The notes beneath the pieces are model-generated. The model was given only the letters and a program-made list of their open reading frames with translations. It ran no database searches and was not told the DNA's origin. From Hemicentrotus pulcherrimus (taxonomy: Eukaryota; Echinodermata; Echinoidea; Camarodonta; Strongylocentrotidae), in the NCBI GenBank assembly GCA_003118195.1, contig BEXV01000119.1, positions 275,798 to 339,797 of the forward strand: DNA of 64,000 bases, read 5' to 3'. Position numbers and translations under genes: made by a program. Positions 1 through 64,000 of the stretch are shown one piece after another (the stretch's first letter is position 1; each line of letters starts with the position of its first letter).

Positions 1-456
1 AACACCTAAAGTAACAATTTTATATTTCTAAAAAAAAATTGAATTTAGATGGTAATGAAAGTGTTACGTCTGTTTTTACATTAATTTTTGCTCTATTACC
101 AAGGACACATGTGATCAAATAGTTTACAACATGTAGAGAGTGATGATAAACTTCTGTAAAACTATAATAGACTCATTGAACCTGAAATTCACAGAATGTT
201 CAACCTGTTCAGAGGAGTAAAAAGAAATCTGAGTAAATTTTCCCTTTATTGATCAAATGAAATTCTATCAACTTTGAAATGCATGTCCCAAATAGTAAAA
301 TGTGTCTGATTCCTTTTGAATACTGAAGTGTGTTTCAGGCCTAATGATTTTGCTGAAATTTTTCTTAGATAACCAGGGTGAATGTCATGTCTGTCATGCT
401 ATAATTGATGGTATGAAACTGTTAAATGGTTTTGCCATTGACTTTTAAATCTTCAG
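1..456 (+). other. Hemicentin intron, no other feature seen
   Basis: AT-rich sequence ending in a pyrimidine-rich acceptor before 457. I see no exon or repeat structure in it. The first half of Ig domain 1 must lie upstream of the window. Confidence 0.6.
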
Positions 457-584
457 GTTTCGAAAGACCGCCTTTGGTACTCTTCAGATATTGAAAGTAG
501 ATCAGGAAGATTCTGGAGAGTATGCCTGCTATGTCTCCAACGACGCAGGCAAAGCTTCCAAGTTTGTTACTCTCACCGTCAACT
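457..584 (+). CDS. HMCN1: Hemicentin exon 1: second half of Ig domain 1
   Basis: The acceptor ends in cttcag and the donor is gtaagt. The exon enters in phase 2 and leaves in phase 1. It encodes the E-G strands with the DSGEYAC motif and a following SNDAGKAS turn. The first base completes a split codon, as in exons 3 and 18. Confidence 0.88.
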
Positions 585-3500
585 GTAAGTCTTTGCTATT
601 TGAGAATTCAAACTTCCATTATTATAGACAAGGGTGATTCACTTCTGGGAAAGGTGAACAAAATAATTTGTGAACTTGTTTCATTCTATTTATGTAAGTG
701 TGGGAATGTATCAGAAAAACGTCTCTTGAAAGGGATGGTTCTTCAAGTTCCCCCATACTCAAAATATGACAAGTAACAGCTAAATTTTGAAGACTGCACT
801 TTAATTCCTAATGTTTGTGTAGTTCCACATATACACACTTTTGTGTATAGTGCACATGACTTTTAGCAAGACTGGGTAAAATTCTTATCATTTTGATGAC
901 TCCAAAACTTCACAGTATACACCAATACTTATGTGCTTCATGAAACTTTTTTCAATCGCTTTCACACAGTATATTTAAGGATGCAATATTGCATGACCAG
1001 AACTTAATTTTATCTTTAATGAAACCAAGTATATTTGCAGATAACTACCGGTACACAAAGTCAGAGTTTACAACACTACTACTTCTTCACCTGAAATGTT
1101 ACATTGTTGAATGAATTAGTGGGAAAAATTAGTCTGGCTAAGGCACTTCAAAGCAGGTACAAAATGAAAGAGATCTGTACTTGGAAGATATTGGCTTTTA
1201 TGCAAGATTGAAGAACATTTCATGTAGAAGGAGCATGTCTTACACAATGTATGTACATTTAGATGACTGTTATTATGTTATATCATCATAAATGTGTAAT
1301 TTTGGATAGTAAAATAAGACAATTATCTCTTCAAAATAAAAGATTCTGAAAATGCTAATAAATCACATGTTTCTGGAACTGCACGTCTCATCAAAATTCC
1401 TAACCTGAGGAGTTAGAATGAGAATAAGTATGACACCAAGATTTAAGTGAGAGGATGATAATTCTCAGAGTAGAAATTTCAATCACAAGACAATTTTCAA
1501 AGAAATGGTAAAACATACTCAAGGTTGATCATGCAGAAAGCAATGACTTATGCCATATAACTCATTGTATGCTATGTTTTTTGTTTTTAACAGTGGCACC
1601 TATTTTGCTAGATAGTCCTGATTCCTAAACCAGCCTGATACGTAACCCTGTGACCCTTCAGTGTCTAGCTGCTGGCTTCCCTCCCCCTGATGTGACCTGG
1701 CTCAAGAATGGAGCTCCACTGAACCAAGATGATGTCAGGTAGGTTACAGGTCCATATTGGGACTCCTTTGAGACCATGTTAACAAGGTCTAGTCTTAGCT
1801 GGCTATGTTGAATGAATTGAGATCTTCGTTTTGAGCCACTTCTATGATAAAGAGAGCTTATATGTCACATTTTTTACTTTTGTGTTGACTAAAGATGAAC
1901 TTGCATCACTTTGTGTAAGATCTTAAACCAATATTTCTTGACTGACTATAGGGTGTGTGTGTGTTTCCGTAAGTTTTAATAGTATGTTGTTCTATAAACC
2001 CATATATACAGTTAAAAACTGAATTATTCATACCCTGACAAAGTTCTGCAATTTTTAAGTATGTAAACAAAATTTATTTGTCCCAATTTATTTTTTGTGA
2101 ACACAAAAAAGTATTTGGAAAAGGCCCTAATTCAACCAGTCTACAATTCATTCTTGAGTTAAAAAAAACATATCCATTGAGAAATGTATATAAATGTCTG
2201 AGAGTAGGCCTACATGTATTTATTTACATATTTGTAAAGTATCAACATCAATCATTTCCTCTCCCCTCCTATCCCTTCCTATCCAGGTACTACATAACTC
2301 CCAGCAACTCACTTCTCATAGCTTCCACCATGAGGGAAGATAGTGGCATCTATACCTGTAACGTAACTAATACCGCTGGATACCAATACAAGCACATGGA
2401 GCTAACAGTTTACCGTAAGGATTCTAAATGCTTGCAGAATTTTATAACAATAAGTCATCAACAGTATAAGAAAACACAGGAAATTCTCCTTGAATTTCCT
2501 TACCAATACCACTTGTTGTGGAACTTTTCCCTTCCTTTCAATTTGCTCGTTTCTGTATGTATGGACTGTTCAAACAATAGTCTGAGTTATAATTAGTATA
2601 AATTATTAATGTAGATCGATGCATAAGGAAATGAGAGACTTTTGTTGGTATCATTTTAATGATGAATAATAATATTATTAATATCTATAATATTACGATT
2701 TATATCCGTGTTTGCATAAAAATATATCATTGTACATTTGTTACTGTGTATTATCTATTTGTGTATATCATTTTCTACTGTATATTGTTCATGTGCCTAT
2801 GTAATGCCAACAACTGAATTTCCGAATGGACCAATAAAATTAATCTGAATCTGAATCTGAATCTGAANGTTAAGTCTCAAATATGATACAATGGATCCTG
2901 TTTAGCCAGGGATGTGGCTGTACTTGTCGCACATTTCTTAGGCAACTCAAGATGTCTATTAAATCAATGTAAATCTTTTCAACGATTGATTGCTTGTATT
3001 TATTATTGTTATTATTATTATCATTTGTTTGTTTTATGTTTGGCTTTCCCTGGTTCGCTTTCATGAATCTGTGGGAAAGCCAAATGGTCATAGGAAATCC
3101 ATAACTTGTGGAAGTGCAGCACAGAAAGCTGAATCATTTGTTCTTTATTATGTTTCTATCGTATGATATTTCTGGAATGTTGAATAAATAATAATAATGA
3201 TAATAAATTCATTTATGTTGTTCAACTTTTCTTATGTTGACAGTACCTCCAACATCCATCAACAGTGGAGATACCAGCTACGATGTTACCCTTAACAATC
3301 CTGTCTCGCTACCATGCGAGGTGCAAAGTTACCCCCCTCCTACCATTACATGGCTCAAGGATGGACGGGTGATCCCTTATACCAACTCCCATTACCGCAT
3401 CCAGCCATCTTCTCTTGATATCCCCATGGCTGTGGTGAGGGACTCCGGGGTCTACACCTGCATTGCTACTAACATCGTCGGCAACATTTCTAGGAATTAT

Positions 3501-6500
3501 CAAATCAACGTTCAAGGTTAGTCTCTGAATGATAGTAAATGTTGGTTTTCTATTTTTACTTTCATTTGGTTGTTTACTATCTTGGAGAGTTTGTGATTTG
3601 AGGAAGAGCAAATAAGGATCTATTTAGTATCATGGTGTCATGCTGTAATTCAATGTCAAGTCATTACTGATTTGAGAATGGAAATAAGGTGTGGAAGTCA
3701 TGATTAAGAGTTATTAATGTTGATGTTCTTGTCATAATTTAAATCTTAATGATAAAGTGAGTAATTATCTATTTTCCAATTCTTCTGTCTCTACTTCTGC
3801 ATCTTTTCCAAAGTTATCTTATCCCTGAACAGTCCAAATCTCATCCTTGGTTACCTTGTTGCTATCTATTCTTGACATAGTTTTATGCTAAATGATAAAG
3901 TGAATAATCATTTTGTTTCACCGCATCTCTCTATCTGTTTTCTGCATCTTTTCTAAGTTGTCATATACCTCAACAGTCCAAGTCACATCGCTGGTAACCT
4001 TGTTGCCTTCTATACCTGTTGTATGTTTCAGTTCCCCCATACATCAGTCCTGGTCCTGACACCATCACTGCCTACCTGGGCCAGAACGTGACCCTTCCAT
4101 GAGACTCTATCGGTGTTCCCACCCCAATGACCATGTGGGATAAGGGTGGACTGCAGCTCAACTACGACAACTCTCGATTCCACAAGCTGGATGAAGGTTC
4201 TCTGATCATCAGTGATGTGCGGGAGTTGGATGCTGGTGTTTATTACTGTCTCGTGGTCAACCAAGCGGGCTCTGATACCAAGAGGATCACTCTTACTGTA
4301 AAGGGTATGTCTCCATACTCTCGGGGGGAGTGTTTCACAAAGACTAAGATTAACTTTAAGTTGGACTTAACTATGGCAGGCCATCCATGCCACTGGTTGC
4401 TCTCACCATTGGTCTCGCAAACAGTGGCATATATAGCTTGCCATAGTTAAGTTCAACTAAAAGTCGACCTTAGTCTTTGTGAGACACTCCCCTGATCTCT
4501 TGTGACAATTATCAATTGATTCACCAGTCAATTACCCTAAGAAAGTAGTAATGGAAGTTGTGATTTCAAGCTATTGGTGTTAAAGTTCTTGTCATGATAT
4601 TAAGCTAAATAATGATGATGCTCCTTGCATTATCAACGAGCAACCTGAAGTACTCATAGAAAAGAAAAGGTGCATTAGACATAAAAGGTTCATAGTTTGG
4701 GATGTGAAAGAAAAGTTATTTCCGTAGGTCAAATAATTATTTTACATCACCAGTTTAGTTGTTTATTAATTTTATCAGATCAGACTATAACATTTTGCGA
4801 TTCTTGTCATTCTTTATCATGATAGATGCTCCTCGCATCATCAATGAGCTTCCTGAGGTGATGGAACAGATAATGAACACAGAGGTACGGATACCATGCC
4901 AAGCCACAGGGACACCTAGACCTCAGATCAGTTGGTTCAAGGATGGACGTCCCATAGAACAACTCAGAGGCTACACGGTGCTTGGAGACAATACCATGCT
5001 GATATCTAGTCTGCAACCCTATGATAATGGCCGATACGAGTGAAGAGCACAGAGTGAGAGTGGGTTCGATTCTATCGATGTCTTCATCGATACACAGGGT
5101 AAGTTTTCTTGGAACATTTGTTTGAATAGTGAGCCCTTATATTGCTGGTGAGAACATAGCCAATGATCCTGTGATGATATTTACTGCAGACAGTCGTTTT
5201 AGAATGCAATGTCACCGACTACCATCCTCCTGCCGAGGTTACATTATGAAAGTTTTGAGAATATTTTTAATAGTTGATGAAGCATGGAGGTTGGATATGT
5301 GTCATACTAAATCTTATCAATATATGAATGGTTTAATCCCAGAAGGAGCTAAATCCACTTTTGATGAAAATTAAGTCATTGATATCAGAACATTGTTCAT
5401 TTAAGTACCCGTCATTCAACAAAAGTACTTACCTAAATTTTAGGAGCAATTATGAAAAAAATTTACCTTGTAATATCACCTTTCCATAGACACCTGTGCA
5501 AAATCTGGTAAAAAAACTTTTTTCTCTGAAGTTACAAAAATGGATTTAGCTCCTTTTGGAATTAAACTCTTGATATTTCTCTTGTTTGTGTAGTGCGCCC
5601 TCACATTGCTGGTGAGAACACACCGGACGATCCTGTGGTTGTCTTCACTGAAGAGGATCAGACGGTCATCTTAGAATGCAACGTCACTGACTCTCACCCT
5701 CCTGCCGAGGTCACATGGTACCAGAACGGTCAGGCCATACTGGCCAGGGCAGACATCGGGATTCACTTTGAGACGGGTGATACCAGTCTCAGGTTACCAT
5801 ACCTAAGGCCAGAGGATGCTGGTCACTACCATTGTGAGGCAACCAATGGACAGGGGTCCAGTCAGCGCCACTTCTCCTTGGAAGTCCACGGTGAGTAATG
5901 ATTAACACTTTGGTTACTTTCTTGGCCTCTCTCCGAGTTCACTCGTTAGCCACACATGCAATTTTGCACAAAATGATAGGTACCAATTGACTGAAAAATT
6001 GCTTTGTGCAACACAGTGACTTCGCAAAATTACCCATTTGTGGTCTTGATCAGCTTCATGACAATCTTTTTAACACTGTTTAGATCAATCTTGCACTGTA
6101 AACAGTTCAATAATCTTTAAGCCTTTGGTATATCCATCCCATGATAAGTATAATTGGCATATAAAGAGATGAGGATGTTTTCTATACATTTAGTTGTTGG
6201 GATTTAGTGGTTTAGGTTTGTGGAGTGGTTTAGTCACTTGACTAAAAATGTGGGGGTCCTTGGATTAAGTCCTAGCATGGCATTTACATGTATATCTTTC
6301 AGGCATTTTATCTACATTGCTTTGATTGACTAGGATGTATCGATAAGTAACCAGTAGGATGCAAAGGACACTAAGGCATGAATCTGTGTGTGGCAAGGTG
6401 AATCTTGATTGATAGAATGCCCCTGAAGGAAAGTGAGCTCTTAAATGTGATTGAATCCAAAAGAGAATGTAATCATACTATTTAAATACTTTGATCAGCT

Positions 6501-9500
6501 GCTGGTAGGAGAGAGATGTATGATTTAAAAAGAAATATTACTTTTTATATCTTGATTTATAACACAAACTGAATTACAAATTACATGAATATGATATTAG
6601 GCTGTTAGTGCTCCCAGATGCTTATAATGATCTCAACTTGTTCCACCAAACACAGTCGGCCCGGTGATAAGGAACCGACGACAGGAACAGGTCACGGTGC
6701 AGGTTGGTCACAGCGTCACCATCCACTGTGAAGCTAGTGGGGTACCCGACGCCAGGATTCTTTGGATGTTTGGAGATATCGCCATCTCCAGTCAGAACAG
6801 CCGTTATCACATCGCTAGCAATGGCTCCTTGCAACTCAGAGAGGTACAGGTCATTGACTCGGGCATGTTCACTTGTATCGCAAAGAACTCAGCTGGAAAC
6901 GACACCAGAGTGGTCAATATAAATGTGATTGGTGAGTATGATGTTGGTATGCTTACAATCTTTCAGTGATTTCAGGTGTGTTAACATGGACTTCGGCCTT
7001 TTTTTAATCCCCCTTATGTATTTTACTGTAATTTCAAGTATATACCTGCGTTTATTAATTCCATGTTTTTGTCCTCACCGTAATAATTTAATGTCTTTTT
7101 TCATAACCTTTTATGTACATATTTGACCCATTTAGAAATTTTCCCTTTCCATTCTATTTGTCTCCTCAGTGCCCCCATCTATCAATGATGGCACGTCTGA
7201 CATTGTCCGCACACTCTCCAGCTCAGTCATCCTCCCTTGCGAGTCGGCAGGAGTACCTTTCCCTGAGATCACTTGGTACAAGAACGGCGCACCTCTGAAC
7301 CTCTCCAACCCCAACCTGGAGAAGCTCTTCTCAGGCTCCCTGAGGATCCGTAGCGTGGAGGAGCAGGATGCCGGAGAGTATCGGTGTGTGGCCGTCAACC
7401 AGGCTGGCCATGATTAAAAGATGCTCACGCTTTGGATACACAGTAAGTTTCGCTTTCCATTTATGAAACCATGAAACAGGGATCATAGTTGAATGTGACT
7501 GAGAAATGAAAAAAGCTAGAAATGTTTTTTTGAGTTCCGATTAATTTTTTCATCCTTTCATACTTCATAGTCTGAAAGGTTTTGTTTTGTTTTTGCAATT
7601 GTCTTTCTCTATGATAGTCAACTTTGAGTTAGTACAATGCCATAGAAAAATATTGTTTGTGAACAAAACAATTTTTTTCTTCAAAAGGAAGTCAAGTCAA
7701 TGCTCTTTATAATGCTTTGACTATATTTTATTTCTTTTTTCAATTGCATGTAGATTTAAAATCTTGGGTTTGACAATTTTATTTCCAGTTCTGCATATTT
7801 TCTCCATAAAAAACGATGTTGTATATATAGAGAACAGTGCATTCCAAAGCTGATGATGTTGTCACTTACAGTTTGTTTCAATGTTATTTATATATATATT
7901 GCCTGCTTAGAGCCAGAGGGGCATTATCATATGTGCTCATATTGTATCATCTCTTTCTTTCTCTCTCTCTTTCCCACACTCTTTCTATCTCTCTTTCCTA
8001 CACTCTTTCTCTCTCTCTTTCCCACACTCTTTCTCTCTCTCTTTCCCACACTCTTTCTCTCTCTCTTTTCCACACTCTCTGTGTTCTGCAGCCCCGCCTT
8101 CTCTGCAGCCGGATGCATCCAGGAACGTGTCAACCGGGGTGGACGAGAAGGTCATTATCCCCTGCAACATCAGCGGTAGCCCCAAGCCGCAGTATCGCTG
8201 GCTAAAGAACAACCGCGAGCTGCTGATGAACTACGGCAAGATGGAGCTGCTAGAGGACGGTTCCTTGATGATCAGGGACGTGCAGTCGATGGATAGGGGC
8301 TCCTACACCTGTGAGGCTACTAATGCTGTCGGGGTGCTCAGCAGGGAGGTTAGGCTTGAAGTGTCAGGTAACTTTAACACTTCTGCTGCTTTCTTTGCCT
8401 CCCTACACCGTTGCTTGTTTGCCGCATGTGCCATTTTTATGCCTATGCTACAAAGTAGTCGGAGGCATTATGTTTTCTGGTTGTCCGTCCGTCCGTCCGT
8501 ACGTCCCGTTCTCGTGATCGCGTTATCTCAAGAACCAGTCGATGGATTCCTGCCAAACTTGGGTCATGTATTTATCTATCAGAGCTTATGAACTGATTAG
8601 ATTTTGGGGTCACAAGGTCAAAGGTCAAAGGTCGCAGGGCTCATTACGTATACAAAAATAGCTTGTGATCGCATTATCTCAAGAACCAGTCGATGGATTC
8701 CTGCCAAACTTGGGTCATGTATTTATCTATCAGAGCTTATGAACTGATTAGATTTTGGGGTCACAAGGTCAAAGGTCAAAGGTCGCAGGGCTCATTACGT
8801 ATACAAAAATAGCTTGTGATCGCATTATCTCAAGAACCAGTCGATGGATTCCTGCCAAACTTGGGTCATGTATTTATCTATCAGAGCTTATGAACTGATA
8901 AGATTGTGACAAATAGCTTGTGATCACATTATCATGAGAACCAATAGACAGATTACTATCAAACTCAGGACATGTATATATATATCCTGAAGAGCCAATT
9001 AACTGATTAGAGTTAAGGGTCATCAGGTCAAAGGTCATGGGGCTCATTATGTATGACTATAAATAGCTTGTGAATGCATTATCATTAAAACCGACATGGA
9101 TTACAATCAAACTTGAATTCTAAAAATAGCTTCCGTTTTGGTATTAAAATTGCTCTTTAGCGGAGACATCATTTTTGAATGCAAGCAGTCTAAATTCCAT
9201 CTAGTTCACAATACAATGGGCACCGATCGACAGACACTAAGAACATGACAGACAAAGAAAGCGGACAAAATATACAGTTCCTCAGGTAGACAAAGGAACA
9301 TCCCTTCACTGCTATTGTGTAAAAAGTGAATATGCAAGTGCACCTGTTCTACACATATTTACATGAAAGCAGTAGTGAAGGGATGTTCCTGTGTTAACCT
9401 GAGGAACTGTATATTTTGTCCTCTTTCTTTGTCAGTCATGTTCATAGTGACAATGGCTTTGCAAATTTACCAATATCTGGTTTGATTAGTGCCATGGCAA

Positions 9501-12500
9501 GCCTTATCCAGCATTGTAAACAGTTAAATAATCTTGAAGCCTTTGGTATATCTTTCCCATGATTGATACACTGTAGTACAGAGAGATTATTTGTATGGCA
9601 AAAAAGAGTTCATACTCTTAGGTCTCTCTCTTTCTGTAGATACTTGGATATAGCTAATGTATATGTGTCTCTCTGTCCCCTTTTTCCTTTTTAGTTTCCA
9701 TTTATATCCCTCACTCTCTCTCTTCTCGTCACTCCATCTCTTATTCTAGCAAAATAATACAATATAACCAATACCCTACTAAACTTGAGTTACAATCACT
9801 GATCTTGCGATCTGTTCAACTTACCGAATTCTTAATTTAAGAGAGTATATTTCTTATCCGCTTGTTCTTTGAACTGTCTTGAAGACCGGTATGTCGCACT
9901 GGTTTTGTCCTCTCCTTCCTGTATCGTAATGCTGTTGAACTTGAATACTCTTTGTCCCAAACAGATCACATTGTGGCAATTTGATGGTGCCTGTTTAAAG
10001 TACGTTGTGATTTTCAACGCCAAATAACTCAATTTTATGTTTATGAAATGCTTCAATGCGAGAGGTAGAGAGATGATGATGATCAATCTTTTCTATCTAT
10101 CTATCTAAGTATCATCTCCCAGTTGATTGCAACATTTCACTCTTTCATCTTCTGCCATTCCGGTGCACTCTTGCAGTTTTAGTCCACTCCAGTTCTTGAC
10201 ATTCTCTCCCAGTTGATTCTGTGTCTCCCTTTTGGTCTAGTTCCTCCCACTCTTACCTCAATCTTCAATCTTTTATCACTTTATATTGTTCTTATATAGT
10301 TGCTCCAAAGATTCCAGGTTCCAAGACGCCTGTAGAGTACCCAGTAGGGCAGTATGATTCCATCGAGCTTCAGTGCATGGTAACGGATGCCTTCCCACCA
10401 CCCATCATCAAGTGGTATAAAGGAGATGAGACGTTGACTGGCCAGGAGGAGGCGGTCACTATCAAAGACCAGGGCATCACCCTGGAGATTGGGTCTGTTA
10501 ACATAGCCAATGCTGGGGAGTACTACTGCACAGCAACCAATGATGCTGGTATGGCATCTATGAACTGGACAATCGACGTACAGGGTAAGAACATCTTGAA
10601 TATTGACTATGTGGAGACTCTTTGTAACTTGAGCCCTGAGTTTTATAAATAACCCTGGTGCAAAAGTATATTATTGTAATCTGATCTATATTAATGTAAA
10701 GCTATATAATGTAATTATCTGTTTATTTATTTACAGTAAAGGTTTCTAGAATTGTCTTCATTATTATATAGTGCTTTGAAACACTTGTGCAAAATCTCCA
10801 CTCCCTGGGGAGCATTCCATCCAGGAGTTACTTGACGCTCACAAACTGTTTGACCAACGATGAAGGTGGCATCCTACCAGGTACCCATTTAACACCTGGG
10901 TGGAGAGTAGCAAGTGTAGGTTAATATCTTGCCAAAGGATATTAGTGCCATGTTGGGAGTCAAACCCTAGACTGGAGAGTCAAGCACCTTAAACTATGAC
11001 ACTCCTGATCAGACACACTATTATATCATTATTTTTACAGTTACACCCAGCATCTTGAATGGACAGGACGAGTACCTGACCACGGTCCAGAACGTTGACA
11101 TCACCCTCCTGTGTGAGGCCGAGGGTAACCCAGCGCCCACCATTACATGGGAGAGAGACAACAAACCCTTGGAGCTTAGAGACAGTCACTACCTCATAGG
11201 AGAAGACGGTTCCTTGAGGATCACCGCTCCGCAGCACACCGATAGCGGGGGCTAAGTTTGTGTGGCGTCCAACAACATTGGATATGCTATCAAGAACTTC
11301 CATCTTGTTGTAAAGAGTGAGTATGTAGGATTTTCAAGCCTATCTGCACTAGTTTGGCCAGGAGGGATTAGACCTCCCTGCATGGTTAATGGCAAGTGGT
11401 TATCTCATCAAATCAGCTCTCAATTAACATAAGAAAAAGGGGACCATGGGGGATGAATGGGTACCGCTTAGGCATTGTTGGCTGTATAGAGGGCGCAAGT
11501 AGCTACAAGTAGTGCAGTCCCGCTTAAAAAGAAGAAATGTTGAAGAAAACTTAATGGAATAAATACTTGGTGATTTAACATATTTTGTTACCCATGTTGA
11601 AACATACAGAGCAAAATACTGCCCACCTCGGCCAGTTGTTGTTGTTCTTAGGTTTTAAGGCTGACCAATCTAAAAAGATTATTTCATGGTCTGATAACCA
11701 CAGTGTGTGCATTTTATATTGGTTCGTCAAACCCAATTCTTGCATTTCAGGTTATACTACCAATGTGCATGCACAGGCATTTTTCACTTACTGCTAATGG
11801 TTGGCTATGTATATGATGTCTACATGTAGGCCAATAAGATGCAAAATTACCATGAATGAGAATAAGAGGACAGTATTATTCACTTTGATCCATGTCAACT
11901 CCTTCCTTTATCTTTTCTAAATCCCATAAATAGGCTTGTTTCAAATCCTCTCAGTCCGTGTCCCCATGTCTATGGAACAAACTTTCTACATTTCTAAGAA
12001 ATATTACTTCATTTAACTTCTTCTAAAACCATTTGAAAACATACCTCTACAATTCTTGTTAATTTGTTGATAGACTACAAAGGGACAACTTTTTGTATCC
12101 TCTGGAAAAGGTGCTATATAGATCCAATCATAATTATTTGTGTTGGTATTGTTATTATTATTATGTTGTGCACTTTTTGTATTTCCTTGCTATCCTAGTT
12201 CCTCCTAAGACGAGCACGCAACAAGAGGTAGTGACCATAGGTTTACGTCAGTCGGTGACCCTACGATGTCAAGCTGCAGGATTCCCAGCACCAACCATCA
12301 GCTGGAGAAAGAACAACCTACCAATCCCTCTCAGTACCCGAGCCTTTAGCATCAGCAGCAATGGAGGCAGCCTGACCATCAACAGCACACGAGAGGGCGA
12401 CAGTGGCATCTATTCCTGTATCGCTTCCAACGAGGTGGGCGAACAGTCCTTGGACATCCTGCTGAAGGTGCAGGAACCACCCATCATCCTAGGAGAACTT

Positions 12501-15500
12501 GAGGTCAATCGTATGCAACATGTCCAGCTGGTAGAAGGTGATGACATCGAGCTGCCCTGCCCAACCACCGGTTACCCTAAACCAAGAGTGGCCTGGTTCA
12601 GAGACAACCGGATTCTGTCTCCTCCAGAGTATAAGATAAAGGATGATGGAACATTGGTCATTCCAGGAGCCATGCCGTTTGATGCTGGTGTGTATACTTG
12701 CAGCGCAGTGAATGAAGCTGGAAACTCAAGTATATCCATTAATGTCACAGTAATGGGTAAGTCTGCTTTCATACCATCTATGCCAATAGTAAAAGCTCTC
12801 AGTATAAACTGATGTAAAACAAATGCACTCCACTAGCGACTTTGAACAGAAAGGTGAAGGAAGTTGGAAGGAAAAGTGAAACGATAGTGGTGAAAATGTT
12901 TGATCGTGACAAGACTTTTAATCAACCATCAGGATACCTCCTTATAACATGTTTATTTTTCAGTGTACATGAAATATAGGAACACAAAATTTGTTTCTTT
13001 CAAATTTTGATTTGCCTTTGTGTTTTGTCCTTTTCAGATCAGAGATTGACTGATCTTTGACAGATGTCATATATACATGTATGTTACTTCTTGATGCCAA
13101 AGCAATTATTCTTGATCTTTGAAATCTCTTTGTATTTGATTCCATCAATTCTTGATTTTCAGTTCCCCCACTCATCGTGGATGCTTACAGACCTGTGGAC
13201 ATCATAGTCATTCTAAACAATCCTGCAAGGTTGTACTGTGAGATTGACATCTCTATCCCCATGGCAACCATCGTCTGGCAGAAGGATGGCATCTCTCTTC
13301 GGGAGGATTCAAACATCCGCATCTCTCGGGACGGTCAGATCCTTGAGATTAATCAGGTACAGGTCAACAACGAGGGTCGGTATACCTGTATAGCAACAAA
13401 CAATGCAGGAAACGCCACCAAGTTCTTTGGTCTTACAGTCCATGGTAAGTATGACCCAGACTTCTGAAACAATCTTGCTTTCATATACTTGTGGACATTG
13501 TGGTACAATCCTGCCAGCTTTGTTGAGAATACAATAATGAAATATAACTAAAGTAACTAAGAGTCTGGGTACCACAAGGGAGTGTACTTGCCCCTGTCCT
13601 ATTTCTTGAACACATTTGAAGGCAGACTGATCCTCTTAAAAAAAAAATGATATGATAAAAAAAAAAATGATATAGCCTAATAGTCCTCTCCAAATTTTAT
13701 TAAACCAAAACGGAAAATTCTTTTTGCCCAACTGATCGTGAGCCCGGCAGCCACTGTTCAGCGCCAGATCGACGTTGCTCTATCCCTTATTGTTGAACGC
13801 CAAACAAGGTAGCAACAACTCGCATCTTTTAACGTCTTTTGGTATGACGCGGCTGGGGTTTGAACCCACGACCTCCCGGTTGTGAGGCGGACGCTCTACT
13901 GACTGAGCCAACACTCCACTCTTTGTAGCAAAACAGGATTTTTAGATAATTCGTACAGTATAGAAGAAAAGTATGATTAGCACCATTAAGCGTTTTCAGA
14001 AAGATGCAGATAACCATAATATCATAATCCCAAATATTGTTATGAAAGTTGTTATCATATGAAAACCTAAAAACTTAAAATGCAAGTCATTCATGCTTTC
14101 TTTCTTTGCCCAGTTCCTCCTATTTTCCCTGATGGTAACCCTGTGAACCCCATGATGATGAGCATCAATGAAGATGACTCTACCCAGCTTAGTTGCCATG
14201 CCAGCGGGTACCCTCCACCCACCATTAGATGGTACAAAGATGGCCGCCTGGTAACCCACAATGAGCCGGGCGTGGCGGTGTCCAATGCCGGAGAAGTTCT
14301 AAGGATTAACAGGGTGAATAGAATACATGCTGGGCAGTTCACCTGTGTCGCAAGCAGCATCGTAGGGAACATCTCCAAGAGTTATGTGCTCAATGTTAGA
14401 GGTGGGTTGTAAGAATTTAGAGAATGGTGGATTATTATTGAAGAAATAGTGTTGATTGTGCAGTCTCTGTAGTTGTTGATATTTGTATAGTCATTTTCGT
14501 CAATGCTCATGAGAGTTTGATTTCCTATTCTGCAGCCTCAAATGAAAGAAGTATAGAATGGTTGCCAACATTTTCTTTTAACTACCACTTTAAATTTTAC
14601 CTACCCTGAATACAATTAACAGTCTTTGCCTGGTTTATAAGTAACATAGAAAATGTTCTATCCTAGCAAAAAAATGGAACAAAATACTTGTATCACTGAC
14701 CTCATTTATTCACTGTACTATAAAAATGATGACCAATATACCTTGGAAAGACACGTTGAAGCAAATTAAAGTGTGTACACAAATCCTTTCTTCCCCCCAA
14801 AACAGGGACATTTGTAAGAAAACATGATAATATGATTTCATTAATTTGAGCTTAGTAATACAGATGAACAATAGTTAGTATAAGGTGATACAGATTTGTG
14901 TTGATTATTTAGAGGAGCAATAAATAATAAAGCCTTCGATGGATCTTTCCAATTCTTATAGTGAGGCCTGAGATTGAAGGAGCAGAGTTCCCTCACAATG
15001 TATCTGTTGTTAACAACATGGGTATTGAGCTGCGCTGTCCAACCGTAGCTATCCCCGTCCCGGAGATTGTTTGGTACAAGGACGGTCACCGACTTCACCC
15101 CTTCCAGAGCGGAGTCCTCATCTCTCCCGATGGCACCACTCTGAGAATACCCAATGCTCAGCTCCACGATGAGGGCGTCTATCAATGTGTTGCGACCAAT
15201 GTGGCGGGAGAAGAGATGAAGCTGTTCAATTTACAGATTGATGGTTTGTACTTCTGTGATTTATTCTTATTATTTGTTAGAGATTGGGCTATGTGATGGG
15301 GTTAATGTTTTTAGAGATGTCATGGTCTAATGGATAAGTCACTGAGCTATGAATAATAACAATGATGCAGTAGAGGAGAATGCTTAATCGCAAGCTTTTT
15401 TTGTTGTTGAGTGGTTAACAAAGGCCACTGACAATTAGTATAAAGTTATACTTTTCATCTTTTGTCTCTTTTTTTTCTCGTACCTACAGTTCCACCTGTC

Positions 15501-18500
15501 ATAGTATCTAGGGAGCCTAATCAGATTGCCGTCATAGCTGGTGGCTCAACTACTATTGACTGCGAGAGCTATGGTGTCCCCAAACCAACAGTGACATGGA
15601 CAAAGAATAATGCCTTTATATCACCAGCTAGCATAAGGTGAGGTGTCTGGATGTTTTCATGGTCACTATCTTTTTGCGCAATTCTTTTTTTGTTTGTCCT
15701 TTCACCTCCTAACTCTTTATTTAGTCCAGTTACTTTTGCAAATTATTCTTATCTCTTAGTGAATTAAGAAGAGCAATGTATATGGAACTTTGAAAATTAA
15801 CCAATATTATGTTCACATTTATATAGCATCAGGTTTGATAAATGAATGTACAATTTTAGCATACATGGTCCGGTGAATTTTGTAGATTACTGTAACTCTT
15901 ATCAGGATTAGGTTTAAGAATCTAATCTATCCTGATTCAAATCAAAGATATGTGGTAGGAAATTTGACTGGTTTAAATTGACAATAGCAGATCCATGAAC
16001 CTGCTGTGAAGTTTTACTAAGATGAATTAAATTGAATTGATATTGACTGCATGTAACATGGCTAGAAGTTAGAAGGCATTCTTAAGGTCAAGATCGGAAA
16101 GGGCCTGTGGCATCAAAGAGGCTGCAGCTGTCACATAATGAAGATGAACATGGCCAGACAAAGCAGTCTTTGAATGCCTTTAAAGAACTTTGAGTGAAAT
16201 TATTTAAAATTTAATTTCAAATTATTATTGATCAGATTGAATTTAATTGAGTTGATTTTGACTATAAATTGTAGCAAAGCTTTGGTGATAGTGGTGGTGA
16301 TGGTGGCGGCAAACGATGCAGGCTTTTAATACTTTGAATTGACTCAGTGAAATTATTTTAATTTGATTTGAATTAATATTGATCAGATACGACATAGACC
16401 CAGCTGGATTGCTCCATATAGCTACAGTGACAGTAGCAGATGAAGGTGTCTTTGAATGTTTCGTCTCCAACTCTGCTGGCAATGTGACAAGAAGAATAGA
16501 TCTACAGGTTCAAGGTAAGATTCCATTGGTTTACTGAGAATCAAAACAGTTTTAACCCATGACAGTCTAGTATCAATGTTTAGAGATTTATCAAAAATTC
16601 TTATCTTTTGATCCAGTATGCTCTGAATTGCAAATCATACATGAGCAGAAAAGAGTACACCAATTGTTAGAAGACTTGAGGCCATTTCTGTTGCACGACA
16701 TTGTTTTGTTCATGAATAAGAGTGATTGAATTAAAAATAATCATTAAAGTATCTAAATTTAAAAGTTTGATTGTCAAGCTGTTTTTATTTTCTTCTTTGA
16801 TATGTTAGTTCAACCAACCATCACACCAGGGCGTGGTAGGGTGACTACCCGAATAGGTCAGTCAGTGCGCCTCTTCTGCGATGCCACCGGTGTCCCTACC
16901 CCAGAGATCCTGTGGCAGAAGGATGGTCAGAGGGTTTATCCCATGGAAGGATTCCTGATCATCAGTGATGGTATGTTGCAGATCAATGATGCACAGCCCT
17001 CAGATGCAGGGCGATAAGACTGCATTGCTAAGAATGGAGCCGGAGCGGATGTCTTCAAGGTCATTCTTGAGGTTCATGGTGAGTTTCCTGGGTACCACAT
17101 ATAGTTGATGTTAAGATTAAAGTCTCTTAACCCATTGTCTTCCTGATTGTTTTCTTCCGTTCGGCATGTACAAGAATCACCTTTTTTTCTGTAGGCATTG
17201 GGATAATAAAGTTCTATGATTGGAAAGAATTAAACTAAAATTTAGGCCATGTGGGTGCAAGGTTGCTCTAACTTCATGTTGAGTGTTATGATACCAGATT
17301 ATTGATTAAGGGGTAAAAGTCTTTCTATCCACCCTAGGTGGGGTTGTTTAACCCTAATAAGGCCGAGGAGGGGGGGGGGGCACTATGGCCCCCACCCTAT
17401 GTGATTTTTCTGATTGTTCGGGAATGCATACAGATGCGCCCCGCCGCTCACAGACTTTTCTCTCTCTCGCTCGAGTCTTGCACATATTTTAAGACATTTT
17501 TTTTTAATCGGACGTACAGTTACAAATGTCAGGCAGAAAAGTGCTTGTTTTTGTGATTTGTTTACAAAACATATGGAAATGTCATTTTCCTAAAAAGAGA
17601 TAAGAACATTGGTTATTTGGTCTTGTTTAAACTTTAGAGTTTGTGTTGGGGGTTAAAATAGTTGAATTGTCATTTATTTGCATAAGTTACCATAAATGTG
17701 CAAATGAATGAATTTTTCAAAAAATTGAATTTACCATAGTCGCGGCGATCGGCCGTTTCACGCCAGAGATCATAGAAAGATCTGAAATACCCCGGCCTCA
17801 TTAGGGTTAAGTGATCATATTGGAAGAACTGCATACTTGACCACAACGATCCACAGAAGGATGCATGACCATTTTCTTGTTTATTATCGCAATCACTTTT
17901 AAGAAGCAAGTACTACATTTACCTGTTCAAATATAATGTAACTGATGCATATGTATTAATGAGATGGAACCAATTTTTTTCATTTTTTCCCTTCATAGAG
18001 CCACCTCAGATCGCAGAGACCACTCAAACATATGAGATCAGAGTAGATGCTTCTGTTGAGTTGGAATGCCGTGTCAGTGGGATTCCCAAGCCAAACATTC
18101 GCTGGCTATTCAATGGACAAGAACTGGGAGCCCAGAGTCTGAAGCTTGCTAATGGAAACCTCAAGATACCTGTTGTGAGGGCAGAGGATAGTGGGGCTTA
18201 CACTTGTCTGGCTCAGAATGATGCTGGATTCGCCCAAGCAGAGAGGATTCTTGTAGTGCTAGGTAAGTAGCCATGGCTTATAAACGATGGCTCAAAATGA
18301 TGTTGGGTTCGCCCAAGCAGAGAGGATTCTTGTAGTGCTAGGTAAGTAGTCAAGGCTTAGAAATGATGGCAGAATGAGTGTGGGGTTCGTCTGCCAGACT
18401 GCTGTTTCTTCTCTCATTCTGAACATATTCTGTTCTAATCCTAAATATCTTCTGGTTTTCCCTCTTATAGATGTTCCAAGGCTTCCAAGACCACCTCGTG

Positions 18501-21500
18501 AGCAGTCCGAGATGACCATTAGTGTGAATCGACGAGCAGTGTTGACCTGTCCAGCTGATGGCTATCCACCCCCTGAGGTCACTTGGAGGAAGGATGGAAT
18601 CCTCGTTGAACCTGCCGGTAGAATCACAATGACTGAGAACCATGAACTCATCATTGACAGAGTACAGGTAAAGCAAGGTCATCCATCGAATGATAATGAT
18701 AATGATGATGATGATAATAAAATTATGGGTTTATATAGCGTTTGATACATCAACAAATCAACAATGTCTCTATGCACACACAATATGTGCACATACTCCA
18801 CTCCCTGTGGAGCATTCCGGCCAGGCCTCATTATACATAAATTAACAGTACAGAGCAAACTACAATGACCAGGTCCCCATTTAACTCATGGGTGAAGAGA
18901 AGCCACATAGAAAAAATGCAGAACCAATGACCTCTTTCAGCACCTCTTCCTCATGAAAATTAATCATTGAAATTACAACAAAAAAACATCATTTGAGATG
19001 TTGGTGATAGGGATAGGCATTTGAATGGATGATCATATAACAGTTTGAAGATCATATTCAAAAACATGCTTAATCTTTGTTTTGAAAGAAGAATGATATT
19101 TTTAGACTGGTTTTCAACTTTTCCTTCTTTTCTTAATGTTTCTCCTCTCCATTTTTGTTTTACTTCATGTTATATTCTGTTTTCTTATTTTTGCTGCCCA
19201 AGCAATCTTATCATATTAACTATATATATTTCAATACTGAAAAATCAATTGTAACTGTATTTCATGTTTGAAATAGGCAATGAGTCTTTTAATTTCACAC
19301 ATGACCAATTCAGCCATTGGGCTGTGACACATTAAAAAACAACAACCTTGAATTGAATTGAATTGAATTAATGTAGTAATAAACAATGTATATTAATTGA
19401 AAATTAATTTGATATGATGTTATCTGCAATTACTTCAAAGTGCAAAGAAAGTTGTGCACAAATTTATGAATATCTTTGTAATTGGATTATTATTAGCAAA
19501 AATAACTTAAGTATGCCATTAATTTATTTTGTTGTTGACAATCATAAAAAAATACAATTGACACAGATCGTGGATGTAGATTGATGTAGATGTGTTGTGT
19601 TCTGTTTTGTTTCACCAGGAAAGTGATAGTGGTACCTATACATGCGTGGCTACAAATTCTATTGGCAGTAACAGACTAAATTTCTACCTCACAGTACAAG
19701 GTATGCCATGGGTTCAATTATTGCATTTCTAAAGTTCTGTAGCTTTGGTTTAAGATATGCATTTAAGACATCAGTAAATGAAGATGAAATTTCAGCAAGG
19801 TAGCTGGTAAAATCGGTAAAATCATTAAAAAAATGAGAAGGGACAGAGGGAATGCATTTTGAAATAGGACTCTTCACAAGTTAGTTTGCTATTTTTGTAT
19901 CCTGATTTGTAAACATTTTTGTTTAAAAAAATAATAGAACATCAGTTCGAAACATTCACATTCGTAGTCAAAAGACTACATCTTAATAAGCATTACAATA
20001 ACATTAATATTAGTCATGTACAAAAATATAAATACATTTTACTAGCTTCAATGATCATTAAATATTTTGATTTCATATGAGAAGAAGGAGCAAGAAATTA
20101 ATGGGATTTGATATTTGATATTGAATATATGCTATACAGATAAATCAAAGTACAAAGCCATCGAAACAGAAACTTATAAACATTCTCTTTGCACATATTT
20201 AAGAAATACCAATTATTGATTGAAAATTTTGATAGTCTGACCATGTGTTTTAATTGTGTTCATTTTCAGTTGCTCCAACATTCACCCACTTCCCAAATGA
20301 TGTAGAGCTAGCAGCTGGTAACAGACTGGAATTGATTTGTGAAGCTATTGGTGTGCCTATGCCTGATATTACATGGCTGGTCAATGGGACTGAGATGATT
20401 CCAAGTAAGGAACATGATTACCCTGATATTATTCAATATATTCAATACTAGTAATTGTAGGATTCCAGAATGAACAGCATACTGTACACTTTGCTAAATG
20501 CTTACTCATGGAGACTGTTGTCGGAGCAAATAGGCAAGGAAGACCAAGGAAGAGATGGAAAAGTGACATTCTAATAAGGAGCACCTTCCAGAAGTCATAT
20601 AGAATCGCTTAAGACAGGAATACATGGTTTGAATATGTTTGTGGAGCCAACTTCTTTAGGGACACAGTGACAGCTTAGGTTAAATTAGTTTAGCTTAGCT
20701 TGGCTTAATTGTAGTAGGTTCTTGTGTGGTGCTTTTATGTGGCACACTTGCCACTCCTGATGCTTCAATATTTTTACCCTAGCTTTAGCATGACAGCCAT
20801 TACAGCGCTCAATCATTTGAAGGAACTGATTCCGACCGAAATACAATTTACATGTACCTCACCTTAGATGAGTGTGTAGCAAATTTTAGATTGGTGTCTT
20901 GCAAAGGAGATAAGTTCTGCAACATTTTCACTTTTCACTTTGTTTTTCAACTTATAATTGCTTTTATTAATTGAAAGGATAATTATCCTACCTTTTTCTG
21001 TATCACTATCATTTACACCTGTACATACATACATCTTTTCATCATGTAGACCCACCTACTTTTGATGGTCGTAGTGTGCTTGCCATTGGGAATGTACAGA
21101 AGAGTGACAGTGGAACGTACATGTGCCGAGCTGAAAATATTCTTGGTGTGAGGACAGCCATCACTGCTGTACGCGTTAGGGGTGAGTTACTACATTTGAG
21201 TCAGTTTTAATATGTTAATTGCACATGTATATTGCACATTTATGAGTGTAGTTCAACCAATGTTTGTTATTGTGTATGGTGTGTTTACATTCTGAGCATA
21301 GAAGCAGATCCAGAGATTTTTTTTGTTGGTAGCGTGTATTTACATCCCATCGCTGCCATCCCTAGAATAAGGAGCTGATTGGAATTCAATTTGAGAGATT
21401 TTTATCTTTATTTTCCCTTTCAAAAGAGATGTGTTTATAAACCTACATCGGACACCTGCAAAAAAGGAGTCAAAATCCAAATGATTTTCCAGTTTATATT

Positions 21501-24500
21501 GTCAATATAACAATTAGAGTATTTATCACTAAAGGGCATTTAGCAAGGACTTTTATCTGTAGTGTTAACATTGAACATTGAGTAAAGGCTGTAAAGTAAT
21601 AAGTTTTAAATGTCTTAATTCTGGACAAACGTTTTCTGTATTTATTAAATTTTTTGTTTGTTCCCCCTTTCTCAATTCTCTATGTATCTCATACTTATTC
21701 TATCCCTCTGCGCCTCAGAATAGTTTACTAGATCGATGGCGCATAATAAATGCTGTATTATTATTAGTATTATTCTTTGAACACCATTATAGCAACTTGA
21801 GTGGGTAGTGAAATTATATAAACACTCATGTTCCCTTACCAAGTAGGGCCAGATGAAAATTCTAAGTTATCATTATGAACTACTGTACAATCTTTTTGCA
21901 GTGCCACCCAGGATCCACCGCATCCCATCAGACACTACCCTGACCCTAGGGGAGAGGGCAGTGTTGAACTGTGCAGTGAACGGTGACCCCAAACCAGAGG
22001 TGACGTGGCTCAAGAACAACCGTCCTGTAGCCCTGACTGACACCATGCAACAGAGTTCTGATGGTTCTCTCATTATAGCACCCACTGCTGTAAGTCTCAT
22101 TATAAAACCCTGAATGGTTTCTTTCTATCTATCAAGGTATCTTCTCCAAGCTCAGAGGTTGATTTCAACATATTTCCACACACCTCTGTTTTCTGCTATC
22201 CTAGTACACTTTTGGAGTGTCATTCTACTCCATGACTTATTATTCCCTTCCCAGTTAGTTCCTGGTTTCCCTCTTGGTTTATACAATTTGTGTTAATCAG
22301 AAAGTGAAAAAAGAATCTTCATATTGGAAACTTGAAAGGGTATTGACTGAAAGTAAACATATCTGTTTAAATCAGTTTCAATTGACAACATATATGTAGA
22401 TACTAGTAAAAGAAAATATGAATCGAAAATATGAATTGTACCTTTGTTTTCACTCTCAGTTGAGTGAATAACGGAGTGTGTGGATAGCAAATTAGTTTAT
22501 AATTCTCTGTGGGGAAAATATCTTTGAGTTATATTTTCTGCAGTTCATAAGCATTTGTGCATAACCTTAGAAATAAACTTTGATAGCACCTTTACTCTAA
22601 GGCAATACCTCTTTTTGGATTAAAAAAATAAAAAAAGTAATATATTCAGTCACACATCCAATCTGTTCTTAGCCAGTGTATCCCCTTTCTGTTGAAGATG
22701 TATTACTTGGTCACTTTTGTTTTCATTTATGTATTTGCATTTGTTTTCGTTAGATATCTGATGCCGGTTTATACAAATGTCAAGCCCTTAACCTCTATGG
22801 CCTTGATGAAGTCAGCTATCACCTTGAAATACAAAGTAAGCAAATCTCAAGACATCTTTTAAATATAACAAAGATACCTGCCCATGCTATCAGATATGTT
22901 GAAACTTTTGCCGAGATGTAGACAAGAATTACATATGGTATATGGTCTATGACTTAGAGGGTCTAATCCATTAAAAATTGATTGATTTAAGGGTTATTTG
23001 TACCTCAATGCAAACAAAAAATTGTTCCAGTGAAAAATTAATATAAAATTTTCCCTTGTTTTGTTTTGATAACTATTTAATCTTGTTTTCTGAACATTCT
23101 TATCTAAATGATGTCTATTTTTGGGCCTATTTGAACATCATCCCTTAGGAATTCACTGAGTTCCAAGATACAGAAATGTGTAGACTATTACACTTTTCAT
23201 CATCGTAAAAAAATATGCTGCCATTTTGCCACATCATATATTAAAGAAGGAGACTACAATGATTTTGTTTGCAGGTCGTCCTATGTTTGTGGTGGAGCCA
23301 CAGAACACCACAGTATCCCACGGTGAGAACGTCCTCCTGGACTGCATAGCTCAGGGAGAGCCTGAACCGTCCATGAGATGGCAAAAAGAAGGCTTCAGGG
23401 TGCTGCCTGTAGGGCGTGTTGCCATCCTACCAAACAATACCCTCAAGATAGTGGCCGCACAGCTGACCGATAGTGGAGCCTACATGTGTCTTGCTGAAAA
23501 CCAGATGGGTCGAGCTGTGATGACCATCCATCTGACCGTCATGGGTGAGTGATTGACTAAGAAACTAACCACTTTTAAATTGACAAGTGTTTTCATTATG
23601 AGGGACTATTGACACCTTTGCATTGTGCGTTTAGGTAATAACAAGCTAGTCTGACACAAATCTTTGTTATGTGCAATGGATTAGGAATCATGAATTATGC
23701 ATGACTTTGAATTTGCATCTTGTGCATATGCAAATATGTTTTGTGAATGATTTAGTAGTATATTAGATTATGCACTTACCATAGATGTGTTGTTTCTGGC
23801 ATCAAATAGTTGGTTGGCATAAAGATCAAAGAAGATGTTGGAATATTCAGACTGCAATTGAAGATAATGCATAATCTTTATCAAACGATAGAGAGATGCA
23901 AAATGGAGGGACATACCACATTCATAAAGAACATGAATTGACAGTGTGTTATTGTCTTTCCTCCTTTAATTTACATTGCATTCATCAGCGTGCAAATGGC
24001 AAATTGTAATAAGGTATTTATGTTATCAACAGTTTGTTGTGTCTGTGTTTACTTTTAGATAATTAGAGTTGATATTGGGTTTTGTGATTCTGTCTTTGTC
24101 ACTTTTTCACTATCATGAAATTGTTATTCCTGTGAAAAACTAAAAAATCAAGAAGTGAGGATAATCAGTTCATAAAATTAGAATAGAAGAAATATATTCA
24201 GCAAGTGCATTAAATCAATTTTGAAAAATTTGATTAAAAAAAATGTAATTAATTTTCGTATTCCAAAGCTCCACAACTGTTTTCAACGGATCTTTAAAAA
24301 AAGGAAATGTTTATGTTGTGTTGTCCTTGAAATATTAATTGTGCACAGCTTTCAGGAGTGTAGTGCATGGTAAAAGTTGACTGGGAATCAATGGTTGTAG
24401 ATATTTGTACGATTAGTTTCATATGGGGCATTCCACAAATCATTTGTAACATGCATGTCTTTATTATTTGTTTACTTGTACTTTCTGTTTTCGTTTTCTT

Positions 24501-27418
24501 TTTCAGACATAAGTTGTTGCATTCTGGTTGCTCTCCTTTGTCTTTCTTTTTATGATTTATGTGATTTTTCATTTTTCATTTTTTTAAAATTAATATTTCC
24601 TCACAGTAATTTCTGCACATCTTATTCATGGCAAATGATCAGTAATTATCACATTTTCTACTAACTTATGTAAAGAGTTGTAACATTTTATGAGCATACT
24701 TTCAGTTTTTCTTTGAATTTTATGTTTTATTAATAATTTATTATCATCTTCTTTTAAAGAAGAGATATAAAATTTCAAAAAGAATTTACTGGGCAGATTT
24801 AAAAAATAGAATTTAATGATTTTTTTTTTCTTTGACAATAAATATTTCTATCCCTCCTTTTTTCTTTCATTATTATTTGTGTCTGAGCGTTTTGTACTGT
24901 TTGTTTTTCTTTCTTTGGTTAATGAAGTACTTGTTTGATATCAAATGTGCTCTCTGTATTTATTCCTAAATGTTTTTTGTTTCAATGTCTTAAAAGTTAC
25001 AATAGTGTTGCTGTTATTGTTTCAACTGTTATATGTGTCAAACTTAATCTGAAAGATAGTTACAATTATTTGCATGATCCAGGTAGTCTGCCATCAAAAA
25101 TGTTCAAATTATTTTGGAGTGTTTGTATTTAAATTAGCAGGATTGAAATTCTATTGAAACCCTACTCTATTATTTATAGGCACTTTTCTGTCAATATACA
25201 GATCAGAGTTACTATTTCCATTATTTTTATAATTCACATTTGCACCATTTAATATGGTTGAAACAAGAAGCAAATCATCTTCATATTTAAATATGTGGTA
25301 AAAAAAACTTATGTTTTAAATGAAAAGGTATTATTTGAATAAGTGGGAGGGGGATATAGAAAAAAAATGTGTTGAATTAGTAGTTAGCCACTATGAATTT
25401 TTCATTTTAAACAAGAACAAGTAATTGAGAATTATTCCAGAAAACTCTGCTATGGATCATTTGGCTTTTTCAACGGTGCTTTTTCATTTTCTAGATTCAC
25501 TTTAATACTTTCTCTCATATTGGTTCAGAGTTTCTCAAGTCTTAGACAAGAGGTTTTTTTTAGAAAACATCCTTGGCATATAAAGTTCACCATTATCAGC
25601 AAACTAATTCATTTATGCTTTGAATGAGTGGAAGACTGAATAAGGGGATTTTTAGATTGAGAAAAGCCCAAGATTTACAATGATTATGATTCTTGTTTAC
25701 TCATCAATCAATTGAACCAGAAGCCTCTGGAGCCCATCAAATCTGCTAGTCATTTGAGACCTAATTTTGAAGGTCTTCTTTAAGTCCCAAAGCAAAAGTT
25801 TATCCGTTGACTTGAGAAACTCAGAACCATGTACATTATTTGTAAGTTGCTTCTTGCTTGATTTGCATTGCATGATGGGATGCTTCTGTCTGACAGTGCA
25901 TGGCGGCTGGTCAGAATGGACCGAGTGGGGGCAGTGCAGTAAGACATGTGGGCGGGGCATGAGGATACGCACACGTCGCTGCGACAGTCCGTCCCCAGCT
26001 CACAATGGACTGCAATGCACAGGGCCAGAGGTAGAACAGAACTCATGCCATTTGGATAGTTGCCCTAGTAAGTGCTGGCTATCTTGTGTGGGTGCATGTT
26101 TGTGAGAGCTTTTGTGTGTGTGGGCTTGAGGATGGAGTTCACAGGTAGGTGATGAGATGAAAATGAAAGATGGACTGCAGTACATTAGTTTATATTCATT
26201 ACAAGCTAAGGTATTCTGACCATATTTTGTGCATGACCAAATTGTGGGTACAAAGTCAAACTATACAAAATCAATCAGATTTTAGAAATCTTTCTTTACC
26301 AGATATTATATCATCACAAAAAAGGGACAATAGGCAATAGTTTCATCCAAATTGGTTGGTATGTTGGGTTACTAATCCAAAACATATTTCCATTATTAGA
26401 TCATTGCGTCTTCTTTTGAATATAATATCCGCTTAGAGCCAGAAGGGGATTTATGTGAAATTATATTCAGTGGACAATATAACCAGTCTATTCCTCTTTC
26501 ATTTTATCTGAACTAAATTTGTTGACATTACAATAACTCATTCAGTCATTCACACTTGTCAGTCATAAACCTATTGCCTAGGAAACATTTTTCATTTGAT
26601 CATTATTGTTTGAAGTATGATTTGCGATTTATTTCTTGATTTGCATGACCTCTGCTTTTTATTCAATGCAGTTTGGATTTTGCAACTTGTAAGTTTTTTA
26701 GTGCCCAATGTGTAATGTTGATTCCCAGTACCAGTACGGCAATAACTTTTGCTGTTTTTCATTTTGTGCCAGATACGGCAATAAATTTCGCTGTTTTTCA
26801 TCATAATCATAACATTCTTTGAATAAAATGAAGTCCTCATGATCAGAACCTACCGTTTGTATCATCTTTGTGGAGCCAACCGCTATCATGTAATTTAGAG
26901 TTAATACTCTTGTGGTTCCAAAGAGACAGTATCTTCTTCTCTATCATAAACTGGCTATAGTTGCTCAATTTTGTGTGTTAAGAAAGAGAAAAGACACTTA
27001 TCCTCAGGGAATGCAGACACTTCATAAGAAAAAACCTATTCTCATAACATGAATCTTTTTGGAGCCAGAGCCTATGGTCATGAAATGATGTTCACAATCT
27101 AATTGATGTTCTTGCCTCTCTGTTCAGTCCATGGTCGATGGGGTGAATGGCAGCCGTTTGAAGAATGCTCTGTAACCTGTGGGTTTGGTGTCCGTGTAAG
27201 GCGGCGATTCTGCGACAACCCACCGGTTCAGTACAGAGGAAGGGATTGTGAAGGCGAGGGTATCCAGCAGGACGAATGCTTTGCAGGACAATGCCCAGGT
27301 TAGTGATGAGGATGACAATGATGATGATGATGATGATGATGGTGAGGAGGATGGTGGTGGTAGTGAGGAGGAGGAAGAGAAGGACGAGGTAGAAGATAAT
27401 GGTGATGCTGATGAATAT

Positions 27419-27453
<35 letters not shown>

Positions 27454-30400
27454 AAATATAATTAAAATGATCATGAAGATGGTGATGATCAATGGTGGTG
27501 ATGATGAGGAGGAAAGTGGTGATGGTGGTGGTGCTCATTATGATGATGAAGACGTTTATGAGGATGGTGATGATGTTGGTGGTGATGATCAAAAGGCTTT
27601 TCTTTTCTGCAAAGAGTATGTTACATGTGTTGGGTCTCTTTCTTCCTGCTCACAGTGGACGGTGGCTGGGGACCTTGGTCGTCATGGCAACTATGTGATC
27701 GAACCTGCGGCAATGGCAATACTATCCGTGAGAGGATATGTAACAACCCTGAGCCAAGGTATGGTGGCAGGGACTGCAATGGCCTATCCAGAGAGACTAG
27801 AGCTTGTAACGTTCGACCGTGTCCAGGTATGTTCAACTGCCCTTTCGTTCTGTTATGGCAGTGGCCTTTGTTCCATAACTACCTTGCATGATTTCTAAGG
27901 GAAATTCTCAAATTTCTTGTTCATAGAGCAGGGCTCTTTGGGGAGAACAGTGTTAATACTGATGAGGTTACCCAGGGTTAACAATTATTACCATATTACT
28001 ACCTTGATGTAATTAGGCTCATTAAGTTACAATAAAAATAGACACACATATTGTTAAATGATGTGAAAAGGATGGCCCATTTGCAATTAATCCACAAACT
28101 GCAAGCGTAGGCCCTACATACAGAGACACTGTTCCAACCATTTATATCAATAAGGAATGATTTCTACTTTGAGGCCTTGAAATCAATGTGTATAACTTTA
28201 GATTCATCTTTTTTTCTTAAAAAAAATAGTTTAAGAGTGCACTGGATTATTCTGTTTGCTTGAGAATTTCTTACATCCGATGTTGAAGATAGAAAAGTTA
28301 TATGATCATTGAAGGTTAGGTTACGCAAGTTGGTGTGTATAAATTCATAAAGGTTGCGGTTTCATCATGTGGGTAGTCCTCAAACGGACCGTCAGGTTTG
28401 AAAGGGGAGAGAAAATAAAGGGAGTCTGAGAGAGGTATTCTTTTGATTTTGTATTCTTGGTATTTAACAGCAGAGAAATAAGAGAGGTATTCCTTCACAA
28501 AAGGAGTCCTGGCGGATGAGGTAAAGAATTGATGCTCCAAACATGGTGAAACTTCAAACTTGTGAATTGATACAAGAGTTTGAACGCACTGTTAACCTGA
28601 ATCTATTTCTTTCCTCCCCGTTTGTATAGTGGATGGTGTATGGGGATCCTGGAGTATCTGGTCTACCTGTACAGTGTCCTGTGGTGGAGGACAACAGACT
28701 AGGACCAGGACCTGTACTGGACCACTTCATGGTGGTCAGCCCTGTGAGGGTAGGAGTGAACAGACCATACGGTGTAATGCAGAGCAATGTCCAGGTAAGG
28801 GTTCGTTGTTGGTCTACATTAGTGTAACATTTTTTTAGTTTGAGGCAATGAAAATAAATGTGATTAACTCTTTAAATGTCACAAAAATAATCTGTGCCCC
28901 ATTGTATTAAACGTGGAATAGATATCAAAGGCTTCAAGATTATTTAACTGTTTCCAGCACCTGATTAATCTATACCGGTGTTAAATGGGTTGCTATGGAG
29001 CTAATCAAACAGGAAGTGAAGCCATACAAAGCAAAGTGTGAAAAAATGCTGAAATTTGTCAAACAAAATATTGTTCATTAAATGTTTCCGACCTATTCAG
29101 GAGCCTCTCATTAAAATGTAGACATTCATTTGTCCATTTAAAATAGAGCTTTTCACATTTGTTGTTGTCCTACGAGTCATGACTGATCCTTTGTGACCGC
29201 GTTGATGATGGTTCTCCGCAGAGTGTTCTACCTTGAGCCATGCAATAAGATGGAAACTAGTGATAGTCTGTTACTGTCTTGTACCATTGGTTTCTTTTGA
29301 CCTTTAATGCATCCTTGCTTGATCTTTTCAATACTATCATCATTCCATCTACAAACATGGTTAAAGTACTTCCATTTGCTGTAATCAATCTTCTGACAGC
29401 GTGCTTTCCGAGCTTATTTCTAACAATTTCATTGGTTCTATGTTCTATCCAAGATGTTCTCAGCATTTACCTCCACCACCACATCTCAAAAGCTAAAAAT
29501 CCTACTTTTATCTGCCATTCCACCTGACTATGTTTTGTAACCATACAAATTATGTAATTGTTATACTCGATTCTTTCCTTCAATCCAGTACACGGTAACT
29601 GGTCCGACTGGGACGTGTGGGGTATCTGTTCAGCAATGTGCGGTGGAGGAATAAGACAGAGGTTCCGCTCCTGTACCAAGCCAGCACCATCCCCTACAGG
29701 TAGACCCTGTGTAGGTGACAGCATCGATACAGAACCATGCAATCAACAGCCATGCCAAGGTAGGAGAGGTCACATTGGTATTTTTTTCTTTGATGACTGT
29801 TAGTCCTAACTTCATTTAGTCAAACATACTGTATAGGTAAGGGTTAATGTTTCAATTGGCTTTAAGTTTAGGTTTCAATGAATGATCAAAAAATAATCAG
29901 CATCCCGCCCTAGACTGCACATTATTAAGTACAAAATTCATATAACTTAGCAGGGCTAATTGTGAATATGCACTAATGATTGGCAAGCTTATATGTCAAT
30001 AGACATCTTCAAAATTTGTTTCTTTATAAAACGTTTAGTAATATACAATGATGTTTTCTAGTCTGTTCGCTCCTTTTGCTATACGATGATTCTTTAAATG
30101 AGTTTCATATAAATTTATAAAACGTTTATTAATATACAATGTTGTTTTCATAAATTTTGATATTTATGTGTATTTGATATGTTAGAACTTCCTAACAATT
30201 ATCTTCTTTTTCCTGACAGTTGATGGCAAATGGACCCCCTGGTCGCCATGGAGTGAATGTTCAGAGACCTGTGGAGAGAGTAGTAGACGTAAAACCCGAG
30301 AGTGTAGCAACCCTGCTCCAGCCCATGGTGGCAGACCATGTATAGGGGCAGCTGAGCTCATTCAAGCATGCCATACACCTCCTTGTATAGGTACCTCATT

Positions 30401-33400
30401 TTGCTCCTAAAAATCTTATACAAATGTTTCTTCTATATATATATATATAGAACGATGGTAATATGATGATGGTAATTTAATGATGGTAATATAATGATGA
30501 CATAATAATAAAATAATGAATATTTCAGAGTGCACATATAAAGATGATTTTGGATGAGATGAGAATAAATCGGAATCGAAGTACAGATAATCATAATAAG
30601 GTGCTTATAAAGTGCTTTCCACCATGCAAGGTGCTTAAATATTACCTTGGTTCCGCTAGACTATCAATTACGGTGCTCACACCGTTCAAGTAAATTCCTT
30701 CTACCAGTACACATTTAACACCTAGATGAAGAGAGGTAAATGAAGATTAATGTCTTGCGAATGGACATTAAAGCAATATTGATGACTTCCTGCAATAATA
30801 ACAGTACTGCAAATTATTTGCTGTCATGGCTGCTATTGCCTTTTTACAGACAGTTTGCGATATAGATAATGTGTACATGTATTTACATTGCGGTTATGTG
30901 CTGTATATATTGTAGGTGCTCGCCCAGTATACATTATAATTACAATGGGTTGAGCTGACCAGCAATATTGCTGGAAGCATGTCAAACAATTTCTTTCTAC
31001 CCCGATTTGGCATTTACCGGTAGTATCATTGGGTCAAGGAATAATCCCTAATGCCTTGGTTATGAAGTGAAATAACCACTCACCCAAAACTTTATCACCC
31101 AGTGCTAAGGTACATGAATGTATTTCATCACCATAATTTGAAAATTCCTTTTTTCTTCCAGTTGGTCCAAGGACAGCCATTGCCATGGTAACAGGTAGCA
31201 TCAATGGACAGACATTGAATGGTCAACTCTTTGCCAACATCAGTGTGGACAATGCTGGTTACACCATGGTCAGTGCCAGTATGGACAATGTACCTGAAGA
31301 TATTGGTAAGTCATCAACAACATTCCTGATGAGAAAGACCATTATTCTATACAGGCCCATCATGGTTTCAATTTGATTGATGTAATTGTACACTTAACTT
31401 GATAATACTTGATATCATGAAAAAAGTATCTAACTAATACCAGATAAAAACAGAAGCTACATTTTTACTAGATCTGTTATACTTTAATGGATGTTTGATG
31501 TTACTGAGCTTCTGTAGCTCAAGAAACACAGGAAAAGTGGTACTTCTTGGGAGGTGGTATTTACAACTATAAAGCAACCTGCCAGTTTCCATATATATTT
31601 CATAACTATATTGGTGATATGGCTTTCCAACCTCATTGCCATGAGTGTGTGAGCTATATCTGGAGAAGCTGTCATGAGCAGTTTGGGTTTAACAGCCTTT
31701 ATTTCCTCCATATCGTTTCAATATCCCACAGCTGCCACTATGTTTCAGTATAATTTTAGTTGCATTGAGGTGTCACAAAACAAAGGATAGATCACACAGC
31801 ATATGTGAAGTGTACAAAAGTAATTCATTCAGTGAGGCTGTATGCTGCCCTCTTTTGATATACCGTAAACATTATAAGTGCCTTTCTACCTTAAAGGACA
31901 AGTCCACTCGAAAAATAACTTACTTTTAATAAAAGCAGAAAAATCAGACAAACCAATCAAAAAAAGTTTGAGCAAAATCGGATAACTAATAAGAAAGTTA
32001 TGANNNNNNNNNNNNNNNNNNNNNNNNNNNNNNNNNNNNNNNNNNNNNNNNNNNNNNNNNNNNNNNNNNNNNNNNNNNNNNNNNNNNNNNNNNNNNNNNN
32101 NNNNNNNNNNNNNNNNNNNNNNNNNNNNNNNNNNNNNNNNNNNNNNNNNNNNNNNNNNNNNNNNNNNNNNNNNNNNNNNNNNNNNNNNNNNNNNNNNNNN
32201 NNNNNNNNNNNNNNNNNNNNNNNNNNNNNNNNNNNNNNNNNNNNNNNNNNNNNNNNNNNNNNNNNNNNNNNNNNNNNNNNNNNNNNNNNNNNNNNNNNNN
32301 NNNNNNNNNNNNNNNNNNNNNNNNNNNNNNNNNNNNNNNNNNNNNNNNNNNNNNNNNNNNNNNGTTGTTTTATTTCATTTCCAACTATAATTCAACTATT
32401 TTGACCCCAAAATAAACACCTGAACTATAAACAAGACCAAATAACCAATGTTTTATCTCTTCATTTGAAAAATGACATTTCCATATGTTTTGTACACAAA
32501 TCACAAAAATTTTCGATTTTCGGGCTGACATGCAAAGACAAAAGGTCACGTGACTTTGTAACTTTTCAAAAGATGCGCAAGACTTGAAAGAAAAAAGTCA
32601 CAAAATTTCAGTGCAAAATTTTCTTGCGTTAAAAAATTATGGCGAAAAATGTCGAGGGGGGGCAGGAGGGCTTCTAAAGCCCCCCGCCCCGGGCTAGATA
32701 GGGTTAATGCTCATATCATCTGTTTGGAGCCAGAAGGACATTAACTCATATACTGTAACACAGAGTTACCCCCCTTCTGGCTTTGAACAGCCAATATCTT
32801 TTTTGGAAAGAGAGTAGTGATCATTCATGTTGATATTCTTATTGGGAAAGTTTGTACATTAATTGCGTCTTCACCATGCCTTCAGGTAAGGCTAGTAGCC
32901 TGTAGTGCCTGTTCACGTGTGATTTTAAAATAATGTTTTGTAGCTAGAGTGTCAGATCAGGTCAGATCGTGAAACACATCATCCCAGCTGGTATCTCCAT
33001 TAGGGCAGGGATCAGTATATAAACAGTGAGGTAGATCTAACTCTTTGAAGACGATTTTATTTCACAAAGAGACATGCAGTTTCCATGGACGCTGCATTTA
33101 GCTTGTGTTATTTCTCTGACATACTAAAGAGCAGGTTAAGTGGACTACCTGGGTCCTGTATTATAAAGAGTTGCGATTGATTGAAACCAATCGCAACTTG
33201 ATATAAATCGCAACTGTGTACTTACGAGAAAGGAGTTGGATTAATTTGAACCATCCGTAACTTTTAATAAGATGTGGCCATGATATCGTAATGTGATGGT
33301 CTAACATTTATATAAATGTTAATGGTGATTATCATATTATCTATTTGATAATGATAATGAAACATATATTTATTGATGTACACATATGAAACCCAACTCA

Positions 33401-36400
33401 CCTCATTTTATGCTTGAAATGCTACCAAAAACAAATTATATGCACTTAAAGCCCTGTTTAAATATGACGTGTCAACATGATGACATGTAGTGTAAAATGC
33501 TTTAATTTTATAAACGACTATGCACCAGGCCTTCATTTTCATTTATTTACATGTAAACAAAACATCTGAATGAGCCTTAAGAGGTACTAATGCTGCTCAA
33601 ACAGCATGTGATCATCTAGAGTGAACTCCATTTTTTAAATATATCCAGATTACACTGCACAGAATTGAAGTTTATCATGTCATAATATATCATTTCATAA
33701 TAGCAGAGATCCCTTTCTTGCATTGCTTTTACAGGCGAGCAGCTCACCATGGGAATGCATTCACTAGGAGTAGATGAAAATGGAGTCTTGCAGTTGACCA
33801 TCCTCCTGACCGGAGACACTCCCGAGATCTTCCCAGAGGATCAGGTCATCACACGCAACTACCGAGAGGACTACATTCAGACAGGACCAGGAGAGATCTA
33901 CGGCAAGTCATCACGTCATGTCACTATTGATGGAACGGCTCTTCTATATGCTTGGAACCATACTATTCTCTATGATGATGCAGGCAGCCAGATGCCCTAC
34001 CTTGTGCAGACTCTCAACACAGAGGGCGCTACAGTGGAATACAATCCTGTTGATGGGTCGCTGACTTACACAATACGAGTCTACTTTACTAGAGGTCAGT
34101 ACTTGTCTTGTAAAAGTTGACTGATAAAAAGATTTATGGAGGAATATTTGCATTATGGAGAAGCAAAACCTCTGTCTTTGGTAATAGTTTGTTCTTTTGT
34201 TTTGCCTCATTTATTTATTTTGAGATGCTGCAGTGCACCAATTGATTGTCCTGTCAAATCTCTCAGTGAGATGCTGCTGTTCCAGCACATTGAACAATTT
34301 TATAAACTGTTAAGTGATGCTATTCATAAATGCAACTAATCAAAAATAAAATCACCATGTGAAATACTTTTAAACCTATGAATGTTTTTTTACAGGTGAA
34401 CCACGGAATAGATGCCCTTCAGGATTCTTGTTGGATCCAACCGGACCATATTGCAGAGGTAAAATCATCATTGGCTGAATCCTTGCGTCCAATCATTATC
34501 GCTGTTATAGCTCATTTTGAATACCCTGGTAAAGAATATATCAAATTAAGGGTTACTGTAGAAAGGAATGAAATCACAACTGAATTGAGACTTAAACAAC
34601 GATGCAAAAGTTTTGAAGCTTTTGAAATATATTATTCCATTATCCTAGTATCTGCCAAGGAAAAAAAAATATATGTAATTTTGGCTTTGCCAATGATTTT
34701 TCATCCCAGCTGGTATCTCCATTAGGGCAGGGATCGGTACACTACAGTACGAAGGTGCTGAAATCAAGGAATAACAATTATTATAATTAGTAGATGAATT
34801 AAACTAGATAATAATCATAATAATAGTAATTGAAGATGAGTTGTAATAATTATAATAATGATGATAATAATAATGATAAAAACACCAACAACAACAATAA
34901 AATAAAAAACAATAAAAAGATTCCTCCTTATCAAAATTATTCAAAGGTTCTGAAAAGAAGTGCTTCTTCAACAAAACTTTATGGAGAGCAACATTTGGAG
35001 CTTTTCTTATGAAGTAAAATATATATTTCAACTTGTTGCTCATCAACTTTCACAAAGTTTGCAAAACTTTTTCTTCGTGCAGATATTAATGAGTGTCTGC
35101 AGAGGAATACTTGTTCCCATTTCTGCCAGAACTATTACGGCGGTCACGTTTGCGCCTGTCCCACCGGTTTCAGACTCAACAGATTCAATGAACGCACCTG
35201 TGACGGTAAGAATGAAAATGTCTTACAGTAGATGTGAATGATGTAATTGTTGGACTGTAACTATGGCTACATATACATAAATACCACTGATCGGAAAGTT
35301 TAATAAGGCAATAACCTCTGCACAGAAACTTTTAACAGTAATTATGGTGAAAATTACCTATACCACTGTGCAATTACAAAATAATTTACCTACCTCTCCG
35401 TTACTAAATCTTCTCTTTTTCTTGTTGCTGTAGACATCGATGAGTGTCGGTACAACAATGGAAACTGTCCGTCCAGTGAAGAGTGTCAGAATACAGAAGG
35501 GTCTTTCCGATGTGTGCAGCATTGCACTCGAGGAACACGCAGGATACCAGGCACCACAAGCTGTGGCGGTAAGTCAACATTAGTTTGGGTATAGGAGATG
35601 GTGTATTGTCCTTGGTAGATGATTTTGACTACCAGTGTATCAGATCAATATTTTGTATTTGTTTATTTTAAAGATAAGCTTGAGTTCTGGTAATGATGAA
35701 AATAGATTCTCACAGAATCCTACAAAATTTACTCTGAATGTTTAAATTTACATATAAATGACATGTGCCAAACAATTTTGGTGGGGCTGAGTAATGAGCA
35801 TAGGAAGATAAGGAAATCCAGGTTGCCATGGTAATAGCCTTCTCTGTGATGCACTTTCAGATATTAATGAATGCCAGGAGTCTCCCAACATCTGCTCCCA
35901 TCAATGCAGCAATACTCAAGGAAGCTACCAGTGTTACTGCAATAAGGGATACCGTCTTAGGGGAAAGAATCAATGTGAAGGTAAGAATCATCCTTTTATT
36001 ATTCATTCATTTGAGTGGAATGAAGAGAAGAGAAGAGGATGAGGGGGAGGGGTAGGTGAATTCAGGCTATGGTTGGGGATGGAGCTACCAGTGTTGCTGT
36101 ATAAATTGTCTTAGGGGAATTAATCAATGTGAATGTAAGAATACTCATTTTCATTCATATGAGTCAAATGGAGAGAAGAGGATGGGGGAAAGTAGGGGAT
36201 GTAGAATAATAATTGTGAAGTCAAGCGGTCTCCCTTGGTTATTAATTCTGTCATTTGAGTAAGATGGCAAATGACATTTAAATGTAATATCAATCAAGAT
36301 TCTTTCTTTTTATGTAATCAGAGGGTGTTTCACAAAGCTTTTTTTCAACAACGAATGACAAAAATCAGTGACAAATCTACTGATAACCAATCAGAAGCAA

Positions 36401-39400
36401 GGATTTCACTTGCTTATAACAAAAACAGTCATTTGTCACTGATGACAAGTTTTGGGAAACACCCCCTTAGGTTAAAAATGAAGTAGAGATATAACCAATA
36501 TTTCTTTTCTCTGTCTGGATTGATTTAGATGTGAATGAATGTGAGGAGCATAACCCATGTCAGATAAATCAGGACTGCATCAATCAACAAGGTCGTTACC
36601 GCTGTATAACGGTCTGTCAACAAGGCTTTGAGAAGGCTAGGAATGGCTCATGCATAGGTAAACATCATTTAAAGCCCCACTGCACTACTTATAGCTACTT
36701 GCGCCCTCTATATAGCAAACAATGCCTAATTGGTACCTGTTGGTCCCCCATGATCCCCTCTTTCTTATGTTAATTGAGAGCTGATTTGATGAGATAACCC
36801 CCTGTCAGTGACCTTGCAAGGAGGTCTAATCCCTCCTGGACAAACTAGTGCAGACGGGCTCTAAGGCTTGTTCAGATATGATGCAGTAAAAAACGCGGCA
36901 AGAAAGCCACATCTTTTTGTAACGAGTGAATGAATGGCAACTGGGTGCATCAAAATTCCTATGCATCTTTGAATAACACCGTGTTGTTAGATACAGAAAT
37001 GTGAAGTGAAAAACACTCTGGCCTGAATTCACAAAGGAGGTTTGTCAACAAACCTCCTTTGTGAATTTGGCCTTTATGTCTTCATAAAAAAACACAGTGG
37101 TTTTGCTGCGCAATATCTGATATCAAATATTGTTTTTAAAAGGCCTTCAAAAATAAAGTTGATTGCTCAGTGGTAGAGCAATGGTCTCGAAACCGGTAGG
37201 TCCCAGGTTCGAAGCCAGGTCGATGCATTAGTAAGGCATTAATCCTTATTACCAGGTCCCTCAGAGAAGATTTAAAGCTGTTAGTCCCCTGGTTGATAAA
37301 TGTCAAGTCTACACATGTATTCTTATCCGTCAGGTTAAACAAATGAATAAACTAAAAACAAAATTGTGATAAACAAAACTTTACAACTTGATCAAAGTCA
37401 GGTTGTAGAACCCTGTCCAAACACAGCTTACAACACAATTGAAGGAGTGTAGTAATACGATGGATGTGTCTTTCAACACTTTAACCTACGTACATGTACA
37501 TGCATTATTGTTTCATTGCAAGTCTCTCCTTTGTTTTCGTTTTAATACCAGATATCAATGAATGCAGAACCAATCGTCACGAGTGTGCTGCTACTCAAAC
37601 CTGTGTGAACTCCATGGGAAGCTATGCTTGCCTGTGCCCCCGTGGTTTCCGTGCAGAGGGCCGACGTTGTAATGGTACAAGACAGATCTTAAGAATCAGA
37701 TTATTTTACATTATTTTGTTCTACCTTAGCTGTGGGAAGCATGGAAACATGAAGAAAGTGCATTTTAAAATATTGACTTTGATAAAGCATTATAGATCGT
37801 TTTTTTAAACATGTATGGAAAAGAAATTCAGAGGATGATTCTGTTGCTGCAAATCCTATTCAAAAGTCACTAATTTTTTAACTTAATGAATATTTGTACA
37901 TGTGATTGTGCTAAATATGTTTGCCAGTTCACTTAACTTTTATGGAGATTTAGTCCATCTTTGAGCATCACTAGTGAGTTTCGAATATATCATTTCTATA
38001 TTTTGTATGTCTCTATTTATTCATTCTAACCAAACCATTAAGGGAAACTCAATCTCAGTATAAAACTACCCGTACTCTAAAAGAAAGTGGAAACATAAAT
38101 CACAGAATCAGACATGTGAAAGTTTCAAGGAAATCTGACAAAAAAATGACCTACCATATAATAATTTGCTATTCATGATATTTTTTGAGTCGTGCCTAAA
38201 GGCAAAGGGCTAAAGAGAAAAATAAAAATATTGATATTTTTTGTACATGACATAGGGAGTGTTGTCCATGATTACATGTACATCACAATCCATTGACCAT
38301 ATTGCTAATTTGAGTTTGTCATAGATTTACTGCTCTCATATTTCGAACATCCATAACTCTCCCATTATTTGTCCGCTTTATTTAAAACTATCGCTATTCT
38401 GGTTCCCTTATTTTTCTGCCCTCATACAAATGAAATTAAAGTTGAATTGTGTAATTTTCATTTTCTCTGTATGCAGACATCAATGAGTGTGCCAACCGAC
38501 CTTGCACTTACCAGTGTCGTAACCTCCAGGGCGATTACGAATGTATATGCTCACCCGGGATGATGAGGGCGCCAGATAGAAAGACATGTATTGGGTACGA
38601 GCAGAAAGTAGAGCCCCCAACGGTCTTGGACTGTATGAATGGATGGCGTCGTGTGGCAGGCAGATGTGTTGGTAAGTCCTAATGGTGGTTACAACCCCTG
38701 TTTTTTGGGGCGTCAGTTTACGGCAGCAAATATTAGACCAACTATATAGAGTACCGAAGCTGTGACATCATACAAATCTGTTTTTGGAATTTCTCCATTT
38801 TTTCTCCATTTTTTCTTCATTTTATCAAAAGAGCTTAAAAAAAATGATGTCCAAATGTCTAAAACCAATTGAATAGGTTAAGCATTGGCTGAGATATATG
38901 ACCATCTGAATAAAAATATTTCCTATGGGAGCTCCCATAGGAAATCTTTTTATTCAGATGGTCATATCTCATTATATGGACATTATTTTTGATGCTCTTT
39001 CGGAAAATGAAGAAAAAATTGAGAAATTCCAAAAATAGATTTTTGTTGACGTCACACTTCTCCACTCTATATATGTTTGCTTGGTCTATGTAGGTTGACT
39101 GTCAGGAATGAAAGAGACAACTTACATGTAAAATTAGGTCCAAGTTATTTCGTGAGACTAGACTAAAACCACCCAGTTTGTTTTTCTATAGTTTAATACT
39201 ACCCACATTTTAACCAGACCATATATGGGCACCTTAATCAAAGGATATCCACCTCTGACTTGTGTGGATGGCGAGGAGTATTTGCAAGTAGCTGTTGATG
39301 TAGGGTTGACTTTGCAAGAGGTCCATTTATGTACAACCATTGGTTTCTAATGGCACTAAAACAGCAACATGTTCAGTAATTAAATATAATCTATGATATA

Positions 39401-42236
39401 TATTAGCTCTCAGTAGTCGTGTTGCCATAAATACCACGTTGTTTATCAGCCCAGGTATGTTATGGTTTACTGAAATTGGTTTTCCTGAAGGAACTGTCAT
39501 GATTTTGTTTTCCTTCTTGTCCCTTTGTAGATGTGAATGAATGCCAGCTAGCACATCCCTGCCGGTATAGATGCGTTAACACAGAAGGTAGTTTCATGTG
39601 TGAATGTCCCTCAGGTTATCGCTTATCAGCGGACAGAATATCTTGTGATGGTGAGTGGAAAGATTGGATTTATCTAATATCATACCTTTCATTTAATTTT
39701 TTAAGGTGACAAATCCTAAGTGAGTATCCACAATTTTTGTCTTGCCACTTCCTCTTTAAGAGTACCATGTAGTCATCTAAAATTTGTGTTTAGCTAGAAT
39801 ATGTTAAAAATCCAATCTAAGATAAATTTACCTGGCATTATGTCGGTTAATGGTTCAGGAGTTTGAAGAAAATGAAGGATAACATAAAACCCAGCATTAA
39901 CCCATTTAACCCAAGTCTGACTTTGGTTCTATGTGCACCCTATTCTATGCGAGCGCCAATGAGTGTGTCAACTGCTCAATAAGTCACATTACTGTTTACC
40001 AATAGTAAACTTAAACTGCAACATTCTATGTAGAAGTTGTATTTGAAGCTCATGTTTTGAATACAGTTTAGAGAGCTTAAAATGTTTTAGTTATGATTGT
40101 ATAACCATTGGCAGAAAGTTTGTCATCAAAGATGAAATCCACTGTGAAAAAGGAGAGTAAAAAATAAGTGACAGTTTGAATAAATCTGACTTATATGAAA
40201 TAATTCAAGTTGAAACTTACAGCTTTAGCAATAATGAGAGTACAGTACCAAGCATTAACTCTCCTTTTCTGTATGACATTTGGAAATGAGTGGTTTGAAA
40301 GTCTCATTCCAATCTTAACCTTTTCTTTTTACCAGACATCAATGAATGCATCGAGCAAAACATACAATGCAGAGGCAACGATCTCTGCTTTAATCGTCAA
40401 GGCAACTATAGCTGCTTGGAAACGTCCTGTCCACAATATTATGAGAGGGAACGCTTTACAGGGTATGTTTTGAGCACCTGCTTTTAGTTTGGAGTACCAG
40501 GGGGTGTTTCACAAAGATCCTAAGCTGAACTTAACTTTAAGTTGGACTTAAACATTATGAAGAGCCATTTGTAGCCTTAAAATAAAATATGTTCAAAAGC
40601 AAAATTCAAGTATTTTAGACTTTTCATAAATTCCACATCAAGAACATGAAATCTCCTTGATGATTGAAAACATGAATTATTTGAATCAACATTTTATGCC
40701 TTTAAAAATAACTTTAAAAAAATATTTTCAAAAATGATTAGTTCAACTTAGGATATTTGTGAAAAAACACCCCCCTGTAGGCTCTGATTAATAATGGGTT
40801 CTTGTCCATCGCTCCTTTATGTCTGAACTCTTTAGCACTTTGAGGAATTATTAATCCCTGCTAGGACGAGTTGTGAGTGGCAAATGTAGATTGATGTTAA
40901 GTGCCAATATTGTCTTTCCAAGGACATTAGTGCTGTGGAAGGGATTTGAACTTCATACCCTGTGGTTCGCAGTCCAGCGACTCATCTACTAGACCACCTT
41001 GACTCTACATATGGGGTGGGGTTGTACATTTCATTTCTCTTTAATATGGCCTTTTTACAAGCCTACCGGCCTTCAACATCCACCTGGATGAGACCAGATG
41101 TTCTCATATCTTCTTATAGTGTCTCCTTCCAGATTTCGCAAGGTCCACAAATCTACCTGATTCACGTGCAAACACTTTGTTGGAAATCATTTTGTTAAAT
41201 TTTACTGTTTGCCTTGTGTAACCCATCTCCCATATCCCCTTCACCTCACAGGTACTGCGTGAGGTCTTGCCCTGCGACATTAACAAGATCAGAGTTACAG
41301 CTGTGTGAAAGCCTGCCCGGTACCATCCAATTCAGGACCCTCGCCTTGCTAACGGACACATCGGCTGGGCGGGATCTACTCAGGCTTAGGGTCGTCAGAT
41401 CTGATGGTACCTACCATACAAACACCTACTTCAGTATTGAGAACACCCAGGTAAGATTTGAAATTGACTGGATTCGAGGGAGATATTGATACAATTTCGG
41501 ATGGCCTTGAGAGGTATATCAGAATTTATTGCCTACTATAGAATCATATTGCCTAGAGTTGTAAGACAAGGGCAGTATGGTTCTGATATGTCAATTCATT
41601 AATCCTTTTTGAGATACAGAGCTAAAGTATTCTTTTCATGTTGAATGAATAATACAAGAGACAAGTTTTTTTTCTCTGATGAATGCAAAGCTTTGACTTT
41701 AAATTACCCTGGAGATATGGATGATGTACACAGATGAAGACGAAAAGTTATACAGGCAGTTTAAAAATGAATCATGAACAAAAAAGCCCTAGTCATAACT
41801 GTACACCTATCTTTAGGTTTGGTGGATATAAATGTGGCTACTGACAAGGGCTGCCTATTAGCTTGTCTTAGTTTGAGGTACTTCTAGCTAGTTCAACTTC
41901 AGCTATAAACATCCTTCTTTCATATTCATGTCTGACTATACTTTTGTAAGAGAAATTAAAGGATATTAATTAGTGAATTTTTGGTCAAAGCTTTCATGAC
42001 CCTTTACATATTTCCTCTTTTCTTTCTGATACCTTAAGGTGCCTTTCAATATCCGTACCGAGTCAAGTGGCCGGGGAGTTCTTTCAACCAGACTCAACCT
42101 GCAGGAGCCCAGAGACTATGTGATTAAAGTGAGAGCTCAAGGTTTCTCAGGATCACATATCTCCACCCATGTTGAACTGGACAATGTCTTCCATATCCAC
42201 GTCTCGGTCTCTCAGTTCCCCTACAGTAACTCGTAG
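457..42236 (+). CDS. HMCN1: Hemicentin (3' 46 exons, 5' end outside window)
   Basis: Hemicentins are secreted matrix proteins that organise basement-membrane junctions and cell attachments. The exons join in a single frame of about 3,087 codons: 23 Ig domains, six TSP1, a G2F barrel, eight calcium-binding EGF and a fibulin-type C-terminus. That order and those counts match hemicentin-1 as I recall it; the von Willebrand A domain and earlier Ig domains would lie upstream of the window. Nearly all Ig, TSP1 and EGF exons are symmetrical phase 1-1 units, the signature of exon shuffling. All 45 introns have GT-AG ends. Six in-frame stops interrupt Ig exons 2, 5, 6, 9, 12 and 19, with no frameshift or splice lesion, so the locus is either a very young pseudogene/null allele, misread sequence, or something recoded. 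The family identity is secure; orthology to HMCN1 rather than HMCN2 is inferred. The last codon is followed by TAG at 42234-42236. Confidence 0.93.
724..1015 (+). repeat. Dispersed repeat family A, copy 1
   Basis: This stretch aligns base for base over most of its length with 60896-61166, sharing for example tttgtgtagt, agcaagactggg and gcatgaccag. A shorter reverse-strand relative lies at 55798-55905. It is non-coding and lies in the intron after exon 1. The class is unknown. Confidence 0.6.
1594..1738 (+). CDS. HMCN1: Hemicentin exon 2: first half of Ig domain 2, in-frame TAA
   Basis: Phase 1 in, phase 2 out, donor gtaggt. It carries the B-strand Cys in VTLQCLAAG and the C-strand Trp in VTWLKNG. 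TAA at 1626-1628 interrupts the A-strand 13 residues before the Cys; exons 4 and 20 have Tyr at the same position. The rest of the frame is clean and joins exon 3 through a split Arg codon. Confidence 0.82.
2287..2414 (+). CDS. HMCN1: Hemicentin exon 3: second half of Ig domain 2
   Basis: Acceptor atccag, donor gtaagg; phase 2 in, phase 1 out. It contains REDSGIYTC and the [13 protein letters not shown]-strand. Its Tyr-Lys pair is the best paralogue for the interrupted position in exon 9. Confidence 0.9.
2641..2867 (+). repeat. Retroposon 3' end with (TCTGAA)n tail
   Basis: A simple hexanucleotide tail (tctgaa repeated about four times, 2843-2867) follows an AT-rich stretch, the look of a 3' truncated non-LTR element or SINE. 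An N at 2868 shows the assembler struggled at the tail. Confidence 0.45.
3244..3516 (+). CDS. HMCN1: Hemicentin exon 4: Ig domain 3
   Basis: A 273-nt phase 1-1 exon encoding a complete I-set domain: VSLPCEV, ITWLKDG, then [12 protein letters not shown]. It is uninterrupted. Its A-strand SYDVTL supplies the Tyr that aligns with the stop in exon 2. Confidence 0.93.
4032..4304 (+). CDS. HMCN1: Hemicentin exon 5: Ig domain 4, TGA at the first Ig cysteine
   Basis: A 273-nt phase 1-1 exon between ttcag and gtatgt. The domain is normal ([16 protein letters not shown]) except that TGA at 4100-4102 occupies the B-strand Cys position in the context NVTLP-stop-DSIG. One third-base change from TGC or TGT would create it. 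Confidence 0.85.
4323..4492. mobile_element. MITE, GTGTTTCACAAAG family, copy 1
   Basis: The ends are inverted copies: gggggagtgtttcacaaaga at the left and its complement ending in cactcccc at the right, about 25 bp each with few mismatches. Total length is 170 bp with no coding capacity. Related copies lie at 36321-36467 and 40500-40775. Confidence 0.7.
4826..5098 (+). CDS. HMCN1: Hemicentin exon 6: Ig domain 5, TGA at the second Ig cysteine
   Basis: A 273-nt phase 1-1 exon. It has [16 protein letters not shown] and YDNGRYE, then TGA at 5041-5043 exactly where the F-strand Cys of the YxC motif belongs, then RAQSESG and a normal G-strand. The donor is intact. Confidence 0.85.
5130..5255 (+). 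pseudogene. Relic duplicate of the 5' half of exon 7
   Basis: This stretch follows a tag acceptor-like site and matches the start of exon 7 (5594 onward). Shared pieces include attgctggtgagaaca, gatcctgtg, ttagaatgcaa and cctcctgccgagg. A short internal deletion and several substitutions break its frame, and no donor follows. It is a decayed tandem duplicate inside the intron. Confidence 0.75.
5594..5890 (+). CDS. HMCN1: Hemicentin exon 7: Ig domain 6
   Basis: A 297-nt phase 1-1 exon, donor gtgagt. It encodes VILECNV, VTWYQNG and [13 protein letters not shown]. No interruption. It is the source of the relic at 5130-5255. Confidence 0.93.
6013..6150 (+). repeat. Dispersed repeat family B, copy 1
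   Basis: Shares the core ctgtaaacagtt..aataatctt..aagcctttggtatatc with 9451-9571 and, on the reverse strand, 28915-29025. Non-coding, class unknown. Confidence 0.5.
6656..6931 (+). CDS. HMCN1: Hemicentin exon 8: Ig domain 7
   Basis: A 276-nt phase 1-1 exon with [16 protein letters not shown] and [12 protein letters not shown]; donor gtgagt. The F-strand has Phe in place of Tyr before Cys. Uninterrupted. Confidence 0.92.
7170..7442 (+). CDS. HMCN1: Hemicentin exon 9: Ig domain 8, in-frame TAA
   Basis: A 273-nt phase 1-1 exon with [16 protein letters not shown] and [11 protein letters not shown] at 7415-7417 lies in the F-G region (AGHD-stop-KMLTL). Exon 3 has Tyr followed by Lys at the aligned position (AGYQYKH). 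The donor gtaagt is intact. Confidence 0.83.
7950..8083 (+). repeat. CT-rich minisatellite just upstream of exon 10
   Basis: Tandem units of the type ctctctctttcccacactctttct, varying slightly in length, end 8 bases before the acceptor cag at 8089-8091. The array forms an outsized polypyrimidine tract for exon 10. The reading frames within it are low-complexity shadows. Confidence 0.75.
8092..8367 (+). CDS. HMCN1: Hemicentin exon 10: Ig domain 9
   Basis: A 276-nt phase 1-1 exon after ctgcag. It encodes [16 protein letters not shown] and [12 protein letters not shown]. Uninterrupted; donor gtaact. Confidence 0.92.
8480..9110 (+). repeat. 151-bp tandem array with AGGTCA half-sites
   Basis: Three near-identical units begin near 8511, 8662 and 8813 (151-bp period), followed by a decayed unit to about 9110. 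Units 1 and 2 contain aaggtcaaaggtcaaaggtc, three AGGTCA-like half-sites spaced by one base. A (GTCC)n run at 8480-8507 opens the array. It lies in the intron after exon 10. Confidence 0.8.
9235..9449. mobile_element. 215-bp fold-back MITE, copy 1
   Basis: The two halves are inverted copies (cagacaaagaaagcggacaa at the left, its near-complement at the right, continuing through catcccttcactgcta). The copy at 60666-60880 is also 215 bp. No coding capacity. Confidence 0.8.
9451..9571 (+). repeat. Dispersed repeat family B, copy 2
   Basis: Matches 6013-6150 and abuts the fold-back MITE, so the MITE probably inserted next to or into it. Confidence 0.5.
10300..10584 (+). CDS. HMCN1: Hemicentin exon 11: Ig domain 10
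   Basis: A 285-nt phase 1-1 exon with IELQCMV, IIKWYKG and [12 protein letters not shown]; donor gtaaga. Uninterrupted. Confidence 0.92.
11041..11316 (+). CDS. HMCN1: Hemicentin exon 12: Ig domain 11, TAA at the YxC tyrosine
   Basis: A 276-nt phase 1-1 exon with ITLLCEAEG and ITWERDN. In the F-strand the context is TDSGG-stop-VCVASNN: TAA at 11253-11255 replaces the nearly invariant Tyr two residues before Cys. The remaining frame and the donor gtgagt are intact. Confidence 0.85.
11335..11527. mobile_element. MITE family C, copy 1
   Basis: About 193 bp, sharing ctgcactagtttggccagg, ctcatcaaatcagc, cttaggcattgtt and gtagctac with 54227-54420 and, in reverse, 36670-36862. The better-preserved copies end in inverted taaagccc. 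Confidence 0.7.
12199..12756 (+). CDS. HMCN1: Hemicentin exon 13: Ig domains 12 and 13 fused
   Basis: A 558-nt phase 1-1 exon with two complete Ig domains (VTLRCQAAG to [17 protein letters not shown] to FDAGVYTC). It is the only double-domain exon seen here, so the intron between the two was probably lost. Uninterrupted. Confidence 0.93.
13163..13444 (+). CDS. HMCN1: Hemicentin exon 14: Ig domain 14
   Basis: A 282-nt phase 1-1 exon with [15 protein letters not shown] and [11 protein letters not shown]; donor gtaagt. Uninterrupted. Confidence 0.92.
13841..13915 (-). repeat. tRNA-derived SINE head
   Basis: On the minus strand it shows a box A-like ggctcagtcagtagagcg and a box B gtgggttcaaacccc with a CTCACAA loop between. 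The acceptor arms do not pair, so it is a tRNA-derived SINE fragment rather than a functional tRNA gene. Confidence 0.6.
14114..14401 (+). CDS. HMCN1: Hemicentin exon 15: Ig domain 15
   Basis: A 288-nt phase 1-1 exon with [16 protein letters not shown] and [12 protein letters not shown]; donor gtgggt. Phe replaces Tyr in the F-strand. Confidence 0.92.
14962..15243 (+). CDS. HMCN1: Hemicentin exon 16: Ig domain 16
   Basis: A 282-nt phase 1-1 exon with [15 protein letters not shown] and [12 protein letters not shown]. The donor gtttgt is weaker than its neighbours. Confidence 0.91.
15490..15637 (+). CDS. HMCN1: Hemicentin exon 17: first half of Ig domain 17
   Basis: 148 nt, phase 1 in, phase 2 out, donor gtgagg. 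It encodes TTIDCESYG and VTWTKNN and ends in ASI plus a split Arg codon, the same split as exon 2/3. Confidence 0.9.
16387..16514 (+). CDS. HMCN1: Hemicentin exon 18: second half of Ig domain 17
   Basis: 128 nt, the same length as exons 1 and 3, phase 2 in, phase 1 out. It encodes [11 protein letters not shown] and [11 protein letters not shown]; donor gtaaga. Confidence 0.9.
16809..17078 (+). CDS. HMCN1: Hemicentin exon 19: Ig domain 18, TAA at the YxC tyrosine
   Basis: A 270-nt phase 1-1 exon with VRLFCDATG and ILWQKDG. The F-strand reads SDAGR-stop-DCIAKN, with TAA at 17015-17017 in place of the invariant Tyr. This is the most 3' of the six stops. Confidence 0.85.
17348..17810. mobile_element. 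piggyBac-type MITE with TTAA target duplication
   Basis: The left end reads TTAA then ccctaataaggccgagg; the right end is its near-complement, ccccggcctcattaggg then TTAA. Flanking TTAA plus CCCTA termini are the piggyBac hallmark. The 455-bp interior has no transposase, so it is non-autonomous. A reverse-orientation relative lies at 32364-32707. Confidence 0.78.
17999..18262 (+). CDS. HMCN1: Hemicentin exon 20: Ig domain 19
   Basis: A 264-nt phase 1-1 exon with [16 protein letters not shown] and [12 protein letters not shown]; donor gtaagt. The last 53 bases plus the donor are tandemly duplicated downstream. Confidence 0.92.
18210..18367 (+). repeat. 79-bp tandem duplication spanning the exon 20 3' end and its donor
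   Basis: Positions 18210-18288 and 18289-18367 are near-identical, including gcccaagcagagaggattct and the donor ctaggtaagtag. Using the second donor would add 79 nt and an immediate in-frame TAG, so the copy is a decoy. Confidence 0.85.
18471..18667 (+). CDS. HMCN1: Hemicentin exon 21: first part of Ig domain 20
   Basis: 197 nt, phase 1 in, phase 0 out, donor gtaaag. It encodes AVLTCPADG and VTWRKDG and ends after IIDRVQ, just before the DSG motif. Confidence 0.9.
19619..19700 (+). CDS. HMCN1: Hemicentin exon 22: end of Ig domain 20
   Basis: 82 nt, phase 0 in, phase 1 out. It encodes [13 protein letters not shown] and the G-strand. Same length and phases as exon 26. Confidence 0.9.
20270..20404 (+). 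CDS. HMCN1: Hemicentin exon 23: first half of Ig domain 21
   Basis: 135 nt, phase 1 in and out, donor gtaagg. It encodes LELICEAIG and [12 protein letters not shown]. The split codon makes Asn with exon 24. Confidence 0.88.
20480..20680 (+). mobile_element. LINE reverse-transcriptase C-terminal remnant
   Basis: Translation from 20508 gives [11 protein letters not shown] followed by a stop and [12 protein letters not shown]. This resembles the GRPRKRW...DR..WR.LV tail common at the end of animal LINE polymerase ORFs. It is short, broken, and sits in the intron splitting Ig domain 21. Confidence 0.55.
21050..21181 (+). CDS. HMCN1: Hemicentin exon 24: second half of Ig domain 21
   Basis: 132 nt, phase 1 in and out, acceptor catgtag, donor gtgagt. 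It encodes [21 protein letters not shown] and the G-strand. Confidence 0.9.
21902..22089 (+). CDS. HMCN1: Hemicentin exon 25: first part of Ig domain 22
   Basis: 188 nt, phase 1 in, phase 0 out, donor gtaagt. It encodes AVLNCAVNG and VTWLKNN and ends after SLIIAPTA. Confidence 0.9.
22754..22835 (+). CDS. HMCN1: Hemicentin exon 26: end of Ig domain 22
   Basis: 82 nt, phase 0 in, phase 1 out. It encodes [13 protein letters not shown] and the G-strand. The split position matches exon 21/22. Confidence 0.9.
23275..23544 (+). CDS. HMCN1: Hemicentin exon 27: Ig domain 23 (last Ig)
   Basis: A 270-nt phase 1-1 exon with [16 protein letters not shown] and [12 protein letters not shown]; donor gtgagt. 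It closes the Ig array before the TSP1 repeats. Confidence 0.92.
23545..25896 (+). other. 2.35-kb intron between the Ig array and the TSP1 repeats
   Basis: Very AT-rich, with no exon, clear repeat family or long coding-like frame. The open frames here are short, Phe/Leu-rich by-products of composition. Confidence 0.6.
25897..26067 (+). CDS. HMCN1: Hemicentin exon 28: TSP1 domain 1
   Basis: A 171-nt phase 1-1 exon. WSEWTEW holds the C-mannosylation tryptophans, CSKTCG fits the O-fucosylation consensus, and six cysteines are present. Donor gtaagt. Confidence 0.95.
27128..27298 (+). CDS. HMCN1: Hemicentin exon 29: TSP1 domain 2
   Basis: 171 nt, phase 1-1. WGEW is followed by QPFEEC, so the third Trp is missing. 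CSVTCG and RVRRRFC are typical. Donor gttagt. Confidence 0.94.
27303..27600 (+). repeat. GATGAT/GGTGGT microsatellite tract
   Basis: The tract starts within ten bases of the exon 29 donor and fills most of the 357-base intron. Long Asp/Met or His/Ile reading frames on either strand are artefacts of the repeat. Confidence 0.85.
27656..27826 (+). CDS. HMCN1: Hemicentin exon 30: TSP1 domain 3
   Basis: 171 nt, phase 1-1. [16 protein letters not shown] and six cysteines. Donor gtatgt. Confidence 0.94.
28630..28794 (+). CDS. HMCN1: Hemicentin exon 31: TSP1 domain 4
   Basis: 165 nt, two codons shorter than its sisters, phase 1-1. [16 protein letters not shown] and [10 protein letters not shown]. 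Donor gtaagg. Confidence 0.94.
28915..29025 (-). repeat. Dispersed repeat family B, copy 3
   Basis: Reverse-strand match to the aaacagttaaataatcttgaagcctttg core of 9451-9571 (only partly aligned beyond the core). Confidence 0.45.
29180..29490 (-). mobile_element. LINE reverse-transcriptase remnant
   Basis: The minus strand encodes FEMWWWR, then [15 protein letters not shown]. This matches the FEMWCWRRMLRISWTDHVTNEEV signature seen in the thumb region of animal LINE polymerases (from memory). It is degenerate and sits in the intron between TSP1 domains 4 and 5. Confidence 0.65.
29589..29759 (+). CDS. HMCN1: Hemicentin exon 32: TSP1 domain 5
   Basis: 171 nt, phase 1-1. WSDWDVW and CSAMCGGG: Met replaces Ser/Thr, so this is the only one of the six lacking the O-fucose acceptor. 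Donor gtagga. Confidence 0.94.
30220..30390 (+). CDS. HMCN1: Hemicentin exon 33: TSP1 domain 6
   Basis: 171 nt, phase 1-1. [10 protein letters not shown] and CSETCG with six cysteines. Donor gtacct. Confidence 0.94.
30598..30790 (+). repeat. SINE-like dispersed repeat
   Basis: Shares the aaggtgctt, acacatttaacacctagatg and attaatgtcttgc..ggacatta blocks with 10780-10990 and 40850-40935 (18780-18910 shares the neighbouring part). Part of a tRNA-related SINE family scattered in these introns. Confidence 0.45.
31162..31305 (+). CDS. HMCN1: Hemicentin exon 34: start of the G2F/nidogen-like domain
   Basis: 144 nt, phase 1-1. It begins [16 protein letters not shown], typical of the hemicentin G2F N-terminus, and ends with the split Gly codon. 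Donor gtaagt. Confidence 0.9.
31893..32003 (+). repeat. Repeat family D fragment running into the assembly gap
   Basis: The aaaggacaagtcca..aaaatcagacaaacc start resembles the openings of the units at 38039-38425 and 44438-44955. It is cut off by the N run. Confidence 0.45.
32004..32363. other. Assembly gap (360 N)
   Basis: Run of undetermined bases inside the intron between the two main G2F exons, flanked by repeats on both sides. No exon is needed here to complete the domain. Confidence 0.99.
32364..32707 (-). mobile_element. Partial piggyBac-type MITE, second copy
   Basis: Reverse-strand match to the interior of 17348-17810 (ataaacaagaccaaataacc and acatttccatatgttttgta blocks). It ends in taggg followed by TTAA at 32704-32707; the other end is lost in the gap. 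Confidence 0.65.
33147..33265. repeat. Inverted-repeat element with GTTGCGATTGATT arms
   Basis: gagttgcgattgattg and its complement caatcgcaact form a hairpin, followed by another partial copy (aaatcgcaactg). Small MITE-like element. Confidence 0.5.
33735..34094 (+). CDS. HMCN1: Hemicentin exon 35: main G2F/nidogen-like domain
   Basis: 360 nt, phase 1-1. It covers the beta-barrel with [27 protein letters not shown] and [14 protein letters not shown]. Uninterrupted; donor gtcagt. Confidence 0.94.
34396..34458 (+). CDS. HMCN1: Hemicentin exon 36: short Cys-containing linker after G2F
   Basis: A 63-nt phase 1-1 exon, [20 protein letters not shown] plus RG, with acceptor tttacag and donor gtaaaa. 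It bridges G2F and the first EGF and has two cysteines. Confidence 0.85.
35083..35205 (+). CDS. HMCN1: Hemicentin exon 37: calcium-binding EGF 1
   Basis: 123 nt, phase 1-1, starting DINEC. Six cysteines. The hydroxylation motif is atypical ([10 protein letters not shown], His for Phe/Tyr). Confidence 0.93.
35434..35568 (+). CDS. HMCN1: Hemicentin exon 38: calcium-binding EGF 2
   Basis: 135 nt, phase 1-1, DIDEC start and [11 protein letters not shown]sp/Asn-hydroxylation motif. Donor gtaagt. Confidence 0.93.
35861..35980 (+). CDS. HMCN1: Hemicentin exon 39: calcium-binding EGF 3
   Basis: 120 nt, phase 1-1, DINEC start and [12 protein letters not shown] motif. Its 3' half and following intron sequence are duplicated downstream. 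Confidence 0.93.
36079..36140 (+). pseudogene. Relic duplicate of the 3' half of EGF exon 39
   Basis: gctaccagtgttgctgt, tgtcttaggg and aatcaatgtgaa repeat exon 39, but with a deletion, a TAA in frame and no acceptor. The flanking intron (cattcat, gagaagaggatg) is repeated too, showing a tandem segmental duplication. Confidence 0.75.
36321..36467. mobile_element. MITE, GTGTTTCACAAAG family, copy 2
   Basis: Begins gagggtgtttcacaaagc and ends gggaaacacccccttag, inverted ends of about 20 bp. 147 bp, non-coding. Confidence 0.65.
36529..36657 (+). CDS. HMCN1: Hemicentin exon 40: calcium-binding EGF 4
   Basis: 129 nt, phase 1-1, DVNEC start and [10 protein letters not shown] motif. Donor gtaaac. 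Confidence 0.93.
36670..36862. mobile_element. MITE family C, copy 2 (reverse)
   Basis: Reverse complement of 54227-54420, with taaagcccc at one end and an imperfect inverted copy at the other. It starts 12 bases after exon 40. Confidence 0.7.
37020..37072. repeat. Perfect 25-bp hairpin
   Basis: tgaattcacaaaggaggttt followed almost at once by its complement aaacctcctttgtgaattt. Probably the core of a small MITE. Confidence 0.75.
37160..37345 (+). repeat. tRNA-derived SINE
   Basis: Box A-like ttgctcagtggtagagc and a perfect box B ggttcgaagcc 40 bases later, followed by a non-tRNA body. The arms do not fold into a full tRNA, so this is a SINE. Confidence 0.7.
37552..37674 (+). CDS. HMCN1: Hemicentin exon 41: calcium-binding EGF 5
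   Basis: 123 nt, phase 1-1, DINEC start and [12 protein letters not shown] motif. Donor gtacaa. Confidence 0.93.
38039..38425 (+). repeat. Repeat family D, copy 2
   Basis: Aligns with 44438-44955 over several blocks, including tctcatatttc.aacat.cataac and tttctgc..tcatacaaat. Non-coding, class unknown. Confidence 0.5.
38477..38671 (+). CDS. HMCN1: Hemicentin exon 42: calcium-binding EGF 6 with C-terminal extension
   Basis: 195 nt, phase 1-1. DINEC start, [12 protein letters not shown] motif, then an extra segment with two further cysteines ([17 protein letters not shown]) before the donor. Longer than the other EGF exons. Confidence 0.92.
38731..39094. mobile_element. Large fold-back element (about 360 bp)
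   Basis: Near-complete inverted repeat centred at 38931. The inner arms gaccatctgaataaaaatat / tttttattcagatggtcata are almost perfect; the outer arms (ggaatttctcc / gagaaattcc, tgtgacatca / tgacgtcaca, tatagag / ctctata) are looser. Confidence 0.78.
39531..39650 (+). CDS. HMCN1: Hemicentin exon 43: calcium-binding EGF 7
   Basis: 120 nt, phase 1-1, DVNEC start and [12 protein letters not shown] motif. Donor gtgagt. Confidence 0.93.
40336..40462 (+). CDS. HMCN1: Hemicentin exon 44: calcium-binding EGF 8, start of C-terminal module
   Basis: 127 nt, phase 1 in, phase 2 out. DINEC start, [10 protein letters not shown] motif, then [10 protein letters not shown] leading into the fibulin-type module. 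Donor gtatgt. Confidence 0.92.
40500..40775. mobile_element. MITE, GTGTTTCACAAAG family, copy 3
   Basis: Left end ggggtgtttcacaaagatcc, inner aacttaactttaagttggac shared with copy 1, right end the inverted complement ending in acacccccc. Confidence 0.7.
40935..41009 (-). repeat. tRNA-derived SINE fragment
   Basis: On the minus strand ggtggtctagtagatgag (box A-like) and gaagttcaaatccc (box B-like). Preceded by the SINE-body motif gacattagtgc. Confidence 0.5.
41252..41450 (+). CDS. HMCN1: Hemicentin exon 45: fibulin-type module, first part
   Basis: 199 nt, phase 2 in, phase 0 out. It encodes [20 protein letters not shown] and a beta-rich stretch ending YFSIENTQ. Donor gtaaga. Confidence 0.92.
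42039..42236 (+). CDS. HMCN1: Hemicentin exon 46: fibulin-type module, C-terminus and stop
   Basis: 198 nt including TAG at 42234. It begins [10 protein letters not shown] and ends [15 protein letters not shown], resembling the YVSAYPF-type ends of hemicentins and fibulins. The acceptor is ccttaag, a weak site. Confidence 0.93.
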   Translation: MPFNIRTESSGRGVLSTRLNLQEPRDYVIKVRAQGFSGSHISTHVELDNVFHIHVSVSQFPYSNS

Positions 42237-42935
42237 AAGGATGCCACCTCTGGTTCAACGTCAAGTAACATGAACAAAAAAAAAGGAGAGGTCAAGAATA
42301 ATGATTGGGACATAAGGAGCGATCGAGAATAATTTTTTGGACAAAAGGCCTATGACTTGTTGCTGTGTTCCCTTCGATGCAAATTGCTTGTAAGGTTTAG
42401 GGGAATCCTGACTCGCTAAGGACAGGAAACTTTTGAAGACCATGTGTATCTTGATCTTCTGAATGCACCAATCTAAAACTTTCTTTGCGTCAGATGTGGA
42501 GGTTCATGTTGGAGGAATACATACACATAGTCTACATTTGGTGTTAGGCAACAAGATGCACTATCTATCGATGTCAGCATTTCTAGCAAACACGTTTGGG
42601 GACACCGCTTCAAAGACCCTTCTGCTTGAGCATTGTTGCCATTTTGAAGAGCTTGCTAATCATTGGACCAGGCATCTTGTAAATAATATGACAAATGTGT
42701 GCTAAATAGTGGAGGTGATTTATAAACGTTTTCTTCAATCAGTGATGGTGCTAGCTAGTCGTGTGGATCAACTCCTATGTGGAACATGTATTCTTTCAAA
42801 TTAGAATTAAAATTCTAATGGATATACTATGAATGTTTTTGTGTCTATAAAATGTATTTAAAATTATTCATTTTTATTTTTATACTCTATGTCATGTGTG
42901 CTTTTATTAAAGATTATGTAATGATAACAAGGTCA
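42237..42935 (+). other. Probable hemicentin 3' UTR
   Basis: No coding-like sequence follows the stop. ATTAAA at 42906-42911 is a possible polyadenylation signal; AATAAA at 44216-44221 is an alternative. The true end cannot be fixed from sequence alone. Confidence 0.4.
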
Positions 42936-44437
42936 TACTTTCAGGCCAAGCAATAGGTGCTATTTGTCATGTAACCTTTGTTTAAGTTTAATTCCTCCAT
43001 TTTAATTCTCCGTTTTAATCAACGGCCATTAATTTGTTCCGTTTGACTCTTCACTTGCAGATATCTTTCTTTTTTGATAGCATACTAAGACAAACGTTTC
43101 TACACTCACTTATGTCATGAAACGCATATTCTCTAGACTTAAAAGGAACAGCAAAATTATTATGGGATTGAAAAGTTCTTACGTAAGATTTGCAAAAATC
43201 ACGAGAGGCAAAACAGTTTGCCCAGAAAAATATGAATCAAATTACATTACTTATGAAGTAAACATGTTAGAATCCATAATTTACTTGACCTCTTAAAATT
43301 TGTGAAATTTGTGCCAGGGATTGGATTTGTTTTCATAGATACCGCTACAAAAATGACTGTACCTTCAAATGTGTATGATCACACATTACTTTAAAAATTC
43401 CTGTCCATTTCTTGTGTATAATTTGATCAATTCAATAGTGCATCATTGCCATTGTTATTATGCTTATGATTATGTATTGTGTATGAAATGTAATAGTTAA
43501 GTTGTACATTGTGGCTGCATTCCTGGAATGAAATTTAAAATCAGTTACATGTCCTTAGTTTCTTATCTCTATTTATTTTCTACTTTGTATGTTATATAGA
43601 GATTGTACATACAGTTATTCATCTTTTTAACATCCATGTGTTCCATTGCCGTTCCATTACCGTTTCAACGGCATGATTTAAAAAAGGCAACACATTCAGA
43701 CGATTTGTTTCTTTCATAGAAATGGTTCCGACATTGAATAGTGTACTATAGACATAGTAATACAATGTCGGGTTAAATCGTTTTTTTATTCAGAAAGAAA
43801 CGGTATACCGGTATTTATTAAAATCCTTGTTAGTGTTACATTATAACATTCTGATTCTTATGGAAAAGGAGAATTTATATCAAGCAAAATTAATTCGAGA
43901 TTATGAGATTGAACAAAATTTAGGAAACGCACTTCTTGATATACTATCACAGATTAGTAATGCAATATTCATAAAATGTTACTCGATGTTTGTAATGTAG
44001 AGAATATAAAATCATTTGTTTAGCTTATTTGGTCTGTCTCATAAAGATGATGTGACTTCAATTTCTTTGCAAATCTACCACTTGTTTAAATATTTAAGTC
44101 ATGTGAAGTATCGCAAAATGATGGACAAAAGCTATAATATGTATTTCATGTCTTTTAAAGAATTTTTGAATCGTGACTTTTACAAACTTGGAAGAGGATG
44201 ATTCGTCCGAGAACAAATAAACAGTTATATATATAACTACATTATAAAGATAGTGAACGGAGGCTGTGTGATGTTTCTTTCTGAAGATAATGTGCATTTA
44301 ATGTCCTGGTTTTATTTCGAGTTCCCGAGAGGAATATTGAGTTATAACGAATTACCTTTATCAGAGCTTTGTATTTAGTATACAAATAATATATGTTTGC
44401 GAGTGCATTTAATGAATATGCACTTCACACAGTTTAA

Positions 44438-44955
44438 AGGGAAATCCAACCCAGCAGAAAAATCAGAGAAGCAAACTGATGATGAAAGTTTTGATTGTTT
44501 CTGACTAAATATATGAAAGTTTGTAATCACTATATGTATGGGCACTTCAAATTGGTTGAAGCGGTAATGTCAATGTGATGTAGTGCTGGACTACTTTCTC
44601 ATCTGTTCCAACATATAAAATGACTTAAATTTACATTTTTCAAAAATTCATTGCTCAAGAGAGTCTATTCTTTTTAGAGGACCCATAATAATAATATGCT
44701 ATCTATAATGTATTTTGAGTAGTGCCACAAGGAAGAAGGAACTTATGAGAAAAACAGATTTTAATGATATTTTTGTACAAGGCAAATGGGAGAGTTATCC
44801 ACATCCTACGTCACAATCCACTGACTGAATTACCAATTTGATATTCGCACAGACTTAGTGATCTCATATTTCAAACATTCATAACGTCCGATTCATTTCA
44901 AACGTTTGCCGTTTCATTTGTTACTTTCTGCTTTCATACAAATCAATTTATTACA
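44438..44955 (+). repeat. Repeat family D, copy 3
   Basis: Related to 38039-38425 and 31893-32003; starts aaagggaaatccaacccagc. Non-coding. Confidence 0.5.
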
Positions 44956-45568
44956 AGCCTTTTTTCAATGAAAAATGACAAAAATCGGTTACAAGACTTG
45001 TTGAGTTTAGTATCCAGCTCATTGTGATTTTACTGAGTGCAGTGCATATCATTAATACACAGGCTTCAAAGCATAAATTCTTTGTTTTATAAAACGGGTT
45101 TAAAATGCGAGTATGAGGTCAATAAAGGAGCAACTAACCTGATCAAAACGCTGACGGTCATCTATTCATGGAGGCCCCCATTTAATTTTAATGACACAAA
45201 AGGGCAGCCGAACAGATTAATGCACGTCTCAGTATGCGCATCAATGTTGTGACCAATTGAAGCTATTTGCATTTCATTGCGGCTTAAATTTTGTACGCCC
45301 CAGGGATACGCGCATCTCAGCCGTGCATTATCACTATAGCCGTGGGTAATCGCTTTTTGATAGGAACTTTTTGGCATGGTAAACGTGTTTTCATTTGACC
45401 AATTAGATTGCCTACATTCTTGAACCCTTTTTTACAATACTGTATCTACGCATTATTTTTGTTAACGTTGGATCAAAGAGTAAGATTATAGACTTATAAT
45501 GGCAAGAGCAAAGTGATAGAAAAGAAAGGAGAGACAGACAAAGAGTTAGAGATCTAAAGGGAGAGATA

Positions 45569-45621
45569 GGGAGAGAGAGAGAGAGAGAGAGAGAGAAAGA
45601 ATGCGAAGAGGGAAAAAAAGC

Positions 45622-45656
<35 letters not shown>

Positions 45657-45712
45657 AGAGAGAGAGGGTGAGTGAGAACGAATATACGGGTGATTGAGAG
45701 AGAGAGAATAGG
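45569..45712 (+). repeat. (GA)n microsatellite cluster
   Basis: Three runs of gagaga interrupted by aaagaatgcgaagaggg and similar spacers. Confidence 0.9.
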
Positions 45713-46289
45713 GGGAGTGTAAGAGAGATTTAGATTGAGATGATGGACGAGGTTTACGTTTGCAAAGAGTTTCAGAAATTAACTTCAGGCAATTTCAACA
45801 GCCACTGTACATGCGTGAACATGTCAATGCTGTAATAGGTAAAATTATTTCTATGGAATATGCAATGGCTTATTGAAAAAGCTTCAATTCAATTCAATTT
45901 ATTATTTCATAAAAATCACATACAATATATATACATTGAGAATTGTGCTGGGTCATTTACACCCGATAAAGCCGATGGCTTGAGAGAAGTGGGTGGACCC
46001 ATAACATAAATGACAAATGTGTAAAATACAAAACATTACAATTCACAATAAAACAAAATGCAATGCACAATAATAATACAGAACGATATAATTTATATGG
46101 TGATTGTATGTATCATAGGAAGTCATATATATGTGGTAAGAAGACGCAACTTAAATTTAGACTTGAAAGAACTAAGAACTAAGAGTAGTTACATGTTTGA
46201 TTGAGTTTGATTGAGCTTATGAGTGAAATGACCGTATTTTTTTTCAGGATCGACAGGTGAGCTCTGGCTAGTGAATCAAGGCCATGTCG

Positions 46290-47240
46290 CCCTTTTCCAT
46301 AATCTGGGGTCACATTGAACCTGCAATGTTAAAAATGGGCTTGATTAATAATTTTCAACTATGGGCCGAGAATGCAATTTTAAAAAATGATGTTTTTTCA
46401 CTTTACCGGTACATAAAATTTGCCTCAATACAAATTTTTCAATGATCCTAGTTCATACTTACTCTGGAGAGATGCATAAACGTACAAATGAGCTTGAGTC
46501 TAATTTTTCAATTTTAGGACTATAACCCCTTGCAGTTTTTTTTCTGAAAATGGTAGGTTTTCAATGAAATTTGCCCCAATACCAATTTTTCAATGACATT
46601 GGGTCATATTTAGTCAGGAGGGATGCATAAAAATAAAAACAGGCTTGAGCAAAATTAAAAAAAAAAAGAAAAAAAAAAAAGACTTACCCCTTGCAGTTTT
46701 CTTCAAACAAATGTTTTTTTTTTCTCCACTTTTCATAAAATATGCACTAATACCCATCTTTCCATGATCTTGGGTCATATTTACTGAGGAGGGATGAATA
46801 GATATGAAGTTGGGCTGTAGTGACATTTTTTATTGTTTGGCCAAAAATGCTACTGGTACTTTAACCCCTTGCATTTTTTTTTTTAACATGGGCGATTTTC
46901 CACTTTTCATAAAATTTGCACTAATACCCATTTTTTTGATAATCTCGCTTCGTATTTAATCAAGAGAATAAATAAACATGAAAACCAACATGATTTTTAA
47001 AAAAAACTAACCTTTGCAGATCTCGTTGAAAATATGCATTTTCTTAATTTTCCTTATATTATATTTGCCCTGTAGACTTTTATTGAGGATCACTTGTTAA
47101 CTCGGGAAGGATGGAAAGAATATGATATTCAGCTTAATTAAATTGTGTTGATTTTGGCCGAAAATGCAGTATGAACAACCCCTTGCAGGTTTTATTGAAA
47201 ATACATGTATGTGATTTGTAATTTTCATGAAAGGTCAAAG
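46290..47240 (+). repeat. Diverged tandem array, units 146-178 bp
   Basis: The motif ccccttgcag recurs at 46526, 46687, 46865, 47013 (altered) and 47179. Between copies lie ttttcataaaattt, actaatacccat, gggtcatattta and aggagggatg blocks in the same order. Five diverged units of unknown origin, between the two genes. Confidence 0.7.
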
Positions 47241-47442
47241 GTGCCCTCGTACCCCTTTAACATGAGATGGAGCCGGATCACCCAAAGAGAAGGCCCAACA
47301 AAATTTGTAAGTACCTGAAAATACATCAGCAAAACTTAAATTTTGATTGGATTTTTCTTCCTGCTAAAGGGGATCACTATCGTATTATTTGGAATCTTCA
47401 GAAAGTTCATTGTTTAAATCACAATGGTGGCTTGTTTTCATA

Positions 47443-47545
47443 TATTATGTAATGTGTGTAATATTTCATAATTGAAAATAAAATATGGATGATTGTGTGA
47501 TATCAGTTCTGATAACAGGTGTAGGGCAGTCTGTTGGTACACAAT
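47443..47545 (+). repeat. Duplicated segment, copy 1
   Basis: tattatgtaatgtgtgtaat..gaaaataaaatatggatgatt..cagttctgataacaggtgta matches 48318-48400 with modest divergence. It contains an AATAAA. Confidence 0.55.
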
Positions 47546-48317
47546 GTATACGTGTAATGAATTTCTAACATAAAAGATAAGTACATATTAAAAGCTCACC
47601 AGTAACTTGATGAATGACTCTTCATTCGAACTAGGATAGTATCAGATGTGGGAATTCAACAAAATAACTTACCTGGACCCCGGAGGCATGAAGTCCATAT
47701 AATCATCCCGCATTAAATATATACACAAACATTTCCTTCCATAGTTGTCAAAATGCTTAAAGGAAATAAAGCGACCATGTCCACGAGGCTCCGACGAAAC
47801 ACGTCAAAACAAAAATGCGATTGAAATTAAAACTCCTGGTCGGATAGCGAAAGGGATGAATGTTTATCCAATGGATTAAATTCCTTTTGGTGATAATCGC
47901 AGCTGATAAAACACAAAGTAGTGCAGATGAGCTGTATTATACAGTTGCATGTGACTAGCAGAAAAATCTTGCTTCCAGGGTGAAGTCCTTCTACTAAGAT
48001 GGTGCACATGAAATAAATCTAGAAAAAAAAATGTGTCATGTGCTTTTTTCCAGACAGTCTCTTGATTGGCCAGTTGTTGCCATGATACAAAAACATCTAC
48101 CAGGGTACAGTAGTGAAGGTATTTCAACAACAGGCAAGCTTGCCTGATTTATATTCTATTGAGTCAGGCTGACCAGCAGTGAACAAAAGAGATGATTTCA
48201 AAAGGAATTGCTGGTCTGTTGATTATGAAAAGCAAGTGATGGTTGTGAAATAAAATCAGCTGACAATTGTAAAAAAAAACTGTGATGAAGTGCAAATGTT
48301 TTAAAAATTTTGCTACA

Positions 48318-48417
48318 TGTTATGTAATATGTTTAATATTTCCAAAATGAAAATAAAATATGGGTGATTGTGTAAAAATCAGTTCTGATTACAGGTGTAC
48401 CCAAACTTTGGGAGGAC
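48318..48417 (+). repeat. Duplicated segment, copy 2
   Basis: Second copy of 47443-47545, about 875 bp away, same orientation. The two may be the 3' ends of retrocopied or duplicated repeats. Confidence 0.55.
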
Positions 48418-51400
48418 AGTATATGTCTAGGTATTGATTCAAACATTATAAAAAAACAGGCAAACAATCAAACAAACTTTCAGCTCGTACCACAGCAAGA
48501 AAATAACCCCAAAATAAAGCACAATTTAAAAGGAAATTGTTATTGGTTTGATGTAAAATAAGGATTACATTTATTAACAAGTACCTGTTGCATTAATCGG
48601 TCGTTTTGTTTTTTCCAACAGATAATTGTACATAGTATGTAATACAGCTTAACCATGCTTGCATCAAGCTACATGTACATACAACAAATATACTAAAGCT
48701 ACAATAGGGGGTAAGGAGAGAAGGGTGGGGGTAGAGGGAAATCAGTCAGAAAGTTGGCCCTTACCAAGAAAATCCCCACTTGCGTGTAGCAACGATCATT
48801 GCAAAACACAATAAATATAAAGAGTATCCATGATAAATGACCTGTTGTTACATAATACATAATTATATAGTATACATTATAATTTTAGAAAGATTTTGGA
48901 AACATATATGATGACATCAGATATATAATTATGTATTCTTCACCACAACAAAAAGTGGTGGTTTATGGTTTGATTTTTAAACATTCAAAATTGATATATT
49001 CTGGAATATATGGGAATTAACTTATAACCTTTATTCAACATTAGAGAATATTCATCTTACTTCATCTCCCAGATCTCCTGTCACATATCTACTATTTTTT
49101 TTAATAAGCATTCTGCCATCACAGCAGAGAAAATTTATCAAACGCCCCTCCCTTAATAAGACTCCAGACCATAGGGCTCTGGAAACAAACGTGCTATTTC
49201 TCCCTTAATATAAGTGGAATATGCACAAGGTATACAAAATAATTAAAATAAGAATAATGTAATATTACAAGTATCTGGGGCTGGAATATCAATAAAAAAA
49301 AGTTCACATACCATCGTTCACAAACAAAAAAGAATTGTTGATATGATAAAAACAGACAAACAAGTAGAAACAACAAATATATTTGCACATTTAAACACAC
49401 AAAACCCATGCGTTTCAACACATAAGAAAAAGAAGTAAAAAAGAAAATCAACCATGATGCCATTGTTCAAAATTTGTTAAATAAACCTCGTTAAACAATT
49501 TTTGTAATACAATGATTATCAGTATCTATAAATCTGTAAATTCACCATAGTAAGAGAGAAAATGTAGCAAAATTTAACATTGCCTATTGTGCAGGGTGAT
49601 GGTTCCATATATATATTGTGTTAAGCACTACAAAGTATGCAATCACTTTAAACATAGAGTCATCCTATTTTCATAAACACCTATCCTCTGCATATACAAT
49701 CTACTTAAAGTATAACAACAAAAGAAGAAGTATCAACCTATTGCAAGCACCTTCTTTTTCTTGTTATCATGTATATAGTAGATTTCTGGCATCGGATAGA
49801 CCAAGAGAAATTTACAAGATACACTACCTGTTTCTTTGCTTATGATAATACATGTAGTCCCTTCACTGATTTTTGTTTTCATCTAGCATATCATCGACGC
49901 TATGATTGTGTAATTCAATCAGAAATCTTGATAAATAATAGATTCTGCCATTATGACAATGAATCCATGAATTCCATGAAGCTGTCAAAGGAAATATAAC
50001 TAGTCTCACTTCATTTTAGAGTTCTTATCCCTCAATTATTGAAATAAATGATACTATACATGTTGCAGACCCCAAGTGTATGTACATGTACATGTATGTA
50101 ATATCTAGGTACTAATAGGGTCAACAACGCAAAAAATCATGCACATTCATCAAACCAAATCTCTCAGTTTGGGAGGAATGACAATTCAATTCTTATGGAA
50201 GACCAAGGGAAGTTTATACCAAGGAAATATTCATCTTAATTAACGTAAGAAACAGATAGTAGAGTCTAATCATGATTGGATTAGTTTAGCATCCGTAAGA
50301 AAAAAACAAAAAAACAACCTCACTCAATCTACAACGAGGTCTCTACAAACTACTGGCCATATAGAAAAAATAGGAAAATGCCATGACGGTGCAATAAATT
50401 ATACAATAGAACAATTTGAGAAAGAGCGAAAAAGATTATATTGAAGATACTTGGAAAAACTAATGATGATTTCGAACTTGTGAATAAAATAATTTTGTGA
50501 GTAAAAAAAGGTTCGACCAATAAGTAATTTTTTCTCATAAATGTTTTGTTTTTCAAACTTTTTTCAAACTGTAAGATGTAAATGAACATTATACCCTTTT
50601 GTGGGTGTCCAGGTCTTTAGGATGGTGCGCTTAATCTTTTGAATGGTGATGTTGAATAACATACAGTATTTTGTACAAGAGGAATGATACATAATATATA
50701 TATTATATAAATTACAATTCATATTGGTGGTGTACATCTTACCTAACAACAAATTAAATATATATGGTTGTTAGTTTTATGTAATGAACTTATTCTATAG
50801 GATTCGTGAAATTATAAATGCATTAATAAATGCAAATGAATATTAGATTACTTACTATACCACAATCGACATATTCTAAGTTCATTTTCCATTAAAATTT
50901 GCCCTAGATTCTACAATCACATTATCTGACAATGTGAATATTAAAATATATTTCAAATTCCATCTCCTTGCTTAAGATGTTAGCAAGATTCAACCATCCT
51001 GAACAAATGTGCATTTCATCCAGGACTCTTAATATTATCGCAAAATGTCAACTGAAAAAGAAAGAAGAATTAGAGCATACTCCACAGATCATCTATTTCA
51101 TATTTTATAGATTATGCTAAGTCTCAAACTAAAAAAGTGAAATAAAAGCGTAAAGTGCGCTAGTCTTAACATCCTTTGATCATGTCTGGGCTATATGAAG
51201 AGTCTTCTTAAAGGAAGAGATAGTAAAACACACTGGCAAGATCTTTGTGTTGTTTGCAAACATTTACCGATTGAGTAATAACAATTTTTAAAAAAATTCT
51301 CGTGGTATGGGGCAAATCGCTAGGATGCTCATCAAAGCTGCTTTGTAATGTTACTTTCAATATCAGCATTAAAAAACACACAAAACAATCAAATAACTAT

Positions 51401-53272
51401 TTAAAAAAAACTTTGTTCACATTATACATTCTTTCGACTGAATCTGATGTCCTAATAATTGCAATAAAACACATAAAATGAAAGACACTTACACTCATAT
51501 CAAAGGATACACAACTTTTGAGTATACTGGCAATAAACAGTGCTAGTGAAGGCACTGTCATTTTGATGCTTAACTAGGCATCTGGTTCCACAATCTATGA
51601 AATGATTAAATAAATTCATTTATCCAGAAGTGCTCCTTGTTTAAAAAATCCTTACATCCATAACTTGAAGTGTCAGGCTTTTTGAAGTGCCAAGTGAATT
51701 GAGCGTATGTATAACATACACATAATCTAGTATTTGGCTGGTTTTTTAATGTTGTATAAGATGATAATCGTATCCGACGCTTCTAAGCCTACCGGTATGT
51801 TTCAATAACCCTGAATACATAGGTCTGTATTCTACTATTAAAAGGCTCACTCAGAAAGAAGATGGTAGACCACCTAAATTCTTTTGTTTTTTTAACACTC
51901 ATTCTTTATAACAAGTATTAGATGGCAACTGTGCCCAACAAAGGTCCGTCCCTTGCTTATTCATTTATATGTAGCCCTGTGTTATATAAGAAAGGAAATG
52001 TGAAGCATATTACAGATTACATCATCAGACTAAAAAATTCCTTTATCGCTGTGTTTCTGAACTGGGCTCATTCCTGTTAAACCCAACTCTAGGTCTAAAC
52101 TCACATTTAACAAAAAAGTAAATCTTAGACCTCAGAAAACTTCCTTTGTTGAACCCAGGTTTGAACAAAAGCCTGAACCCAGTGATGTGTTTAAATCCAA
52201 GAAGTTTGGTTAAGGGAATTGAAAGCAATACTGACTACATTGTAGGTCCATAAGAGATAAAGCTATATGTGACGTCTGGTCAACATTGTTGTTCAGGCCA
52301 CTTCACAACTTCTCTTGAAGACTGGTAAGCTATCACCAATAGTGGTACATGTTACCTAAACTACAAAATCGATTATCATTGATGTATGAGCAGCCTTAGT
52401 CCCATCAACTGAGGAAAAATCTTGTGTACCTATGTGCAAATGCCCGATAATGATATGACCAACAAAGTGACCTCTGCTACCGGCTGGTCTTTTCAATATT
52501 TTACACATCTGAAGAAGCAGAAGTAAATGGTGGCCTGTATACACAGGTGACCTTCCTATAAAGGTCAGATCAAAAACATAGTATTCTTCAGATTTGACCG
52601 AAGCAGTCTATTAAACCATGTAGCTTAATACCAACCCAAATCTACCTCTATTCAATGCATGTTATTGATCAGAAAGTGAGTATCTAATTCTACTACGTAC
52701 ATTTACAAAGTTTCCCAACACAATGCTGTTTTCATTAAGGGAACACTAATATCAGCGTGTGATTATCATTTACATATAAAATGCATTACTCAGATTCTTG
52801 CAGCGTAACTGGGTAAAAGCGCCACAATTTTTTTTACTTTATAAAAAAAATGGTTCATGCATCCAGTCATTCCGTTTGATCCATATTTGTGACTTCAGCA
52901 AGACATTTCCACACCATCACTCTAAGAATCTCTCCACTGCTTTTCTCATGTAGTAGTGTTGCCATGAGTGATTCATGCCGAACACAGACCAAGTCTTTCC
53001 ATCATGGCTGACACATCGCAAGAAAATGCACCCTGGCTGGTACGTCATTGTTTAAAACATTTCCTTCCATCGCCAAAGCTCACTTATTCCCCATTTCAAG
53101 ATACATATCTGGTCTGAATTCCAACTCCTCTGCTTGCTTTTTAAGTCCCTTCCCTTCAAAATACAGAAAGATGTACAATTCAAGTTCTGTTCAGTCCAAC
53201 GTGTTACAAAGCGTGCTACACAAAACCATTCATGTTCTCAGCTCGGTCCCACATATCCATTTAAAACGAGTG

Positions 53273-53412
53273 TTACATGTACTCGATGTAAGTAGTAGGT
53301 ACATAGCCTTCTTCCTCTCCGCGACGAACCCTTGTCCAGCCATCACCGCTATCTTTTTCTATCAGCTCCACCTCTTCTCCTTTACCCAGGCATAGTAGGT
53401 TATCATCATCAG
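53273..53412 (-). CDS. FNBP1L: Toca/CIP4 last exon: SH3 C-terminal part and stop
   Basis: It reads DDDNLLCLGKGEEVELIEKD, then SGDGWTRVRR and EGYVPTTYIEYM, with TAA at 53275-53273. ALYDY-type start, acidic RT loop, GWTR and YVPTTY residues make a canonical ligand-binding SH3. The protein ends three residues after the fold, shorter than vertebrate members. Confidence 0.93.
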
Positions 53413-56400
53413 CTGCAAGATAAATATTAATTATTGTTAAATAATATGAGTGTTTTCTTTTTAGAAATAACAAAATTTGACTCGATAATAAGGCAATATT
53501 GTATCGACAGTTCAAGTTCCCGGATGACGAAAACAATATTGATCTGTCTCCCAGGTACTGCCCTAAATATATCAAATACACTGATATATTGTACCACTTG
53601 GAAGCCTTATAAAGATAACAAATAACTTTATCTTTGAACAATTAAAGCATATCGTGAATATCTTATTAGTCAAGGTGATATTCACAATTAAGTTTTGTAG
53701 CAGTATCTAGAGGTTTACAAGGTATACTTACTTGTGAATTCATAGATAGCTCGACATTTTCCAATCGCCTCTTCTTGATCATCAAAGCTGTTTTGTCCTC
53801 CCCAACCAGGGCTGCTAGAGAAACAAACAGGAAGATACATGACATTCGTATTAATATACAATAAAAGCACAAACTTCACAAAGTTTCAAACTAGATTTAG
53901 CAATGGGTGGGCATGACCATTTTGTGTTTTAAAAAATGCAAGTATAACAAGGAAAGTTTTGCAAACTGAGAAGGATTCTTCCCGCAAAAATGTGCAACAA
54001 ATTACCTACTTCAGCAAATGTCAAGAAAACAATAGCTTATGGGTACCTGGCAATTGCTGGGGTAATAATAATAATTGCAGGACCCTCATAAAGAACTAAA
54101 GCATTTATGCTAAGGAGGGGTAAACAAAGTTTATCATCATTATTATTATTATTATCATCTTCATTACTTGAAGGCATTGTTCTTGCTGTTTCATTTAGAC
54201 CCTCTTGGCATGACACCACTACCCAATAAAGCCCCTCTGCACTAGTTTGGCCAGGAAGGATTAGACCAACCAGCATGGTCACTGACAGGTGGCTATCTCA
54301 TCAAATCAGCACTAAATTAACAAAAAAAAAAAAAATAATGGGGGACCAATGGGCACTGCTTAGGCATTGTTTTCTATATAGAGGGAGCAAGTAGCTACTT
54401 GTAGTGTAGTAGGGCTTTAATGGCTAGATCTACATCACTGCTTACTGCCACTCCCAACATTATCTCACCTGAGTGGCTCTCCAGATGAGTTCTGTCCGTC
54501 GTGCTCGGTGATAGTCTGGGGTGTCTCAGCCCCGCTTGGTGGGAGCCTCTCAGACTCCTGACCGCCATGGTCTTGTGTCTTGGATGGCTGCTGGGGTGTG
54601 CCCTGTGGTGTGCTCTGGGGTGTGCTCTGGGGTGTGGTGGTAATGGGCCTTCCCTCAGCATGAGCTAAGTAGTTCTGTAAGATTATTCATAAAGAAAGAA
54701 AGTTAAGCTCACCACACAATATACATGTACAATATTCCTGCAATCCAATTACCAAAAAAATGGCAACTTTATAACATAAAATGGAAATGACAATAGAAAT
54801 CTAAACAAACATTATTGTCCTGATCTAGGTTCTAAATATCTTTAAAAAATGGAATTTTAGTGCACAGAAGCCTTCAGGTCAAGATAAAAGCTAAATCAGC
54901 TTCAGATCGTAGACAATCGCACTAATAATCAGCTTAACCATCTGATGAAGAGATATCATCTAAAAGGTTCAAAGATTTGCATGTATATATCTCAAACTAC
55001 ACTGTATGTGCACACCGATTTTACTACCACCCAATACTGAAAATGAGAGGGGGAAAAACTTGTTTGTATATTTATATATTTATTTATTTCTGATATTTAG
55101 ATATGGTGACTCATTATCACCAATAATGGTGGTCTTCCATGTGGCGCTGATAAACATAATGAGGAATAGTTAAAAAACAAAAAATGGTAACAAAATTATG
55201 AACATAAACCCATAACAGCAACAAAGAATATTAAGTAACTTGATCGCTTTGCTTTTTCGTTCAAGAAAACATACACTGTATATTGATCTTTCGTCTGAAT
55301 AAAACAAATCAATATACATGTAAACAGGTTTACTATTGTAGGTATTTCTTGAAATTCAAATCATAGAGACACACATTTTTTCGAAGCCTGCAAAATAATC
55401 TAGGAAACTAATAGACATGTCATTTTTTGGAAGAAGAGAAAAATTCTAAGGTAAAAAATTTACACAAATTTCACATCAAGTTTTACTGCAATATTCTTTA
55501 AGTATTTCCCCAAAGTAGATTTCGTTCAGAAACACACATAAACAAGACAGGAGAAAACTTTGGAAAGTATTTGCAATGGTAATTAGACTTCTTCCCCCGA
55601 GTTCTCTTCGGCAACATATATGGACTGATTTATGGGGGTCGGCCTGAGAACAAGCTCTCACAATTTTTTATTTTTTTCCTGAGGGCCAAAAGAATATGAA
55701 AGATAAAGTTGAGCAATTGCATTGTGAAAGAAACTGTTTGGAAGCAAATGGAAAAGGTTGATGATATAACATAACAGTATTGGTGTATATTATGACGTTT
55801 TGGAATCATCAAAATGATAATAAATTGGCCCAGTCTACCGGAACACTGTACCGGTAGACAGTAATGTGTACCGGGTATGTGGGACTACACAAACATGGAG
55901 CATGAAAGTGTGGTCCAAAACATTTAGCAAATCATTCCCCCCCCCGAATATCAAGTGCTACCCTTTTCAGGGGATTTTTTTTCCCTTCTATTATACTCTT
56001 CCACTCTTACATAAACATAATGAAAAATGCATCTTTTTACCTTTCCCAGAACTTAAAATTCATCTGAACAATATTAATTGTATTTTACAAAGAAATGCTG
56101 CCCTTCCGAGTCTTGGTGGTCAAACCAGACAAGGATAAATTCACACTCGTCAAATGTAATCAATCATAAGACTACCGTACTACTGCATATGAAAGTAATT
56201 TGACTCTTCATAGATACATGCAGAAATAATGCATGCTATTCAACTAAAATGGTTTCCTTTGAAGTGTTGGGTGAATGAAGGGGGAAATAGGTGATGGATG
56301 ATTCATGCAAGATGTGACAATAGAAATGCGATGAAAGTGCTTCTATCTTATCTTCTGGCAGAACCAAAAAAAGATTGTGAGTGCCGATCTATATTGTAAT

Positions 56401-59400
56401 GGCAGGACATATCAATGTTCAACTTAAGTAGATAGGTGATACATGCATTGGGTGACTTAAAACAAAATACAAGCAACTAGTCTCATTACATGATCATTCT
56501 GAAATATTTTCATCTGAATTATTCAGCAACAAAAAAAAACACAAAAACAAACGACAAACAAAAAACAAGCGACAAAAACCTCCCCAGTGTTGTAAAAAGA
56601 TCAACCCATCCGTTCTCCTCGAACTCATAGTTTTTCAAAACTGGTATCACTTCATATCTTGTGTTATTCTACCTGATATCTCATACTCTTGTCGAAATAT
56701 AAATGGTGACCATGCAAACACAGAATATTTCATGGGATTAAAACAAAATCAAAAGATTAAAAAAAAAATCCATCGATGAAAATAGAAACTTTCATTATGA
56801 AAAATAGCATTATTTCTAAGTTTCTTCAAAGTAAATTTTAATCTACAAATGAAAAAAAAAGGGTATTCAGTCAGTCTAGGTTGCTATCCATGCACAAACT
56901 CTCATTAGACCTTAATCTCGGCTAGAACGCTTTGCCGATGCCCCTTTGGTTCGCTAGTATCTTCATTTTGCTCGTTTTGATCATTATCTGTAGGTGTCAG
57001 CTCGCAGCCCTGTACATTGAATAAGGAAGGGTTGAGCATGTGAAGTAGAAAGCGTTAGAAGCAGTGATGCACGTTTGTGACCGTGCGAACATGCCCGTCA
57101 TGCTAGCCAACATAAGGCTTTAAGAGTCCAAACAGTCCTTGGTTGCAACTATTAAAGTACACCATGCTCATACCTCGCATGCAGTATCTGCAAGTCTGTG
57201 GAAACAGCGCTGTAGGTCATCAATGTTTTCACTCTTAACTTTAACTCGCTTTCACCATCAGCAAAACATGCACGAAACTGCTTTTGTTGACTTTCATCAC
57301 ATCTAATTAAAGCTGTACATTAAACAGATCCTACGGTTTGAGTGTAGAGTGTACATTTTTTTTTCATATTCAAAAGAAATGGAGACAGTTATAGTCTCTC
57401 AAGAAGAACATGTATTTAATAACACAAATAGAAGAAAACCATGTTTAAAAATAAAGAATTTACAACCCCAAACTTTATTTGTGAGTAAAATTAAGAGGTT
57501 GTATCATGCATGGATATTTTTCTTTCAAACAAAAACAGCCTTACATCTTAAAAGGCATGGGATTCAACCTCATTGCAGATTTGAACAAAGCCCTGCTTTT
57601 TCATGTCTTTTAACCCCCCCNATGTTTTTATTATTATGGTAAATGTATCTTCACATCTGAAATGTGTTAGAGGCTGAAGTAGCAAAAAATAAAATAAAAT
57701 AAGTTTGTCAGTGATCTACCCCTTCTGATTATTTATTCCTAATGATAAATTGTCTGTTCAGATCCACAAAGGCATTGACTATGAAGTAAAGTATAAGAGT
57801 TAACACCCCTCTAGGATCCAAACAAAATAAAAAGGGGAAAAAAGGATAACAAATGTCTTTAAAAGATATGATTTAGAGATTACCGTAAAACCATTTTTAA
57901 CACACAAATTTCTTCCCCTCACCCCCTTCTCTCTCTCTCTCTTTCTGTTTTCTTTTCCATTGTTGTACAAGTACATGCATACATTTTATCACAATGCAGC
58001 ACAAACACAGGCACATGATGTACGTGTCACAAACTAAAACTGAGAAAAAAATATCTGGTGTAATTCTATAACCTGCTGTTTTGAAATACAGCATATTGCA
58101 ACTTATCTCTATAGCGATAACCTGATTATCTTGAAAATTTACTCGGAAAGCATTATCATAATGGTCCTAACATTAAAGGTTTCCTATAGATGATGTAATA
58201 ACTAATAGTCCATCCTTTTTTTTAAACATTTAATTAACTATAAAAATAATAAATGTATACCGGTAGACCTTTTCACACACACTTAGTTTTCCTCAAAAGC
58301 GGTAGGCCCAAAACTCTTTCACACAGTTTTAAATCAGAATCAAATAAATTGAATGTTAGAAAACTCTGAATAAAATAGAAAAAACAATATCAGCACATGT
58401 AGCAGAAAGACTTTTCATGCAAAAATATTTGGTCTAATAAAAAATTTAAAAAACATGAGAAAGAGAATCTAAATTCTGTTTTCTGGTTAACCATGAATTA
58501 TATTTTTGTATTTCTTCGGCTAGGGGCATACATTATATAACAGTTACAAAACATCAACTTCTACTTTCAAACTGACAGTAACAACTTGAACTCATGCAGT
58601 GTAACATTTTCAGGGGCAAACTATAAAGAAACAAAATCAATCTTAGGCCAAGTCAAGGACTTTCATCAACTTCAGGGCCGCAAAAGAAAGCAAAGTCACT
58701 AGTAAAGCGGAAGCATCACATTTTTGGCTTTTAAAACGTGACTTCATTTTTAACGGGAGGAAAAGAAAAGAAATTCATGCTGGATTGAAGCAAAGGACAA
58801 CATGTTCTGAAGCGAAAAAGACAGGAAGAAAAGAGAGAAAGATTTTTTTTTTCTTGCGGATCTCTAGCAGTTTCAAGGGGAGAGGCGAAGGGGGAGAAAA
58901 GAAAGAGTTTGGGAACAAAATGCATGGCATACAAGTATGATATATATAGTACTTACACTTGGAAGAGAGTTATTTTTGTATGGTGAGTGCCCCATGAATT
59001 TCTACAGTTGAAAAGGACAGGGGGGAAAACACATTACACAATACCGAAAAAAAAATACCGTCAGCCGATCTAGTTCTACCCAGAAAAGCTACATGTAATC
59101 CAGGAATGGTACTAAATGAAACCATGACACTAATACACAGTTTATAATCACAATTCAGAGTAAGGAGTTTAAACAATCCTATTAAAAAATTATTTTTAAT
59201 TTTATTCCAATGTTTAGAATGGAACACATTACATGTACATGTACAAGTAGCTCCTTTGTTTTATTTTTTTATTTTTATCTTTACTTTGAGAAAACCTTTA
59301 AAATTCACACATGTACTGGTCCCATTCTTATCATTAATATGATTTATTGTTTTGACAGAGAGTTGTAATATTTCACAAGCATAAAATTTATTTCAACAAA

Positions 59401-62400
59401 TGTATGGAATATTGCCTGATGAAATAAGCAGTTTCATATCCTGACATTTTGAGAAAAAACAAGAAAGAAAGATTTGTTTCTTAATATTCAACACACCTGA
59501 CAAAAAAATAATTTTCAGATTTGTAAAAAAAAAATCTTTTAAACAAACATTAAAGAGAATATTTTGCTTCTTCATTATTGTTTCATTACAAAAATCCATA
59601 AAAAAAATGCCACAGAAACTTCCTTGAACCATGGAAGTCATTAGCCCAACCAGGGCAGTTTAAAGAAGAAAAAAGGGCAATTGTCCATGAACATAAAATG
59701 TTGTACACAAAATTGTGCACAATAATCATTGCACTTATTCATTGTTGATTCAGTTTTGTTTTATAATCAAATTCTTCTCATGCCTCGTGAGTTTTGTCAA
59801 GTCAACTAAGTCACCATTAAAATTAAAGGATAACATGCTTCCTCTAAAATACAAGCATTAGTAACAAAGAAAAAAAGGCAAGCACAATGCTAATCAAAAG
59901 AAAAGGAAAGTATACTAATTCATGCCAAGCTTATAAGTAGCAAATATACTACAACAAACTCAAAGTATAGACAGTTAAAATCATATAATATGTAACTTCC
60001 AAAGTTCCAAGAGAAAAGAAAACTTCAAATACAAAGGGGAAAAAAGCCCTATAAGAAGACAGACATAGGACAAAGATTTGTGAATGAAAAACTCTCACTT
60101 ATTTCTTCTAGCTACTGATCCCAGGGCTGAGTAGTGTAAATTCATATAGATTTACTTCATAAGAAAATTCTTTAGAAGTTGACAACATTTTTTTCTGGCT
60201 CAAACACTCTTGTGTTAATCATATTTTTCATGCACAGTTCACAATCTCGCACTTACGTTGTATGTTATCATTAAATATTCAAACCATTTTTGTTAAACAT
60301 CATGGTTTGTAAAGGCTTCATAAACATGAAAAAATACGAAAACTGCAAGTTCTAAATTTACAGCAACACTATTCAAAATGTTCATCTTTAATTACATTGT
60401 TAGCAGAGAACCAGAGGGCAAAAGACAACGTCTGAGAGTATTCAGATACTTATTTCAAGAACATTTCTGTATGAAAGTTGTTTGTTTGGCTTATTCTATA
60501 AAGGGAAATAAGTGGTTAGAGTATCTTGAATACGATGGGGAGGTTTCCAGACAAAAGATGATATAAGTTGGTTTTGAAGAGAAGGTTGAGTTCTGGGACA
60601 GGTGAAAAATGATTTGTGAGCTTTTTATTCTTATTACATGTTGGTCCGGAAGAGTAGGGTATCATCACTATGAACATGACTGACAAAGAAAGCGGACAAA
60701 ATATACAGTTCCTCATGTAGACAAAGGAACATCCCTTCACTGCTATTATGTAAAAATGTGTAGGACAGGTGTCACATGCATATTCACCTTTTTACATAAT
60801 AGCAGTGAAGGGATGTTCTTTTGTCTATCTGAGAAACTGTATATTTTGATCCGCTTTCTTTGTCCGCCATATTCATAGTGCATAGACAACAAATGCCCCC
60901 TGAAAATGGATGGCTCTTCAAATGCGTTAATATTCAAAATGTGACAAGTCACAGCTGAAGGTTGTGGCCCATACTTTCATGCCACATGTTTGTGTAGTCC
61001 CATATACACATTTTTCTGTAAAGTGCATGTGACATTAGCAAGACTGGGCCAATTTCGACGATTCCAAAACCTTACAGCATATTAAAACCATTACGTATGT
61101 GCTACGTAATCTACCTTTCAATATGCAATTGCATGACCAGCACAGGACTCAACTTTATCTTTGAATGATTTTGAGACAGGAGGGCACTAACGCTTTGGTT
61201 CTCAATACTAGTACATAAATAATGACTTAGACTGTTATTTAAACAAACCAACGACCTAATACTGATCATGATCCATGTTATTTTAAAACACAAATCTGGA
61301 GTGGATAAATAAACAATCTTCTTTACCACTTTTATGAAAGAAAAAACAAAAATCATACTCAAACAACTTATAGGCATTCTCTCTTATGCAACGTGCAGAC
61401 AGGCTCTTGGTACAGGTAAAGTTTTAATAAGTTAATTAAGAAAAAATATCTGGTTCCATATAATTCAGGATGTATTTCTCATAGGTGAAATTCCATGACA
61501 CATTTTCTTTTCCAAAAAAGAAAGGTTCAATTCCTAAAGGGCTTAGAGAAAGTAGTTTTACAGTCATTTCTAACACTACAGAAATAAAAAGAAACAAAAG
61601 TCAAAGAAGAAGAAAGAGAAAGAGAGAGTGTGTCAAAGAGAAAAAAACTCAGAAAGTGACAGATATAAAAAAAAATTGCACTTAAAGTTTCATTAAACTT
61701 CATTCATCTCCAAAAGTTGATACTACATTTAGGATTAAGTATAAAAGTGATTGAAGATATTTTTGACCTCTTTCTGTCATTTCTGATACATGAAGTGTCT
61801 TTTTGTGGTTAACTTTCCACACAAGCTTTCTCTCGTTCAATTCTCTCTCATTTTGAAATAATTTCTTTAAATACAATTCTTTATCACAATTTGTTTCTTC
61901 TTCATTCTTAAAGATGCAAATATCCAACAGAAACGTGCACGCTCAAAATTAGAAGAAGACAAAAAAAGAGTGCAAAATTTCTATGAATTATACTCGAATC
62001 AGATTTGAGATTCAACATTATTTAACTCAAGATGCAGAAAACCAGTTAGGCAAAGTACAGCTGAACACTGCAACACATTATTAACATCTTTGTAAAATCT
62101 CAGACACATGCATTGACAGAACTGTATGCAAAGTACTCTTTACTTCTGTCAAGTTTGAACTTAATGATTGAATTTTAGTTGTGTTTAAAAGCAACTGCAA
62201 CAGGACCTAGAACACTGTTCTGTAGAATGTTACAATCAAGTTCTTGTTTTGACTCAACCAATGGGAATCCATATCAGCAGAATCCTCAATTCTGATTGGT
62301 CAAATAGCTGATGGATTACTAATGTTACGTTCACTGTGGTTGAAATCAAATTCAGCTCTTTCAAACTCGGCCAATGCATGGAATCCACATCTCAAGAATC

Positions 62401-63764
62401 CTCAATTCCGATTTGTCAATAGCTGAAGGCTTACTAATGTTGCATTTACAATGGTGGAGATCAACTTCAGTTCTATTTTTTACTCAACCAACAGAAATCC
62501 ATATCAGCAGAATCCTCTATTCTGATCGGTCAAAAGCTAATGGCTTACTATGTTACATTTACAATGGTTGAAGTCAACCTTCGCTCTTTTTTACTCAACC
62601 AATCAGGATCCACATCAGTTGTATCCTTGATTTTTATTGGTCAATATTTGTTGGTCAAAACTTGATGGTTTTCCCATATTACCTTCACAATACATTTAGC
62701 TTTCAATCTTGCATTATCTTAATCAATGCTATTCTGGCTTGCATCATCATAATCAATGCTATTCTGACCACGGGGAGACAAATGGAAAAGGAATAAGAGA
62801 ATGATTTCTATAATTGGCTAATTCTTCCTTTAATGAGAGCTCATTGAATTGCACATGGTCATGAAAATGGAGAGTCGAAATTAGGAAAATTTGAAGCAAA
62901 CAAAAACAAAAATATGAGACAAGCAAATAAAACATCAACGAGAAAGAAACACAAATCATAACACATTTTATGAGGCAATGGAAAGAAAATAGTCAAAATA
63001 TGGTGACATGTTGATATAAGACTTAGATGATCACGTGAACATGCTGGACTTCTTCATCAAACATGTAATATGCAATCCTGATGGTTCAAATCCAAACATT
63101 CTGGTTCCTTTTAGGATGGGTGATGTGTCTCATAATGAAAATTACTGTAGCTGAATAATGAACCTGAATCTAATTCCAAATTGCAGTTAGTAATCAAAAG
63201 CTGACAACATCAGCATTATTATTATCATTATTTTCCAGTGAACTCTGGGAGGTTCCTTGAGATGAATGATAAAAGATTAAAATATGTTTTTTTCAGTCTG
63301 CATTTTAATCAAAATATCCCTATCCTCACATGTCTTGCAGTATATTCCTAGAACTCTGAACCCCAATGGCACGACCTTGCTTTATTCTATTCCAAAATGT
63401 TACTCATACCAAATCCCTCCTAAGACTCCTATGGTACTACAAGAACATAAACGCAAGGTAAAGTGGTTCTACAATGATTGTAACCCGATCTTGACCCAGC
63501 ATAACAGTGAATGTGTGAATGAAACTAGTCTCTGCACAGAGGGTGACTCACGCCATGTATTTTTACAAGTGTAGCTGATGAAAGGAGCGTTCATACCTAG
63601 ATGATAACCATAATGGTGGGTGTCATCTTACCTGATATTTATTGAGGTCCATTCTCAGGACGTCCATTTTCTTGCCGATCTCTGCCAGCTGCCGGTCTAC
63701 ACTGGCAGGGTCTCCTAGAGTTGGGTTCTTAGTGTAAACCTCTCTCATTCTCTGTAGCCCCTCT
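53273..63764 (-). CDS. FNBP1L: Toca/CIP4 family F-BAR adaptor (3' exons)
   Basis: These proteins bend membranes with an F-BAR domain, bind Cdc42-GTP through HR1 and recruit N-WASP/dynamin through SH3 to drive actin assembly at endocytic sites. In the window the minus strand gives four exons: HR1 (63764-63632), Pro/Thr/Gln linker (54674-54469), SH3 start (53814-53732) and SH3 end with stop (53412-53273). HR1 shows MREVYTKNPTLGDPASV and SH3 shows GDGWTRVRR and EGYVPTTYIEYM, as in FNBP1, FNBP1L and TRIP10. Phases match throughout. The F-BAR exons lie beyond 64000. Invertebrates usually have one such gene, so the symbol stands for the family. It is tail to tail with hemicentin. Confidence 0.9.
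53732..53814 (-). CDS. FNBP1L: Toca/CIP4 exon: linker end and SH3 start
   Basis: 83 nt, phase 2 in, phase 1 out, donor gtaagt. It encodes SPGWGGQNSFDDQEEAIG, then KCRAIYEFT, the first SH3 strand. The acceptor is a tandem tagcag, so splicing could include or skip one Ser codon. Confidence 0.9.
54227..54420. mobile_element. MITE family C, copy 3 (best preserved)
   Basis: The ends are inverted: aataaagccc at the left and gggcttta at the right. 194 bp. It ends 49 bases from the linker exon of the F-BAR gene, close to its donor. Confidence 0.75.
54469..54674 (-). CDS. FNBP1L: Toca/CIP4 exon: Pro/Thr/Gln-rich linker
   Basis: 206 nt, phase 0 in, phase 2 out. It starts NYLAHAEGRPITTTPQSTPQ with three STPQ/GTPQ repeats, then an acidic, Ser-rich stretch to NSSGEPL. 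NYLAHAEG corresponds to the NEAWLSEVEG that follows HR1 in vertebrate FNBP1. Probably disordered. Confidence 0.88.
55798..55905 (-). repeat. Dispersed repeat family A, copy 3 (fragment)
   Basis: Reverse match to catgtttgtgtagtccca, gactgggccaattt and gatgattccaaaac blocks of 60896-61166, with an inserted taccggtaga stretch. Confidence 0.5.
56905..57009 (-). CDS. Candidate alternative last exon of Toca/CIP4
   Basis: On the minus strand a strong acceptor (cttctaac branch-like site, cccttccttattcaatgtacag) precedes 34 coding-like codons, GCELTPTDNDQNEQNEDTSE to HRQSVLAEIKV, then TAA at 56907-56905. ATTAAA follows 63 bases later (56842-56837). Phase 0 entry fits the HR1 exon or the candidate exon at 57233-57174. 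The C-terminal IKV fits a class II PDZ ligand. No homologue is recognised. Confidence 0.45.
   Translation of the reverse strand, partial: GCELTPTDNDQNEQNEDTSEPKGHRQSVLAEIKV
57174..57233 (-). CDS. Candidate alternative exon preceding the alternative end
   Basis: 60 nt, 20 codons in phase 0 (SENIDDLQRCFHRLADTACE), donor gtatga. The acceptor gttaag has a poor pyrimidine tract, so the 5' boundary is uncertain. The frame is open upstream only back to a TGA. It joins 57009 in frame across a 164-base intron. Confidence 0.35.
58957..59001 (-). CDS. Candidate 45-nt cassette microexon
   Basis: Acceptor ctgtccttttcaactgtag and perfect donor gtaagt flank 15 codons, KFMGHSPYKNNSLPS, open in phase 0 on both sides. 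This fits exactly between HR1 (ends phase 0) and the linker (starts phase 0). A Ser/Pro-rich insert is typical of regulated microexons, but no homologue is recognised. Confidence 0.45.
60666..60880. mobile_element. 215-bp fold-back MITE, copy 2
   Basis: Starts cactatgaacatgactgaca and ends with the near-complement ttcatagtg. The same length as copy 1 at 9235-9449. Confidence 0.8.
60896..61166 (+). repeat. Dispersed repeat family A, copy 2
   Basis: Aligns with 724-1015. It lies next to the fold-back MITE. Confidence 0.6.
62250..62700 (+). repeat. 114-bp tandem array with CCAAT motifs
   Basis: Units begin near 62252, 62365, 62482 and 62593. Each has ctcaaccaat or a variant, ccatatcagcagaatcctc, attctgattggtca and cttactaatgtt. 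Every unit thus carries direct and inverted CCAAT boxes. Confidence 0.75.
63632..63764 (-). CDS. FNBP1L: Toca/CIP4 exon: HR1 (Cdc42-binding) domain end
   Basis: 133 nt; one base completes a split codon, then EGLQRMREVYTKNPTLGDPA, SVDRQLAEIG and VLRMDLNKYQ. The KNP.LGDP turn and heptad pattern are those of HR1 coiled coils in FNBP1/TRIP10. Acceptor cgcttccag, donor gtaaga. Confidence 0.92.
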
Positions 63765-63937
63765 CTGGAAGCGCACAAAAATGAAATTTTGGATGACAGT
63801 CAATGTAATGTATATGTACTTCATCATCAGAAATGATACAAGAGAGACCTTGTTTTTTATTCTTTCTTTTGATAAAGTGATTTAAGATCATTACAATCAC
63901 CACTAATGCCATCACCAATTTTCATCTCCGTGAGCAA

Positions 63938-64000
63938 TTCCCCCCTCTCCCCCTCTCTCTCCCCCTCCCCCTCCTCCTCCTCCCCTCTCTCTCTCTCTCC
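63938..64000 (+). repeat. CT-rich low-complexity tract at window end
   Basis: Runs of cccctctc and ctcctcct to the last base. It sits upstream of the HR1 exon in the same gene's intron. Confidence 0.85.

What the first reader, a model, noticed from the sequence alone, without database searches (positions are those of the whole stretch)
1626..17017. Six in-frame stops, all UAA at Tyr or UGA at Cys positions, in an otherwise intact hemicentin
Seen: TAA 1626, TGA 4100, TGA 5041, TAA 7415, TAA 11253 and TAA 17015 are in frame inside six Ig exons. The whole 46-exon, roughly 3,087-codon frame has no frameshift and no lost GT or AG. TGA replaces the B-strand Cys (4100) and the F-strand Cys (5041). 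TAA replaces the YxC Tyr (11253, 17015), and aligns with Tyr of paralogous domains at 1626 (exons 4 and 20) and 7415 (exon 3). Each is one third-base change to A from TAC/TAT or TGC/TGT. Neutral decay should give mainly CGA, CAG, CAA and TGG losses plus indels. Alternatives are systematic C-to-A sequence error, deliberate or software editing of the sequence, a null haplotype, or genuine recoding.
Basis: partly seen in the sequence, partly recalled or inferred. Interest (0 to 1): 0.75.

Follow-up and report, generated by a model that had tools for sequence, protein, structure and literature searches.

The report
Urchin hemicentin with artefactual stop codons
Six stop codons that seem to interrupt an otherwise healthy sea urchin matrix-protein gene are most likely mistakes or edits in the sequence record rather than biology, because the rest of the gene shows no sign of decay.

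Summary
In detail: a 46-exon hemicentin frame (457..42236), every AG/GT present, no frameshift, six in-frame stops (TAA 1626, TGA 4100, TGA 5041, TAA 7415, TAA 11253, TAA 17015). The Strongylocentrotus purpuratus ortholog, 98% identical, has Tyr, Cys, Cys, Tyr, Tyr, Tyr there. The rest of the gene is under normal constraint: 18 missense changes on the window branch against 22 on the S. purpuratus branch, and of 1,083 residues invariant in five echinoderms the window departs at six, five stops and one Leu-to-Met. Codon-blind decay or error would give that with P about 2e-6 to 4e-4. Recoding is unlikely: TAA ends the neighbouring TOCA-type gene and TAG ends this one. Best explanation: an artefact that wrote A at silent C/T-variable positions. 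It explains why only Tyr and Cys codons become stops, but the stop excess fits it only moderately (P 0.003 to 0.08). Deliberate editing is the main rival. A 46-residue stretch is missing, probably in the N gap. No reads, no S. purpuratus DNA and no whole genome could be reached.

The parts
457..42236 (+). hemicentin-1 gene, 3' two thirds (46 exons in the window; upstream exons lie outside)
   Evidence: gene model, 98% identity to S. purpuratus hemicentin-1 from residue 1521 to 4653
1626..1628 (+). in-frame TAA, exon 2; Tyr in 8 of 8 echinoderm orthologs
4100..4102 (+). in-frame TGA, exon 5, Ig B-strand Cys in 8 of 8 orthologs
5041..5043 (+). in-frame TGA, exon 6, Ig F-strand Cys in 8 of 8 orthologs
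7415..7417 (+). in-frame TAA, exon 9; Tyr in S. purpuratus and Diadema, His in Lytechinus, Ser in 5 others
11253..11255 (+). in-frame TAA, exon 12, YxC Tyr in 8 of 8 orthologs
17015..17017 (+). in-frame TAA, exon 19, YxC Tyr in 7 of 8 orthologs (Phe in one)
4996..4998 (+). ATG (Met) at a Leu that is invariant in the 8 echinoderms compared: the only other violation of a five-species invariant residue
32004..32363 (.). run of N between exons 34 and 35; a 46-residue segment of the ortholog is missing in this stretch
42234..42236 (+). terminal stop TAG of hemicentin
53273..63763 (-). TOCA/CIP4-type gene, 3' exon pieces, control: 11 Tyr/Cys codons intact among the 232 codons examined, terminal TAA at 53275-53273

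Best explanation
The gene is an ordinary, constrained hemicentin-1 of a strongylocentrotid sea urchin, and the stops are not in the animal. Shown: the frame is intact and constrained, and the orthologs have Tyr or Cys at these sites (one site varies). Inferred: a consensus or file-conversion step wrote A at some positions where C and T are silent alternatives (a heterozygous or variable C/T site, IUPAC Y). Silent variation sits mostly at third positions, so such a step respects the reading frame without knowing it: Tyr and Cys codons become TAA and TGA, four-fold codons change silently, and Asn, Asp, His, Phe, Ser(AGY) and Leu(YTR) codons show up as rare missense with an A.
For: Only Tyr/Cys codons, only third base, only A; no TAG inside the frame and no Cys-to-Trp. 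No missense excess: 18 window-branch against 22 S. purpuratus-branch changes, 15 unresolved; mean BLOSUM62 +1.06 and +0.86 against -0.58 for random missense. Of six violations at 1,083 five-species invariant sites five are stops and the sixth is Leu to ATG, a change this model allows; P=0.02-0.08 under this model against 2e-6 to 4e-4 under the four codon-blind ones. Four further changes have the predicted form: Asn to AAA (494), His to CAA (6832, 40356), Phe to TTA (22769). In two published strongylocentrotid read-mapping data sets, variable sites were called with IUPAC codes (PMC5521101) and genes with premature stops were left out (both PMC5521101 and PMC11212366); passages seen. The passages seen do not say where the stops came from.
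Against: The other codons are hit too rarely: in exons 1-19, 6 of 93 Tyr/Cys codons against at most 3 of 374 others (Fisher P=0.003); gene-wide 6 of 237 against at most 5 of 684 (P=0.04); with only the two clearly window-branch cases, P=0.001 and 0.005. At the other codons' rate 1.7 stops are expected (P=0.009). Only 4 missense changes can be third-base-to-A where six stops predict 14 (P=0.002). All six stops lie in exons 1-19 (P=0.003). Stop-bearing exons carry somewhat more missense (16 in 503 codons) than the other exons 1-19 (18 in 1,117), which this model does not predict. Three of the five predicted-form changes are unresolved and may be ordinary divergence. No software that does this to this assembly was identified. 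Four-fold sites gave no clear signal (log odds 1.38+-0.20 against 1.00+-0.19).
Confidence: 0.5

Rival explanations
1. The sequence was edited on purpose or by a program that knows the reading frame: selected Tyr and Cys codons were turned into TAA and TGA, as a watermark, a planted test or a simulated code change.
For: Specificity for Tyr/Cys codons beyond the silent-site model (P 0.003-0.04); six different exons, none in exons 20-46; no collateral damage.
Against: No direct sign of editing; a generic stop planter would also use Gln, Glu, Lys, Trp and Arg codons (21.6% of one-step nonsense is of the kind seen). Rests on elimination.
Confidence: 0.28
2. Codon-blind base-level error, such as oxidative C-to-A damage or a sequence-context error, that happened to fall on these codons.
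For: All six codons end in A; under pure C-to-A about 74% of nonsense is Tyr/Cys to TAA/TGA. The loosest test, counting all 33 window-branch and unresolved missense changes as errors, does not reject C-to-A (P=0.15), Y-to-A (0.14), C-to-A/G-to-T (0.23) or any-to-A (0.07).
Against: Six nonsense changes would bring about 50 (C-to-A/G-to-T), 59 (C-to-A) or 114 (uniform) missense changes; at most 33 exist (P 0.007, 2e-4 and below 1e-18) and the 18 window-branch ones are as conservative as the 22 on the other branch; P 2e-6 to 4e-4 at invariant sites.
Confidence: 0.08
3. A natural null allele or young pseudogene.
For: In-frame stops are in the record; missense density is somewhat higher in exons 1-19 (34 in 1,620 codons against 21 in 1,467) and in the stop-bearing exons (16 in 503).
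Against: No frameshift, no lost splice site; apart from one Leu-to-Met no missense at five-species invariant residues, although 10 missense changes lie at the 1,978 sites invariant in three echinoids; none of the transition-type nonsense that decay favours.
Confidence: 0.06
4. Stop-bearing Ig exons are skipped: exons 5, 6, 9, 12 and 19 are phase 1-1 modules of 270-276 bases and exons 2+3 together form one, so skipping keeps the frame.
For: Phases and lengths.
Against: Most Ig exons of the gene are such modules or halves of one, so this is not specific; exons that are dispensable should collect missense at invariant sites, and only one such change (Leu to Met in exon 6) is seen.
Confidence: 0.03
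5. Genuine recoding: UAA is read as Tyr and UGA as Cys in this gene.
For: All stops sit where S. purpuratus has Tyr or Cys, and the frame is constrained.
Against: UAA ends the neighbouring TOCA-type gene two residues after its SH3 match, UAG ends hemicentin, and all six +4 bases are purines, which I recall as efficient termination contexts. The listings of two paper searches showed no such metazoan case; neither was exhaustive.
Confidence: 0.02

Closest known systems
Hemicentin-1 (S. purpuratus hemicentin-1 isoform X1, P0001)
   Same: 98% identical over the window's 3,087 codons, collinear apart from one gap; Ig, TSP1, G2F and EGF domains found in the five exons scanned
   Different: no stops at the six positions; 46 more residues where the window has an N gap; 1,520 residues upstream that lie outside the window
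Premature stops in consensus sequences of highly heterozygous genomes
   Same: strongylocentrotid read-mapping data sets used IUPAC calls at variable sites and removed genes with premature stops (passages)
   Different: those are mapped consensus data, not this assembly, and the passages seen do not give the cause of the stops; Y written as A is my inference
Nuclear code changes of ciliates such as Euplotes (UGA as Cys) and others (UAA as sense)
   Same: stop codons at conserved sense positions (recalled; paper listing only)
   Different: those act on whole genomes (recalled); here UAA ends the neighbouring gene

Membership tests
Hemicentin | long array of I-set Ig domains | tested here: met
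   Pfam I-set in the two Ig exons scanned; full-length match of residues 1-1640 to hemicentins
Hemicentin | TSP1 repeats, then G2F, then EGF domains at the C-terminus | tested here: met
   TSP_1 1e-15, G2F 3.6e-15 (partial, profile 95-180), EGF 2.9e-05, one exon of each kind scanned
Hemicentin | N-terminal VWA-type domain | not testable with these tools
   lies upstream of the window
Pseudogene / null allele | frameshifts, splice losses, relaxed missense | tested here: not met
Stop-codon reassignment | reassigned codons no longer used as terminators | tested here: not met
   TAA ends the neighbouring gene; one gene only, and UGA as a terminator was not tested
Stop-codon reassignment | same reassigned codons in other genes | tested here: inconclusive
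Silent C/T site written as A | equal rate at other two-fold Y codons and Leu YTR | tested here: inconclusive
   rates differ, P 0.003-0.04; at invariant sites P 0.02-0.08
Silent C/T site written as A | reads show C/T variation at the six sites | not testable with these tools
   no reads available

The most novel reading that the evidence does not exclude
A metazoan nuclear gene in which UAA is decoded as Tyr and UGA as Cys at six sites by a gene-specific recoding mechanism, while UAA still terminates at least one neighbouring gene.
Probability: 0.02. Interest if true: 0.92.

Novelty: not a real feature. Interest (0 to 1): 0.2.

Why it matters
If the artefact reading is right, this assembly should break many long genes at Tyr and Cys codons, and an excess of Tyr/Cys-to-TAA/TGA stops without missense load would be a simple diagnostic for such files. 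If it were recoding, it would be the first of its kind known to me in an animal nuclear gene.

Tried and rejected
Null allele or pseudogene: rejected on missense counts and invariant sites. Codon-blind C-to-A, Y-to-A, any-to-A and uniform error: disfavoured at invariant sites, though the loosest whole-list test (39 nonsilent changes, unresolved ones included) leaves C-to-A, Y-to-A, C-to-A/G-to-T and any-to-A unrejected (P 0.07-0.23). Any third base turned to A: 4 missense changes of that form against 14 expected (P=0.002). Bit-packing that turns Y into A but R into C: considered from recall; it predicts Lys-to-AAC and Glu-to-GAC type changes, and none is in the list. Exon skipping: not specific. 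Four-fold-site and Ile ATA composition as a test of silent A gain: uninformative. Broken gene models of the same genome: searched with 651 residues between two stops, E up to 1e-100, only the 7,996 best-sharing candidates scored; 3 hits, two fish proteins and one without a name, no urchin fragment, so absence is not shown. Papers: searches were seen as listings with the starts of abstracts; passages only of PMC5521101, PMC11212366 and PMC3704236 (no heterozygosity figure).

The invariant-site figures used the true exon boundaries.

Full report
What is there. I read the window on the + strand and rebuilt the gene from its splice sites. The model has 46 exons from 457 to 42236; every intron is GT..AG and all phases chain, giving 3,087 codons and a terminal TAG. 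Domain scans of five exons give I-set Ig, TSP1, G2F and EGF.

Relatives. A search with residues 1-1640 found 264 proteins at E up to 0.001 (120 listed); the best is hemicentin-1 of Strongylocentrotus purpuratus at 98% identity, then Lytechinus pictus 86% and Diadema setosum 69%. Against the S. purpuratus protein, 3,026 of 3,087 residues agree: 55 missense differences and six stops, where S. purpuratus has Tyr, Cys, Cys, Tyr, Tyr, Tyr. The window is thus a strongylocentrotid, another species or a different allele; which one is not determined. A 46-residue segment of the ortholog between exons 34 and 35 is absent and was not found between those exons by a local alignment in three frames (best scores 23-27); the 360-base N run lies there.

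Is the gene decaying? With Lytechinus and Diadema as outgroups, 18 of the 55 missense differences are on the window branch, 22 on the S. purpuratus branch, 15 unresolved. Both resolved sets are conservative (mean BLOSUM62 +1.06 and +0.86, random missense -0.58). At 1,083 residues invariant in S. purpuratus, Lytechinus, Diadema, Patiria and Acanthaster, the window differs at six: five of the stops and one Leu to Met at 4996. With eight echinoderms it is 735 sites and five departures (four stops and the same Leu to Met); with the three echinoids alone, 1,978 sites and 15 departures (five stops and ten missense). Six nonsense changes from uniform mutation would come with about 114 missense ones, from C-to-A about 59. 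The probability that at least five of six violations at the 1,083 sites are stops is 4e-6 (uniform), 2e-4 (C-to-A) and 4e-4 (Y-to-A) over the whole gene, 2e-6, 3e-5 and 5e-5 in exons 1-19. The stops and the missense changes therefore have different origins: the missense has been through selection, the stops have not. A weaker test that takes all 33 window-branch and unresolved missense changes as errors gives P 0.012 for uniform and 0.15 for C-to-A.

What could respect the frame? Natural silent variation does, since it sits mostly at third positions. If a C/T site is written as A, Tyr and Cys codons become TAA and TGA and little else is visible. This also permits the Leu-to-ATG change and four further changes ending in A (Asn to Lys 494, His to Gln 6832 and 40356, Phe to Leu 22769), of which only the first is clearly on the window branch. 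The fit is moderate: the non-stop codons are hit less often than the model wants (6 of 93 against at most 3 of 374 in exons 1-19, P=0.003; 6 of 237 against at most 5 of 684 gene-wide, P=0.04). The finding was picked for its stops, which softens those values. If the shortfall is real, a deliberate or program edit of Tyr/Cys codons is the better reading. Artefact, edit and plain base error together I put at about 0.86.

Biology. Recoding would need UAA as Tyr and UGA as Cys. TAA ends the TOCA/CIP4-type gene on the minus strand two residues after its SH3 match (Pfam HR1_TOCA 1.9e-16 and SH3_1 6e-09; best PDB match CIP4; terminator), TAG ends hemicentin, and the base after each of the six stops is A or G. 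Purines follow 137 of the 231 intact Tyr/Cys codons of the gene (counts), so six of six has P about 0.04 by chance. All six stops lie in exons or exon pairs that could be skipped in frame, but so do most Ig exons here.

Limits. No reads, no S. purpuratus DNA and no whole genome were reachable; the genome search did not complete. The clustering of the stops in exons 1-19 (P=0.003) and the slightly higher missense density of the stop-bearing exons (16 in 503 codons against 18 in 1,117 for the other exons 1-19) are not explained by the reading I prefer.

Noticed in passing
53273-63763, minus strand: 3' exons of a TOCA/CIP4/FNBP1-type gene with HR1 and SH3 domains, ending in TAA; a 14-codon exon-like piece at 58957-58998 ends at a GT donor.
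   Followed up: partly
31306-33734: A 46-residue segment in the G2F region of hemicentin is missing, probably inside the N run 32004-32363.
   Followed up: partly
18206-18350: Seen by eye: the end of exon 20 with its donor site is repeated just downstream in the intron.
   Followed up: no
8507-8905: Seen by eye: near-identical tandem copies of a roughly 150-base unit in the intron after exon 10; no repeat tool was run.
   Followed up: no
2868 and 57621: Single N letters next to low-complexity sequence, looking like one-base scaffold joins.
   Followed up: no
exons 1-19 against exons 20-46 of hemicentin: Third-position composition differs between the two parts: A at Lys/Gln/Glu codons is 49 of 201 against 81 of 192.
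   Followed up: no
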